Below are positions 1 to 64,000 of a stretch of DNA of 64,000 nt, one piece after another (the stretch's first letter is position 1; each line of letters begins with the position of its first letter). The stretch lies in the NCBI RefSeq assembly GCF_000003815.2, contig NC_049983.1, positions 658,524-722,523 of the forward strand, given 5' to 3'. This DNA is from Branchiostoma floridae (taxonomy: Eukaryota; Chordata; Leptocardii; Amphioxiformes; Branchiostomatidae). The notes below the pieces were generated by a model. It was given only the letters and a program-made list of their open reading frames with translations. It made no database searches and was not told where the DNA came from. The position numbers and the translations under genes were made by a program.

Positions 1-317
1 ACGATTATTGTTATTGGCTCTATTTTTCTGTGTTGACCAATGCTTGATGTCATGACTGTGAAAAGTAGCAAGTACATTTAAAAATGTCGCATACTGGAAA
101 AAAAATCAAATATGCCCGATCAAGTGGGGTAGGACATGCACATGCCAGATCTGCCTTTTCACTTGCCGGCCCGGACAATAGGGTTAGTGGACTTGTCCAA
201 CCCTGTGCTCAATATTGTATCTCCTTGTGAATATGTATTAATGATTGTGAATTGTAGGCAATTCAGTGTCGTGAACACTGCAAAATCTCAACAAGTACAT
301 TTTGTATCTTGCATCAG

Positions 318-3300
318 ATGCTGCCGACAGTGAAGAAGCGAGCACGCCGAAAGAAGGGGAACCAAAGATGGCGGTTGTTCACGGCCAGCAGCAGGATCCG
401 CCGCCCGAGCGAGACATCCTACCGTTCTTCCTCAAGCCCTGTAACGAGAGGGGTCAGGGCAAGGTCGGGCCAGACGGGGAGCGGCTACAAGATCAAGGTA
501 GAAACTTGGTTTAAGTGTCTCTATAATTTCTGAACAATCTGCTGTCCTCTTTGAGTTTTTGCTATCTATAGCTAACAGTTTGAAATTGTACAATAGATAC
601 ACGTAGTCTCACATGAAAGAGTTGTCATTGTGTTAGAAACTTTAGAGATAAAATATGTTCAGTGACTTCAGAGTCAGTATATTGTAGTTTTCTTTTACAT
701 AACCAGGACTGCCTGTCAGACATCTTCCTCAGAGCTTCTGACTGGAATGCTGCTTCTCGCCGCTATAATGTTGCCTATGTAGGTGGCGCCTTTGCGTCGA
801 GAACACAATCCCAAACGTGGCTAAGTTTGTATCCCCCCCATTGTCCAGGCTCATCACTGGGGTTGAAACGTAAGCCGGTCAAAGACAGCAATAGTTGTGC
901 AAAAGAAAAGTCTAGTATCTTAATATGTTCTGCCAAACTGATAAAATAATTCTAAGGTCAGTTTTAAGGTCTAATGATGCATTCATGTTGCATGGCTGTA
1001 AGATTTAAGACTGATGTTGTTGTCTCAGGAAACGTCCCCTTGGACCTGTCAGACCTGACCTACCTGGCCATGGACTGGAGAAACCATGAGAAGTCCAAGA
1101 ACTACGTCCTGGTGCAGTCCAAACAACTGGTATGATATGTTTTACTTTAGAATTCGTTGATTTCTTCACTGTCTCCCCTTAAAATGTTGTAACAGCTTGT
1201 CTTACATATACGTACATGTATCATGTTTACTTCATATACTAATTGTATCTAGAAAGTGATAAGAGTAATATTGATTTAAGCCAATGATCGTGTTCAGTGA
1301 TGAAATATTCTAGGTCAGAAGTGCACATTAATGAACATGGTGGCCAAATGTAATGTTTCTTGGTTTTGAACATGTGCATCTGTGTTATTATTATTAATAG
1401 GAGTATGAAGAGGATGAAAGTGTCCATTCCACACCTACCTCAGGTAAGTTGATTATTACATAATTATAGTTCTTTTCCTTGGGCATGTTTTGCTGTAATG
1501 AATTTGATACCATCAATGAAAAACAAAGGAAGCAAGACATGAGTCTATGTTTATTGGGAATTGCCGAAACACAGACAGACAGAAAGACAACCTAGATTAA
1601 AGGAATACAATATAACCATAGTGATATTTTAGTGATAGACATTGATACAGTCAAACCTGTATTAGCGGCCACCTTTGCATAGCGACCACCTGGTCATTGC
1701 GGTCGCCTTTTGTCTGTCCCTTGGATTTTTCCCATTGATCTAAGCAATCAGAAATAGTCTATAGCGGTCCCCTTTCCATTGCGGCCTCGGCCACATGATT
1801 TCCGGTCCCGTGGATACAGAAACACAGCATATTGCGACCAAGTCTTTGTCGGCAAATTTACCAACGTTTCTTATGGCAATATCTATCATTTTCGGCTTAG
1901 GTTTGACTGTATGTTTTTTAATCATTATGTGTTTGTGACCACAGATGGCCCCATCACCCTACAGCAGTGTCTTCAGCTGTTCACAGAGCCTGAGACACTG
2001 GCGCCTGAGGAGGCCTGGTGAGTTCACAATCATTCTTAACGACTCATGCTCAAGAAAATTTTCTCTCAGGCTGGATATAATTCTAGATGCCACATCTAGT
2101 ATGGTTGTACACTTATTGTCTTGAATAATTATCAATCATACGTTTTGAAGCAAAGCCATCCAAGCAAAATCTACTAGTGTATCCAGTTGAAGGATATGAC
2201 AGAAGAGGCACATTATCATCCTAATCAAAGTCACAATATGTAGATAAATAAGAAACTAGTGTACCCTTCTCAGTACACAGGGCTCGAAATACTGGGTGCA
2301 TGTGCACCCAAGTGCATCCAAAATTGGAGCTGTGCACAGGGTGCACCCAAATATTCTCTTAGCTTTATGTATGTAAAGATATCAAAGTACACATGTATAC
2401 TAGTATACAACATATTCTTGACATCTAAGTTAGAAAGATGATGGAAATGTCTGTCATGGTTTAAGAATTTGATAGCTTGTAACTAAGTTTTATCATTAAG
2501 TTATTACTTAAACTTAAGTTAAGTGGTGCACCCAAAATCTTTTTAGTGCACCCAATTTTCAAAGCTGGGTGCACCAGTGCACCTAATCCCAAAAATGAAT
2601 TTCGAGCCCTGGTACAACATACCGATGTTGTTGTTTTTTCCCTCCTGATCCCCAGGTACTGCCCCAGCTGTAAGCAGCACCGTGAGGCCACCAAACAGAT
2701 GTCCCTGTGGCGTCTGCCTCACACACTCATCATCCAGCTCAAACGATTCTCCTTCCGTAACCTCATCTGGAGGGACAAGATCACCAAGATGGTCCAGTTC
2801 CCTCTCACGTAGGGGTCTTCATACAGTCTTCTTTTAGTTGTTCAGAGTCCTCCCCAGAGGATGGAATAAGGGAGGCCTTCCACTATACTCCTAGCTCAGC
2901 TCCACTATACTACTTTTGAAATTCAGTGTGTTTCTTCCCTATTTTCTTGGTTAGTTTTGCTAGAATTAATTGCATCACTTTTTTGGCATTGTCTGCAAAA
3001 CTTGTGAATGGGTGATGACCAAAACAAAAGTTGTTTTCCCACTTCACAACAAAGGAATCACTATAATATGTTATACTATGTCTTGTTGTATTTGACACCC
3101 TGTCATTGCAAAATGAACCCATGAATTTCCATGAAAGCGCAGCGCTTTTTGTTTGTTTGTTTGTTTTGCGTTGGTTTGGGTTATTTTTGCCATCCCCTCC
3201 ACTATACTAAAAAATTCTGTGGTTTTACTCCGAGTTTTACTTGAAGAAAGCACTACTCTGTATACTATAGACTGACACTTACATGTATGAGTGAAACACG

Positions 3301-6208
3301 CGTACATGTAATACCCAGGGCATCTGCTTGTACATCGACTTTGTCCAATAAATGTAGATGGGGGTGACGTTTTAGATGCATACAATGTATTAGTACATTC
3401 TGTATGGTCACTATCATAGATATCTCACTTAAACTTATGTGAAGCTTGCTCTTACTCCGGCTCAGCCTCTTACAAATTATCATTGGTTTAAAGGAATTCA
3501 TTGACCAAGTTATAACTTTGATTTAAACCACATTGAAGACATGTGGGTGATGCACAATTTCCTTGGTGTTATATTATGTATATTTATTATATGATCTTCG
3601 ATTTACATATAAGCTCTATATGTGATGCATTGTATTCAAATTTTCATCTCAAGTTTGTAACACCACTTGACCATTGACTGTATTTCAACAGGAGTTTGGA
3701 CATGTCCGGCTACTGTGGCTCCGATATCGGACCGGGAGAGGCCCCGCCCATCTACGATCTGTACGCGACGGTCGACCACCACGGCGGCCTGCTGGGCGGA
3801 CATTACACGGCCTACGCACAGCTGCCCGACACCTCGGGAAGCTCCAATGCCATTGGTGAGTCATCTATGAGACTTAGAGCTGCCTTCATTGGTTTACCAG
3901 AAAAAATTGTCGGTTCGAAAAACAGTTCAGTCAAGGCATCTACTGTAAATGCAGAAATGTTCGCGGCAGTTTTAGGTTTGCGGTTTTCGCGGTGGCCGCT
4001 TCACCGCAAACTTAAATCCACCGCAAACATTTTTCCATGGCAGTAAGAGATAACCGTGCATGGTGCTACCGAAATTAAAACCACCGTGAAAAGTCATTTT
4101 TCCTGCTACCGCGAAATTAAATCTCCGCGAACTTAAATGCATTTTACAGTATACTAATCTAATAGTTGCAATGTATGGTACAGCTATAGGGTTACAAAAG
4201 ACATGCTATCAGAAGTTTGTTTGTTTGTTTGTTTGTTTGTTTGTTTGTTTGTTTATTAAGGAATCTCAATTAGTGATGACATACAATGCGCAACCACTAC
4301 TCTTCCTCTAGTCTTCCGTAAAATAAAATAGATTATGACTACTATTTGCAAAATGTCGTCACACTTGTAAGTTACTCCATACTTGTAGTGAAGGCAGTTG
4401 CTTTTCTATACAATAAGCATTGCTGTGTCCTATACTTTTCGTACAAAAGTGAAAAACTTGAATTGACCATTAATGACTGTACCAAACTAAATGTGGCCAC
4501 AGTCTTCAATTTTTTTCTTAAAAAAAGAATGATAATATTATTAAAATCGGCAATAGATCGTTCTAAAAGAAACGATTGTTCTATATGATCTGCAGAAGAT
4601 CTCAGTGATACATCAAAGAGCAACGAGCTAAAAACAATGACCGTGATCTAGTCGCTGACTTCTAAAGACTCCCTGCATCCTTTAGATATACATGTATTTC
4701 TCAAGGTTTTCCTCTTTTTGGCATCCATATAGGCTGGCGCCTGTTTGACGACAGCCACGTGCGTGCCGTGCACGAGACAGAAGTGATGAGGCCGTCTGCG
4801 TACCTCCTGTTCTACCGGCGCCGTGGGGCTGACGTCCACGCCATCGGCCCGGAAAAACCGCTCAACGCTAACAAGGCAGAGGAAACATCTAATCAGGTAT
4901 GTGGAGAAAAATTTGATGGTTTACTGACATCATGGGGCTCAGTGTTCGGAACAGGCATCTTCTTACTTCAGAATTGGCTGAGCTACTTAATATTTATAGT
5001 ACTAGAGCTAGACTATAAAAATTATAGTTTTGAGGGGTGTTACATGTATCCTAGCTATCTTACTGGTAATTCAACAATTAGGATCTTTTCTCACAAAGAC
5101 AAGTAGTTTTCACCCTCCCACACTGGGTTGACTCTCGCAGCAATTACCTACAACATTAACCCTGCTTTTCCAGTGTCAGAAAAACTGTATTAGGGGAGTG
5201 GCCTCTAACCAACTGTCAGCCAATCAGAGAAATGGCTTCCTGTTGTCCAAAGGCACCATATAAGGTGTCTCATTGATATTCGAGAGCAAGATGACAGTAC
5301 TGGCATAACGTTTCACAGTTCTTTCAGCGTTTGTTTATCAGGTACCAAATTTAACATTTGACAGTTCTGTGGGTAGAGGGCAACCATGGCACCACCGAAT
5401 ACCGACTGAGCATACAAACAGCCATTACTGTAAATGCATTTAAGTTCGTGGGGATTTAATTTCGCGGTAGCGGGGAAAATGACTTTTTGCGGTGGATTTA
5501 AGTTCTCGGTAACACCATCGAATGCAGTCTAATACCTTAATACAAAAATGTTCGCGGTGGATTTAAGTTCGCATTGAAGTGGTCGCCGCGAAAACCGAGA
5601 ATATTAATCCACCGCGAACATTTCTGCATTTACAGTATCATCACACAAAAATAAACACTAAGATCTTTATGCATGCCGCGCCTTACACTTTTTGTTCAAA
5701 ATTTGCTATCTGGTTGCTGATTGTCCTGCGACAAATCAGGCAAGCTCAGTGATATTCATAAGCAAGACGAGGTTGATATTCAAATGTTAAAATAATCACA
5801 GCTAGAAGAGACTGCTTCAAATTTTCTTTTTTCCCTCGCACGGTTGTCGAGTTGAACAGGCTGCCGGGGCACACTGCCCAGGCCCCGTCAGTCGAGGCCT
5901 TTAAGGCCGGTTTGGCTGCCTTGCCCTAATCCGCAAGCCCCCACCCCCCTCAGCGACACCCCAGTGGGGTTTTTCGAGGGTAACGAAGACGAAGACAAAA
6001 AGTCAACCCTGTGTGGGATTGTGGTGTTAACCAAATTTTTCTCTTTTCCTTTCTCCAGGAGAGCACAGAAGACCAGGAGATGGCCACCCCACTGTCGGCC
6101 TCCAGCAGCAGCGAAGCGCAGGACAATATCAGCGATGATGATGATGACGAAGAAGTACCCATATACGAGAAACCCTTACAGTGTACCGACCTGGATGAGG
6201 TGGACTAA
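318..6208 (+). CDS. USP19: USP19-like ubiquitin carboxyl-terminal hydrolase, 3' part of gene (8 exons)
   Basis: Exons read as 318-497, 1029-1129, 1401-1443, 1945-2017, 2656-2808, 3692-3855, 4733-4896 and 6059-6208. All have GT/AG borders and join in phase to about 341 codons ending in TAA. The 5' part lies upstream of the window, including the catalytic Cys box. The product is a thiol protease that removes ubiquitin; USP19 is known for ER-associated quality control. Diagnostic stretches are [18 protein letters not shown] (zinc-ribbon CxxC), [19 protein letters not shown], the catalytic His motif [10 protein letters not shown] and the closing GWRLFDDS...AYLLFYRRR. From memory these match vertebrate USP19 closely. 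The last exon encodes a Ser-rich then acidic tail ([13 protein letters not shown]) ending DLDEVD, with no hydrophobic anchor, whereas some USP19 isoforms end in a membrane segment. An anchored alternative last exon cannot be excluded. Confidence 0.88.
1645..1912. mobile_element. MITE, Tigger/mariner-like termini
   Basis: A 268-bp intronic element of USP19 whose ends are inverted repeats: ATACAGTCAAACCT on the left and AGGTTTGACTGTAT on the right. TA dinucleotides at both edges agree with a TA target duplication typical of Tc1/mariner/pogo-type elements. No transposase is inside, so it is non-autonomous. Confidence 0.75.
2273..2616. mobile_element. MITE with CAGGGCTCGAAAT termini and 5-bp target duplication
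   Basis: Inverted ends CAGGGCTCGAAAT (2278) and ATTTCGAGCCCTG (ending 2611) enclose repeated GTGCACCCAA motifs. GTACA is present directly outside both ends (2273-2277 and 2612-2616), a clean 5-bp target duplication. The termini resemble hAT elements; 5-bp duplications are reported for a hAT subgroup. It lies in a USP19 intron about 40 bp from the acceptor of the 2656 exon. Confidence 0.75.
3941..4151. mobile_element. CG-rich MITE family 1, copy 1
   Basis: About 211 bp bounded by TACTGTAAATGCAGAAATG and the inverted end AAATGCATTTTACAGTA, with an interior dominated by motifs such as TTCGCGG and CCGCGAAATTAAA. The same element recurs at 5426-5637, about 8032-8112 (fragment), 20418-20595 and 44438-44642. 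Confidence 0.8.
4216..4257. repeat. (GTTT)n microsatellite
   Basis: About ten uninterrupted GTTT units in the USP19 intron. A shorter run of the same unit occurs near 3150. Confidence 0.9.
5426..5637. mobile_element. CG-rich MITE family 1, copy 2
   Basis: Same element as at 3941, in the opposite orientation: it starts TACTGTAAATGCATTTAAG and ends GAACATTTCTGCATTTACAG plus TA. It lies in the last USP19 intron. Confidence 0.8.
5823..5990 (+). mobile_element. CR1/L2-like LINE 3'-end fragment
   Basis: One frame reads like the C-terminus of a CR1-type reverse transcriptase ([13 protein letters not shown], then [14 protein letters not shown]) followed by a short tail with GAAGAC repeats. It is 5'-truncated in the last USP19 intron, just before the final exon. 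Confidence 0.6.
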
Positions 6209-8240
6209 GTGCTTGGCATTTCTGGACTTGAACACAATCGTTTTTAAAGCAAGAGCCACACCAAATGTATTCGTTACTCCTCTTATTTGCCAGTCCATTT
6301 AATGAAAAAAAAAAGGTCAGAGAAAAAGTCATACAGGATTTGTTATGTACATACACAAAAGAAATTCAAATCAGCTAAAACTGTGCTAGAAAAAGTTGTG
6401 TTTTTTTCTGGCAAACCATTATTGAAGCAAGTGCTAATATAACCAGTTTATATCAGTACTTAAAAATGTATCAGGTTCTCAGGCATAATAGTAGAAACAT
6501 TGCTCAGGTTTCACCTCAGGACAAAGCAACGCGAACAACTCTCTCTGGTTAAGCTTCATATTTTACCCCCCTCCACTAGCAGTAAGGGTCCTTTCAGTGA
6601 CTAAAACTTTGCCAGATGGCTGGACAAACTCCATAGATACAGCACAGTTTTTTGCATGTTTTGTTTGTGAAATTTGTTGTTATTTTTTTTTCAATCATAT
6701 CTTAACATTGTCCATTATATTCCAGATGGAAAATCAAAAGTCACCCAAATCCAGTTGTGTCAGGGTTGGACATGTTTTTAAAAAATTCACTGGCCCTTAA
6801 AGGGCTAGTACATTTACATGGTGTTTTTCACTTGCTTGAAATTTAAACAACATGATATTTATATGCTGCAGTCAATAGACATGTCCAGTCCAGTTTGGTT
6901 GTCAGGCCAATAAGTGATTTCCATCCTGTGAAGGGGGAGGGGGGCTAAATCAGGTTGAGTTAATAACAGTAGCAAGTAGAACAGTTATTGTTTGAGAGGT
7001 GCTTTACTTTATATATGAGCTCTCGGCACTTTGTATATAATGTAGTTTGGGGAGGCATACAGCTAAAAGAATGGGGGTTATAGATGTATACAATGTGAAA
7101 TAATAGTTGATAGTAGTTGGGTATTTATTGCACAGGTTACCAACTGTGGTTGTCTATTTCCATGCATTCTGTGTGTAATAGAAAGTAGGAAACTCTGCAC
7201 AAAATAGTTGTATTTCCTAAAGAGTTGGATAGAAAGAAGGATTGTGCTAGCCTGTATTAAGATAAGAAGGAAACATTTTACCCAAATTTAGGCCAAACTG
7301 ATGCAATTATAGAGATGACATCTTCAGACGTATCAATTTTTATCCGTTTCCAGAACGAGAACGCCTATTTTTCTGTCAAAAAATGACTGATTTTGTTGTA
7401 CATTTACTCCTTGCTCAAATAAGATTCATATTCTGTGTGTTCAGTCATATGTTAGACCTTCGTGACTAGCTCATAATGAATGCAACTTTTTTTTTTCCCA
7501 TCTTTTCTTTTTTACACACTTGCATCCAATTGCAGAGGATGTCATCTATATAATCAAATCAACATGGCCTTACAAGAAAAAGTTTGCACAAAGTTAATTA
7601 GTAAAAGTTTGTACCCGCAATTTGTACTTATTCACACATACTCACTTGTCCCTTACTGGCCATAGTTTATAACAGTATTAAAACTTTGGAATGTTGTCAA
7701 TAACCTTATATTACAGAGTGTTGAAAGCTGCGATATGTACAGACATATATAAAAAACATGGTTGTGAAGATGTGATGGTTTTCTAGGTCTAAAGAAGAGA
7801 AGTCAGCGTTACCGTTATGTTGCTGTTTTGAAGCGTAGTTCATTGTCATTTGGAGAGTATCTTTTGTTATGATATTCGAAGTAGATACTCATCCAACTAG
7901 ATATAATTTTGGAAACGGTCAGACATTTCAAACAGCTTCTGTTGTCTTACATCAGTTCCTCACTTTAGAGCCACCTCAAACATTTTGTCCTGTCTATACC
8001 CCCCCCTGCCTAGTACCCCCTTGTTTGAACTGAAAACTACCGCAACAATAAATGTACATGTTCCCCCTACCGCAAAATTAAATTGCTGCAAAACTTAAAG
8101 GTATTTACAGTATTTGTGAAGAAGTAGAGATATTGGAGTTGTGACAGCATTGCACATTTGTGTGCCACTTCTATGTACAATTTAGCTCTATGTGTTCATT
8201 CTTGAGAATTGGAATAAATGGTTTGGACTTGATTCTAGCA
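6209..8240 (+). other. Probable USP19 3' UTR
   Basis: There are about 2 kb of AT-rich sequence after the stop codon with no coding signal on either strand. It runs to a canonical AATAAA at 8213-8218. It contains a decayed fragment of CG-rich MITE family 1 at about 8032-8112. Earlier termination is possible. Confidence 0.4.
8213..8218 (+). terminator. Poly(A) signal, USP19 side
   Basis: AATAAA followed about 30 bp later by a T/GT-rich stretch (GTTTGTTTGCTTTTGT), the usual downstream element. It faces the BRICHOS gene's own signal about 175 bp away. Confidence 0.5.
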
Positions 8241-8390
8241 TGCAGTTTGTTTGCTTTTGTACTACACATAATGGCTTCTTTACATGCACATACACACGAA
8301 CACACGCTAAGATTCGTATGTGCCCACACACACACACACGTAAGAAAATGCAAACACAAGTAAGGTTTTGTCTGATCAAACAAATAGTTT

Positions 8391-8396
8391 TTTATT
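8391..8396 (-). terminator. Poly(A) signal, BRICHOS gene side
   Basis: TTTATT on the plus strand reads AATAAA on the minus strand. About 50 bp downstream on that strand a (GT)n run (8322-8340) would act as a GU-rich downstream element. Confidence 0.45.
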
Positions 8397-8826
8397 CAAA
8401 TGGAACACCACCAAATACAACACATCTGGTCTGAATGTTGTAACTAACACTTAAACTATTGTACAACGGTAACAGTACAACTATAAACTGTAAAGCAATG
8501 GGTATAAAAACGACTAAAATGCTATCAAATCTCAGTCTATATACATGCAACATTGCTAGGCACAAGACTGATCCATTCACCATTCAATCTACGATTCAAG
8601 CCTGGGGAGGCACCTTTCAAACTCTAGATCTGTACAGAGAAAACTAGCGTTCCTTGCCAAAGTGCATGTAGTGCGATCAACACAGTAGTTTAGCAAATTT
8701 GTAAACTTTCCATTTGCATGATATAGTCGCGATAGAAAACCCACCTTAAACAGATACTTTCGAAATTGCAAATACTAGTGATATATTTTGGTTAGCAGCA
8801 TTTTGAGTTGGCTAGAACCATTCCTG

Positions 8827-9058
8827 GCACTATGCCAGGTAACCTGGTCTCCAGTCAACCGTGGTTTGGACAAGCTTTCTTCGGGGCAGGAGAAGATTTC
8901 TTCCGCCCGGGTAATCTTTCGTACCCGGTAGTAGTTTTTAGGAGAATTCGTCGTACAAAATATACCGGGTGCGAAATATAATTCCGGCGGCAGAAAGCTT
9001 CATCTGCCCCGTGGAGAGCCTCGCCAATCCACGGTCAAACTGAGTGCCAGGTTATATT
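8827..9058. mobile_element. Imperfect inverted-repeat element in BRICHOS 3' UTR
   Basis: The left part (GCCAGGTAACC, then AGTCAACCGTGG) is matched in reverse by CCACGGTCAAACT and GTGCCAGGTTA on the right, with a second inner pair of GGGGCAG/CTGCCCC. This is a foldback structure of about 230 bp with no coding content. Confidence 0.5.
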
Positions 9059-9089
9059 TATCAAAGCCAGGTTGACAGGCATTTCAAGT

Positions 9090-12000
9090 TTAGAAGCGGA
9101 ATGTGTAGGTGACTTTGGCGGACCCGGCGAAGGGGTTAGCCGTACCGCTGATGCTGTGACGGCCGCCGCCCCACGTGTAGGTAGGCGGCAGCCAGCTGAA
9201 ACCGTCCCGGTACTGGCGGCGGACCCGCTGGTGGCCCTCGGCGGAGGCGGCATCGTCCTCGGCAGGCCCGACGCGCAGGACGGTGTACCCGGTGCAGAGG
9301 TCGGCGGCATCGGTGCCGGCAAGGTTGCCCAGATCCGACACGGTCTCCAACACGTTCAGCTGCTCCTCTGGACCGTCATCTTCCGCAGACTCCTCGGCCT
9401 GGAAACGTAAAGTAGTAGGTTAGTAGTCGCCCTCGACTCTTGAGTCACTGGTAGTGTTACGTACAAGTCTCATGTAAGTTTCCAAACCGGGGCCCGACCG
9501 GGCAACTTTCGGGTACGAAAAGTATGATATAAAAGACACCAAACTACACAAGACGTAAAGAGAAAAGTATGCATTGCTATTTTTCGTTCCCCCGAACAGT
9601 CCGGACGGGCCCCGGTTTTGAAACACGGCTTCGCAAACGGCTTGCGTTTTCCGATAAGTACACGGGGACACCCTACTCTTCTCTATAACTTTGCTGTGTT
9701 CTTTGAGGGATCAGTCACACGAGTGCGTAAAAAACATGTCCATATTCAATTCAAGTCCGTATGAGTTGCGTATTGACATTATTTTAGCTCTAGTAAATTT
9801 CTCTGAGTAAACTTTGAGGTCGACAAATTGTTTGTGGTTCGATAACCAGGCTGCCAAAATAAAAAAATAGCTTCTTCCCCGCAAACTTTACCTAAACCAA
9901 TACTTTATCTAAACCAACAAAAAGTACGCAAGTCATACGGATTTGAATATGTACTTCTTTGTCCGCGCCCTCATGTGCGGAAATTTGACGCATGAAACTC
10001 TCTCATACACGGAGGAACCACGCGTTGTAGCTACTTTTCTCTCCACTTAGCAGTTCTTAAAAAGAGCAAAGAAGTTCAACGCACAGAGCTATACTATCAG
10101 ACTAAGTTGTATTAGTAGAATTTTGAAATCTATTCTGCATTCCTTTTCTTTGTAGTCTATAGTTGACCATACAAAAGTCACAGTACCTTTTTGTCGTATC
10201 AATAAAGCTTGTTGTTGTTGTTGTTAACCCCCCCTCCCCCTTGTGTGACCCATGTCCAATAGCTACAGAATCAGAGAAAGGCATCTCCCCTTCACGTCGA
10301 GAGGTGTGGGAAAGATTTAACAACTTTGAAATGTAGAGGAAATAAAACAAGTGACGTACCACCTCTCCCTTGGTGGTGGTCAGCATCTTGTCCAGAATGT
10401 CAGGAGTGAATTCCCGGGGGTTGTCCATGGCACGGACGAAACACACACGATCATCGTCATCCTTGTACACAATCAGGTTCTAAAATAACAAGAAGGAACA
10501 ATCAGCATGAAAGTTCATTCAGAGTTGGTAAATTACATAATGTGAAAATTGAACCTTTCTCCCACTCAAGAATTTGCTTGGTGATTATTGAAAATGATAC
10601 ATAAGTAGGAACAGATTACGGTGTGACCATTGTCTACTTCTACATTGCCCGGCACAAATACAAGAACTTCCGGAGCGACGGCGTTCATTTCTTTTTCTTT
10701 TCTTTTCTTTTTTTCATTTCTTTTTTTTTTGGGGGGGGGGGCGGTTATTCGCAATTGTCAACATTGGCTAAGATTCTCTATGCCTGGAAAGTGCGCCAAA
10801 CTACATTTTGAAACATAGAGAACATTTAGCCCATGTTGCCCCCCCCCCATACGCTATCTGGCATACAGTAGCTGTGAGCAGTGTGCAAGCAATCGTGCGA
10901 CTGCTAGTCAAGCTGTAAACACGGATCGCCTCTGTTGTCAAAGTTACCTGTATCGTTAATACTGTTGTATATTGTATACTATTGTATCGTGTATTTTGTA
11001 TTGTTACCAGGGCTATCACCTTGATAATAGCCTCCGGCTAGTTGGGTAGCCCTGGCTGTATTTCTTATGACTATACAGCCGAATAAATCAAATCAAATCA
11101 AACAAACTTAAGGCTTAGTAACATGGACGTAGTTAAGACACTGTTTCTCAATGGTAGATGATGATCCACAAAAAAAGACAAGCCTACCCGCTTGAAGTCC
11201 TTCCTGACAGTGACGGCCTGGTACTGTCCGTTCTGCGGTACGTGGAACATCTCCACCTGCTTGTCCAGGTCCACCGTGATCTGTTCGCTGACACGCCGCC
11301 CGTCCACCTCGTACACACGCACGTACACGTGCACCTGCAAGATAGAGGGATCCTTAGTTCAAATAGCGCTCCTAGCGGTAGGCCCGATAATTACCGCCCC
11401 CAGAAGTAGGGGGCATCGACCCCAGCCGGCGAGAGATTGTGTAAACACAGGCTACTTGAGTTCAATGCGACAGGAAACCACTTGAATATTTGTTTGTTTG
11501 TTTGGCTTTTGTCTTTATATATATAGCTGAGAGATTGTGAGGATGCGGCACTGTACAATATTGTGAGGATGCGGCACTGTACAATAACACACGAAGAGAA
11601 AAAAATATCACTACCTGTTCGGTCAAGGTTTGAACGGATGGCCTCCAAATACTTGTTGTTATTGTTTTGATGCGTTTAACACACTGCAAATGTTACTACG
11701 ACGAAGATATGCCACCATAGAATAAAACAATAGCGCCCCACCTGACGCCCGCTGTCGGAGCCCTTGTAAGGTTTGTCAGCCCCGTTTCTGTTGTTCCACA
11801 GGTGCGCTGACGCCAGCAGCCCTGCCACGATGATACCTGTCACCAACACCACAGTAACCGCCGTGATCACCCACTTAGTCTTCACCGAGCCCGACTTGGA
11901 CCCTCTTTCGTACGCCTGCAAGTAAGACAAAAATTCACGGTTAATCATTAAATATGACGCACCGTAGCAGGGAGATTTAATCCGACTTTGAACTGAAGAA

Positions 12001-12854
12001 AAGAAAAGATACTATAATCTGAGATCTTAGCGCACCTTCCTACTACCACGGAGGTTAAAGACTTAAAAGAGGTCTTTCTTTAACCTCTTTGCTACTACAA
12101 CTACCACCACTACCACTACGTTTACTACTACTACTACTACTACTAGTGCTGCTACTTCTTCTTCTGCTGCTACATACAACTATATGTGCTAAGTACTACT
12201 ACGTACTACTTCCGAAGCTGCATTGTATTACTACTGTAGAAGGCTTACAGTCGCCTGCGCTGCAGCCGAACGATGATGATGAAGTACTTAATATTTTACG
12301 ATATAAAAAGAAGAAAAGAGATACAAACTACTACTGCCACCACCACTACTAATACTATTGTCGCTGCGGCTACTACTACTACATTCTGCTACTACGCATA
12401 TTTTACTATAGAAAATGACAGCAAGAGAAAAAGTATATACGCAGAGACGAAAGAATGACAATAACAAAAGGTGGGTTCACACGTTCGTATATACTAGTAT
12501 TCAAGTCCGTATGAGGTCCGTATGGACGTCTTAGCCCCTACCAGGCTCCTCGGGTCACTCGAAAAAATAGTTCAGAAATTGGACAAATATAGACACCTAA
12601 TATGCCATACCTTTAGATGGTCGCATGCGCAAACCATACTCCTCTGGCATGCTACGTGTCTAATAAATTTGTACCGTTCAATTTCTTCTTCTTTTTTTAG
12701 CAACATGTGGAGCCTGGTAGAGGCTAAAAAATCCACACGGACAACGGACGGACTAAAATATATACGCACGTGTGAACCAAACCCAAAGACCTAATAACAA
12801 ACTCACCGGTGGGTCTATGAGCGCAACTTCGCAGATAGCGTCCTTCGAAGCCAT
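9090..12854 (-). CDS. BRICHOS-domain type II membrane protein (5 exons, complete)
   Basis: Coding exons are 12854-12807, 11915-11742, 11334-11188, 10479-10360 and 9398-9090, all joined in phase 0 with GT/AG borders, giving 265 residues. The start is the only ATG of exon 1 (MASKDAICEVALIDPP). A short cytosolic N-terminus precedes one membrane helix at about residues 31-55 (WVITAVTVVLVTGIIVAGLL), then a linker. A BRICHOS domain at about 78-205 has its two conserved cysteines in RVCFVRAMDN and DLCTGYTVLRV. The Gly/aromatic-rich C-terminus is YTFRF. BRICHOS proteins (ITM2, chondromodulin, surfactant protein C families) are secretory-pathway proproteins in which the domain acts as an intramolecular chaperone for a released C-terminal peptide. 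The RVRRQYRDG stretch just after the domain is a plausible furin-type site (inference). I cannot assign a specific vertebrate orthologue. Confidence 0.85.
9712..9985. mobile_element. MITE with inverted CAAGTCCGTATGA motifs, copy 1
   Basis: CATATTCAATTCAAGTCCG on the left is matched in reverse by CGGATTTGAATATG on the right, with inner TTGCGTA/TACGCAA. It lies in the last intron of the BRICHOS gene and shares its AAGTCCGTATGAG core with the element at 12474-12781. Confidence 0.55.
10985..11105 (+). mobile_element. LINE/SINE 3' tail with (AAATC)n
   Basis: A hairpin (GCTATCACC...; TAGCCTCCGGCTA) is followed by GACTATACAGCCGAATAAATC and an (AAATC)n tail. This is the typical 3' end of a retroposed element in a BRICHOS gene intron. 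A comparable tail (AATAAAGC then (TTG)n) ends at 10227. Confidence 0.5.
12095..12400. repeat. Trinucleotide (CTA/CTG)n-rich region
   Basis: Interrupted runs of CTACTA, CTGCTA and GATGAT triplets lie in intron 1 of the BRICHOS gene. The Leu-rich and Thr-rich reading frames here are repeat artefacts. Confidence 0.7.
12474..12781. mobile_element. MITE with GGTTCACACGT termini
   Basis: GGGTTCACACGTTCGTATATA-like left end and TATATACGCACGTGTGAACC right end form about 20-bp inverted termini around 270 bp of non-coding DNA, immediately upstream of coding exon 1's splice donor side (intron 1). Confidence 0.65.
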
Positions 12855-12923
12855 GGCTAGATCTCTGATGTGTCGGTTGTACACAGGATACGTGTAGAAC
12901 TGAACGCCCCGCTCATTCACCGG

Positions 12924-12931
12924 CTTTTATA
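12924..12931 (-). promoter_or_regulatory. TATA box of the BRICHOS gene
   Basis: CTATAAAAG on the minus strand lies about 70 bp upstream of the ATG at 12854. An initiator-like TTCAGTTCT sits about 28 bp downstream (near 12897), giving a predicted short 5' UTR of about 40 nt. Confidence 0.65.
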
Positions 12932-14008
12932 GACCAGGTTCACCCTCTGACAGGATGTGGTCGTTTGGGGGAAACCCGCCACCTTCTTAGAAGCCTAAAC
13001 CCCCTCAGCAAATCTACGAAGTTTGCAGATTGGCTCAAGATCTGCTTGTGTGCGCAGAAACATGATATTTTTTGTCCCGTTGTTTCCTCATATAGTCTTT
13101 CTTGGATAGCTCCGTTTTAAAATGTTCACCACATAACTGAAAGAAGCCAACCAATGTAGGTCACAGCAAGGAACCAGCGCTGGCGAGTTCAAACACCTTT
13201 TCGTGTTATATTGCACGTACGCACGCGACGGCATGATTTTGTTTTTGTGTCAGTTGTTGCTCGATGGTAGACTATTTTTTTATAAGTGAGAAGCTAAGGT
13301 GTTCGTTCCTTGATAGTACACCTTTGCAAGTCAATATCTACATACTTCAAATTTCCATGTTGCCCACTTTTTAATACTGAGACATAGCTTTCACTGTTTG
13401 CCTTTTGTTGCTGTTCTATAAGATCGGGGTCAACGACCGCAGAAAATGAGGTTTGCTTTGATTAAAAGGCTTAATACATTATCAGCAGAGGACAGGATGT
13501 CCCAAATTACTTCCTCAATCACAATTTTTCGCCTCTGTTTGCAACTTCGAAGATTTGGCTCGGTTAAAGCTTCCAAGAAGGACTGGTCCGAGCTTAGGAC
13601 CTTGAGGGTCACGTGACTGTGCTACAGCGCAGAATGCGACCGGAAGAGTCAGACTCGCCAAGCAGAGGTTCGGCTCCAGATATTTTTCACGTGTCTTTAT
13701 GGGATTTTGTAGGGCTGTGCTGTTTTTTTTTCGTGGGTAGTCGACAATGGTTATAAATAGAAAACCCTAAAAACGTTTAAAATCACGTCAAAAACAGCCG
13801 GAGGCGAAGCTCTGCTAGTAGATAATCGGAAGACCAGTCATGATGACAATGTTTCGGTAGTTTGCACGGCTTGGCCCAAACTCTGACAAGCTTCGTAATT
13901 GTTGTATTGTCGGGAAACCTACCGAAACGTTATTTTATTACTAACTGACTATTGAGCTCGTCCAACTTTACCGCGAAGAAGTCTTTTTTGGCACATGTGG
14001 TAACAGCG
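12932..14008. other. Gene-free stretch
   Basis: No open frame with family resemblance or paired splice signals was seen on either strand. The part next to 12931 is presumably the BRICHOS gene's upstream regulatory region. Confidence 0.4.
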
Positions 14009-14197
14009 AGTTTAACCTAATCTCCAAGCAGATCCTACGGTAGCATAAATTAGTATCAAAAGCAGGCAGAGGAGTGAAGCCGGCTTAGGAGTGTGTTTCG
14101 CTACCGGCAAATGTACACCTCTTGGCTGCCTACACTCCTTGGCCAGTTTGGTACTATCTTATGCCATTGTAGGATCTGCTTGGAGATTAAGTTTAAC
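14009..14197. mobile_element. MITE with ~45-bp inverted termini
   Basis: Left arm AACCTAATCTCCAAGCAGAT (continuing CCTACGG..GCATAA) is repeated in reverse at 14146-14195 with few mismatches. The element is about 190 bp and has no coding capacity. Confidence 0.75.
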
Positions 14198-14572
14198 CAC
14201 ATTGCGTGGTTCTCCGATATATAGCCTGAAACCCCGCAAAAATGTGTAGCACCATGATTTACTCAATTACAATGCGCAATAAAGGTATATATATATATAT
14301 ATATAATATATTTTAACGGTGGGAAAGGTCTTCTTCCTAAGATCATTGTCTCTGCTGACTTCTGCCCCAGAAGATTGGTAATGAAACATATACAGAGGCA
14401 TGTCAACATTACCCGGAAGTAAGGTTGTTGTGTGTTGTTTGTACTTTAGGCCGTTGACCCCCGCGGACGAGACCATAGTGGACCATGGGGGTGGGTTACT
14501 TTTTTCGCCCACACAATGTGGATCAATATTTATCACCTTATAAGAAATAATCAAGGCGATTATATTTTCAGC

Positions 14573-14574
14573 TG

Positions 14575-14609
<35 letters not shown>

Positions 14610-14826
14610 GTCTCTCTCTGCTCTCTCTGTCTCCCTTCCTCTCTCTGTCTCTCGAGTCCCCCTATCTCTCTCTCTGTCTCCCTGTCTCTCTCTGTATCTC
14701 TCTCTCTCTCTCTCTCTCTGTGTCTCCCTCTGTCTCCCTCTCTATGTCTCTCTCTCTCTCTCTCTGTCTCCCTCTCTCTGTCTCTCTCTCTTTCTCTCTC
14801 TCTATGTATCTCTCTCTTTCTCTGTA
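14573..14826. repeat. (CT)n microsatellite
   Basis: About 250 bp of CT dinucleotides with scattered TGTCTC and TCCC interruptions. Reading frames through it are Ser/Leu or Arg/Glu low-complexity artefacts. Confidence 0.95.
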
Positions 14827-15490
14827 TGCAATTTATAGCATGAAGTGGCTTCACTTTTCTTTCAAATTCATTTCAATCTTTACAACAGTTACTGGATTAA
14901 AAAACAACAACAGAGATTTACTCCCGGGGGCTTCGAGTGACATCCATCACTCTTCTTCAGTGTCGTCACTACCTTATACGATAATGGTGCGCACTTCATT
15001 GACAAGAAAAGTAATGGATACCACGTAAAACGTCATGTTGTAAATCTACGGGTTTTTTTGCATAAACCTAGTTGTAGAGACTGAATTGTATTTAATTTTG
15101 TTTACCTAGACGTCTAACTTTCATAAACGGAGCTTTCATTTACTTTACTTTACTATTGGAGAGTTTACATCTCGAACTGATACTTAATTTCGCCAGGAGT
15201 GGATCATCTTCGGTCCTCAAAATCGATATCTGCAACTCGTTCCCTGAATGGAGTACCTCAAATTTTCACTAGGCGACGCTTCTGTACCACACAGGAGCCG
15301 GATATAGCAGGTACACCAGGTTCCAATCGTGCGTGTATGTAGAAACGGGATAAAGATTAACCCGGGAGCGGGTAACAAATAGACGCCGTGACCTACATGT
15401 ACCCGTCAGGAACACCGAGGAGTATCCCCCGTAACCGGCAATCCACCGGGGCAATTGTGGTTTCAGAGCCCGGCCGGGGCTGAGACATCC

Positions 15491-15846
15491 CTGAAGCCCC
15501 GTTTACAAATCAATAATTTAGCTCGGCCGACTTGTCAGCGAGTTCGAAATGGGCAGTTTCGACCGGAGTATGACCGGCGTTTGGGCGATTACGCGGGCTT
15601 CGGGCGACTTTTAACAGCTCGTCCGTTGGGATTTAAACTCCCGCGTGATGTCAGTTGTGCACCAAAAAAGCAGAAAAAACAATGACTTGAACTTTCCGGA
15701 GGGAAACACCGAGCCCCGTCCAATTTGTGACGGTGCAGATTATTTGATAAAAAGTAAAGCCGATGCTCGGGCGATGTTGATTTTCGGCGAGCTCTGACCG
15801 ATCTACAAATTCGGCCGGCGTCCGCATGAATTGTAAACGGGGCTTG
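15491..15846. mobile_element. MITE with AGCCCCGTTTACA termini
   Basis: AAGCCCCGTTTACAA at the left is matched by TTGTAAACGGGGCTT-type sequence at the right, about 355 bp apart. TGA lies directly outside both ends, compatible with a 3-bp target duplication as in PIF/Harbinger elements. A poly-A stretch follows at about 15860. Confidence 0.7.
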
Positions 15847-15879
15847 ACCGCGGCACCGATGCAAAAAAAAAAAAAAAAT

Positions 15880-17360
15880 GGGACCGAAGACTATCTCGGG
15901 TATCTCAAGCTTGTATATACAATATAGTCAGTCCTACACGGTACACCACTCTTTCTGTAGCTGGTAAACGACTTCATTTTTCAGTGTGTGTGACAGAGAA
16001 CGTACGAGTGATGTTGGAAAACAGGATAACTTCAAACCAGCAGATGTATCCATAACCTGGCCCTCAGTCTATTGTGGTTGTTTTGATACAGAAGTATATC
16101 AGAGGGAGATTTAACGGGTGTATACAGTGTCGTTTTAGGAGCACAACATACTGTCGCAGTGTGTAAGCAGACCCAGTCCTGATTGATGGAGGAAAAACTG
16201 CCTTCCAATCATTGACATTATACGGATTCCTTTTACAACTAAAATTCCGAACATACGACATGTAAGATGAAAGGTCCTTCTCTGTCTGTATCCATCCACG
16301 TTGTGGTACATGTCTTTTGTATGTCTTTGTAATGTTTATTGAAATGAAATAAAAAAGTTGAAATAAAAAATTTAAAAAAAATACGGATTGGGTCAGGGTG
16401 ACCAAACTCTCCTTACCTGACAAATTGCTCTCCCTATAGCCAGCGTAGACAGTCTAGTAGAACGTAGGCCTGAGCTGAGATGGAAGAACTTCATTGCACG
16501 ACCTTTGTATATGGTACAATGTATGTCAACGGCAGTCACTATATAACACAAGTACCATATATATAGGTATAGAACCAAGCCTAACATCCTAATTAACATA
16601 ACAATAGATGAGCCCACATATTGTCAGCAAAAATTTTCCCTAGAACTGAACACCACGCACAATTCCGTTTTTACACAAACAACCGACCGGTCTCTTCTTG
16701 AACCATTAAACCGGTCCCTAGCCCTGGTGCATCTGCTATCAAGCACCTGCTTTGTACAGAGGTGCCGCCTAGTGAGCATTGGCGGTACTTACTCGCAAAC
16801 ACCGATTTTGAGGACCGGAGATTAATACCATCTGGCGAAATAAAATATTATTGCAAGATGTCAAAGTTCGGAAAGGAGATTTAAGGTCCATTAATGTAAT
16901 GTAGAAATCCATGTAAACAATCTTAAATGCAATTCAGTCCGTACAGATGACGTCAGTGAAGCGAATCATACACCTAAAACATTTATGGCGAGTTTCTTTC
17001 TTTTTGTGTAAGAACAATGTTTAAACTTAACAACTAGAAATCTTGTTCTTTTTAAACAGAAGCATTCGATAAAACAACCATATCCTTTTTGCATCCGCAC
17101 GAAAACATATAAAATGGAGGAATAACACAACAGATATCTGACAAAAACCAAACAATATCATATTATGACCTTATAGGCAAAGTATGACATGATGTATTAC
17201 ATTTGTAATGTGGCTCGATTTAAACAAATCACAGCATCTTATATCTTATTTAGACAGCAATCACAGGTTCAAATACATGGCTTGAAAATGTTTCGGCAAA
17301 AATCTTTTTCTTGATTTCATAAATCTTTTTCTTGAACCGCAAGTAATTGAGTTGCCTAAG
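15880..17360. other. Gene-free stretch
   Basis: No coding signal was recognised. Positions 16325-16382 look like a retroposon tail (ATGAAATAAAAAAG followed by A-rich sequence). The rest is AT-rich unique DNA. Confidence 0.4.
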
Positions 17361-17622
17361 GCCCCATTTCCGCCAGACGGCGATCACGATGCGCTCTCAT
17401 TGCTACCTAAATAGGATATGTGTAACCTCTGATTTCCTACTGGGTGCATCATACAGTGCATACAGCATGTAAAGGTGATAGCGAGACCGAGAGAACTACA
17501 AAACACACAAAACATTTTTTTAAAATCGTTTCTTTTCTATACAATTCGTTGAGCGATCTGTCACATTCTATGTCACAGAGAGAGCGCGGCGAGAGCGCCG
17601 TCCTAGTGGAAAGGGGGTATAA
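17361..17622. mobile_element. MITE family 2, copy 1
   Basis: GGCCCCATTTCCGCCAGACG at the left pairs imperfectly with CGTCCTAGTGGAAAGGGGG at the right. The interior motifs AGGATATGTGTAACC and CAATTCGTTGAGCGATCTGT are shared almost word for word with 30291-30530. Confidence 0.75.
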
Positions 17623-17773
17623 CGCCTTTTTCATTTATAGCATGTGTAAGATCCAAAGCTTTCAAATGCGTAAAATATCTTCTATTCGCACACCAAGACA
17701 CGCTGCATCCAGCACAGTCAACCAAAGAAGTTAGGTATTCAACATGTCTTGAACAACTGATTATTAGTACTTC

Positions 17774-20700
17774 TCAGATAAAAGGATGCTCCAGGACTCC
17801 AAGGTCAGCGTTGTCGTCCGCTGGGTCGTTGATGCGTCTGATCGTTTCTTCCTGCTGTCGGCGACGTCTGATCGCTTGTTCCTCCTCTCGGCGTCGGGCT
17901 TCCCGTTCAGCCTGAAAAAAACACCTAATAAACACCCAATAACGTGGCAATAAAATTGTTGCCATGGCGACGGTTTCATTGTTTTTAAGTATTAATTGTT
18001 GTCTGAAGCATCTCTGAAGCTATCTACAGTCGAAATATTATGGAGATCCGTCAACCCGTTCCCGAGGTATTCCTGTCTAAAGGGATGATGCAACTAAAAT
18101 TCCTGGTATGTCTGGAAAAAATTCATGAAAAAAACGGACGCAAGGCTAGCCCCTGAGGCGTCGCCAAAAACACAGCTTCAACATATAAGCATAATTTCTA
18201 GTGTTTGCAACGATTTTCAAAACAAAAACTCTATGGCATTAGCAACTCATCACACCCTATCATAATGATAATGGTAGGTAACAGTAAATAGGGAAAACGA
18301 AAAGAGGAGGAAAAAAGGAGATGTCACACAGATGTATTTACCTCAACCCTCCTTCTGATTTCCTCTCTCTCCTAAATTGGAAAAACAACAAGAGTTCTGG
18401 ATAAACTTTTGACATAAACGCTCATAGAACACATCATACTAGTATTGTTATGGTTGTGACAGCGAGTATCAATCCTTCGTATTTTAATTTCAGAGGATCA
18501 AAGTAACGAATTCTAGACTGTACCCTTTGCCGTCTCAGTCGCTCCTCTTCTTCCTGAAATGGAGATACGGATACAGTTGAATTCTTCAAGAGTGATTTCA
18601 CCAATATATAGTCTCTATCAACTGTTGAGAAATGAAACAAGAGCGCAACGTACAAAACAGAGGATAGCACATACAATATAGGATCGATGATCTGTCTTAA
18701 ACCTTCGTAGTGGCAATCTATTGTGTGGAGAATAGAGGAAGACTAGCAAGATTGTCAGCAATACTGAACAGTACAGACCTGTTGTCGCCTTGCCGGTCTC
18801 TCCTCCTCCAGTTGTCTGAACCGTGCGCTCCGGCTGCTGAGGGCATTTCTCAAGTGATCTGCCTGGTCTGAACTCATATTTAGGGTCCTCAACTGACCGG
18901 AGCTGAGGACAACATGACATGTACCGCCCAAAAAACTGATTTCTTCAATTTTGGATACAGGAATCACGTCAATTATATCATTTCGGGCGTAGATCAAGTA
19001 ATTATTCGCAACAAAAAGCCTGAAATTTTCTTCGTTGACGATTGCGTAGACTTCATCCGAGAAGAGAAGTTTTTCCTGTAGCTTCAGAGCAGCCAATTCG
19101 TAAATAGACAAAGAGGTGTTCACTTGCCAGCCTTCTGACTGAGCAATGTGTTTTAGTGGTTCAAGAATTCGTTTCTGAAATTCGGTTGATCCGAAAGAGG
19201 TCAACATACGAGAAGAAGACACCCATATCTGAATAATTTCACAAATGCTAAGCCCAGACATCATGGCAAACAAGATGGCACCAATCATAATGGAAACTTC
19301 AAAGCGTTTGGTAGGAACATTAGTAGCTATGTCTTCAATAGTTATATAGGGCGGTGGACTACTAAACACAGAGTATGGGTTGCATGTATCCAATACCAGA
19401 TCCATATATTCTGCTTTTTTATATACACTGAGTGCACTAAAGTCTGTCAGAAAGCCGACCAAAACGTGAGACTCAGTGGCGAAATTAAAGTATTTTGGAT
19501 CTGATTCGTATGCCGTCGATATGAGAGAAACTAGTCCGGACTTTTCCATGCCACGGAGGTAATGCTTTTCCACGCCAATCGCCCCTAAGATGGACATAAG
19601 TTTTTTCGATGGCATGGCGCTGAAGTTGATTGGATGTCGCACGGAATAACTAGGATGGGAGTAAGTTAGTGGCCTCATGACCACGAGTTGGTTGATGTTT
19701 GGGTCGTGAGCCGCGTGCTTCTTAAACTGGAAGATCATGCGTTTGCATCTGTCACTGCCACAGCCAACATCGATGGTTTCGAGACGTATGGCGGTGCCGT
19801 GGTGAACCTGAACAACGGAAGGAATCATTGAGTAGTCCTTGTCAGACTGTCTCTATTGACTATCATAGTCAAGGAAAGCTAAGCGTTTGCGTTTAGGCGT
19901 GGGCTGGCTAACCCTAATGATGTCACGGAGTGAAGGGTACAATTACTTGCCCACTTATATGAGCTTGAACTTGAATTTCTTTTTAATCATACGGCGGCTA
20001 TTTCTCACCGTGTCAAGAGTTAGAAAAAATCAGGGGCCGGCCAAGCCCACATTTAGCCCGATAGCAACGGGGAATCTCGGGGCCACGGGGTCAAGCAGGT
20101 GTTACGTCCGAATTTTTAAAACAAAAAAAAGCCCGTGAACTATCGGACAGCGTTCCTTTTTTCTAAGCATTACGAGGATGGAATCTTCAAACAGCTACGG
20201 GGTAGTCGAGTATATTCAGCATGGCATCATACGCTTCTTAAACAAACATTCAATTTTCTTGGTTTGGAAAATGACGACAAGACAATTATCTCGTCTCAAT
20301 TCAGCCCAATGAGGATCTAGCTATATCTACAATATTTACTGGTTCATTGTGTCTTCGCTTGGAAATTATCCGGATTCATTTCGGCAAGATAATAAATAAC
20401 AGACACAGAGTGCTTACTACTGTAAATGCAGAAACTTTCTCGGTAGTTTAATGTTCGCGGTTTTCACAGCGGCCGCTTCACCGCAAATTTAAAACCACCG
20501 CGAACATTTTTCCATGGCAGTAAGAGACTACAGTGCATGGTGCTACAGCGAACTTAAAACCACCGCGAAATTAAATCCCCTTGAAATTAAATGCATGCCC
20601 TACCTGAACGTACTGTTTCGACAGGTTCTCTGGTCGTGAGTCCACAATCTCCTGTTCGCTGAGAACAAACGGCCCGTTCTTCACATTGTACTGGTAGCGT

Positions 20701-21095
20701 TGACGTTGCTTGACCAACAGGGGATCCTCTCGTAGCATTTGTGTGACCCACAGATGACCTTGTAAGACCAACTCCAGCACCAGGACGATGAAGATAGTGA
20801 AACATGCGGATGACTGTAGGAAAGTAAAATGTATTTTTCTTTACTTGACTTGACAGTCGTGTTTGTCGTGTTATATAATCAGCTGCTTTTCTAGTAGACG
20901 TTTTCCAAAAGACCTGGTTTCTAAATGCGGTAACATAAAATTAACATGTGGAGAACTCATACTTCCATTAAGTTTTTTTTTCAATCACATGCATAGCATT
21001 TCTGTTATGCAACAGAAATGAATAAGAAAATATGAACACTTCCAATCTCTTCTGGTAGGTACCGCATTTCAAAGCATGTCCGAAAACACAGATAG

Positions 21096-21136
<41 letters not shown>

Positions 21137-22503
21137 TACACACACACACACACACACACACATACACACACACACATACACACTGTCACATACACACACA
21201 CACACACATACACATACACATACACACACACGCACACATACACACACGCACACACACGCACGCACGCGCGCGCGCATCGTTATTGTCACCCTTCACCACA
21301 GCAGGGATGGTTTTGTCTCCACTTTTGCTTAAAATGACTTCTACTAATCACATTTAAGCCCCAAAATGAATCTTTAAAAGTCCCCATGCAAGAATGGACT
21401 TTTCCTGTGCACCCCATGTCACCCAATGTAGAATGGTAAAATATACCAATCCAAAAACGCTTCCGCCAAAAAACTGGAATTTTGAATCATCACCCGACCA
21501 AAAATGAATTTGAAAAAAAAACCATCCCCCTCCGTACAAACATGGACTCTTCCTGTGATGTCCCCATGTAAATTGGAGCACTCCAAAAGTATTTCCGCTA
21601 AAATAGGAACTTGACATAATCACCAAAGTCAGAAAATGAATTTTGAACAATGCCTGTGCCGAATTCCAGGTCATTTGGCTGTAAAACCAGGGTACAGGAG
21701 CGAAAAATGTACTTTTTTTATTACAAAAATGCAAAATTAAGCATTTTGTTGTACTGCATGTCAAAAGTGTTATTGATTCTGTATTGTCATATGATCAAAG
21801 CTATCCTGTAACGCGATGCTTTGCCGTACGCGCCTAGCAACGGGACAGAATACCCTAGCAACCGACCGCAGTGTAATGTTCCAGTTTTTGTCACAGCCTA
21901 CTAACACACCAAATAGAAAACCAATTCATCAAGCCGTTCTTTAGTTATTTTTTAAATACTGACACATGTGCAAACGGATAAACGCTGTCCTGAATAAAAC
22001 CTTATTGAGAACTACAGGTGCACTCTCACTGGACTTGCGTCAAGCTTGCGTCACTGCGGGGTTCGTTTGCTGCGCCACCGTTTTGTTATTTTCTCCGATT
22101 TTTTTATAATTCAGATATTGTGTAATACGTAAAAGTATGACCTGCAAGACGAAAAAATACACAAAAAGTAAGAAACTTCGATCTCTATGTCTGAAATTCG
22201 TTGAGTATCTTTCGAACCCGCAGTGACGCAAGCGTGACGCAAGTGCAGTGAGATGCAACCTTTACGGTAGCCTGGACATATATAGCTTTGGTCCGCTACC
22301 GAAGGTTGCTAACTGAGGTAGCGAGGTAGCGACCATTGGAAGCGGACCAAAGCAAAGCTTGACTCTAGGCTACAACTACGAAGTCCATGAATGATATTGT
22401 AGTAGCATACAATGATGCGGGCCAAGCATGTCCTTATCCTGTCTTTTCTACTCCATAGGATCGGTTCTGCAAAAATGGTGTCCCAGCCGCTTCGCTTCGC
22501 CAT
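17774..22503 (-). CDS. Array unit A: membrane protein with SAP-like and PH/GRAM-like regions and coiled coil, no RING
   Basis: Exons are 22503-22411, 20813-20604, 19807-18779, 18553-18524, 18371-18342 and 17911-17774 (TGA). All junctions are phase 0, giving about 509 residues. Residues 1-31 ([15 protein letters not shown]...) are the family's hallmark start. A first membrane segment lies at about 34-55 ([14 protein letters not shown]). A SAP-like helix pair is at about 168-202 ([12 protein letters not shown] ... [10 protein letters not shown]). A second membrane region is at about 271-297 ([16 protein letters not shown]). A PH/GRAM-like beta-rich region is at about 346-426 ([20 protein letters not shown] ... 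[11 protein letters not shown]), followed by an Arg/Glu coiled coil to the end. Two 10-codon exons ([10 protein letters not shown] and [10 protein letters not shown]) extend the coil. Unit B continues into a RING finger after the equivalent coil; this copy instead stops with [12 protein letters not shown]. No RING exon is visible downstream. Function is unknown; by analogy with unit B it may be a RING-less partner or antagonist (inference). Confidence 0.7.
20418..20595. mobile_element. CG-rich MITE family 1, copy abutting a unit A exon
   Basis: Starts TACTGTAAATGCAGAAAC and ends CCCCTTGAAATTAAATGCAT. Its right end stops about 8 bp from the splice donor of the exon 20813-20604, so the intron begins almost inside the element. 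Confidence 0.75.
21096..21275. repeat. (CA)n microsatellite
   Basis: About 180 bp of CA repeats grading into CG-rich GCACGCGCGCGC at the end, in a unit A intron. All frames through it are low-complexity. Confidence 0.95.
21358..21765. repeat. Degenerate ~135-bp tandem repeat (2-3 copies)
   Basis: Units begin AAAATGAAT at about 21363, 21501 and 21635 and share the order CATGGACTCTTCCTGTG, ATGTCCCCATGT, then CCAAAA.GCTTCCGCCAAAA. The 136-codon minus-strand frame here is a product of the repeat. Confidence 0.55.
22021..22257. mobile_element. MITE with TCTCACTG / 35-bp inverted termini
   Basis: GGACTTGCGTCAAGCTTGCG plus TCACTGCGGGGTTCG at the left is mirrored by CGAACCCGCAGTGACGCAAG plus CGTGACGCAAGTGCAGTGAG at the right. 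It is about 235 bp, in unit A intron 1. Confidence 0.8.
22267..22375. mobile_element. Small hairpin element
   Basis: TAGCCT...AGCTTTGGTCCGCT at the left is reversed as AGCGGACCAAAGC...AGGCTA at the right, about 108 bp, next to coding exon 1 of unit A. Confidence 0.6.
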
Positions 22504-23882
22504 TGTCACCATGCACGACAGCAGTAACGTTTCTGTCAGTAAGGTGAAAAAGAAGTAAACATTTGCAGCGTGCGAAAATGTCTTACCGATTCTAGACCAC
22601 ACAAATATCCTTAAAGTTAATTATTCACGTTGTCTAGTACGAACAAGAATAAACATAATTTATATGAGTAATGACTGATCTCCTACAGACGCATTAAATA
22701 TTATACGTAGCATGCCTTTAATTTTTTACGGCGTCATAACCATCATGAAATGGGGCCTTCTGATTGGCCCACGTCCCCTGGCTATATGATAATAGCCTAT
22801 ATTATACCGATCCATCTACAGCTTTTCAGTTATCGATGCACACAATATCAATTCGTGCAATTAAAAAAACATATAGATCGTAATACTGTTAATTGAATGT
22901 CTCCGCGCCTGACGTGTCACTAATAGAGGAAAAATATTTTCTATTGAGCGTTCGAAAATGTCCGGTGTCACAGCGACCCCCCCTACGCCCTCTTTGACAC
23001 CGGAATGCACAAAGATCCAAGATATTGAAAACAAAAAGCGTTGTCTTTTAGACTCACAAAAACAAAGACAAACGTTGTTCATTATGTAACACATACATAG
23101 CCTAGTATGTAACAAAATATATAACACATATAACAATTTGTATAAGGAGTTTTTGTACTCGCTAACTAGTAATATGGTCGCCTTACACATAGTCTCCCTC
23201 GCGAAAAGATGACGACACATAACCGTATGTTCAGTTACAAAGGTCGGTCAATTTATCAAGCTACAAAGAGCCCGGGCACATAATGCAGGTTTTGTTTTTT
23301 GGCCAATGTTGCAGGCCGCGTTGGGACAACTTCGGTATTTTTGCTCTATATTTGACAATTTTAGACTTTTCTGACATTTGGCAATTCGAACTCAATCTGC
23401 GAAAAGCGGCGTGCGTGGAAAAAAAAACAGGAGCAATAAAGTAAGAAATTCTCATCGGAAAAAGTCGAAACCAAGGCTAAAGCCTTTAGGCTGACGTGAC
23501 TAACATCACGTCTCATGTTTTTGTCGTATTGACCGTCCAAAATGTAGTTATCATGACCACAAAATGTGGGAAGGTGTAAAACGGTTATTCTGCAAACGTC
23601 TTATGTTTCTACGTTTTATTACAGGAAGATTCGCTGCTTACAAATCTCTCGTGTTAGCTAATGGACTTGATAAAGTATCTATAAGTATCCAAAGTATCCA
23701 AACCTGGTCTTCGTTTATAAATCGGTCCAAACGCAGCTACTACTTACAAGTGCACACCAACCCCATATGGTTCCACAGTTTTCTAATACCTACCTACCTA
23801 CCTAGTCCCTTGCCCTCCTGGTCGTTGGGGGGACAAGGTAGACATGAAGATGGAGAGTTGAGTCGTACTAAGATAAGCTTAC

Positions 23883-23955
23883 CTTTTTTCTGTCGTAGCC
23901 GAGTTGCCGTTTTTTGTTGTATACGTGCCTGAGGTACCTGTGCTAATTTTCTATA
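23883..23955 (-). promoter_or_regulatory. Unit A upstream exon and TATA-like core promoter
   Basis: The minus strand shows a TATA-like GGGTATAGAAAA (23948-23955) about 65 bp before a splice donor (GACAGAAAAAAG then GTAAGCTT; exon end 23883). The donor context GACAGA..AAG/GTAAGC recurs in units B-D at 37136, 42454 and 46867. It is read as a non-coding first exon spliced to the ATG exon at 22503. Confidence 0.5.
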
Positions 23956-23989
23956 CCCTGTTATTTGTTTAACTACTTTTATTATCTCA

Positions 23990-25157
23990 TCGCTATGGTC
24001 ACGGTGTCCCTGTTCAAACACTGTGCAGACCAAAGCGGAGGACATGACTGTACATGCTGTGTAAACTTTCACCTCTGGAATGTGCTATGGTGATTTTCAT
24101 TGGTGTGCAGTCAATGATTTACAGCTTCATACATTGTACTCCGTGCACCTGTCTATTGTCAAGCCATAATCATTTTTTTTGCTAAATATTTGCCCCGATA
24201 CTTTATTGGACTGTCCAATTCATTGCTTGTATAGGGCCTGAGAAGCATAGAGAAAATTAGCCTGTGTTACACAATATCTTCCTGCCATTGGCTAATTAGC
24301 TAGAGGCCGGTTAGTCGGGCGGTTCGTTAGGGGTGCGATTTAGTCAGACTATTTATTTTGTATCTACACACAAAAACACTCACCAAGTATAGCAACCGGA
24401 ATTTATTGATTGATCAAATGGATGATCAAATACTTTCCCCTACATTCAATTAGTCAATTAGTGATTACATCTCTAATAACGTATTCAGTACATATACTAG
24501 TCACCAAGTGTTTTACTTCAACTTTTAAGACCGTCCAAATCAATGCTTATTTCTTTTTTTCAACCAGCAGAAAGATAATCATATCAATTATGCATTCACA
24601 CACGAAAGGAGAAAAAGTCAATTACTACACAGCAAATATGTCTTATACAACCATACGTTATGAAACTCTTGATTAGCATACACAAAGTATGATATAATAC
24701 ATCACATATCATATATGTAAATTCTTACAATATAGGTTGATACTATAAAATAGCAATCTTTCTTAAATTGATTACAGCTCCAAAAAAACTTGGTTCAAAC
24801 GAACTTCTTTTTTTTCTTCGTCTTTTACATGACCCAAAACTGTCATAGGGGTAAACTATTATATCCACGACGACACACTGCAGTAAATATAGAAATAGAG
24901 CCAACTGATTGAGATACTTATTTCCTAAGAACGCTAAAGTAGCCATTGAATACCAATGTTATTTTGTCCATCTTTTTTAGTTCATTCCCTCAGTGACATA
25001 ACACTTATTTCCTAAGAGGCATATATACAAGGCAAACACATTTGTGCATTAAATACCAGAACCGTTATCCATAGTCGTAGTCCTTATCGATATCCATGCC
25101 AGGTCGTACCGTATACCAGCAGAGAGAATGACCCATGGCATTTTAAGTGAAATTTGT
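23990..25157. other. Gene-free stretch up to the gap
   Basis: AT-rich sequence with no coding exon I can support. It separates unit A's promoter from the 3' end of unit B. Confidence 0.35.
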
Positions 25158-25731
25158 NNNNNNNNNNNNNNNNNNNNNNNNNNNNNNNNNNNNNNNNNNN
25201 NNNNNNNNNNNNNNNNNNNNNNNNNNNNNNNNNNNNNNNNNNNNNNNNNNNNNNNNNNNNNNNNNNNNNNNNNNNNNNNNNNNNNNNNNNNNNNNNNNNN
25301 NNNNNNNNNNNNNNNNNNNNNNNNNNNNNNNNNNNNNNNNNNNNNNNNNNNNNNNNNNNNNNNNNNNNNNNNNNNNNNNNNNNNNNNNNNNNNNNNNNNN
25401 NNNNNNNNNNNNNNNNNNNNNNNNNNNNNNNNNNNNNNNNNNNNNNNNNNNNNNNNNNNNNNNNNNNNNNNNNNNNNNNNNNNNNNNNNNNNNNNNNNNN
25501 NNNNNNNNNNNNNNNNNNNNNNNNNNNNNNNNNNNNNNNNNNNNNNNNNNNNNNNNNNNNNNNNNNNNNNNNNNNNNNNNNNNNNNNNNNNNNNNNNNNN
25601 NNNNNNNNNNNNNNNNNNNNNNNNNNNNNNNNNNNNNNNNNNNNNNNNNNNNNNNNNNNNNNNNNNNNNNNNNNNNNNNNNNNNNNNNNNNNNNNNNNNN
25701 NNNNNNNNNNNNNNNNNNNNNNNNNNNNNNN
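25158..25731. other. Assembly gap (574 N)
   Basis: A run of N. It interrupts the RING exon of unit B, so the C-terminal zinc ligands and stop codon of that gene are not visible. Confidence 1.
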
Positions 25732-28700
25732 CCGCGCTGCAGCCACTGGAGCAGGCAGTCCTCGTGGTACTGGTGCCTGGCCGGGCAGGGAAACTTGATC
25801 ACCCTTTCTCCTGTGCAGCGTACAAATGTCAGCGTTACGATTGACTTTCCACTGTTTTCGATCACAACACAGGCAAAACTGTGACACCAAGCACACCATC
25901 CTTCCCACCTAGCAGCTGGAAGTAGAGCCTATCAGTAGTCACCTGTGAAAGCTACCACCAAAATCTTGATAGCTAATTGGTATCAGTTGTTTAAAACAAA
26001 ACAGTGATAACCAGTTATCTAATGTTTCTATCATTACCGGTATTATGAAGATTTCACTAATGAGAAAAGTCTCACTGTAAAATTTATGCCTCCTTCTAAC
26101 CTTATACTAGACACTACACCGTGGACTCTACTAGGCGACCCTTTTGGTGTAATGTGCCCCTTTCTGGTGGCACTTCAGTTCTATTGCAACTTTTCTCAGG
26201 AAGTCTACAAAAACCGAGTTCAATAGAACTGATATGCTATTACCTATCAGTTTTTCATTCTCATTTCCTCTTTTCTTCCAAGAAATGATAAGTGTCCATG
26301 AACACTTGTATCAGGTCGTTAGGTCGCTGAATACCAAAGTCAGTCTTGAAGTAAGAAAAAAAAATTGGTTGTGGACTTTGTTATTCAAATGCTGAATCAG
26401 CCTGGGACTGTGACTAATATAGTTGTATCATCTATAACGTGCACTTATCTAAACTCAAAGATAGTAGTATACTGGTAGCTTTAATATCAACGAGAATGAT
26501 ATTGTGACGGAGAATAGACCATTTACCTTCCTTCATGTCTTCTTGGCAAATGACACAGTTCTGTTCGGTATCCAGCTCGAGTATGAAAGCACTTTGTCTC
26601 ATCTCTTCCGCAGCCTCCTCTGTGGCAGGACGTTCGCCCGCTGTGTGTCAAAAATGAGCAACCCCGTAACTCTTCGTGCACTTTTCCTTACAATACTCCT
26701 CTTTGTGGATCATGCTATCATTGACCAACATCGTGTATACTGGATAATGAGTATCAATAGATTAAAAAAATGCCTTGGCCGAGATATTCAAAGACATGCA
26801 GATTCAGATCAGATAGACTTTGAAATTAGGACATTTTTACAAATTATCCATGAAAATGAATGAATGAAGACCTTTATTGTACATTCATACCCACTGGGTT
26901 TAGTACAGGTCACAACAAATGATACAACATGATATAATGATACAATGAATCTACACTACTCAAGGATCGTATTCTACTGCGTACATTCGGCTTCTTCTCG
27001 TTTCTTTGTGATATTGAAAATGTAAGAACAGATATGCTTTATAAGTAAAGGTTTGTCTAGATTCATAAGGAATATAAATTTGTCTATATTACTTAGTTGT
27101 ATGAAGTGGGGGAACATGGATTCTATTAGTCTGTAGAGTTCAGCTCTCTCTTTCTTGTACAAACTACATTCTACTACAAAATGGTGTTCGTCTTCTAACT
27201 TATCTAGATTGCAGTATCTACATATTCGTTGTTCTAGAGGAGTGCGGTTATGTCTTCCGGTTTCGATGTGTAATTTGTGGCAACTGACTCGTAGTTTTGT
27301 GACGGCCGTCCTGTGCCGAATATTGTCAATATCCAGGTATTGTTCCACATTATAAGTGGACTTGAACAGTCTGTAAGACCTCAATTTGTTTTTAGCGGAT
27401 CCACCTTTGTTGTCATTGTGTATCTCTCTTAGAAAAGTTTGAAAATAAATGTCTTTCAGACGCTGATTGATAGAATTGATAATTTGAGACGAATTTGTAT
27501 TGTGCTGTAGAGGACAATGCCATACATAACCATAGCCGCATTCCTCCAGTGATTGGCGAACTCCTGACGCCCAACACTTGGCTCCAGCCTTGTCTAAATC
27601 TATCTGGCAAGAAAGAGCGTCTGACTGGAAACTGTCTGCTGGTACTTTCTGGCGAAGTCTAATTAAGTGTTTAATAGCATTTAGGGAGGCTTCCAAATGA
27701 ATGGGGAACCTCCCTAACTCGGCTCTAGCGGCGAGGCCACTTGTGGATCTTGGCACGTGTAGGGTTTGCTTACAGAATTTTAGATGTATTGTTTCAATAG
27801 GACAGGATTTGGGGCTTTTAACAGAACCCCAGATTTCCGATCCATAGAGAATTATGGGCTTAACACATGTATCAAAAAGTTTGTTTCTGACAGACAAAGG
27901 AGCATCGGCTTTGTCTAGGGATTGATTTATCCCGAATAAAGCTTTCAGACCCTTACTGTACAAGTGTTTGTTGTTCGCCTTGAAAGTACCCGCAGAATTG
28001 ACAACAATACCTAAATAACAATAGTTTGTCACTATTTCAACAGGATTGTTCTTATACATGAAATACACATCTTTTGGTATACGACCACCCCTAGTGAAAA
28101 CAATTATTTTTGTTTTCCTAAGGTTCACATTTAGGTGCCATGTTTGACAGTATTCTTCTAGTCTATTCAAAGAACATTGTAGACCTTGTTTGGATTCAGA
28201 GAAAAGAACTAAATCATCTGCATACAATAGACAAGAGACACGCTTACTGTACATAGTTGGAGGGTTACAAATATCATTATCAAAGACAGATGTAATATCA
28301 CTTAAAAATAAATTGAATAAAGTTGGGCTTAAATTACAACCCTGTCTGACACCACAGTTTGTGACAAAAGGTTCAGTCAGACCTTGACTGTATTTCACAC
28401 GATTTGTAGTTTTTGAATACATGTCTTTGATAGTTCGAAGAAAGTTGCCCTGTATACCTAACTTGTTTAATTTGTAAAGGAGGCCATTTCTCCAGACGGA
28501 GTCGAACGCTTTACTAAAATCTACGAAACATGCAAAGAGACGGGAATTTTTACTTAGATACTTGCTAACTAATGTACTTAACACGAAAAGATTATCTGTA
28601 GTTCTAAAGTTCTTCCTAAACCCTGCCTGGTGGGGTTTGAAAAGACTATTGTTTTCGGCATAACTAACTAAGCGATTGTTTAATATAGAGGAGAATAGTT

Positions 28701-31700
28701 TACCTAAGCAGCTAATTATGGAAATTCCGCGGTAGTTGTCTGGGAGAGATGGGTCGCCGGATTTGTGAATTGGAACAATATGGCTAAGGGACCACTCCTG
28801 TGGGTAATACCCGTTTTGCAGACAATTGTTAAAAAGTTGCAGGAGTGGCGTTTGAAGTACCGATTTACCAAATTTCAACATTTCATTTAAGATCAAATCA
28901 TTTCCACTCGATTTATTGTTCTTGAGGTTTGAAATGGCATTATGTAATTCTTCTGAAGTTATAGGGGAATCTAGAACAGATGGATTAGTAGCGGAGGACG
29001 ACGGATTTAGTTGATCGTTTTCCGGAATTGGAGAGTCGTTTTTACCATTATTAGGGAGTTTGTCTAAATTGCTAAAATGTTCAAACCACTCTTCTTCTGA
29101 GATTTGGTTATTTTCTTGCGTTTTCGTCGGTTTTAGCTTATTAACTAAGTTCCAAAAGGCGCCTGGATTTTTGTCTTTGAGGGAAGACAATTGGGTCATG
29201 ATTTGTTTGTGAAAGTCTGTTTTCTTCTTTTTTATCAGTTTTTTAAATTCTTTCTTTCTTTTGAAATATCTTCCCCTTATGTCGGAATTAAATGGTTGTT
29301 TGGATAGTAAATATGCTAGGTTCTTTATTTCACGTTTTAGTTCGTTACAACTCTTGTCAAACCATTGTTTATTTTGTCGTAGCTGCGGGTGTTTCTTATG
29401 TTTAGTTATCTGTACTGATAGGGATTTGAAACCAACGTCTCTCAGGATTGAACTAAATTCAGAAACAAAGGCTTCTATTTCTCCATTAGATTTTGTGTCC
29501 TTCGTATTTTGTGATGAGAGTGAATTCAGTCTATCGATAAAATGAGATTGAGAAAGGATGTGGTTGAATTTCTGTGCAGATTTATCATCCCAATGAAATC
29601 GTTTTGGAGCGGGATTTCTTTTACGCTTTTGTTGTTTTTCATGCTGGTTTTGATGGTCTGTGTTTGATTTAATGAAGACTGATATCAGGCAGTGATCTGA
29701 AAAGACAGTTAGCGGATGAATTTGAAATAATAAAATGTTTTGCAGAAACGATTGGCTGGAAATTATGTAGTCGACCGTGCTACTACCGTTTGGTTGGTGA
29801 CAGGTATAGTTACCTTGCAGGTCCCCAGCCACCCTGCCATGAAAATGGGATCATCAGTAGTAGACTGAAAACTCTTGGACATGCTTGGGGGAAGGGGCTG
29901 GCGTGGATGCCATGCTCTCTTAACGTGACAAGGAGAGTTGTAAGTCAGTAAGAGAAACGTAGTAAGAACCGTGGGCACACCAACACCCACCTCTTTCAGC
30001 CAGGCTGGCGAGAAACGCGTTGATGCGTCTGATCGCTTCTTCGTGCTCACGGTGGCGTCTGATCTCTTCTTCCTGCTCGCGGTGGCGTCTGGTCACTTCT
30101 TCCTGCTCACGGTGGCGTCTGGTCAATTCTTCCTGCTCGCGGCGGCGTCTGGCTTCTTGTTCAGCCTGAATACATACACGTACATATTCACAAAACTAAC
30201 TTCATAATCTCGATCTCTGCTGTCTGATACGATTGAGGAAAACTTTACATTTGAACTTGTGATACATATCGCTGGCCGCGAAGACGGTTAGGCCCCCTTT
30301 CCACTAGACGGCGATCGCGCTTCCTTCTGACTGCGACCTACATAGGATATGTGTAACCTTCACTTTCATACTAGGTATATCATACACAATGTAAAAGAGT
30401 GACCGAAAAGACAACAAAACGCACAAATTGTAAAAAGACTCGGTTTTTTTCAATACAATTCGTTGAGCGATCTGTCAAATTTTAGGTCGCAGAGAGAGCG
30501 CGGCGAGAGCGCCGTCCTAGTGGAAAGGGGGTATGAGCGATACTTATTTCGTTTTTTTTAGTGTAATTCGTGCCAGTGAGTATTCAACATAGGTAACATG
30601 ATTTGTAGGAGTGACTGTTATATGTTGGTTTCATTGCCAATGGGGTACTACAAATGTATTCATGTAAAGAAGTTATGTTTTAATTGGGACTTTGCAACTC
30701 GGTGGTACTACAGCATGGAACTAACTTCTTGGACTCTAAGGTCCTCAAGAACGACTTTTCACTTGCATTCTCAGTTAACCTTATCTTAACGTCGATGAAG
30801 TTAGACATCCAGGTAATAAGATACGCCAAAAAGTAGTTACTCAAGGAACTGGATATGATTTTGGAAACGGTCAGACGTTTCATATCCAGTTGCTTGAGTA
30901 ACTGCTTTTAGGCGAACCTTATCTTAATTTTCTGATAACAGTTGAGCAGAAAATCAACACCCGAGTGGGGTCCATTTGGACCCCATGCGTAAACTTTGAA
31001 GTGCCATTTGAACATTTTCAATCTGAAGAAAAATTCCTTCCGTGACTTTGTCAATCAATATCTGCTATACCTTCTCCTAAGTTTTTACGAAGATTGGTAC
31101 ATTACTGTGAAAACTATAAAGAAAGTCTGTGTTCAGTCGTCAGCAAAAATGTGCAGTTTTTAAAACAAACTTTTGAGACTAACTCCTTAACTACTTATTA
31201 TAGGACCACCAAACTTTCAGAGATTGATAAACATGTAAAACTAAATCCTCACAAAAATTTCTGTGTCATCACTATATAATATGACGACATTATGACGCCA
31301 TTTAGCTTATAAGGGCGGCCATCTTGGATTTTGACCAATGACGTCATGAAATTAGCATAAATTATAAATTCTAAATTATGAAAATTACATTGAATTTCAT
31401 AGAATTTAATTGTTGTAAGAAAACAAGTGTAGTTTACCAAGAAAACCTTGTTTAAATCGAAATTTGCAAATTTTGGCAAAAATATGCCTGACATAATTCC
31501 GTTGCCATGGCAACCCCCAAAAATGATAAACTTATTTTAATGACTTTAAAATTTTGCTAACAATATGTTGTGATATATAACCAAATTTCGTAGCTTTATC
31601 TTTACCCGTTTATGAGTTATACGCCATAAAAGTTGCTCAGGACCCCAAAATTCTCCTCTCTGGTCAGAATAGGCTTAGTGCAAAACTGGTCCTTCTGATC

Positions 31701-34258
31701 TTTTACATAAATTATGATAATAAGCAGGAATTATCAACACCTTAACATGTCAAAATATTCCTCTTACATTGACAAAGCAATGTATGTACAATGATCACTG
31801 ATAAGAATTGGAATTAAGGTTTTATGAACAAAACATTTTAGGGTCCGTTTGGACCCCACTCGGTCATTTCAGTCGCAAAAAAGGTCGGGTGCTTGAGGGT
31901 TAAGCGCGCAAATCTGAGAAAGGAGATACGTTGACTTTAAAGTTAACATGATCTAACAGTTACATAATGGCAATCTATCGCTGTGAAATATAGAAGCTGT
32001 TAGATTAGTAGAAATCCATTAAAACAGACCTGCTGTCTCCTGACCCTCCTCTCCTCCTGCAGCTGTCTGAACCGTGCGCACCGGCTGCTGAGTACATTCT
32101 TCATGTGACCTGCCTGTTCTTGACTCATATGTAGGATTCTCAACTGACCGGAGCTGAGGACAATATCGCACGTATGGCCCCAAGTCCTGATTTCGTCAAT
32201 TGTGGACACAGAAACCACGTCAACAACATCATTTCTGACGTAGATCACGTGTCTGTTCGTAACAAAAAGCCTGAAATGAGCTTCGTTAACGATTGTGGAT
32301 ACTTCATCTGAGAGAATTTCTTCCTGCAGCTTCAGAGCAACCAAGTCGTAAACAGACAAAGAGGTGTTCTCTCGCGGACCTTCTGACGGGGCAATGTGTT
32401 TTATTGGTTCAAGAATTAGTTTTTGAATTTCGGTTGATCCAAACGAAGTGAAGAGCCGAGAAAAAAACGCCCATATCTGAGCAATTTTCAAAGCGTAGCA
32501 CACTATCTTCATCACAAAATAAGCGTAGAGAATGGCACAAAGGCCAAGGATAGAAAAAATGGTGACGTATGGGTCAGATGTATTCAAAACGAGATCCATA
32601 TATTCAGGTTCTCTGGTTACACTGAGAACACCAAGTACAAAGTCTGTCAGAAAGCCGACCAAAACGTGAGACTCAGTGGCGAGATTAAACTCTTTTGGAT
32701 TTGAATCATATGCCTTCGATATGATAGAAACTAGATCTGATTTTTCCATGCCGGGGAGAACGTATCTTCCCATGCCTATCGCTCGTATGATGGCCATGAG
32801 TTTTTTTACTGACATGACGCTGAAGTTGATTGGATGTCGCACGGAATAACTACGATGGGAGTAACGTAGTGGCCTCTTGACTACAAGCTGGTTGATGTTT
32901 GAGTCGTGAGCTGCGTGCTTCTTAAACTGGAAGATCATGGGTTTGCATATGTCCATGCCACAGCCGACCTCCTTGGTTTTGAGACGCAAGGGTATGCCAT
33001 GGTGAACCTAAACAACGGAATTCATCAGAAATTATTGGAGCCCTTGTCGTACTTTCTGTAATGTGACATCATAGTCTGTTATATGTGTTAGTTTGATAGT
33101 CTGAGAAAAGAGGTAAATAAGATCATCCCCATGCTGATTTATCTCACTGAATAGCATCTGGTCGTGACAGAGACGAATAAAAATTGTAATGATAAAGTGT
33201 AGTTCCACGCTCAGAACCGCAAACGTACAGAGAAAAGGGAATTGCTGTGCAAGAACGACTGCTGGACAGTAGACCCAATGATGAAGTTTATCCAATATTT
33301 TAGCAAACCCTTGGCTATGTGAGTAAAAGTGATCATTTTGTTGCTAAAGTCGTATATTGTATATATATATAATGTATATATATATTATAATGGCTCTCCC
33401 GTGTGGGATAAAGGATGGAAATGAAGGAATTAATGAATTAATTAATGACCTTTATTGTTCCTATTTTCCCAATCAAGCTAACTACAGGTCACAATAAAGA
33501 CAAAACATACATGTATCTTAGATCTAGCCTAGTATAGACTTCTTCTCGCTTCTTGATACATGTAATAGTGAAAACTGTGAGATTGCATAAGGAATATGAA
33601 TATTTCAGTGTTACTTATATGTCTAAAGTGAGGAAATCTACTTTCTATGTGATTTTTTATGCCTTACCTGAACGTACTGCTTCCACAAGTTGCCGCGAGT
33701 AGTATCCACAATCTCCTGTTCGCTGAGAACGAACGGCCCGTACATGGCGTTGTAAAGGTAGCGGTGAACTTGTGTAAACCACAGGAATACCATGATGGAC
33801 ACAGCGACCACCATTGTGTACTAAAGGAAAGTCAATTTTATTCCTACTTTGTACCTGTGTGATTCTTTTCCAGTAGACGGAAATTGGCAGTTAGACATGT
33901 AGTAACATAAATAAAAAATATAAACGGAGATTAAGGTTGACTTTCAAACATAACTAATATTCTAGAACAGATAATTAATCTTTTACCATTGACCGTTTAA
34001 TCATTCATTCATCAATTCTTCATTACTCTACAGCCCCCTTCAACCAAAATTTTCTCTTTTAACATACTCTGTTCAACGTTAACGCCAGATCCTAATAATT
34101 TAGCTACTCCAGTTTATGATAAACAGAAATACGGTGAGCCATGAATAATGTTGTAGTAATAAAACCTTGATGTGGTCCCAACATTCCTTCATCATCTGGT
34201 TTCTTTTCCAGCGGATCGGTTCAGCAAAAATGGTGTCCCAGCCGCTTCGCAAGGCCAT
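25732..34258 (-). CDS. Array unit B: membrane-anchored RING-H2 protein, probable E3 ubiquitin ligase (3' end in gap)
   Basis: Exons are 34258-34166, 33820-33668, 33007-32030, 30165-29991, 26640-26527 and 25810 into the gap at 25731; at least 530 residues. Exon 30165-29991 ends in phase 1 and exon 26640-26527 begins with two bases, so they join in frame although a 3-kb LINE lies between them. Layout: family start ([15 protein letters not shown]), membrane segment (VVAVSIMVFLWF), SAP-like pair (KKLMAIIRAIGM ... MEKSDLVSII), a longer second membrane region (FSILGLCAILYAYFVMKIV), PH/GRAM-like region (FRLFVTNRHVIYVRNDVVDV), and a coiled coil with REQEE(x)TRRH repeats. Then come NCVICQEDMKEGERVI and FPCPARHQYHEDCLLQWLQR, the first six zinc ligands of a RING-H2 finger. 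RING-H2 proteins normally recruit E2 enzymes to ubiquitinate targets; here this would occur on a membrane (inference). Confidence 0.72.
26855..29860 (-). mobile_element. Non-LTR retrotransposon (LINE), 5'-truncated, in unit B intron
   Basis: A 952-codon open frame (29832-26974) starts in the C-terminal part of an APE-type endonuclease (NGSSTVDYIISSQ, then SDHCLI). It continues through a full reverse transcriptase: SHIVPIHKSGDP, FACFVDFSKAFDSVWRNGL, GVRQGCNLSPTLFNLFLSDI and LLYADDLVLFSES with catalytic YADD. It ends in a C-terminal zinc-knuckle-like CRYCNLDKLEDEHHFVVEC. The 3' end carries (AATG)n at about 26855. It is in the same orientation as unit B and lies about 130 bp inside the donor of exon 30165-29991. 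The unbroken frame implies a recent insertion. Confidence 0.9.
30291..30530. mobile_element. MITE family 2, copy 2
   Basis: CCCCCTTTCCACTAGACGGC at the left mirrors GCCGTCCTAGTGGAAAGGGG at the right. The interior matches the copy at 17361. It lies about 125 bp before the coil exon of unit B. Confidence 0.8.
30780..30920. mobile_element. Hairpin MITE (GTTACTCAAG...), copy 1
   Basis: AGTTACTCAAGGAACTGGATA faces TATCCAGTTGCTTGAGTAACT across a short loop (GATTTTGGAAACGGTCAGAC). ACGTCGATGAAGTTAGACATC and AGGTAATAAGATACGCC precede it. The same modules occur reversed at 60295-60410; a trace is near 7880. Confidence 0.7.
30945..31905. mobile_element. ~0.95-kb non-autonomous DNA element
   Basis: Near the left end is CCGAGTGGGGTCCATTTGG and near the right end GGTCCGTTTGGACCCCACTC, with outer CAACACCCGA and TCGGGTGCTTG as imperfect inverted termini. 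The interior includes CCATCTTGGATTTTGACC and ATGACGTCATGAAATTAGC, shared with the element at 56127-57057. No coding frame. Confidence 0.6.
33425..33656 (-). mobile_element. 3' fragment of the same LINE family as at 26855
   Basis: (TTAATGAA)n, GACCTTTATTGTTCCT, ACTACAGGTCACAATAAAGA, CTTCTTCTCGCTTCTTGATA and GCATAAGGAATATGAATA parallel the 3' end of the 26.9-29.8 kb LINE. It lies in the intron next to unit B exon 2. Confidence 0.7.
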
Positions 34259-34259
34259 T

Positions 34260-35984
34260 GTCATCTAATCCCGTAGTGGCAATATTTTTTTCCGTAAACT
34301 GAAAAAAAAACAAGTGTCCACAAGTGACATACTCCCTGACGTAATTATGTTTTTCACGCTGGATTGTTTGTGTTTTGTATCGAGTGTGACATGGTTGTGA
34401 TTATGGTTTGACGACTATTTGTTATAGACTTAGTTTGTCACCGAACATGGCGTGTTTGTGTGTGTATAGCAGTCTGGAATAGGGTCATGTTTGCCTGGCT
34501 GTGTGTTGTCTCTGATGAGCAGCAGGGCCAGTTTGTTCGTCCTTGTCTCTCACACTAGTTAAATGATAGCCACATAATTATGTTATATAGAGTTATATTT
34601 TGGACATCTTTGGTGATGGCGTTACTTTGTAACATCTAACGATAATAGAAAGCAGCAAAGACGCCTAGGCAAAAGTGTAATTCTCCTGTCCTTGCTGTTT
34701 CCCTGTTATTTTCCGGTAAGCCAGACGACAAGCGAAAACTGACCCACCTGAACATTTCGTCAGCTGTTGTCGTATACACCACCTATATTTCGTCAGTGAT
34801 TTTTTAATTCACATCTGTAAGTTCCGCCAAATCAGTTACAACTATATATACTATGACAAAGACAGTGGCAATTCCAAGCATAACGTTACAAAGAATAAAA
34901 CTAAACTTGTCAGTATAAGCAGCCACAGTTGGACCAGACATAATATCTGAGGTTCCGGACGGTCACCCAAAGGTAAACTTGCATCGTAAACACACGAAAA
35001 ACGGCCTTTTTTCCGGTTGCCGTGCGTCAGAAAAAAAAACAAATATTTTCACAAATATATATATAAACCTTTATCTGGCCAGCATAGTTTTGCTGTCCTT
35101 AGTTGAGTGGGGTAAGGAGCGCTCCCGGAGCCAGGCCTACCGTGCCCATATGGGCACGATACTCTGGGCACGAGAGGCTGGGCATTATACGTGTCGGGGG
35201 CCTTTCCTAACTGGAAAAAAAAATTCAATCATTTTCTTATGTTTTCTATCGCTAGAGCACCCCTTCTGTGATTCTCAATCACTAGTTTTTAACAAATGAG
35301 TTGAATTACTCAAAAGACACCCCTTAGGTATCAGAGAGACCATGGTCACGAGAGTCTGGAACTATAGGCTTTCTCCTAACTGAGAAAAGCCAATTTTCAG
35401 TCAATGCTTATAATGTTTTCTATCACTAGAGCAACCATTCTGTGATTCTCAATCATCAGTTCTTAACTAATACCTACCGGCCCTAATCGTTTTTTAATAT
35501 CACTTTCATGCGCCGTTTCCATGAAGGCTCCGCCGGGCCGGTAGTCAGAGAAAGCCAGCAATCAGCGACCCAGTACAAAAAGAAATGGCCAGCAAAAGTG
35601 TATTATGAGCCCCAAAAGAAGGCCCCAGAGAGCCTGCTATGGAGGCTAAGTTTAACCAGTCATGTTGTGTCCCCTAACATTACAACTCACAGTCAGCGCC
35701 ATGCATGAATGGGTGACATGCGACCGTTTACCATGTAAACATATAGGATAACAGTAACAAGGCACGGTCTATACGATACCCAGCAATGGACCAAGAGTGA
35801 AAAGCTTGTTTTCGGACCATTGTGGCAGGTCGCGATTGTAGCATTGTAGTATGTTTAGTCTATTTATGCCTTCTTTCCCGACTGTCAGACTTTTGTTGCA
35901 AGGCTTGTCTATATAGCTAGTCGCACTAGGAATAGGATTTCGTCTACAGAAATAGGGGGATTGCTCTTGTAAAGGCCTATACAG
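34260..35984. other. Unit B first intron, no gene; duplicated segment
   Basis: No coding signal. A partial tandem duplication is visible: 35199-35285 and 35376-35468 share TTTTCTATC.CTAGAGCA and TTCTGTGATTCTCAATCA. Confidence 0.4.
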
Positions 35985-36168
35985 TTCATTTCTTTCTTTG
36001 TCATGGCCATGAATCTACATTCACTTACAAAATGGCCTTCGTACTCTATTCAGAGTACAGAAATTATATAACCTATGTTCCAGTGGGGTGCGGTTATGTC
36101 TTCCAGTTTCAATATATTCTTTGTGATAATATTAACTAACATCTTGTATTGATGATCAGTTACCCTTG
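35985..36168 (-). mobile_element. Internal fragment of the 26.9-kb LINE family
   Basis: ACATTCACTTACAAAATGG, GTTCCAGTGGGGTGCGGTTA and TGTCTTCCAGTTTCAATAT align with 27165-27290 of the LINE (the zinc-knuckle region), with many changes. Confidence 0.65.
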
Positions 36169-36659
36169 CACTATAACACCCTAGGAAAGCGTGTGTGTGT
36201 GCGGTGGGGGTAAACTATCATTCCGCAGAGGCCTCAAGCATAGACATAGATTCGACAAAAAGTACTGACTTTCGTATGGTCGCCTATAAACTACAAAATA
36301 GAGTGACAGAATAAATCTTACGTTTTGAACTATCTTGACATGTGTTTTATTTATACACATGAATGTTAATAACTTATTGCGTAAGATATCATACCTAGAG
36401 CGTCCCATGACAAAGTGAAATTCATTTTTTTTATTTGCTTTGGACAGAATGGGTGGAAGCTTTGGTCAGGGGCTACATTGTGTTACCCACGCACGCACTC
36501 ACACATATATAATGTTACTTTAAAACCTACCGAAAAAGAAACAAAGTTGTGGACCCCTCTCCAATTCGCCATGTTGACGAGGACAATGTGGCACTGCACT
36601 CAAGTTAGCAACATATATCAACAGTTCCACATACACAGTAGATACAGAAGGCAAATGTA

Positions 36660-36838
36660 GTCTTTCCTTTTACCTCCCCGACCGAAGTCAGGTACCCATT
36701 GTACACCTGGGTGAAGTGAGGAAGGTCGTGTAAAGTGCCTTTCCCAATGGCACAACGTCGGGGGCAAGGCAGGTATCGAACTCGGGACCTCTAGATTCCG
36801 AGCCGACCGCTCTACCAGTTACGCCACACACAACGCCA
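36660..36838 (-). mobile_element. tRNA-derived SINE, copy 1
   Basis: On the minus strand a tRNA-like head has an A box (TGGTAGAGCGGTCGGCTC) and a B box (GAGTTCGATACC). It is followed by a body containing GTGCCATTGGGAAAGGCACT and CTTCCTCACTTCACCCAGGT, then GTACCTGACTTCGG. The second copy is at 47000. Confidence 0.8.
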
Positions 36839-36845
36839 CCTTAAC

Positions 36846-37031
36846 ATGATATTTATATGTTCAACGTGTCATTCACACAATAGGCCTACTTTATTAATCT
36901 ATTCATCACCATTTTTGTTATGGAACATTCCAGTCACGGGAACTCACTTAACCTGGACGTCTATTACGACACCCCCCTCCCCAACCACTGCGGACAAACA
37001 CCTGTACGGCAAACCAACAATAAGGCCATAG
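36846..37031 (+). mobile_element. CR1-like LINE 3' relic of unit B
   Basis: Contains ATGTTCAACGTGTCATTC, CATTCCAGTCACGGGAACTC and ACACCCCCCTCCCCAACCAC. The same order of motifs occurs at 39720-39915 and 46570-46765. Each copy lies about 105 bp before the donor of its unit's upstream exon, not counting the palindrome in unit C. It resembles the WNSLP-type end of CR1 reverse transcriptases. Confidence 0.5.
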
Positions 37032-37086
37032 TATCCTCTGCAGTCATTGATTTCCGGTGGTTCACATGGCAATACCATAATCTTTC

Positions 37087-37240
37087 ACTATTTGAGATCT
37101 AAAAGTATCTAATAAATGTTTCGTACTAAGCTTACCTTTCGTCTGTCGTGGCTGAAATGTCGTGTGTTATTGTTAACTCTGCTACGTTTATATACCCAGC
37201 TCTTAGTTTCACTTCCCTTTTTTTACAATGACCTCATCGC
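37087..37240 (-). promoter_or_regulatory. Unit B upstream exon and core promoter (TATA, Ets/IRF-like, CRE-like)
   Basis: Read on the minus strand: TGAGGTCA (37236-37229), then GGGAAGTGAAACT (37217-37205), then TATATAAA (37094+100, i.e. 37194-37187), then about 50 bp of leader ending CCACGACAGACGAAAG before GTAAGC (exon end 37136). Order and spacing are preserved in unit D and partly in unit C. Confidence 0.6.
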
Positions 37241-37929
37241 TCAAATATGTCTATGTCCAAACACAATGAAAGCCAACTGCGTGGGACACGCCTGGACGTA
37301 TACCTTTGGTAAGGTGAGCTTTATCTATGCAAGCAGGTGTGCACAGCCACAGACTCTCTGGTGACCCGGATCTATGGGCCAAGTGAAGTTGCTGCTTTCA
37401 AAAACGTTCTATGAAGTAAAGAGTCGCATGTTTTCCTTACTCCGCAAAAACTGTAACAGTTATTCATCTTAACGCAAGACAGCAAGCTTCTACTGCTATT
37501 TGTATTTACCGCCTACATCCACCGTCGACAAAATATTGGGCTCGCGTGAAGATAATGTTGCCACCTTTAATATATATTATTATAATATCTATTTCCTATT
37601 TCTTACACGAAAATAGATAGTGATAAAGTCAGAGAATCCGTTTTCAAAGTATGATACAGACAAACTTGATAAGCTTACTAATAGGTAAGCGCACACATAT
37701 CTTATGTCATGTGTTACGTACGTCGTGTTATTTTATAATGCGTGACTATAATATATACATTGCCAACTGTACAAACAATCACAGCAGCACACAGGTTTCA
37801 TCACTTCAACGAAAATTTCGTCATTAAGATTTAAAAAATTAACTTAGTGTATCAATTCGATGAAACTGAAGCGTGTGCTGGACCCGATTTCCAAAAGAGG
37901 GGTTAGGATTAATGTTTGTTCATGCATTT

Positions 37930-38044
37930 TTTCTTTATCAATAACTTGATGAGGTTCCAACTTGTTTTCACCGCCTGCATGGTTCCTTTTCCATCGGATC
38001 GGTTCGACAAAAATGGTGTCCCAGGCGCTTCGTTTCACCATTGT
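37930..38044 (-). pseudogene. Array unit C: orphan first coding exon
   Basis: The minus strand reads like the family start (MVKRSAWDTIFVEPIRWKRN). A net 4-bp insertion relative to units B and D then shifts the frame, and the donor GGT is changed to AGT. No matching second or third exon follows before unit B's promoter, so the unit is a remnant. Upstream sequence at 38560-38950 matches the equivalent introns of units A and D (ATATGGTCGCC...TTTCA). Confidence 0.65.
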
Positions 38045-39096
38045 CACCCAACACTATGGCGGCAACGTTTGGTCTGTAGACTGAAAAAGCGGATCTTACA
38101 TGTATATACTTTGTCTTTGAAGTCGTGCGAAAATGTCATACAAATGTCAGACCGCAAAAAAGATATAGATACTGTTCTTTTGCATACACAAAACAAGAAC
38201 TTTTGTGTCTACTAGCAAGACAGCCTTTTGTGTAGCAAGTCAGCTGAACTTTGCAGGACACATGCATTGCAGTACAAAAAGTGGTACATACTTTGTACCT
38301 GCTCGGGCGATTGCCGCAGAATCGTCGTCCGATCTAGTTTCACCAAATGTGACAGGGGTATAAGTTAGTGATGGTACGACGATGGCACGACGTTTGTGAC
38401 CGAGCCCTAACATGACATAACATAACAACTAACAGGCACGGTAACGAATGGGTGACTCGCGGCGGTAAACATGGAAACATATTGAAAGACAGTAACAAAG
38501 CACAGTCTATTTGTGTAATAACAATAAGCCAAGGGTGAAAGGTCTGTTTTTAGGTAAACCACTTAGGCCGCGATAGCAAGATTGCAATGTTTTGTCTGCA
38601 AACTGCAAAAGAAGAACTATAGACTTGGAGTGTGTGAAAATGTCTGACAGGCACCAGACCATAAAACGGGCCCTAGTTATCTAATTAGCATTCTTTCTTG
38701 CAAAATAAAACAAAACAAGAAAAATATTATTCATATGCGTATGAGTTATTGTCATACAGTACTCCGATCAGCAATATGGTCGCCCAACTTTTCACTGTAA
38801 CCGTATCACACGTATCAAGCGACAGTAACAAAGCACCTTCTATTTGTCCAACAGCAAGTGAAAGGCTTGTTTTCTGGCCAGTGTCGAATGCCGCAATGGT
38901 AGAACAGTCAACAGTATTTTTGCTCCATACATGTACATGTATGTGCATTTTTTTTCTTTAGCAATTCGAACTCAGTCTTCTGTAGGGAGTGAGGTGGGGG
39001 TCAGAAAACAATGACAACTACGAACTTATAATCTGAAAGAGGCTGACATCACGGTGGCCGCCATGGTGTAAATGTTGTCTAAAATGCTCTAATCAT

Positions 39097-39450
39097 ATGA
39101 CCTTGAAGAAAGTGGGAGGACTGTCATTCTGTACAGGTCACAAGCATTTCCTATGCACTTACATACTTGATATACAGACATACTTAGAACCTCTGAATGT
39201 AAGGCGTAAAGCTCTCTGCCTCAAGTATGCCAGATCTATTGTTCATTCTGAGGTTTTCAACTGCTGGCTACCACCACGCCGCTCTGAGGTACATGGCAGG
39301 GACCTCAGAAATGCTGACAACTTCAGCCAGTTTAAGTGCCGAACATAGCGTTTCAGGAATACCACGCTGCCTTATTGTATCGATCTGTTAAACTCACATT
39401 AGTCTCTGAAGTGTCACATTTTAATCATTCAGAATGAGATCGGTTTTATT
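39097..39450 (+). mobile_element. CR1/L2-like LINE 3'-end fragment
   Basis: The frame at 39180-39348 reads NVRRKALCLKYARSIVHS ... WLPPRRSEVHGRDLRNAD. It parallels the end of the LINE at 61190-61367 (ARREFLCLKFAKSMFNSP ... WLPATRNEVHNRDLK). A related piece lies on the minus strand at 53140-53290. Confidence 0.75.
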
Positions 39451-39719
39451 TCGATATTTACTTGATGGTGTGTAGACCCACAATTTTAAATTGTAAAGTT
39501 TAGTGGAAATTGTGATAAGTATGTTAATGCACTTAGGCAGGACATTCCATTGTTTTAGTCCTAAGCGCCAGCCTCCCCTGTAGAATGTACGAGGCAATTT
39601 AGTCCTCGGACTATAATCTTGTACACGACATTGTGTGTTTAAATAAATAAACCAGTTCTCTCTACTTGATAAAATACGGAGAAAGAAACGATTCGGAAGC
39701 TGTCGTAGACCACGTCATG

Positions 39720-39915
39720 ATGTTTGTATGTTCAACATGTCATCGAAACATTAATTATGCCCGCACTTATTTCTTGTTATAGATATTCACCGGAACTCAC
39801 TACCTGACCCTCTCTTGCACTCACGCAGCGCACGGAAAACCATATTCGTGCCGTCTACCCCACCCCTCCCTCCTGCAACCACAACGAACACATACACAAG
39901 TATTTTCTACAGCCA
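39720..39915 (+). mobile_element. CR1-like LINE 3' relic of unit C
   Basis: Same motif order as 36846-37031 (ATGTTCAACATGTCAT, CACCGGAACTCACTACCTG, CCCACCCCTCCCTCCTGC). It ends just before the palindrome at 39928. Confidence 0.5.
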
Positions 39916-39984
39916 TGGGTTTCGCATACGTGAGTAGTATAGTAGGAGTGCGCTGCTATTATTTATTCAGGCGCAAGCAGGCGC

Positions 39985-40180
39985 AGGTCAAAGGTCATCA
40001 CCTGCCGATATAATGTATTCAGGCGGAGCAGGTCAGAGGTCAGATATGATGTATTCAGGTGGAGCAGGTCAGAGGTCAAATATGATTTATTCAGGCGCAG
40101 GTCAGAGGTCAGATATAATGTATTCAGGCGCAGGTGAAAGGTCAGATATTATGTATTTAGGCGGGGCAGGTCAGGGGTCA
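39985..40180 (+). promoter_or_regulatory. Six-fold array of AGGTCA DR1 sites, left arm
   Basis: A repeat of about 30-34 bp (ATTCAGGCGGAGCAGGTCAG...) carries AGGTCA half-sites spaced by one base: AGGTCA-A-AGGTCA at 39985; AGGTCA-G-AGGTCA at 40030, 40066 and 40099; AGGTGA-A-AGGTCA at 40132; AGGTCA-G-GGGTCA at 40168. DR1 is the recognised layout for RXR heterodimers and HNF4/COUP-type receptors. The array ends about 130 bp before the Bcl-2-like ATG. Confidence 0.6.
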
Positions 40181-40311
40181 GATATCATATATTCAGGCGG
40201 AGTAAGGTAACTATGACAACCCCACCCCACCCCAAATGAACCCCCCCCCTCTCTAATCGTGAATGACATGCCCTTATTTGGCCTGGTTAAGTCTACTGAG
40301 ATCAGTCTTTA

Positions 40312-40812
40312 ATGGATGCGCTGAAAGCACAAACAACAGACGTCTTTCGTCAGTTACTATATCACAAAGCCCCAGACTTGTTTCCTGAATACAGACACCC
40401 CAGTTCGGTGACGTACGTAAAAGTAGTACAATGGGTGGATGTGATCTCGGCGGAAGAGGAATATGGAAAGATTATTGACAGCTTCATGGACAACGTACCC
40501 AACGCGAGGGATGGGCTGAAAACGGTGCTCGAAAAAGTACTGCAAGAGCGACGATTAAACTGGGGTCGACTCGTTACCGCAATGGCTTTTGCCGTGGACG
40601 TATGTGTCAACTCGCACGAACGGTATGAAAGAAATACCGATGCCATCTCCACCGAGGTAGCAACGTTGATTTGCGACTATGCGGGAAACTGGGTATTACG
40701 CCAACTTGGATGGGACGGATGGCTTGACCGTCGTCGGCACGACAAGTACCCGTCGTTTGTACAGTGTCTCTGTTGGCTTCTCACTGCACGCGTTTGCATC
40801 ATCGTGACGTAG
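40312..40812 (+). CDS. Bcl-2 family-like protein, intronless, left arm copy
   Basis: An uninterrupted 166-codon ORF (TAG). Residues 80-97 (RRLNWGRLVTAMAFAVDV) form a canonical BH1 with NWGR, and residues 127-139 (WVLRQLGWDGWLD) form a BH2. The spacing of about 45 residues is as in Bcl-2 proteins. Residues 41-62 may be a degenerate BH3 region, though the Leu-x3-Gly-Asp core is not evident. The end (FVQCLCWLLTARVCIIVT) is hydrophobic and could serve as a weak membrane tail. Bcl-2 proteins control mitochondrial outer-membrane permeability; whether this one protects or kills cannot be told. The lack of introns suggests a retrocopy or capture by the palindromic element. Confidence 0.75.
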   Translation: MDALKAQTTDVFRQLLYHKAPDLFPEYRHPSSVTYVKVVQWVDVISAEEEYGKIIDSFMDNVPNARDGLKTVLEKVLQERRLNWGRLVTAMAFAVDVCVNSHERYERNTDAISTEVATLICDYAGNWVLRQLGWDGWLDRRRHDKYPSFVQCLCWLLTARVCIIVT

Positions 40813-40919
40813 ATTTTGCACTGAACACGCCCGAACATGCCCGAGCATGTTAAAACACGCCCACGCACGGTACGCTGGTTGGCCAACGCTAGATGTAATG
40901 TTGATTTACATAATTGCAT

Positions 40920-41375
40920 AAGATTATTGCTTTGGAGTAGCTATACGTGTTGCTCCGGAGTAAAAACACTGCTCCGGAGCAGTTTATTTTGCTCCGGAGT
41001 AAAATAAACTGCTCCGGAGCAGTTTATTTTACTCCGGAGCAGCAACACGTATAGTTACTCCAAAACAATGTTTCACTGCATGTACATACAGATATGTTCG
41101 TACGTACATGACAAATATACTAACTTATTACACCAAATATACTTACTCATTTACTCCGGACCAGTATTTTTTACTCCGGAGCAGTGTTTTTGCTCCGGAG
41201 CAACACTATACGTTACTCCAAAGCAATGTTTTACTGCATGTACATATAGATATGTTCGTACGTGCATGACAAATATACATACTTACAACAAATATAGTTA
41301 CTCACTTACTCCGGAGCATACTCCGGAGCAGTGTTTTTACTCCGGAGCAACACGTATATCTACTCCAAAGCAATA
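40920..41375. repeat. Palindrome centre with ten CTCCGGAG motifs
   Basis: CTCCGGAG, itself an 8-bp palindrome, occurs ten times exactly, in the contexts TGCTCCGGAGCAGTTTATTTT and TTTACTCCGGAGCA. Two direct copies of about 145 bp (from 41064 and from 41217, each with CTGCATGTACATA and ATATGTTCGTACG) make up the middle. The AT spacers are themselves inverted, so the strand can fold into many nested hairpins. Confidence 0.8.
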
Positions 41376-41487
41376 ATCTTATGCAATTATGTAAATCAAC
41401 ATTACATCTAGCGTTGGCCAACCAGCGTACCGTGCGTGGGCGTGTTTTAACATGCTCGGGCATGTTCGGACGTGTTCAGTGCAAAAT

Positions 41488-41988
41488 CTACGTCACGATG
41501 ATGCAAACGCGTGCAGTGAGAAGCCAACAGAGACACTGCACAAACGACGGGTACTTGTCGTGCCGACGACGGTCAAGCCATCCGTCCCATCCAAGTTGGC
41601 GTAATACCCAGTTTCCCGCATAGTCGCAAATCAACGTTGCTACCTCGGTGGAGATGGCATCGGTATTTCTTTCATACCGTTCGTGCGAGTTGACACATAC
41701 GTCCACGGCAAAAGCCATTGCGGTAACGAGTCGACCCCAGTTTAATCGTCGCTCTTGCAGTACTTTTTCGAGCACCGTTTTCAGCCCATCCCTCGCGTTG
41801 GGTACGTTGTCCATGAAGCTGTCAATAATCTTTCCATATTCCTCTTCCGCCGAGATCGCATCCACCCATTGTACTACTTTTACGTACGTCACCGAACTGG
41901 GGTGTCTGTATTCAGGAAACAAGTCTGGGGCTTTGTGATATAGTAACTGACGAAAGACGTCTGTTGTTTGTGCTTTCAGCGCATCCAT
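41488..41988 (-). CDS. Bcl-2 family-like protein, intronless, right arm copy
   Basis: Mirror copy of the left-arm ORF, also intact at 166 codons. It differs at residue 44 (Ala here, Val on the left; a GTG/GCG change). BH1 (NWGRLVTAMAFA) and BH2 (WVLRQLGWDGWL) are identical. The two genes converge on the palindrome centre. Confidence 0.75.
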   Translation of the reverse strand: MDALKAQTTDVFRQLLYHKAPDLFPEYRHPSSVTYVKVVQWVDAISAEEEYGKIIDSFMDNVPNARDGLKTVLEKVLQERRLNWGRLVTAMAFAVDVCVNSHERYERNTDAISTEVATLICDYAGNWVLRQLGWDGWLDRRRHDKYPSFVQCLCWLLTARVCIIVT

Positions 41989-42121
41989 TAAAGACTGATC
42001 TCAGTAGACTTAACCAGGCCAAATAAGGGCATGTCATTCACGATTAGAGAGGGGGGGGGGGGTTCATTTGGGGTGGGGTGGGGTTGTCATAGTTACCTTA
42101 CTCCGCCTGAATATATGATAT

Positions 42122-42318
42122 CTGACCCCTGACCTGCCCCGCCTAAATACATAATATCTGACCTTTCACCTGCGCCTGAATACATTATATCTGACCTCTG
42201 ACCTGCGCCTGAATAAATCATATTTGACCTCTGACCTGCTCCACCTGAATACATCATATCTGACCTCTGACCTGCTCCGCCTGAATACATTATATCGGCA
42301 GGTGATGACCTTTGACCT
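42122..42318 (-). promoter_or_regulatory. Six-fold array of AGGTCA DR1 sites, right arm
   Basis: Mirror of the left-arm array, for example TGACCTTTGACCT at 42306-42318 (perfect DR1 on the minus strand). It lies upstream of the minus-strand Bcl-2-like ORF. Confidence 0.6.
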
Positions 42319-42453
42319 GCGCCTGCTTGCGCCTGAATAAATAATAGCAGCGCACTCCTACTATACTACTTACGTGTGACATAAGGTCACAACAATGCAC
42401 CAATACATTAATCGGTCACTATTTCTATCCTCTCTGTTCCGTACTAAACTCAC

Positions 42454-42545
42454 CTTTCTTCTGTAGTAGATGAAATGCCTCGTGTTGCTGTAAAGATGGC
42501 TGAGCTACCTTTATCTAAACTTCCTCTTTTTTTGTACAATTACCT
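42454..42545 (-). promoter_or_regulatory. Unit C upstream exon and decayed core promoter
   Basis: On the minus strand AAAAAAAGAGGAAGTTTAG is followed by AGATAAAGG where the other units have TATA(T)AAA, then a leader ending ACTACAGAAGAAAG before GTGAGT. Clearly homologous to 37136 and 46867, but both the TATA and the IRF-like half are lost. Confidence 0.5.
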
Positions 42546-43339
42546 TACCGGCGTGGTATGTCTCTGTTCAAAGACCATGCAAGCCCGATGCGCGGGACAC
42601 GCACGTATTTGATATTTACAGTTACACCTGAGACCGTCTGGAATGTGTTAAGGTGAGCTTTACTGGTGAAAGCAGGTGCGCACAGACAGAAATTCTATCA
42701 TCCCTACTGTTTTGCGCCGGATATAATCTATAAGCCAAGCGTCGCTGTTGCTTTCAATGATGTGACGAGTGCTACAGAACCAGTCGTTCCCTCGTGTTGT
42801 CACAGTCCCTGTTCAAGGTGCAAATGCTACACGTTTTTCCTCACAAAAAATCTGGTGTTTCATTCAACGTCTGATGGCAAGCTTCCTCTCACAGACTACA
42901 ACCACCGTCGGCAAATCATGGTTCTCGCATCATAGAGACCGTGGTGCCATCTTTAATATTTGATATGCAATCATATCTATTTCATATTCCGTGCATTAAA
43001 TATAGATCGTGATAAAGTCAGCGATTCCACTTCAATTATACAATACAGGCAAAAAGATAAGATCAGGTATTTAGCGCTCAAATTTTAGTGTCATATGTTA
43101 CGTACATCTCAGTAATTTTGTAATGCGTCAATATAATATTACCAACAGTACACACAATAACAGAAGCATATATACAGGTTCAATCGCTTTAGTTGAAATA
43201 TCTTCACAAAGACTTGAAATTTTTTCACTTATAGTGCATAAATGAGATCAAACTTTAGCAGTTTGAACAAATTAGAACTTTAGTGACTGAAATATTCTTT
43301 TACTCAAAATAGTTCATACGTATTTGAAATATCATTTCG

Positions 43340-45809
43340 AATCCCTCTCGGTGACTCGGAATGGACTCTACATACATACATACACTATCATCGTCACAAA
43401 ACCGACGAAGAGAAGGACCAGGAACGTTGGGACAGAAATAACTGAAAAATATGGGTCGGATGCATCCAAAACGAGATCCATATATTCGGTTCTTTTATGT
43501 ACCTCGAGAACACCAAAATTTGTCAGAAAGCCGACCAAAACCTGAGACTCAGTGGCCAGATTAAATTATTTCGGATTTGAGTCGTATGCCGTGGATATTA
43601 TAGAAACTAGTTCTGATTTTGCCATGCCAGCGATGACGCTCTTTTGCATTCCAATTTCCCCTATGATGGCCAGTAGTTTTTCCACTGACATGACGTTGAA
43701 GTTGATCGGATGACGAACAGAATAACTCTGATGGTTGTGTGTGTGTGGCCTCTTGACTACGAGCTGGTTGATGTTTGAGTCGTGAGCTGCGCTCTTCTTA
43801 AACTGGAAGATCATGGGTTTGCACACGTGAAGGCCACGGTCACAAAACACCTCGGTGACATCTAGACGTAAGGCGGTGCCGTGGTGAACCTGAAATGGAA
43901 ATCAACGTGAAATGAATCATTGTAGTCCTTCACATACTTTCTGTAATGTCCATAATAGTCTGTTATATGGATTATAATTTTAACGGCTGAGAAAAATAAT
44001 ATTTAAGAGCTTATCTTCAACAAAACAGACCAACGCTATATCTGCAGTATTCACAGTACCAGGTAAATTCTAAGAGCGAGATCTTTTCGGCAAGCAAAAT
44101 TAGTGCTGCGTACGTACCTAAAACCTGGAAATGGAACTGGACTTGTAAAAGCATTTAGGTCCAAGTAAAAACCTAGAGGTTGGGAACCAGGTCCGGACTT
44201 AAAAGCTGTCTCTTACTTATATGTTCTAAACCATCTAAAACCTTCCAAAGATAGTGAAATTTGTACCGAAAAAAAGGCAAAAACATTGCTGGGTTTGTCT
44301 TTATTACTGACCTTTTGTGTTTACTACAGACTGTATATGATTTTGCATATATTTTTCACATTGCATGTCAAATTTATGCTAACATGCAATTTCATATGAA
44401 ACCAAAAAAAATTAGCGCACATATGCAATGATGGGTTTCTGTAAATGCATTTAAGTTCGCGGGGATTTAATTTCGCGGTACCGGGACTTTTCGCGGTGGA
44501 TTTAATTTCGCGGTAACACCATAGACGGCAGTCTAATACCACAATAGAAAAAATGTTCGCGGTGGTGTTAAATTCGCGGTTAAATGATCGCCGCGAAAAC
44601 CGCGAACATTGATCCACCGCGAACATTTCTGCATTTACAGTAATGTCCGGACTGACAAGTCCAGACCTGAACCTGAACTGCTGGACCTGAATCCGGACCT
44701 GCACCTAAATATGAGTTTAGGTATGCAGCACTAAGCACAATTTATGGACAGTGGACAGTGCGTATTCTCTATGTCTTACCTGAACGTACTGTTTCCACAG
44801 GTTATCTGGTCGTGTGTCACAATCTCCTGTTCGCTGAGGACGAAAGGTCCGTACAGCACATTGTACAGGTAGCGGTGACCTTGTCTGGGCCAAATGATCC
44901 CAACACTATCACCACGAAGACCATTGAGATCAAAATAGCTTTCTGGAGGAGAGTGAAGAAGATTTTCTGGTGTTGGTGTCTCTGGACATGCTATGGTCGA
45001 GATTTTGTAGCTTCATTCCATGGTAATGTGACATATGTAATTGAGAAAGTGAAGAATATTCATAGATGGAATTATGCAAATAGAGATTACTGCATGATTA
45101 ATAATGAGAAAACATCATAATACCATTGCGCTTAATCACAGAAATTTCATACTTGTGCTATTTGAATATTACATGTGCAAATTATGACCTCATTTGCTTA
45201 AATTATCATAAAATGCTGGTATAACCATAATCCGTTTTGTTAGGAGATGACGGCCATACTTTGACAATTTCTGTTAATTGTGTGAAAAAGATGAGCAGAT
45301 GCTTTGATGTATGCAAATGACCTCATTTGTATAATAAATGTGAAACGATCAAAATAACTTGGCATGTATAGGGTCGTGGAACTCTAGTTATCTTCTAGTA
45401 GACGAGTAGACGGACGTGTAGATACTTTCCAAATGCAGTAGCATAAATAACAAACTCAAACGGAGATTGAGATTGCTTTTCAAACACATGAATTATTCTT
45501 GAACTTAGGATTGCTATTCATTAATGACCCCTGATTGTTCTCCCACTCAACCTCCACGAAAAGCGGCCTTGATATGGATCAAATATCGAATTTTAATAAA
45601 GGTACAAAACGAAAAATCAAAACAGTCCATCGAACGTTTACCGTCGGCAATAGCTCTTTTACCATCGGCTGTTTAAACTTTCATCCATTCATTAATTAGT
45701 TCATCATAACTCAAACCTTGATGATGTTCCAACATGTCCTCATCGTCTGGTTTCTTCTCCATACGATTGGTTCGGCAAAAATGGTGTCCCAGCGGCTTCG
45801 CGTCGCCAT
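43340..45809 (-). pseudogene. Array unit D: decayed paralogue
   Basis: Exon 1 (45809-45717) is intact, encoding [19 protein letters not shown] with a GT donor. Exon 2 (about 44942-44780) keeps its donor but carries at least two 1-bp changes of frame: one before the GHRYLYN stretch and one after SEQEIV. Exon 3 begins at 43889 (VHHGTALRLDV...). It keeps the SAP-like pair (EKLLAIIGEIGM ... MAKSELVSII), then has an in-frame TAA at 43576-43578 where unit A has Tyr and unit B Glu. Homology continues to about 43340 ([23 protein letters not shown]) and then ends: the PH/GRAM, coil and RING parts are missing. Confidence 0.8.
44438..44642. mobile_element. CG-rich MITE family 1, copy 5
   Basis: Starts CTGTAAATGCATTTAAGTTCG and ends CGAACATTTCTGCATTTACAG, inside unit D between exons 2 and 3. 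Confidence 0.8.
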
Positions 45810-46569
45810 TGTCACCCTACACGTATCGGCAATGTTTTGTCTGTAAACTGAAAAAGAGGAACTATATACCTTGTCTTTGGAGCGTGCGAAAATGTCTTAC
45901 AGTTGCCAGACCGTAAAAAAGATCCTAATTAGCTATCTAGTTCTTACAAAAAGAGAACATACACTAATATTGTTCATATTTGTATGACCCATGATCGAAC
46001 TCAGATCAGCAATATGGTCGTCTAACATTTCAGTCACCGTCACGAATGGTTGACACGCCAACGTATTGAATGACATGTAACAAAGCACGGTCCAACAACA
46101 GTGTACACCGAAGGGGAACGTTTTGTTTAGTTTTGGTCAGCGTTGCAAGCCGAGAACAGCCAACGTTGTACTTTTGCTCTACATGTCTGACACTTGCCAA
46201 TTCGAACTCACGGGATGGGGTGTGGGATAGGGTAAGGGGTTGCTTGGGGGAGGGACAAAAACTATGAAAGTATATTCTGTAAGAGGCTGCAATTAAATAT
46301 ATAAGGCTGAAACTTTGCGATAGTTGCCATGTGTTTGACATGACTGAACGTCACGTCTCGTGCTTTTGTCGCATGTATATGACCTTGAATAGCCACTACT
46401 GAAGAAAGTTGCAGGGGGGGGGAGGGGCTAAAAACTGCTATTCAGAGGTCACAAGCATTACCTACACGCATTAACTATTCACTTATCTTTCACATATATA
46501 CTTGATAACACACTGACGAAGTTTTGGAACGCTCGTCCGACCGCCAGGCATGGGGACCATAACATGACA

Positions 46570-46765
46570 TCTACACATATGTTCACACGAAACATTATGA
46601 ATTCTCCATCACCTTTCATCGTCCTGTTTAAGAACATTCTAATCACTGGAACTCTCTACCTGGTCGTATCTAATTTAATTAATTATCCCTCCCACACCAA
46701 ACGCCCCCCTCCAACAGCCACGTTACCAACACCTGTGCAAGAACCACAATATTTACCCATAGTAT
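46570..46765 (+). mobile_element. CR1-like LINE 3' relic of unit D
   Basis: TAAGAACATTCTAATCACTG, GAACTCTCTACCTGG and CACACCAAACGCCCCCCTCC follow the same order as the relics of units B and C. It ends about 100 bp before the unit D donor. Confidence 0.5.
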
Positions 46766-46866
46766 CTACTGCAATTATGTTTTTGTGTGTAATATAAGTT
46801 CAAGAAATTGCACTAAATCAGTAACCTGCCAATATTTCCACCTTTCCTGTTCCGTACGAAGCTTAC

Positions 46867-46970
46867 CTTTCGTATGTCGCAGCCGAAATACCTTGTGTTG
46901 TTGTACGTACGTACCTGCCTTTATATTCCTGGTTGTTTCATCACTTCCTCTTTTTTTATAATGACGTCAT
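46867..46970 (-). promoter_or_regulatory. Unit D upstream exon and core promoter
   Basis: Minus strand: perfect CRE palindrome TGACGTCA (46969-46962), then AGAGGAAGTGATGAAAC, then AATATAAAGG (TATA at 46925-46920), then a leader ending GCTGCGACATACGAAAG before GTAAGC (exon end 46867). The best-preserved promoter belongs to a unit whose coding part is broken. Confidence 0.55.
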
Positions 46971-46999
46971 GACATGCGCTGTACAAGCACACGGCGAGC

Positions 47000-47190
47000 G
47001 ACATGGTCACCCGCCACAACTGGTAGAGCATTCGTCTCGGAATCTATAGGTCCTGAGTTCGATCCCCGCCGTGCGCCGACGTCGTTGTGCCCTTCGGAAA
47101 GGCACTTAACACAACCTTCCTCACTTCACCCAGGTGTAAAAATGAGTACCTGACTTCGGTTGGGGAGGTAAAAGACTAACTTTACCTTTT
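47000..47190 (+). mobile_element. tRNA-derived SINE, copy 2
   Basis: A box CTGGTAGAGCATTCGTCTCG, B box GAGTTCGATCCC, then CGTTGTGCCCTTCGGAAAGG, CTTCCTCACTTCACCCAGG and GAGTACCTGACTTCGG. Opposite orientation to the copy at 36660. Confidence 0.85.
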
Positions 47191-48417
47191 GTCTGTACTA
47201 TGTATGTGGCACTGTTAATATATGTTACAGAACTTGAGTGCAGTGCCCCATTGTCCTCATCTGTCCAAAAGCAAATAGAAAAAAAATGCGTGCCAATAGT
47301 TGGCAACTTGGCATCATTAGAATGTGGTCAATAGTAGTGACGAAAGTGGGGCTAAACATGAGTGCCATTATCTTTTTTTAACTACAGCTACAAAACGGTT
47401 ACCTTTCACTGCAAACTCTCTTTCTCGGCATTAGAGAACCTTACCACTTCTCATCGCTACTGTCACCCAAACCAAGGAGGCAACGTTTTGTCTGTAAACT
47501 CAAAAGAGGAACTATCTAACATTACCTTGTCCTTGAAGCATACGACAATGTCTCACAAGTGACAGACCGTAAAAAGTATTTTCATAGATATATATTCACT
47601 TTTTTAGACTTTTCCGACAGTTTCAAATTCGAACTCAGTGTTACGGGGGGGGGGGGGGGGGTATAAAACACCAACTAAGAACATAATAACTAATTGATCG
47701 TTATGTGTTACTCGGTACGTGCTTTCTTTGGAATTGTTTTGTTTCTAATTCTGCCAGTGTGTGGTTGGAAGAAATAGTCCTACGGATACTTCCTATATAT
47801 TTAAGGATAATCTGTTTGTTCTTGAAAAACAATATATAAAGAAAGCACAAGACCTAATCTACGATAAGATGCATGTAAGTTATTCTGCCCAACACTGCAT
47901 AGTTCAAGGCGTATTTCAAGTAAGTGATAAAAGAATACCATTAGAACCTGCAATGAAAACAACAATGTAAACTTTTACATTTATTTTCGACAGAGCTAAA
48001 AGAACATAAATCTCTTGATATGGTCGAGAAAAGCGTTGTCACTTGCCCTGACTGTCTGTAAGCAATACGTACATGAGTGCATAGCCTCATCTCAATGAAG
48101 ACTACTAAACTTTTCGTCACTTACACCGCAGCAATTGCAGTGTGTGATAGTAGCGTCAAAATCGCAGGAAAGTAAATGCAACGTGACGTGGGGTGTGCCG
48201 CCAAAGGGTTGACCTACTTTAAAACACATGTCCTCTTTTTACGCTCTAAATCAATTACCGTGTCCTCTTTTGTTCGCTGTTATGGTCCCCTAGCTCCCAT
48301 GCATACATTACTCTTACACAAGGGTGTGCGAGCAAACTGGCACAACCGCTTTGCCCGTTCCTGTCCAACAGGTGATATTCTTAAAAGTTGGGAAGACAAC
48401 AGTCAAGACACCCCACC
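47191..48417. other. Intergenic stretch upstream of the amine oxidase
   Basis: No gene seen. A G homopolymer of about 18 bp lies at 47644. The amine oxidase promoter should lie in the last few hundred bases, but I found no convincing TATA box. Confidence 0.4.
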
Positions 48418-51400
48418 ATGTTCTCCCTGTGGCTAGGAATAGCAGTGTCTCTTCTAATAACGCTACCCATCTGCAAAGGCGAAACGGTAAGTATATTTTA
48501 ACGTTGCGTCTTGTGTATGCTGTTAACCGTGGGAGGTGTTCTCTTGGTTAGAGTTATTGACAAATAATCCAAAGATTCTGGGCTCAAATAAGGCCAGACG
48601 TTTTGTTAAGACAGTGCTAAGGTACAGGTGTGTGTGTCGGTGTGTGTGGAGACCTGTGCTTGTTGACAGTGTTCAGGAACTTAGGTTGCTTAGCACAAGA
48701 GGGACAAGACAAGTGTTTTCATCACCAAAGTTTACCGAACGATGCAACCAACGCGCCAAACCAAATATAAGAACTCGGAAGACAATGAAAGGAAGTCTAT
48801 ACAGAATAATTTACTTACTAATTGTTACTATACTTACTTATTTATACAGAATAAAGATTATCGATGAGGGAGTAGGTTGAAATTGCTAGTTCTTTGGGTC
48901 CCCTAGGGGAAGAAGATCTCCATGCCCCCCTCCCCCTGATAACTTGGGCTGGGCGAAATCGCTGTGACACCAGTCTCACCCAGCTTGTTGCGCCTAAAGG
49001 TGGTTTGCCACCGATGGGAAACAAACAAACACTGTAGGACCTAAAAGTAGGTTCTTCAAGTTCCAAGCAAGCCTAAACGGATGGGCATTAGAAGCCCTGA
49101 AAAAGGTCAGTTTACAACCGCAAAGTCATAATGTATTACGTTGTTGCAATTTCGACATAGAAAGAAAGAACATCAAATCATTGTGCCGGGGGCAGCCCCA
49201 TATATGTTCCTACACCCCTATATGTTAGTATCAACGTTAGGGGTAGGGTCTTGGCAGCAAATGGCTCTCTGTACAAACATGTATGGTTGTAATAACCAGA
49301 AGTGCCATTAAGTTAAAAATTTTCAGTGACAGTAATAATGGTCAGTATTGTCTAAGATGGTATTGGCCCTATCAATAATGGTTGCTACAAAACATTGCAT
49401 TTCATACGTCGTTACCATCCGCCATCTCCTTATTTGTTTTAAATTTGGTTGCACGATTCTCCAAATTTACGGAGTCATGCTCTAGATACAATGACAAACA
49501 TACCAAACAGTTTATATAACACTGAGAAAAAAAATCCAGCAACTGCACCTAATAGTTTGTGTAACGCAAACTTCCCTGTCTAGGGCATTAACGGGCCCTT
49601 CATAATCTTAAGCCAGGTGGCACAAGCTAGTTACAATAATCTAATGTGTTGAAGTTCAGGATTCAATGTAACAAATATGTGAAAATGAGCTTTCTTTTTA
49701 AAAGCCAGTGGAGGTCATTGAACTACAGCCGACGCACAGGCAGTATTCGGTAGCAGCATCAAGGCGTAAATTCACGGCGACCGAAGAAACATCCGACTTA
49801 TACAGTCTCGGAACGAATGTATTCCTTTACCATTCAGCATAGTTTCCAGCTCAATGTAGCTCACAGAGGAGTTTTAAGCTTAAAGAAAAAAGCATGTTTC
49901 AGAATGCCACCAACATGCCGCCAACGTACTGCGATAAATGGGAACCAATAGGCGCAAATGGGCAGGAACTAAACACTAACTAATAAACGCCAACAAGCGC
50001 CATCAATTCTGTTAAGAGTCAGATGTCTGTTTCAGGGTTTGTTCTTATGAGTCTACAAACCTAATTTGATATCATTAAACATACATAGTACGAAAATACA
50101 ATGACGTAAAATTTGGTAAATAGTTTGTATCCGTTCCACTAGGTCATTTCTGTTACTGTCTTTCAAGGTTATACTTATACTTTATGATATGTTACCTATG
50201 TTGTACGAAGTATGATTAAACATCTTTGTATCATTAAAAATCTCTTTTTTATGCATTCAATCATTTCACATTAGTTTTAATTCATTGAAAACGCTGCGGT
50301 ATTCAATAACCTGAGAAAAGTAAAACGTACTTTGCCGCTTGGCACCTCAACTGTGGGCTGACTTACTGGAGAGAAAATATAGATTTCAAGGAATACTGCA
50401 CATTCAATAACTCAGTTTTCGTATGTGTTGTTTTCCCTCTTCACATACAGGTGAAGACCAAAGTGTTGGTCCTGGGTGCCGGGATGGCGGGAATATCGGC
50501 CGCACGTAGCCTCAACCAGAGCGGCCTGACCGACTTCATCATCCTCGAAGGTACCAACCGTATCGGGGGTCGAGTTTGGAAGGTGCCGTTCGGCGGAAAG
50601 ACCATTGACATCGGCGGGAACTGGGTTCATGGGGTCTCCGATGACAATCCGGTATGGGCGATGGTTAAGAGTTATAACATGACTGGAACCTTTAGCAACT
50701 GGGACAACATCACGGTAAGGAACAGCACTGGTCAAGTTGTGACCTCACAGTGGCACACAGTCCTCGCTTCCCTCGACGAACCATCTGAGACCGCCTACGA
50801 CCTAGCTGTTGAGAGAAACGCGACAGGACAACCCGATATGCCGCTACGAGCTGCTCTGAAGTTAAGCGGTTGGAACCCAACCTTGCCCATGCAGAAAGCT
50901 GTTGAGTACGTCAGCTATGACTGGGGTTATGGAGAAGAGCCAGATGTGTCGTCTTTGCTCAGGGGGGAGATCGAACCGACAATCGAGCAGTTTGGCGAGG
51001 ATGATTACTTTCTAACAGACCCACGAGGATATGTCTACATCATCGATCAAATGGCAAAAAGCTTTCTCGCAGGAAATGACCAACGGCTCAAGCTCAACAA
51101 AACGATCACCAGCATCCAATGGGGGAACAATGGTGTCACTGCCACCACCAAGGATGGTTCTAGATACACCGCCGACTATGCTATCGTGACCTTCAGCATG
51201 GGGGTTCTCCAAGACAACTTGGTCCAGTTTGTCCCGAGTCTGCCCGATTGGAAGCGAGAGGCCATCTTTCGAGTTCGCATGGCCTTGTACACGACGATCT
51301 ACCTGAAGTTTCCATCTAAATTCTGGGACGACGATGAGTACATCGTGTACGTGGCGGAGCGCAGGGGCTACTACACCGTGTGGCAGAACATGGAGGCTGA

Positions 51401-52467
51401 GGGGTTGTTTCCAACAGGGACCAATCTTCTTTTAGGTCAGTCATAATAACTTTCTCACATTCACTCACAAAAAGAAAAGAGTTCTCCTTAATTCTAACAT
51501 CACAAAACCCACACATATTAGAAAATGTGGGATCTTTCGTCTCCCACTGTCTTTGAAAATGGAGTCGAACCCAATAACCCCGCCTCTAGAGTTTGCTTTT
51601 ACTAGCTTTAGACAAGAGTAAACACTTGTGATATTGTTTTTTTTGCACTGCAGTTGTTTGAATCCCTTATGTTACCTGCAATTATTCCACGGGCAAGAAT
51701 TTGCAATAAACTTTATATGATGATGTATGAAGATGAACAAATGTTTGGCATCCGTCAACAGCCCTAGGAACTAAAGCCCAAAGCTGTTTTTATGTTTTGC
51801 TGATAAGTATTTTGAAGGCAGTAATGTTCGCATTTAACGAGCATCATATTTTCTTCCTTAAGTGACAGGCTTTGCTCTTCTCCAGGCTGTAATGTTCTCG
51901 TTCATCGAGTTTCATTTGTGTTCTCTTTTCCTTTCAGTGACCTTGATGGATGATGAGGCACGACGTGTAGAGGCCCAGTCTGACCAAGCAACTCAGGCCG
52001 AAGTCATGGCTGTCCTCCGCACCATGTACGGAGCCGGCATCCCCGACCCTACAGACATCCTGGTGCCGAGATGGGAACAGGACCCGTTCTTCCGCGGCTG
52101 CTACGCCAACTGGGGAGTCGGCATCAATGATGAGGAGCTGCACAAGCTGCAGGCTCCTGTCGCCGGGCGTCTTTTCTTCGCAGGAGACGGGACAGGACCG
52201 CACTATGGCTACCTGCAGGGTGCCTTCTTCGAGGGAGCGAGAGTAGCTGACGCCATCGCGACGTGTGTGGGAGGAGGCCGGTGTGAGAAGGAGTACCAGC
52301 CGCCCCGCGGGGGTTGTACCTGTCCCGCTGCAGACAACTTCGACAGCCAGGCCACGGTAGACAACGGTTCCTGCATGTACCCCACCAGCAATGGAGACCG
52401 TACCATGCCGTTTTCAACATCATTCTACATTTTGTCTGTTATGATCGCAGTCAAAGATATGTTGTAA
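48418..52467 (+). CDS. Secreted FAD-dependent polyamine oxidase-like amine oxidase (3 exons, complete)
   Basis: Exons are 48418-48486, 50451-51435 and 51938-52467, with junction phases 0 and 1, giving 527 residues. Exon 1 encodes a signal peptide (MFSLWLGIAVSLLITLPICKG). Residues 27-44 (KVLVLGAGMAGISAARSL) form the FAD-binding Rossmann motif, followed by NRIGGRVW at 59-66 and GGNWVHGV. The C-terminal flavin site is RLFFAGDGTGPHYGYLQGA. The stretch VTLMDDEARRVE ... DPTDILVPRW resembles plant-type extracellular polyamine oxidase more than the cytosolic animal PAOX/SMOX (from memory). Such enzymes oxidise spermine or spermidine to aldehydes plus H2O2; secretion would place this outside the cell. 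After the catalytic domain comes GCTCPAADNFDSQATVDNGS plus C, a Cys motif of the GCTDPxAxNYxPxAxxDDGSC type, then a short hydrophobic end (FYILSVMIAV). Confidence 0.88.
48487..50450 (+). other. Intron 1 of the amine oxidase
   Basis: 1.96 kb separate the signal-peptide exon from the catalytic exon. I see no other exon or recognisable mobile element in it. Confidence 0.6.
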
Positions 52468-52732
52468 TGTTATGCACTTTCTCCTTAAGAGCGAATATCT
52501 GTAAGGGTCAAACAATGGTGGCACCGGTCAAAAAATCGATTTGGCTCATACTTTGCACAGTGATAGTACTTGCTACATAACCCCTCAAAATAGTTTCTTT
52601 CTGCTCAGAACCTCTCGTTGCTATGGCAACATTCCAAAGAAGTTTGTGGGTCATTTTTCCAGGTTTTGGCTTGTAAAAAAACATGAAAATTGGCCAACTT
52701 TAGGGCACTATGACTGATCAATGCTTTAACTT

Positions 52733-52738
52733 AATAAA
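52733..52738 (+). terminator. Candidate poly(A) signal of the amine oxidase
   Basis: AATAAA 266 bp after the stop codon; it is the first canonical signal downstream. Confidence 0.4.
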
Positions 52739-53139
52739 AGCAGAATCTGCTGATTAGAGAAATGCCCAAACCTGCATTGAATAGCAGTAAAGTCAATCTT
52801 TTGTACACTTCTACTCAGATCTCAACTCTCCTGGCATGAAGGAAAATCAAGGAAATAAGTTAAGAATGCCCAAGAAGCGATTTTTATAACTGCAGTATTT
52901 ATTTTAGTAGCTGGAGCATTTACAACTAGAGTTCGGGGACCTCATACCTCCATGAAATATTTATTGCTTTTTTGTGGATGGTATGTATAGTCGGTTGTAT
53001 TTGAGAGTAATGGTTATAAATGTTATGGGAAAGTAGTGGTGTATTTATTTAATGACACAGAGGATGTCCATCTGATTAGTAATTATTAAAATATGACACT
53101 TAATTGTGTAATGTGCGTTTAAGAGGTCGACGGCATATG

Positions 53140-53290
53140 GTAGCGTGGTGTTCCTTAAGCTTGATGTTTGGCATTTAAACTGTCTAAGGTTGTCAGCATT
53201 ATTGAGGTTCGACTATGTGCCTCAGAGCGGTGTGGTGGGAGGAAGTTGGGAAACTCAGAAAGAAGAAGGGATGTGGCCAACTTTAGTCAG
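53140..53290 (-). mobile_element. CR1/L2-like LINE 3' fragment
   Basis: On the minus strand CCACCACACCGCTCTGAGGC, AATGCTGACAACCTTAGAC and GGAACACCACGCTACC match 39260-39370 almost base for base. Confidence 0.7.
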
Positions 53291-53674
53291 ATGGTGATTT
53301 GATTTTTCATTAATATGTCATAACATCAGCTGTTCACACGGTACAAAAATGAGATGCACACTTTCCTCTGATAGCCCTACATTAACTGTAAGATGAATAC
53401 TTGGCGCCAACCCCGTCTGCTAAAAAACAAGTACCATTGGCTACGAAAGAGACAACTAACAACTGTCCCTTATCATAACGAAATCAGAACATCTGTATCG
53501 CCCATAAAACTTCTGACACCCAACCCATCTAAGATGAGAGGACCTAATGGCATTTTAATCACCATGTCACTCAAATCAGCAGTACAGTATGTGAGACATC
53601 CATACCTGTTAAGCATTACCGTTAAATGTACCTCAACTTCTTACAATTATACTTACGCTTCACATCTCCATGAT

Positions 53675-54030
53675 ATCCCAAGCAGACATAAATAAAACTA
53701 ATTATCATATTAAAAAAACTCGGGGTTCCCCAAACAGCTGTCATACAAATCACCTCACTATCTGCTTGGAGCTAAGCCCATTAACAAACACTTAAAGCAC
53801 GATGCCTGTTCCAATATATCGCAGATATAGGGGGGATTTCTGATATTATTACATCGATTATAACGACAGATACGGCGCCCAAAATCACTTCGATTCGAGC
53901 TTTCATCACAGCCCACCAACACAACAAGTATGAAACCAATCCATCCAGCCGTTTTTGAGTAATCTTGTACACAGACAGAGACACATAACAGAAAATATAA
54001 CCTCCATGACATTTCATGGAGGTAACTACT
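53675..54030. repeat. ~330-bp direct repeat, left copy
   Basis: Begins AAGCAGACATAAATAAAACTA, contains GGGGTTCCCCAAACAGCTGTC, CTGATATTATTACATCGATT and CAATCCATCCAGCCGTT, and ends CCATGACATTTCATGGAGGT. The copy at 55285-55612 is in the same orientation; the two bracket an RT fragment. Confidence 0.85.
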
Positions 54031-54148
54031 GTGCCAACTGTTACAGTTCTGTTTATTATCAGGCACTATGGCCAATATGGACGGACAATTGACAGTACAT
54101 TTAAAAGAAAGAACAATAATCTACTGTTTAAAATCAAAAATACAGGAC

Positions 54149-55260
54149 TCACATTGCGTCTCGTCGTGCACGTGGTCTGTGCACGACCTTACAGTAGTTA
54201 CTCCAGAAGGTGCTTGTGGAGACAGCATCAGAGCATGTCAGCGCTCTTACAATATCGTTCTCGGACGCCAGGAGGCGAGTCGCAAATGAATGCGTCAGCT
54301 TACGCCTCCTGGCGTCGAAGGTGTCTAAGCGCAACAGTGCAAACAGCCAGCTGTTGCTGGTGGATCTAGGTTGCGACGTCATGATTTTAAGGGCGTCGTG
54401 GAATGCAACTCTGACTCTCTGGAGCGCGGCGGCGCTGTGATTAGACCACACCTGTACACAGTACAGGGAACAACAATGTGACATGAACAGGACTCGTTTT
54501 GTCTCAGCAGAACAGTTACCGAATGTTCGGGATAGGGTGTTGGCTTTGGTGTACAGATAGCGAGTTTGTTTGCGAATGGAGTCATCGTCGGAAAGATCAG
54601 AAGTAATTTGGTAGCCAAGATATGTGGTTGATTGGACATAAGGTAAAGGTCTGCTGTTGAGCGTAACCGAGGGAGGCGTCCCCTGTAAGCGGATACGCTT
54701 GCAGGGGAAATACATACAACTCGTTTTCCTATCACAAAATGTCATGTCATTTGCGAGACCGAAGGACTCGCAAACATTGATCAATTTCTGTAGGGCCTTT
54801 ACAGAGGGGCAAATCAAGCAGATGTCGTCGGCATACAATAAATGATTTACGCAGACCTTACCGTGGAAGCACCCGACATTGGCGGAATTAAGCCTCGCAG
54901 TTAGGTCTGCAACATACGTATTAAACAATAACGGGGACAATAGGCTGCCCTGGGGGACACCGTTACCGAGGCTGAAGCTGTCTGAGACGGTAGTTCCCCA
55001 GCGCACAGTGAGGACTATCATCTTAAACCAATATACAATGATACGCACTAAGTATACAGGTACGTTTTTGTCTATCAATTTCTGAAACAATACATAGTGA
55101 TTAACCTTGTCAAAAGCCTTGGCGGCATCAAGAAAACAAACGAAGACGGGAGAACCTCGGTTTTTAAAATAGGAGATGATCTCTTTGAGGGCAAAAATGC
55201 ACATGTCTGTACCATGGTGCTTTTTAAAGCCAAATTGGTTCGCTGGGGAAGTCAGATATT
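54149..55260 (-). mobile_element. LINE reverse transcriptase fragment
   Basis: An open frame of about 351 codons (55204-54149), with homology starting slightly upstream (SNQFGFKKHHGTDM). Motifs: VFVCFLDAAKAFDKVNH, GVPQGSLLSPLLFNTYVADL and the catalytic LLYADDICLI, then the C-terminal thumb region. Both ends are truncated: endonuclease and most of the RT N-terminus are absent. Confidence 0.88.
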
Positions 55261-55284
55261 ACAGATGTTACAAATATTTCAAAC

Positions 55285-55612
55285 AGTCCTAAGCAGACAT
55301 AAATAAAACTACTGGGGGTTCCCCAAACAGCTGTCACCTCACTATCTGCTTGCAGCTAAGCCCATTAACAAACACATACAGCACGATGCCTGTACCAATA
55401 TGTCTCAAATATAGGGGTGATTTCTGATATTATTACATCGATTATAACGACAGATACGGCTCCTAAGATCTCATCGATTCGAGCTTTCATCACACCCCAC
55501 CAACACAACAAGTATGAAACCAATCCATCCAGCCGTTCTTGAGTAATCATCTACACAGACAGAGACACATAACAGAAAATATAACCTCCATTCCATGACA
55601 TTTCATGGAGGT
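55285..55612. repeat. ~330-bp direct repeat, right copy
   Basis: Same order of motifs as 53675-54030, including the leading TAAGCAGACATAAATAAAAC and the closing CATGACATTTCATGGAGGTA, with scattered substitutions. Confidence 0.85.
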
Positions 55613-55987
55613 AATTATACAAACTACTTTGCAATATTACTGACGCACACCTGGCCAAAACCTTTGCTTGGAGAATACTTATTGATTGCTTCTACCATTG
55701 TGCGTTATTTGAGTAGAGATGAATGCTACCCTTTGATAACATATTGATGTCACGGGCAGGCATGCTGGGAAATATGAGACATGAAATGAACCCCTTTTTT
55801 TGTAGCGAACTGTAGGTAATCTATAATGAAAACACAATGAGCTATATATATTGTTATGTTCTAATTATTGCCGATGCGTAGCACCGGCTATGAGACGGAA
55901 GAAGCGGTTCCATGGATGCATGGATGGATGGATGGATCGGTCACTGTAACCAAATAGCCCTTCTATACATGCTATTACGTAATCGAG

Positions 55988-56070
55988 CCAGCGTGGTCTA
56001 CAGCACGGTACCTATCTTCCGTAGATCGTAGGTTCGAACCCCACTTGCTAAATTTTTTTTTCTTTGTTAG
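55988..56070 (+). mobile_element. tRNA-like SINE head or tRNA pseudogene
   Basis: An A-box-like GTGGTCTACAGCACGGTA and a B-box GGTTCGAACCCC lie at about tRNA spacing and are followed by a T8 run. The anticodon loop lacks the universal T before the anticodon and the acceptor stem does not pair, so a working tRNA is unlikely. A (GGAT)n stretch lies just upstream at 55909-55936. Confidence 0.5.
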
Positions 56071-56126
56071 ACAAATCTCATGTAGTGTTTTTTTAATAGA
56101 AGAAAGACCAACTCAGTAATTCGATG

Positions 56127-57057
56127 TTTAACCCTATCTAGACCAGGCTTTTTCGGGATTCCTGGGACCAGGGGGGGGGGGGGGGGGGCTCTTTTGACCC
56201 CCCCTTCGTTATTTCAAAACGGCTTGGGTTACGATCACCAAATTTGGTGGGAATGATTTACAAGTATAGTTTTATATTTTCTGTAATTTTGGTATTGTTT
56301 TGACGTAATATGACATAATTATGACGTCATAATGTCATATTTTGGGCTAAAATCATCAAAATATGAAATTTCCGCTATACTTATATGAATTGAACAAATC
56401 GATGACTATAAAGGTTATCTTATTGGTGTCTAAGTCTGCCAAGTCTTTTGTTGCCAATGACGACGACGCTGACGTCTGTATGACGTCAGAAATGACGTCA
56501 TTTGTCCGCCATCTTGGATCGACAAGCTTGAATTTTCTAAAATACGACTTTTTCCACATATAACCCCAAAACCGAATAGAAATGGACTAAAAATGATCAA
56601 GTGATTGTGTTTTGTAAGAAAATAAAAGATTTTGACGGTATTTGAGTAAAAATTACATGTATTTATCGTTGAAAATGACATTGTCCGCCATCTTAGATTT
56701 TGACCCATGACGTCATCAAATTAGCATAAATTATGAATATCTAATTAGAAATGTAACTTAAAATTACAAAGGATGTTTATGATATAAATAATCAAGTTTG
56801 ATCTAGCAATAAAAGTATGAAATCCTATAATTCAAACTGAAATTAGTAAATTTGGGAAAAATTGCCTGTCAGAAACCCGTTGCCATGGCAACACGAAAAA
56901 TCACAAAGTAAATTTTTTTTCGCAGAATTGTTGCCAACAATATTCTAGGAAAAGTCAGCAAGTTTCCTAGTCCTAGCACATTTCGTTCGCCAGTTATACG
57001 ACGTCAAAGTTGGCGCGGACACTTTTAGCCCCCCCCCCCCGGCCTAGATAGGGTTAA
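56127..57057. mobile_element. ~0.93-kb non-autonomous DNA element with TTTAACCCTATCTAG termini
   Basis: TTTAACCCTATCTAGACC at the left and GGCCTAGATAGGGTTAAA at the right are inverted termini, each followed inward by a G or C homopolymer (about 18 and 12 bp). The interior has three TGACGTCA palindromes and CCGCCATCTTGGAT/CCGCCATCTTAGAT, plus ATGACGTCATCAAATTAGCA shared with 31330-31370. Confidence 0.75.
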
Positions 57058-59729
57058 AAACTCTTTTTTTTTCGTGTGATTTTGTTTAACATCCAGGCTT
57101 TTTCCAAAATACGCACCGGCCAGCTTTTTCAGAAGCTTTCTTGTTTCTGTAAGGTTTTCTGTTCGGTTTGGAAATGCCCCTTGTTCTGCAGTGTCCAATA
57201 TATTGCCACTACTGTTAGCTTTGAGAGCTGTTTATCTTAAAATCGCACGGACTCGAGACACCTGAAATAAAATTTGCCTCATTAAAGCCAGGACGCGGCC
57301 TATGGTGCATACAGCTACTCGAGGAGGCTGACATGGCTGAGCAACATCACATCAACATGAAGGTTGAAGAGTTAGGCAGTGTGTGCCCAGCTCTTTACCT
57401 TCTGCTACGCAAGAGCCGAGTATCAAATTGCCTAACAAATGTTACCAGCCGCAATGATAAGCTGCACTGGAAATTAATTGCTGTCGTGTTTTTGCGTTGT
57501 TCTGTAGGCAATCTAATGTTATTCAAAGGGTCAAAAGTGCGTCCTGGGGACAAAGATATATCTTTTAGCTGGGAATTACGGTACACACCTTATATCTTTA
57601 GAGAATGCTTGAGAAGAATATCATTAATTGGAACGTCTTACTCCGACGTCACGAGGACAACAACATCGGTGGATTTTCGAGGACGGGGAGCCCCCAGCAG
57701 CAGGTGGAAGACGCGCACAGCAGAGCAGACAAGGCTGCTGAGGCTGGCCGAGACAATGTGGGACTAAGTAGAAGTCTTCCATCTTTTCTGCTTAGTAATG
57801 CTCGATCATTGTTGAATAAGTTGGATGATTTGTCTGATTCGTTGAATACTAGTAGTTATGGGATTGATATAGCCGTAATTTCTGAAACTTGGTTTACTCA
57901 TGAACACCCTCCGGAATGTACACATATTGAAGGCTTTAACTTTTTCTCTCTATGTCGTAAGGAAAGCCGTGGTGGGGGTGTTGCAATATGTGTTAAGGAT
58001 TACTGAGATCCTAAACTTCATAGAAATACCTACAGAACTCGAATGTCTGTGGGTGTGGGCTAAGCCCTTTTGGCTACCACGTTCCATTGCAAATATTGCC
58101 ATATGTGCTGTTTACAATCCTCCGGCGTCACCTTACCAAGAATTGTTACGTATATACACATTATTGATAGAACTGATAAGATTAATACTAGGTACCCACT
58201 TGCAGGAATTTGTGTTTTAGGAGATTTTAATAGATGTGATATTAGCAATATTCTTAATGGAACCCACCTAAAACAGCTTGTCAGACAGCCTAATGGGGGG
58301 GAGAAGCCATTCTTTATTTGATCATTACCAATTTGAAGTCATTCTACCAAATTCCTCGAATTGAGGAGCCTGTAGGAATGAGCGACCACAATACTGTGTT
58401 ATGGTTTCCCAGTGACTACAAAGCTATCAATACGAAAACGAGGTCAAATATTCGCCCTTTTAATTAAGGACTCTGAGGTCCGCTCTTTCGGACAGTGGAT
58501 TTCCTCCCAACCGTGGATTGAAGTTTTTGATGCCCACGACATCCAAACCAAAGCCGATATTTTTTATCAAACTCTCCAAAGTAGAATAGACCATCATTTC
58601 CCAATGAAGTCTGTCATTAAACACAATACTGATAAGGAATGGATTACTCCCCATATCAAATCACTTATTAAGAAAAGACAGATAGCTTTTCACTCTGGCA
58701 ATATGACATTGTATAGAAAGCTAAGAAACAGTGTAAATCGACTGTGTATTAAGGTAAGGAAAAGATATTATGTTTGTAAGTTTGTAAGTTATTAAGTTTT
58801 AAAGAAGGAGAATCCGGCCAGATGGCACGCGTGTCTACGTGACATACTAAATTCTCGGCGAAGCTTATCAGTGTCTGTGCCCAGCAGCGCTCCTCTGACT
58901 GACAATGATATTGCTAATGTAATCAATCATCACTTTTCTGACATCGTTAACGAACTTCCATGCCTTGACCTTGAGTCACTGCCATCTTACCTGCCTTCTC
59001 CTTCTAGACCTCCGCATATACATTCATATGAGGTTCATGAAATCTTGAAGCGCCTTGATGCAAGGAAAAGCTGCGGCCCTGATAACATTTCCCCGAAAAT
59101 CGTCAAAACATTTGCTGTCGAATTTAGTGAAATTCTTGCCCATATTTTCAACTGCTCATTGGAAGAGGGACGTGTTCCCAAACAATGGAAAGAAGCCATT
59201 ATTGCCCCGATTCCAAACTCGGAAAGTCCCAGCGTCAGTAGAGCATCTACGACCAATATCACTCACTTCTGCTTTTATGAAAACGTTTGAATCGTTCATT
59301 TCAAAATGGATTTTCCAAGACATTGACAAAATTCTGGATCCAAATCAATATGGCAGTAGAAAAGGGCACTCATCTGTCCACTACTTGATTAGTATGATTG
59401 ATTCAATTCTTCGCGGTGCTAAGACCCCTAAAAGCATCCAGACTGTTTTGCTGACTGATTTTAGCAAAGCGTTTGATAGAATTGATCATACTATCTTAAT
59501 CCGTAAATTGTTAACATGTGGTGTGCGTACTTGTATTTTACCATGGCTTTGTGATTTTCTGACTGAGCGTACACAATGTGTCCGGTACCGATGCGTTATT
59601 TCCAGTTGGGAGAAAATTGCCTCTGGTGCCCCACAGGGGACAAAACTAGGGCCGATCCTGTTCCTAGTATATGTGAATGATGCAATGAATTTTTTTCTGG
59701 ATAGATGGAAGTATGTTGATGATCTGTCG

Positions 59730-60734
59730 TTTATGCCTAGGTTACACATAGCCGACTTTGGCTCCCGAACACTAGCCGACTCTCAGCCGACCCAAGTCGG
59801 CAGTAGTTCGGGAGTAGTCTGACCAGTTTAGGCAACGCCTATTTTTCTAGCGCCGAACATGTCCCGAACATCTCCCGACCAGTAAATGACTTACTCTCGA
59901 CTGTGTCCCGAATGCTGCCAAACCTATTCCCTACCGTGCCGACCTCTAGCCGCAGATTGTCGAATCACTCCTGACTGATCCCCAACTGATTGCCGACCCT
60001 CTCTCGACTTGAAATGGACATAATCAGCGATTTTCAAAAGAGTGGTCATTTTTGTTTTTAATCAAGATTGTCCTTTCTTCTATTTTGTAAACATCACCAA
60101 GAGATCAAATTTGGATCACGGCATTTATGGTTCTTTTTGTTTTTGGCTGGATTACGGTCGTGTGAAGTTCGGGGGTGATTCGTCTACGTCCTGGCAATAG
60201 TCTTTTTGCTTGGGAATGAGTTAGCAGAGATTTGTCTACGGTCTTGGGGTGAATCATTGGTACGTTGGAAACAAGCTGGGAGTAAGTCAGCAGTCAAAAA
60301 TAGTTACTCAAGCAACTGGATATGGTTTTGAAACTATATCCAGTTGCTTGAGTAACTATGTTTGGTGTATCTTATTACCTGGATGTCTAACCTACATCGA
60401 CGTAAGTCAGCAGTGTTTATGGCGTGGTTAAGATCTAGTTTGACTGCTGACTTACTCCCGAACACCAACCGAACACTAGCCGACCGTGTCGAACACCAGC
60501 CGACCACCAACCGACTCATTCCAGAGTTGCCGTTCAGAGTCGAATGTTTTGAACATTTCAAAACATTCGGATGGAGCAGCCGAACACCAGCCGACTGAGC
60601 AGAACGCCAGCCGAACGCCAGCCGACTGAGCAGAACGCCAGCCGACTACAGCCGGCTAGCTCCCGAATTACTCCTAAACCATAGTCGGGAGAGAGTCGGG
60701 AGCCAAATTCGGCTATGTGTAACCTAGGCATAAA
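59730..60734. mobile_element. ~1-kb DNA transposon (non-autonomous) inside the LINE RT
   Basis: TTATGCCTAGGTTACACATA + GCCGACTTTGGCTCCCGA begins it, and TCGGGAGCCAAATTCGGCT + ATGTGTAACCTAGGCATAA ends it: inverted termini of about 38 bp. The interior is full of GCCGAAC/GCCGACT repeats and contains a copy of the GTTACTCAAG hairpin at 60295-60410. No transposase frame. Confidence 0.88.
60295..60410. mobile_element. Hairpin MITE (GTTACTCAAG...), copy 2, nested
   Basis: AGTTACTCAAGCAACTGGAT / ATCCAGTTGCTTGAGTAACT hairpin followed by GTATCTTATTACCTGGATGT and CATCGACGT: the modules of 30780-30920 in reversed order. Confidence 0.75.
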
Positions 60735-61591
60735 AGAGAGTAGATTATTCAGTGAAGAGCTAGAGCTCAATGCAGACAACAATCAACCAACTAGATGCAT
60801 GGTCATCCTAAAACCGTATGACATGGAACGAAGATAAGTGCAAATTAATGTGTATTTCCTTCATGAAGGATCCCCCTCTACCTCCTGTGTTATTACTGAA
60901 TGGCAAAGCCTCAGAGTACACTGAAGATGCCTCTATACTAGGTATCTGGATGTCTGCGGACTTGAAATGGGGAAAACATACTAACTTCATTATAAAAAAA
61001 GGAAGCCGTCGCCTTTTTTTTGCTTAAAAACCTACGCTTTGGTGTCTGCACTGAAGATCTCTGTGAGATTTACCTATTATATGTCCGACCTATCATGGAA
61101 TATGCGGCCCCAGTATGGCATCCAGGTTTAACATGTCAACAATCGGCTGCATTAGAACGCATACAAAAGCGTGCGCTAAGAATTATTCTGGGCAGCGAAT
61201 ATACTTGTTATATCGAAGCTCTATGTAGGCTAAATATGAACACTTTAAAAGCAAGAAGAGAATTTCTATGTCTTAAGTTCGCGAAATCCATGTTTAATTC
61301 ACCCATTTTTCGAAGCTGGTTGCCAGCTACTCGTAATGAAGTTCACAACAGAGACTTAAAACTATAGACATTCTATTTCTCTTTCTCTCTCTCTCTTCTT
61401 CCACCACTCCCTTAATGTCATTTCCAACCTCTCTTTTTCTATTAACTAACCACTGGGGATACAAGGGAAGGGAAGATGGCGGCCCCCAGATAGGACGTGT
61501 CACGGTTGAGGTGCTCCTACCAACTTTATTTTTCCACGCTATGCTTGAATAGAACGCAAACCGCTTCAGTTTCTGGGGGTCTACAACGTTT

Positions 61592-62488
61592 GTGTTGGAC
61601 TGTCGAATGGGAAAGAGAACCAGACGTTCCAGAGGCTCGAGCAGCACGGAAGAAGGTAGTCCGAATCTGAAACGCTGCCCCCCACCCAAGACACCAAAGA
61701 TGGCGGCAGGTACGGGTAGCGACGAGTTGCAGTCTCTTTCACCAGAGCTTCAGACGCTCGCGCATCTGATCCTCAAACAGACTCAAAAACAGCAGGAGAC
61801 TCTACTAGGTCAGTTTCAGAATGTTGGGGAAAAACTGTCTGGCCAAATTCACGCATTAGACAACAAGGTCGAAGGCTTGTCAGCCGACTTAACCAGTTTA
61901 CGTGAGCGGGTGGGAGCCAACGAACACGCCGCGGAGTTCCAGACGGAGGAAATTCAAGACCTACGCCGAGCGCTGGATGAGGAACGACGTGCGAGACTGA
62001 AGGCTGACTTGCTGGCAGAGCGTTACTCGAGGAAAGCCGACATAATCATTAGAGGTCTGCCATGCAACGAGAAGGAAGATTCACAACAGGTATTTGCTGT
62101 TTTTTTGTCGGAGAAACTTCATCTTGCGCCTGTGCCTTTCGCCGCGGTCCATCGCCTCTCGAGACCCACAAAAACGCGCCCGAACCCACCCCTGTTGGTC
62201 AGATTGCTCAACTTCCACGATCGGGATCGGATTCTACGAGAGGGAAGGAAGTTACGCGGGAACAAGGAGGGACTGGCGGTTTTCGAGCATCTCCCCCCTC
62301 CCCTACAGGCAGCGAGGGCCAGCCTTGTCCCGGTTCGAGACGCTGAAGCAGCAAAAGCCAAAGGTACTGATACTAGGGTTTCGATTTGGGTGCCTCCCAA
62401 GGCAACGTACGCAATGTTACTTGTGAACGGTCAAGAGAAGAAACGCGCCGATGCGATTGACCTTATGCTATCTACAAAGAACACATGA
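61592..62488 (+). CDS. L1-type ORF1 protein (RNA-binding chaperone), intact
   Basis: 298 residues from ATG to TGA. A basic N-terminus (MGKRTRRSRGSSS) is followed by a coiled coil at about 45-140 with Leu/Gln heptads. Then come an RRM-type domain (RKADIIIRGLPCNEKED ... VHRLSRPTKTRPNPPLLVRL) and a C-terminal domain (NFHDRDRILREGRKL ... VFEHLPPPLQ). ORF1 proteins trimerise, coat LINE RNA and act as nucleic-acid chaperones. The open frame suggests a fairly young element, although ORF2 is damaged. Confidence 0.85.
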   Translation: MLDCRMGKRTRRSRGSSSTEEGSPNLKRCPPPKTPKMAAGTGSDELQSLSPELQTLAHLILKQTQKQQETLLGQFQNVGEKLSGQIHALDNKVEGLSADLTSLRERVGANEHAAEFQTEEIQDLRRALDEERRARLKADLLAERYSRKADIIIRGLPCNEKEDSQQVFAVFLSEKLHLAPVPFAAVHRLSRPTKTRPNPPLLVRLLNFHDRDRILREGRKLRGNKEGLAVFEHLPPPLQAARASLVPVRDAEAAKAKGTDTRVSIWVPPKATYAMLLVNGQEKKRADAIDLMLSTKNT

Positions 62489-63218
62489 TGGTGAACATGT
62501 TGTTTAAAATTTGACTGAAATAATTAAACGAACATTTCTTCTCTTTGAGGCGCTGGTGTGTTTTTTATGTATGTGAAGACAGTACTAGTACATAGGAATC
62601 AGAATACCTTCTTGTTTTGTTTGCAAGTCACAGGTAGTAACAAATATGCGGCGGCATGGATTTTTGTAATTGGCTTGCATGCTTCACAGGTGCAAGCATT
62701 CGTTTGAACACGTGCTGATCAGCGTGCACTTAATTGACTTGAAATGTCAACACCTTGCGTAACCCACAGCCGAGCCGGTGTATTCCGTTGCTGCCTGTTC
62801 TTTTCTTTTGTTACAGTATTGTCTGAGTTCTGAATCGGACCGATTCTCCTACTTGTGTTGATTTAATTTGTACTTTCTGTTACTTTTTGGTTTATTATGT
62901 ATATAAAACTTTTGCGGAATACTGAAATAATTGAAATAATGGAGCTTATATGAGAAAGGCCACCAACTTCAGTTATGATCTTGTGTTTTGGTGGTGTTTA
63001 TGTTGTTTCCTTTGTGTTTTTGAACCATCCAGCAATATTGATCCCCAGTGTTATGTTTTGTTATGTCTATTGTACAGATATTATGATTTCCAATCATTCA
63101 GTAACATTGTATGTGATTTTCAGTTTTGTTAACTTTTATTCAGTTGCTACAGATACAGTATTACTTTGCCCGCTTACCCCAGATGCTCTCCAATCATACT
63201 TGACATTCCCAACAAACC

Positions 63219-64000
63219 ATGACCCAGGTTGAAGTTCAAATTGCTAGCTATAACTGTAATGGACTTAGAGACCATATGAAACGTAGGGGGGTCTTTACAT
63301 GGCTCAGGGATAAGCCATATCAAATTATATGCCTACAGGAGACCCATTCAACATTATCTGAAGAGAGTAGGTGGCAGAATGAGTGGGGGGATCCATGATT
63401 TTCTCTCATGGAACCTCTAGTCAAAGAGGGACAGTCATTCTTTTCAAAAACAACATTAATCCATCCGTCCATCAAACTTAAACTGATCCTCATGGCAGAT
63501 GGATTATTGTAGATTTAACTATTGATAGTTATAGATTTTGTATAGTCAATATTTATGCCCCTAATGAGGACTCCCCGGAGTTCTTTTTTAGTTTATCAGA
63601 AGAATTAGATAACTTCCCAGAGTGTAATGAAAGCTTAATCATAACTGGAGACTTTAATACTGTACAAAATCCACAATTAGACAGACTTGGAACCAACAGA
63701 TCTTACCACCCCAAAGCCTATGAATCTATCTCTGAAATGAAAGGTAAACATGACTTACATGACATATGGCGTTTTAGAAATCCAAATAATATTAGATACA
63801 CATGGAGGCGAAAAAATCAAGCAAGTAGAATTGATTACTTCTTAGTTAGTTTTTCATTGATTAACAGGATTTCCAAATGCGTTATTGCAGATTCTTTTAA
63901 ATCGGACCATAAATTAATTTCCATGTCTCTTATAACTGCCGAGTTTCCTTCGGGGAAAGGGGTTCTGGAAGTTTAATACTTCATTATTAGACGACACAAT
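63219..64000 (+). pseudogene. L1/Tx1-like ORF2, endonuclease part, frame-broken and partial
   Basis: Starts MTQVEVQIASYNCNGLRDHM (APE motif), followed by ICLQETH. The frame breaks near 63395 and again meets a stop at about 63480. It then resumes with DFNT (in ITGDFNTVQNPQLDRLG), TWRRKNQASRIDYFLVS and SDHKLISMSL, the APE catalytic blocks. The reverse transcriptase would lie beyond the window. Confidence 0.85.

What the first reader, a model, noticed from the sequence alone, without database searches (positions are those of the whole stretch)
39928..42375. Palindromic insertion carrying two head-to-head Bcl-2-like genes
Arms of about 1.06 kb are nearly identical, and both ORFs are intact intronless Bcl-2-like proteins with BH1 and BH2. 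This looks like a foldback-type mobile element that captured an apoptosis regulator, or a single insertion event followed by inverted duplication. Near-identity implies recent origin or ongoing arm-to-arm conversion.
Basis: partly seen in the sequence, partly recalled or inferred. Interest (0 to 1): 0.9.

Follow-up and report, generated by a model that had tools for sequence, protein, structure and literature searches.

The report
Mini-Maverick carrying twin Bcl-2 genes
In a lancelet genome, a short mobile element left over from a virus-like transposon (a Maverick/Polinton) carries a gene of the cell-death-control type in each of its two mirror-image ends, and dozens of related copies, some with viral-type core genes, lie elsewhere in the genome.

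Summary
The palindrome is real: 2,438 bp (39933-42370) between exact 6-bp duplications (TACGTG), with ends AGTAGT...ACTACT. Each arm (about 1.05 kb, 4 substitutions apart) holds an intact, intronless Bcl-2-family ORF of 166 aa; the ORFs converge (tail-to-tail, not head-to-head). It is neither a foldback element nor a local inverted duplication. At least 41 arm copies exist in the genome. Ends and duplication length are those published for Mavericks/Polintons, and 11 of 12 near-identical integrases (rve plus chromodomain) lie 0.5-1.2 kb inside such an arm. Pieces of long copies encode PolB-, ATPase- and adenovirus-protease-type proteins, PC4 and ribonucleotide reductase. So this is a core-less, non-autonomous Maverick whose terminal repeats include a Bcl-2 gene. 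A sister Polinton has a diverged Bcl-2 near one end, outside its repeats. Partner arms are sisters in 9 of 11 pairs, as expected if ends are made alike before insertion. The ORFs are under mild purifying selection and lie downstream of AGGTCAnAGGTCA (DR1) arrays. Anti-apoptotic action, expression and mobility are inferred, not shown.

The parts
39927..39932 (.). Left target-site duplication TACGTG
   Evidence: sequence
39933..40927 (+). Left terminal inverted repeat (about 995 bp), starting AGTAGTATAG; 40927 (arm-query position 687) is about the furthest point to which arms of core-bearing copies match (their matches end at 650-687); the inverted repeat of the window copy itself runs on to 40979
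39985..40180 (+). Array of six DR1-type motifs (AGGTCAnAGGTCA, 0-1 mismatch) in 33/36-bp tandem repeats upstream of the ORF
40312..40812 (+). Bcl-2-family ORF, 166 aa, intronless, left copy
40928..41372 (.). Central stretch of palindromic TGCTCCGGAGCA-type repeats, shared with other short members of the family
41488..41988 (-). Bcl-2-family ORF, 166 aa, right copy (one amino-acid difference, V44A)
42123..42318 (-). Mirror-image array of six DR1-type motifs
41373..42370 (-). Right terminal inverted repeat, ending CTATACTACT
42371..42376 (.). Right target-site duplication TACGTG

Best explanation
The thing is a 2.4-kb non-autonomous member of a Branchiostoma floridae Maverick/Polinton (adintovirus-like) family. 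Pieces of long members (the C14 copy spans about 16.6 kb between its ends) encode PolB-, integrase-, protease- and ATPase-type proteins and a protein of the F54H12.2-like, probably capsid, family. The terminal inverted repeats, about 1 kb each, contain a Bcl-2-family gene reading inwards, downstream of an array of DR1 motifs. The window copy kept little more than its two repeats; the core was lost, and a related element's integrase inserted it at TACGTG, making the 6-bp duplication (inferred). Because linear, protein-primed genomes copy one end from the other, the two repeats, and so the two Bcl-2 genes, are kept alike until insertion and then drift (mechanism inferred; the arm pattern is shown). 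The Bcl-2 protein most likely acts as a viral-type Bcl-2, blocking mitochondrial apoptosis of the host cell by binding BH3 motifs (inferred from family). The short element keeps the gene mainly because it lies in the repeats needed for movement, possibly also because it helps the carrier cell survive (inferred).
For: TSD and ends: exact 6-bp duplication here and in 6 of 10 further inverted pairs, one more with 5 of 6 bases; the AGTAGT start was found at 19 of 20 outer ends; the published Maverick end motif 5'-(AGT)2//(ACT)2-3', 6-bp TSD and TIRs of 46-1,447 bp match (PMC8097293, passages). Copies: 41 long arm matches examined; the tool had 164 candidates and scored 40. Core: 12 integrases 96-100% identical, 11 of 12 lying 507-1,200 bp inside a Bcl-2 arm (about 0.002 expected by chance). 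Integrase with rve plus chromodomain, and PC4; adenovirus-type protease; A32 ATPase over cut-off; PolB-type frames; F54H12.2-like protein; RNR small chain. Arms: partners are sisters on the tree in 9 of 11 pairs, 0-1.4% apart in 8 of 11. Selection: 185 nonsynonymous of 307 changes against 221 expected, p 6e-6; 0 of 285 pairs with dN/dS over 1, median 0.45. A sister Polinton on C19 has a Bcl-2 ORF that is the best non-family match of the element profile (48.6 bits, against 26.5 for the best of four host frames).
Against: The window copy itself has no Polinton core gene; the link is through its repeats. Two of 11 inverted pairs (C3a, C7) have mismatched arms and no matching TSD, and C11x has no recognised left end. 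One of 12 integrase copies (C158) has no Bcl-2 arm within 2.7 kb. Protease scores lie just under Pfam's cut-off (19.7 and 20.7 against 21.3 bits). Pfam's PolB model matched one of six frames tested from five pieces (25.5 against a cut-off of 25.8 bits); the other PolB evidence is similarity to a PolB-bearing stretch of the same genome. The genome-wide PolB search placed none of its 13 matches in the listed pairs. Much of the C14 copy reads N. Related sequences can share changes by descent and conversion, which weakens the selection test. The Bcl-2 fold could not be confirmed: model pLDDT 51.5 and no structural match at E 0.001 or better. 16 of 41 Bcl-2 ORFs were not intact or not fully readable.
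Confidence: 0.92

Rival explanations
1. A foldback-type element (long internally repetitive inverted repeats) that captured a host Bcl-2 gene.
For: Arms are long and hold tandem 33/36-bp repeats; multicopy.
Against: 6-bp TSD, (AGT)2 ends, and Polinton core genes between or beside the same arms in long copies.
Confidence: 0.03
2. A single insertion followed by a local inverted duplication at this locus, with later arm-to-arm gene conversion.
For: Arms nearly identical. Continuing conversion after insertion cannot be excluded.
Against: The exact TSD sits outside both arms, so the palindrome was inserted as a unit; ten other loci have inverted arms, six with their own exact duplications.
Confidence: 0.03
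3. A Bcl-2-bearing Maverick derivative that the host has domesticated as an apoptosis regulator, so that selection on the ORF is host selection.
For: Both ORFs intact; dN/dS under 1 across copies; DR1 motif arrays could give tissue-specific expression.
Against: Arms only 0.4% apart suggest a young insertion; the selection signal is spread over dispersed copies, including core-bearing ones, as expected for selection during element replication; no expression data.
Confidence: 0.07
4. The ORF is Bcl-2-like but pro-apoptotic or non-apoptotic (as some viral Bcl-2 folds act on innate immune signalling).
For: Only BH1 and BH2 are plain by sequence; fold and BH3 binding untested.
Against: Best PDB sequence matches are pro-survival A1/Bfl-1, Bcl-2, Mcl-1 and Bcl-xL; a gene kept in a virus-like element is more likely pro-survival (inference).
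Confidence: 0.2

Closest known systems
Mavericks/Polintons of vertebrates (PMC8097293, passages read)
   Same: 6-bp TSD, (AGT)2//(ACT)2 ends, TIR length range, intronless genes, integrase, PolB, ATPase, protease; accessory regions flanking the core; size of full copies (the C14 copy is about 16.6 kb between its ends, worked out).
   Different: Here the accessory gene is Bcl-2 and sits inside both TIRs; the window copy is a 2.4-kb core-less derivative. The term Bcl-2 does not occur in that paper's held text (0 occurrences).
Adintoviruses (PMC11071296, passages read; the founding paper, Starrett 2021, was not held)
   Same: Integrase with C-terminal chromodomain; [quoted passage not shown]
   Different: Family-defining PolB/hexon relationships not tested here; that text holds no word beginning with bcl, lancelet or Branchiostoma.
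Burro giant Gypsy retrotransposons of planarians (PMC6431247, passages read)
   Same: A transposable element carrying a BCL2-like (and BIR) motif.
   Different: LTR retrotransposon, with the motif inside a giant polyprotein; a different class of element.
Viral Bcl-2 proteins of herpes- and poxviruses (PMC7823800, passages read)
   Same: Viral Bcl-2 proteins that bind BH3 motifs; an expected working model.
   Different: Different viruses; similarity to them was not tested beyond family profiles and PDB sequences.

Membership tests
Maverick/Polinton | 6-bp target-site duplication | tested here: met
   TACGTG at the window copy; exact in 6 of 10 other inverted pairs
Maverick/Polinton | (AGT)2//(ACT)2 or related end motif | tested here: met
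   AGTAGT...ACTACT; 19 of 20 outer ends; motif from PMC8097293
Maverick/Polinton | rve-type integrase | tested here: met
   Relatives: 11 of 12 near-identical copies beside the arm. Absent from the window copy itself
Maverick/Polinton | Protein-primed PolB | tested here: inconclusive
   Relatives only: PF03175 7.7e-6, just under cut-off, in one of six frames; frames of L113, L115, L118, L119, L135 resemble the 766-aa frame at C7:18086000-18088300, where one search has PF03175 matches (blastp 9e-16 to 2e-18). NSxYG and DTDS strings in L135 fit recalled PolB motifs. So PolB is well supported, protein priming untested
Maverick/Polinton | A32-type packaging ATPase | tested here: met
   Relatives only: Pox_A32 over cut-off in L112 and L135
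Maverick/Polinton | Adenovirus-type protease | tested here: inconclusive
   Relatives only: Peptidase_C5 4e-4 and 7e-4, just under the curated cut-off
Maverick/Polinton | Full size 12.7-24.6 kb with all core genes | tested here: not met
   Window copy 2,438 bp without core genes: filed only as a non-autonomous derivative
Adintovirus | Integrase with C-terminal chromodomain | tested here: met
   Relatives only: Chromo 2.1e-11 (L036) and 4.3e-7 (L042)
Adintovirus | Hexon and PolB that group with adintoviruses | not tested
   No reference set at hand; ORF478 matches F54H12.2-like proteins and one record named Capsid protein
Bcl-2 family | Pfam Bcl-2 profile with BH1 and BH2 | tested here: met
   44.8 and 45 bits against cut-off 31.4; PDB matches to A1/Bfl-1 and Mcl-1; BH1/BH2 assigned by eye
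Bcl-2 family | Bcl-2 fold | tested here: inconclusive
   pLDDT 51.5; top Foldseek hit Mcl-1 but E 1.4
Bcl-2 family | BH3 binding and control of apoptosis | not testable with these tools
   Needs protein and cell assays
Foldback element | Own family hallmarks rather than those of another superfamily | tested here: not met
   Polinton ends, TSD and core genes in relatives; foldback hallmarks are recalled

The most novel reading that the evidence does not exclude
The short Bcl-2-bearing elements are satellites of full Mavericks: stripped to the two ends and an anti-apoptotic gene, they are moved by the proteins of full members while supplying two Bcl-2 copies under nuclear-receptor-type (DR1) control, so that a defective element contributes to the survival of the cell that carries both.
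Probability: 0.25. Interest if true: 0.8.

Novelty: new variant of a known kind. Interest (0 to 1): 0.62.

Why it matters
It gives a multicopy record of a virus-like element of an invertebrate chordate carrying a Bcl-2 gene, with the gene drawn into the terminal repeats and thereby doubled. It makes testable whether Mavericks block host cell death, how repeats of such elements grow and stay alike, and whether core-less copies keep a useful gene. It also warns that Bcl-2 counts in lancelet genomes can be inflated: of 45 Bcl-2 profile matches in this genome, 38 lie in copies of this element family (against the places).

Tried and rejected
Relatives outside lancelets: viral contigs gave no relative of the Bcl-2 protein or of the integrase. 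The protein database gave only two relatives of the Bcl-2 protein: P0001 reads the same, by eye, as the C9a copy of this genome over its 167 residues, so it is probably lancelet DNA; P0002 is 86% identical and unnamed. Coding reading of the DR1 repeat array: open for 90 codons here, but the frame is interrupted in most other arms, so rejected. Rfam: no match in the window at gathering scores. Structure: model too poor, Foldseek inconclusive. Empty site: the left-flank search did not complete, and the right flank was not tried. C11 20-kb pair: interior pieces hold retroelement genes, so it was not used as a full Maverick. Papers: no report of Bcl-2 in Maverick TIRs or of this lancelet family was seen in the listings of searches or in the passages read; the library lacks most subscription papers and the founding adintovirus paper.

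Full report
What is there. The palindrome is confirmed. The inserted unit is 39933-42370 (2,438 bp). Its ends read AGTAGTATAG and CTATACTACT, and it is flanked by an exact direct repeat TACGTG at 39927-39932 and 42371-42376. The arms differ by four substitutions and a C-run length. Each holds a 166-aa ORF with a Pfam Bcl-2 match over the cut-off; the best solved relatives by sequence are A1/Bfl-1, Bcl-2, Mcl-1 and Bcl-xL. The ORFs converge, so they are tail-to-tail.

How many copies. The window's own genome could be searched (G000, 513 Mb, 431 contigs). The arm gave 110 matches, with 40 of 164 candidates scored, so counts are lower bounds. I took 41 long arm matches, the two of the window included; the other 69 matches are short (mostly pieces of the central repeat) and were not counted. 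Ten further inverted pairs span 3.6 to 20 kb. Two contigs have the same lengths (21,813,864 and 22,973,701) as Branchiostoma floridae contigs named in the protein database, so the species is very probably B. floridae.

What family. I fetched the outer ends of the ten pairs. AGTAGTATA was found at 19 of 20 ends. Exact 6-bp duplications flank 6 of 10 pairs (C1, C14, C9a, C15, C5b, C18), C9b matches in 5 of 6 bases, C3a and C7 do not match, and the left end of C11x was not found (the duplications were read off its output by eye). With the window copy, 7 of 11 pairs have an exact duplication. Vertebrate Mavericks have 6-bp duplications, the end motif (AGT)2//(ACT)2 and TIRs of 46-1,447 bp (PMC8097293, passages only).

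Core genes. Pieces of the C14 and C7 copies encode an adenovirus-type protease (7e-4 and 4e-4, slightly under the curated cut-off) and an integrase with rve and chromodomain; C7 and C18 also encode PC4. Searching that integrase in the genome gave 12 copies 96-100% identical (over at least 404 of 417 residues); 11 of 12 lie 507-1,200 bp inside a Bcl-2 arm, and the twelfth (C158) has PC4 but no Bcl-2 within 2.7 kb. PC4 was found in 10 of the 19 inward pieces of single arms. Pieces from other copies gave an A32-type ATPase, a borderline PolB match, a full-length-looking ribonucleotide reductase small chain (327-aa open frame) and a C2H2 zinc-finger frame. Frames from five pieces resemble a PolB-bearing stretch elsewhere in the genome, although the genome-wide PolB search itself reported none of its 13 matches within these copies. 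The 478-aa ORF matches 'F54H12.2-like' proteins of lancelets, echinoderms and others; one relative is named Capsid protein. The window copy has none of these and is therefore a non-autonomous derivative.

Two classes. Arms of core-bearing copies stop matching at arm-query positions 650-687. In the short class, including the window, the arm runs on into palindromic CTCCGGAG repeats, often with a zinc-finger ORF (232-236 aa where complete) or a piece of ribonucleotide reductase; C154 is a mixed case, its arm match ending at 687 although a zinc-finger ORF follows. Arm trees mix the two classes: the window arms are nearest to C9b (short, 1.2%) and C14 (long, 1.3%).

Why the arms are alike. On the arm tree, partners are sisters in 9 of 11 pairs; distances, measured from the left arm, say the same. 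Divergence within a pair is 0-1.4% in 8 of 11, 3.6% in C11x, and 8.8% and 7.7% in C3a and C7, the two pairs without matching duplications. Three of the left arms (C14, C5b, C18) are incomplete. The simplest reading is that ends are made alike during replication and drift after insertion; C3a and C7 would be recombinants or neighbours. Continuing conversion after insertion is not excluded. Arm divergence here (about 0.4%) then measures time since insertion; no lancelet rate was applied.

The Bcl-2 gene. 25 of 41 arms have an intact ORF of 163-171 aa; several of the others are cut by N or by the edge of the fetched stretch, others carry frameshifts. Pairwise dN/dS has a median of 0.45, and 0 of 285 pairs (those of 300 with dS over 0.05) exceed 1. 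On a tree of 21 of the 25 sequences (second arms and one near-duplicate dropped), 185 of 307 changes are nonsynonymous against 221 expected (p 6e-6); the ratio is 0.44 for transversions and 0.67 for transitions. This is mild purifying selection; shared ancestry and conversion make the p value optimistic.

Where the gene came from. PF00452 gave 45 places in the genome, 41 of them over the cut-off: 38 in this family, one (C19:834502) in another Polinton, and six host-like loci. The C19 Bcl-2 lies about 6 kb from a PolB and 14 kb from an integrase 67% identical to this one, near the right end of that element, reading inwards, outside its short repeat; no Bcl-2 was found in the left-end piece tested. 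End pieces of two other Polintons with related integrases (C5, C12) also gave no match to this Bcl-2. The element profile scores the C19 protein 48.6 bits along nearly the whole length including the tail, against 26.5, 22.3, 11.5 and 11.0 for four host frames (the frames of two more host loci, L125 and L126, were printed but not scored). Frames of five of the six host loci run on past GGW into what looks like an intron (my reading; splice sites not tested), while the element gene reads through. So a terminal Bcl-2 gene probably predates this family, and the repeat later grew over it (inference).

Regulation. All 21 arm ends checked (C11x left not among them) carry 3-6 AGGTCAnAGGTCA motifs with at most one mismatch, some overlapping; the 12 such motifs in the 64-kb window are all in this element; first-order Markov resamples of the array average 0.004. 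The nuclear-receptor meaning of DR1 is recalled. The rest of the 33/36-bp unit looks conserved too (by eye), so a role in replication or end recognition is as possible as a promoter.

What is shown and what is inferred. Shown: insertion anatomy, copy number, linkage to Polinton-type genes, arm pattern, ORF conservation. Inferred: mobilisation in trans, homogenisation by replication, anti-apoptotic action, expression. Structure prediction did not help.

Known precedents. A planarian retrotransposon with a BCL2-like motif (PMC6431247, passages) and anti-apoptotic homologs in adintoviruses (PMC11071296, passages) make Bcl-2 in an element of this kind unsurprising in principle. Two copies within the TIRs, and core-less copies that keep them, I did not find described in the searches listed.

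Noticed in passing
L117:2520-3500 (piece near the C15b copy), L047:159-620 and L048:1557-2018 (C9b), L105:844-1116 (C231): A ribonucleotide reductase small chain (3e-116) beside one long copy and pieces of it in short copies, in both halves in C9b: the family carries nucleotide metabolism genes too.
   Followed up: partly
L135:2-2563, L119:2054-3499: A Vsr-type endonuclease-like stretch lies inside the PolB-region frame (weak matches).
   Followed up: no
G000:C19, about 818254-835388: Sister Polinton of about 17 kb with a diverged Bcl-2 outside its short repeats; its ends lie in CA-rich DNA so the duplication could not be called.
   Followed up: partly
L123:69-608 (C13:9100785): A host Bcl-2-like gene that reads through the usual intron place and resembles C13:12126680: possibly a retrocopy.
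   Followed up: no
window 18755-19852, 32000-33007, 43566-43901 (- strand): Three frames that look related by eye, with no Pfam match: a repeated host gene or element.
   Followed up: no
window 26974-29850, 54149-55258: Reverse-transcriptase frames of LINE-type elements.
   Followed up: no
window 50310-51446: Flavin amine oxidase gene (E 9.5e-44); the frame at 51862-52467 looks like its continuation but was not scanned.
   Followed up: no
G000:C4:34126054 and C3:5119948; C3:33305361 and C3:33154853: Pairs of element copies almost identical at different places, the first pair with the same break in the Bcl-2 frame: segmental duplication or assembly redundancy.
   Followed up: no
G000:C9:963584 and C9:970699: PolB pieces in inverted orientation 7 kb apart, another candidate element family.
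   Followed up: no
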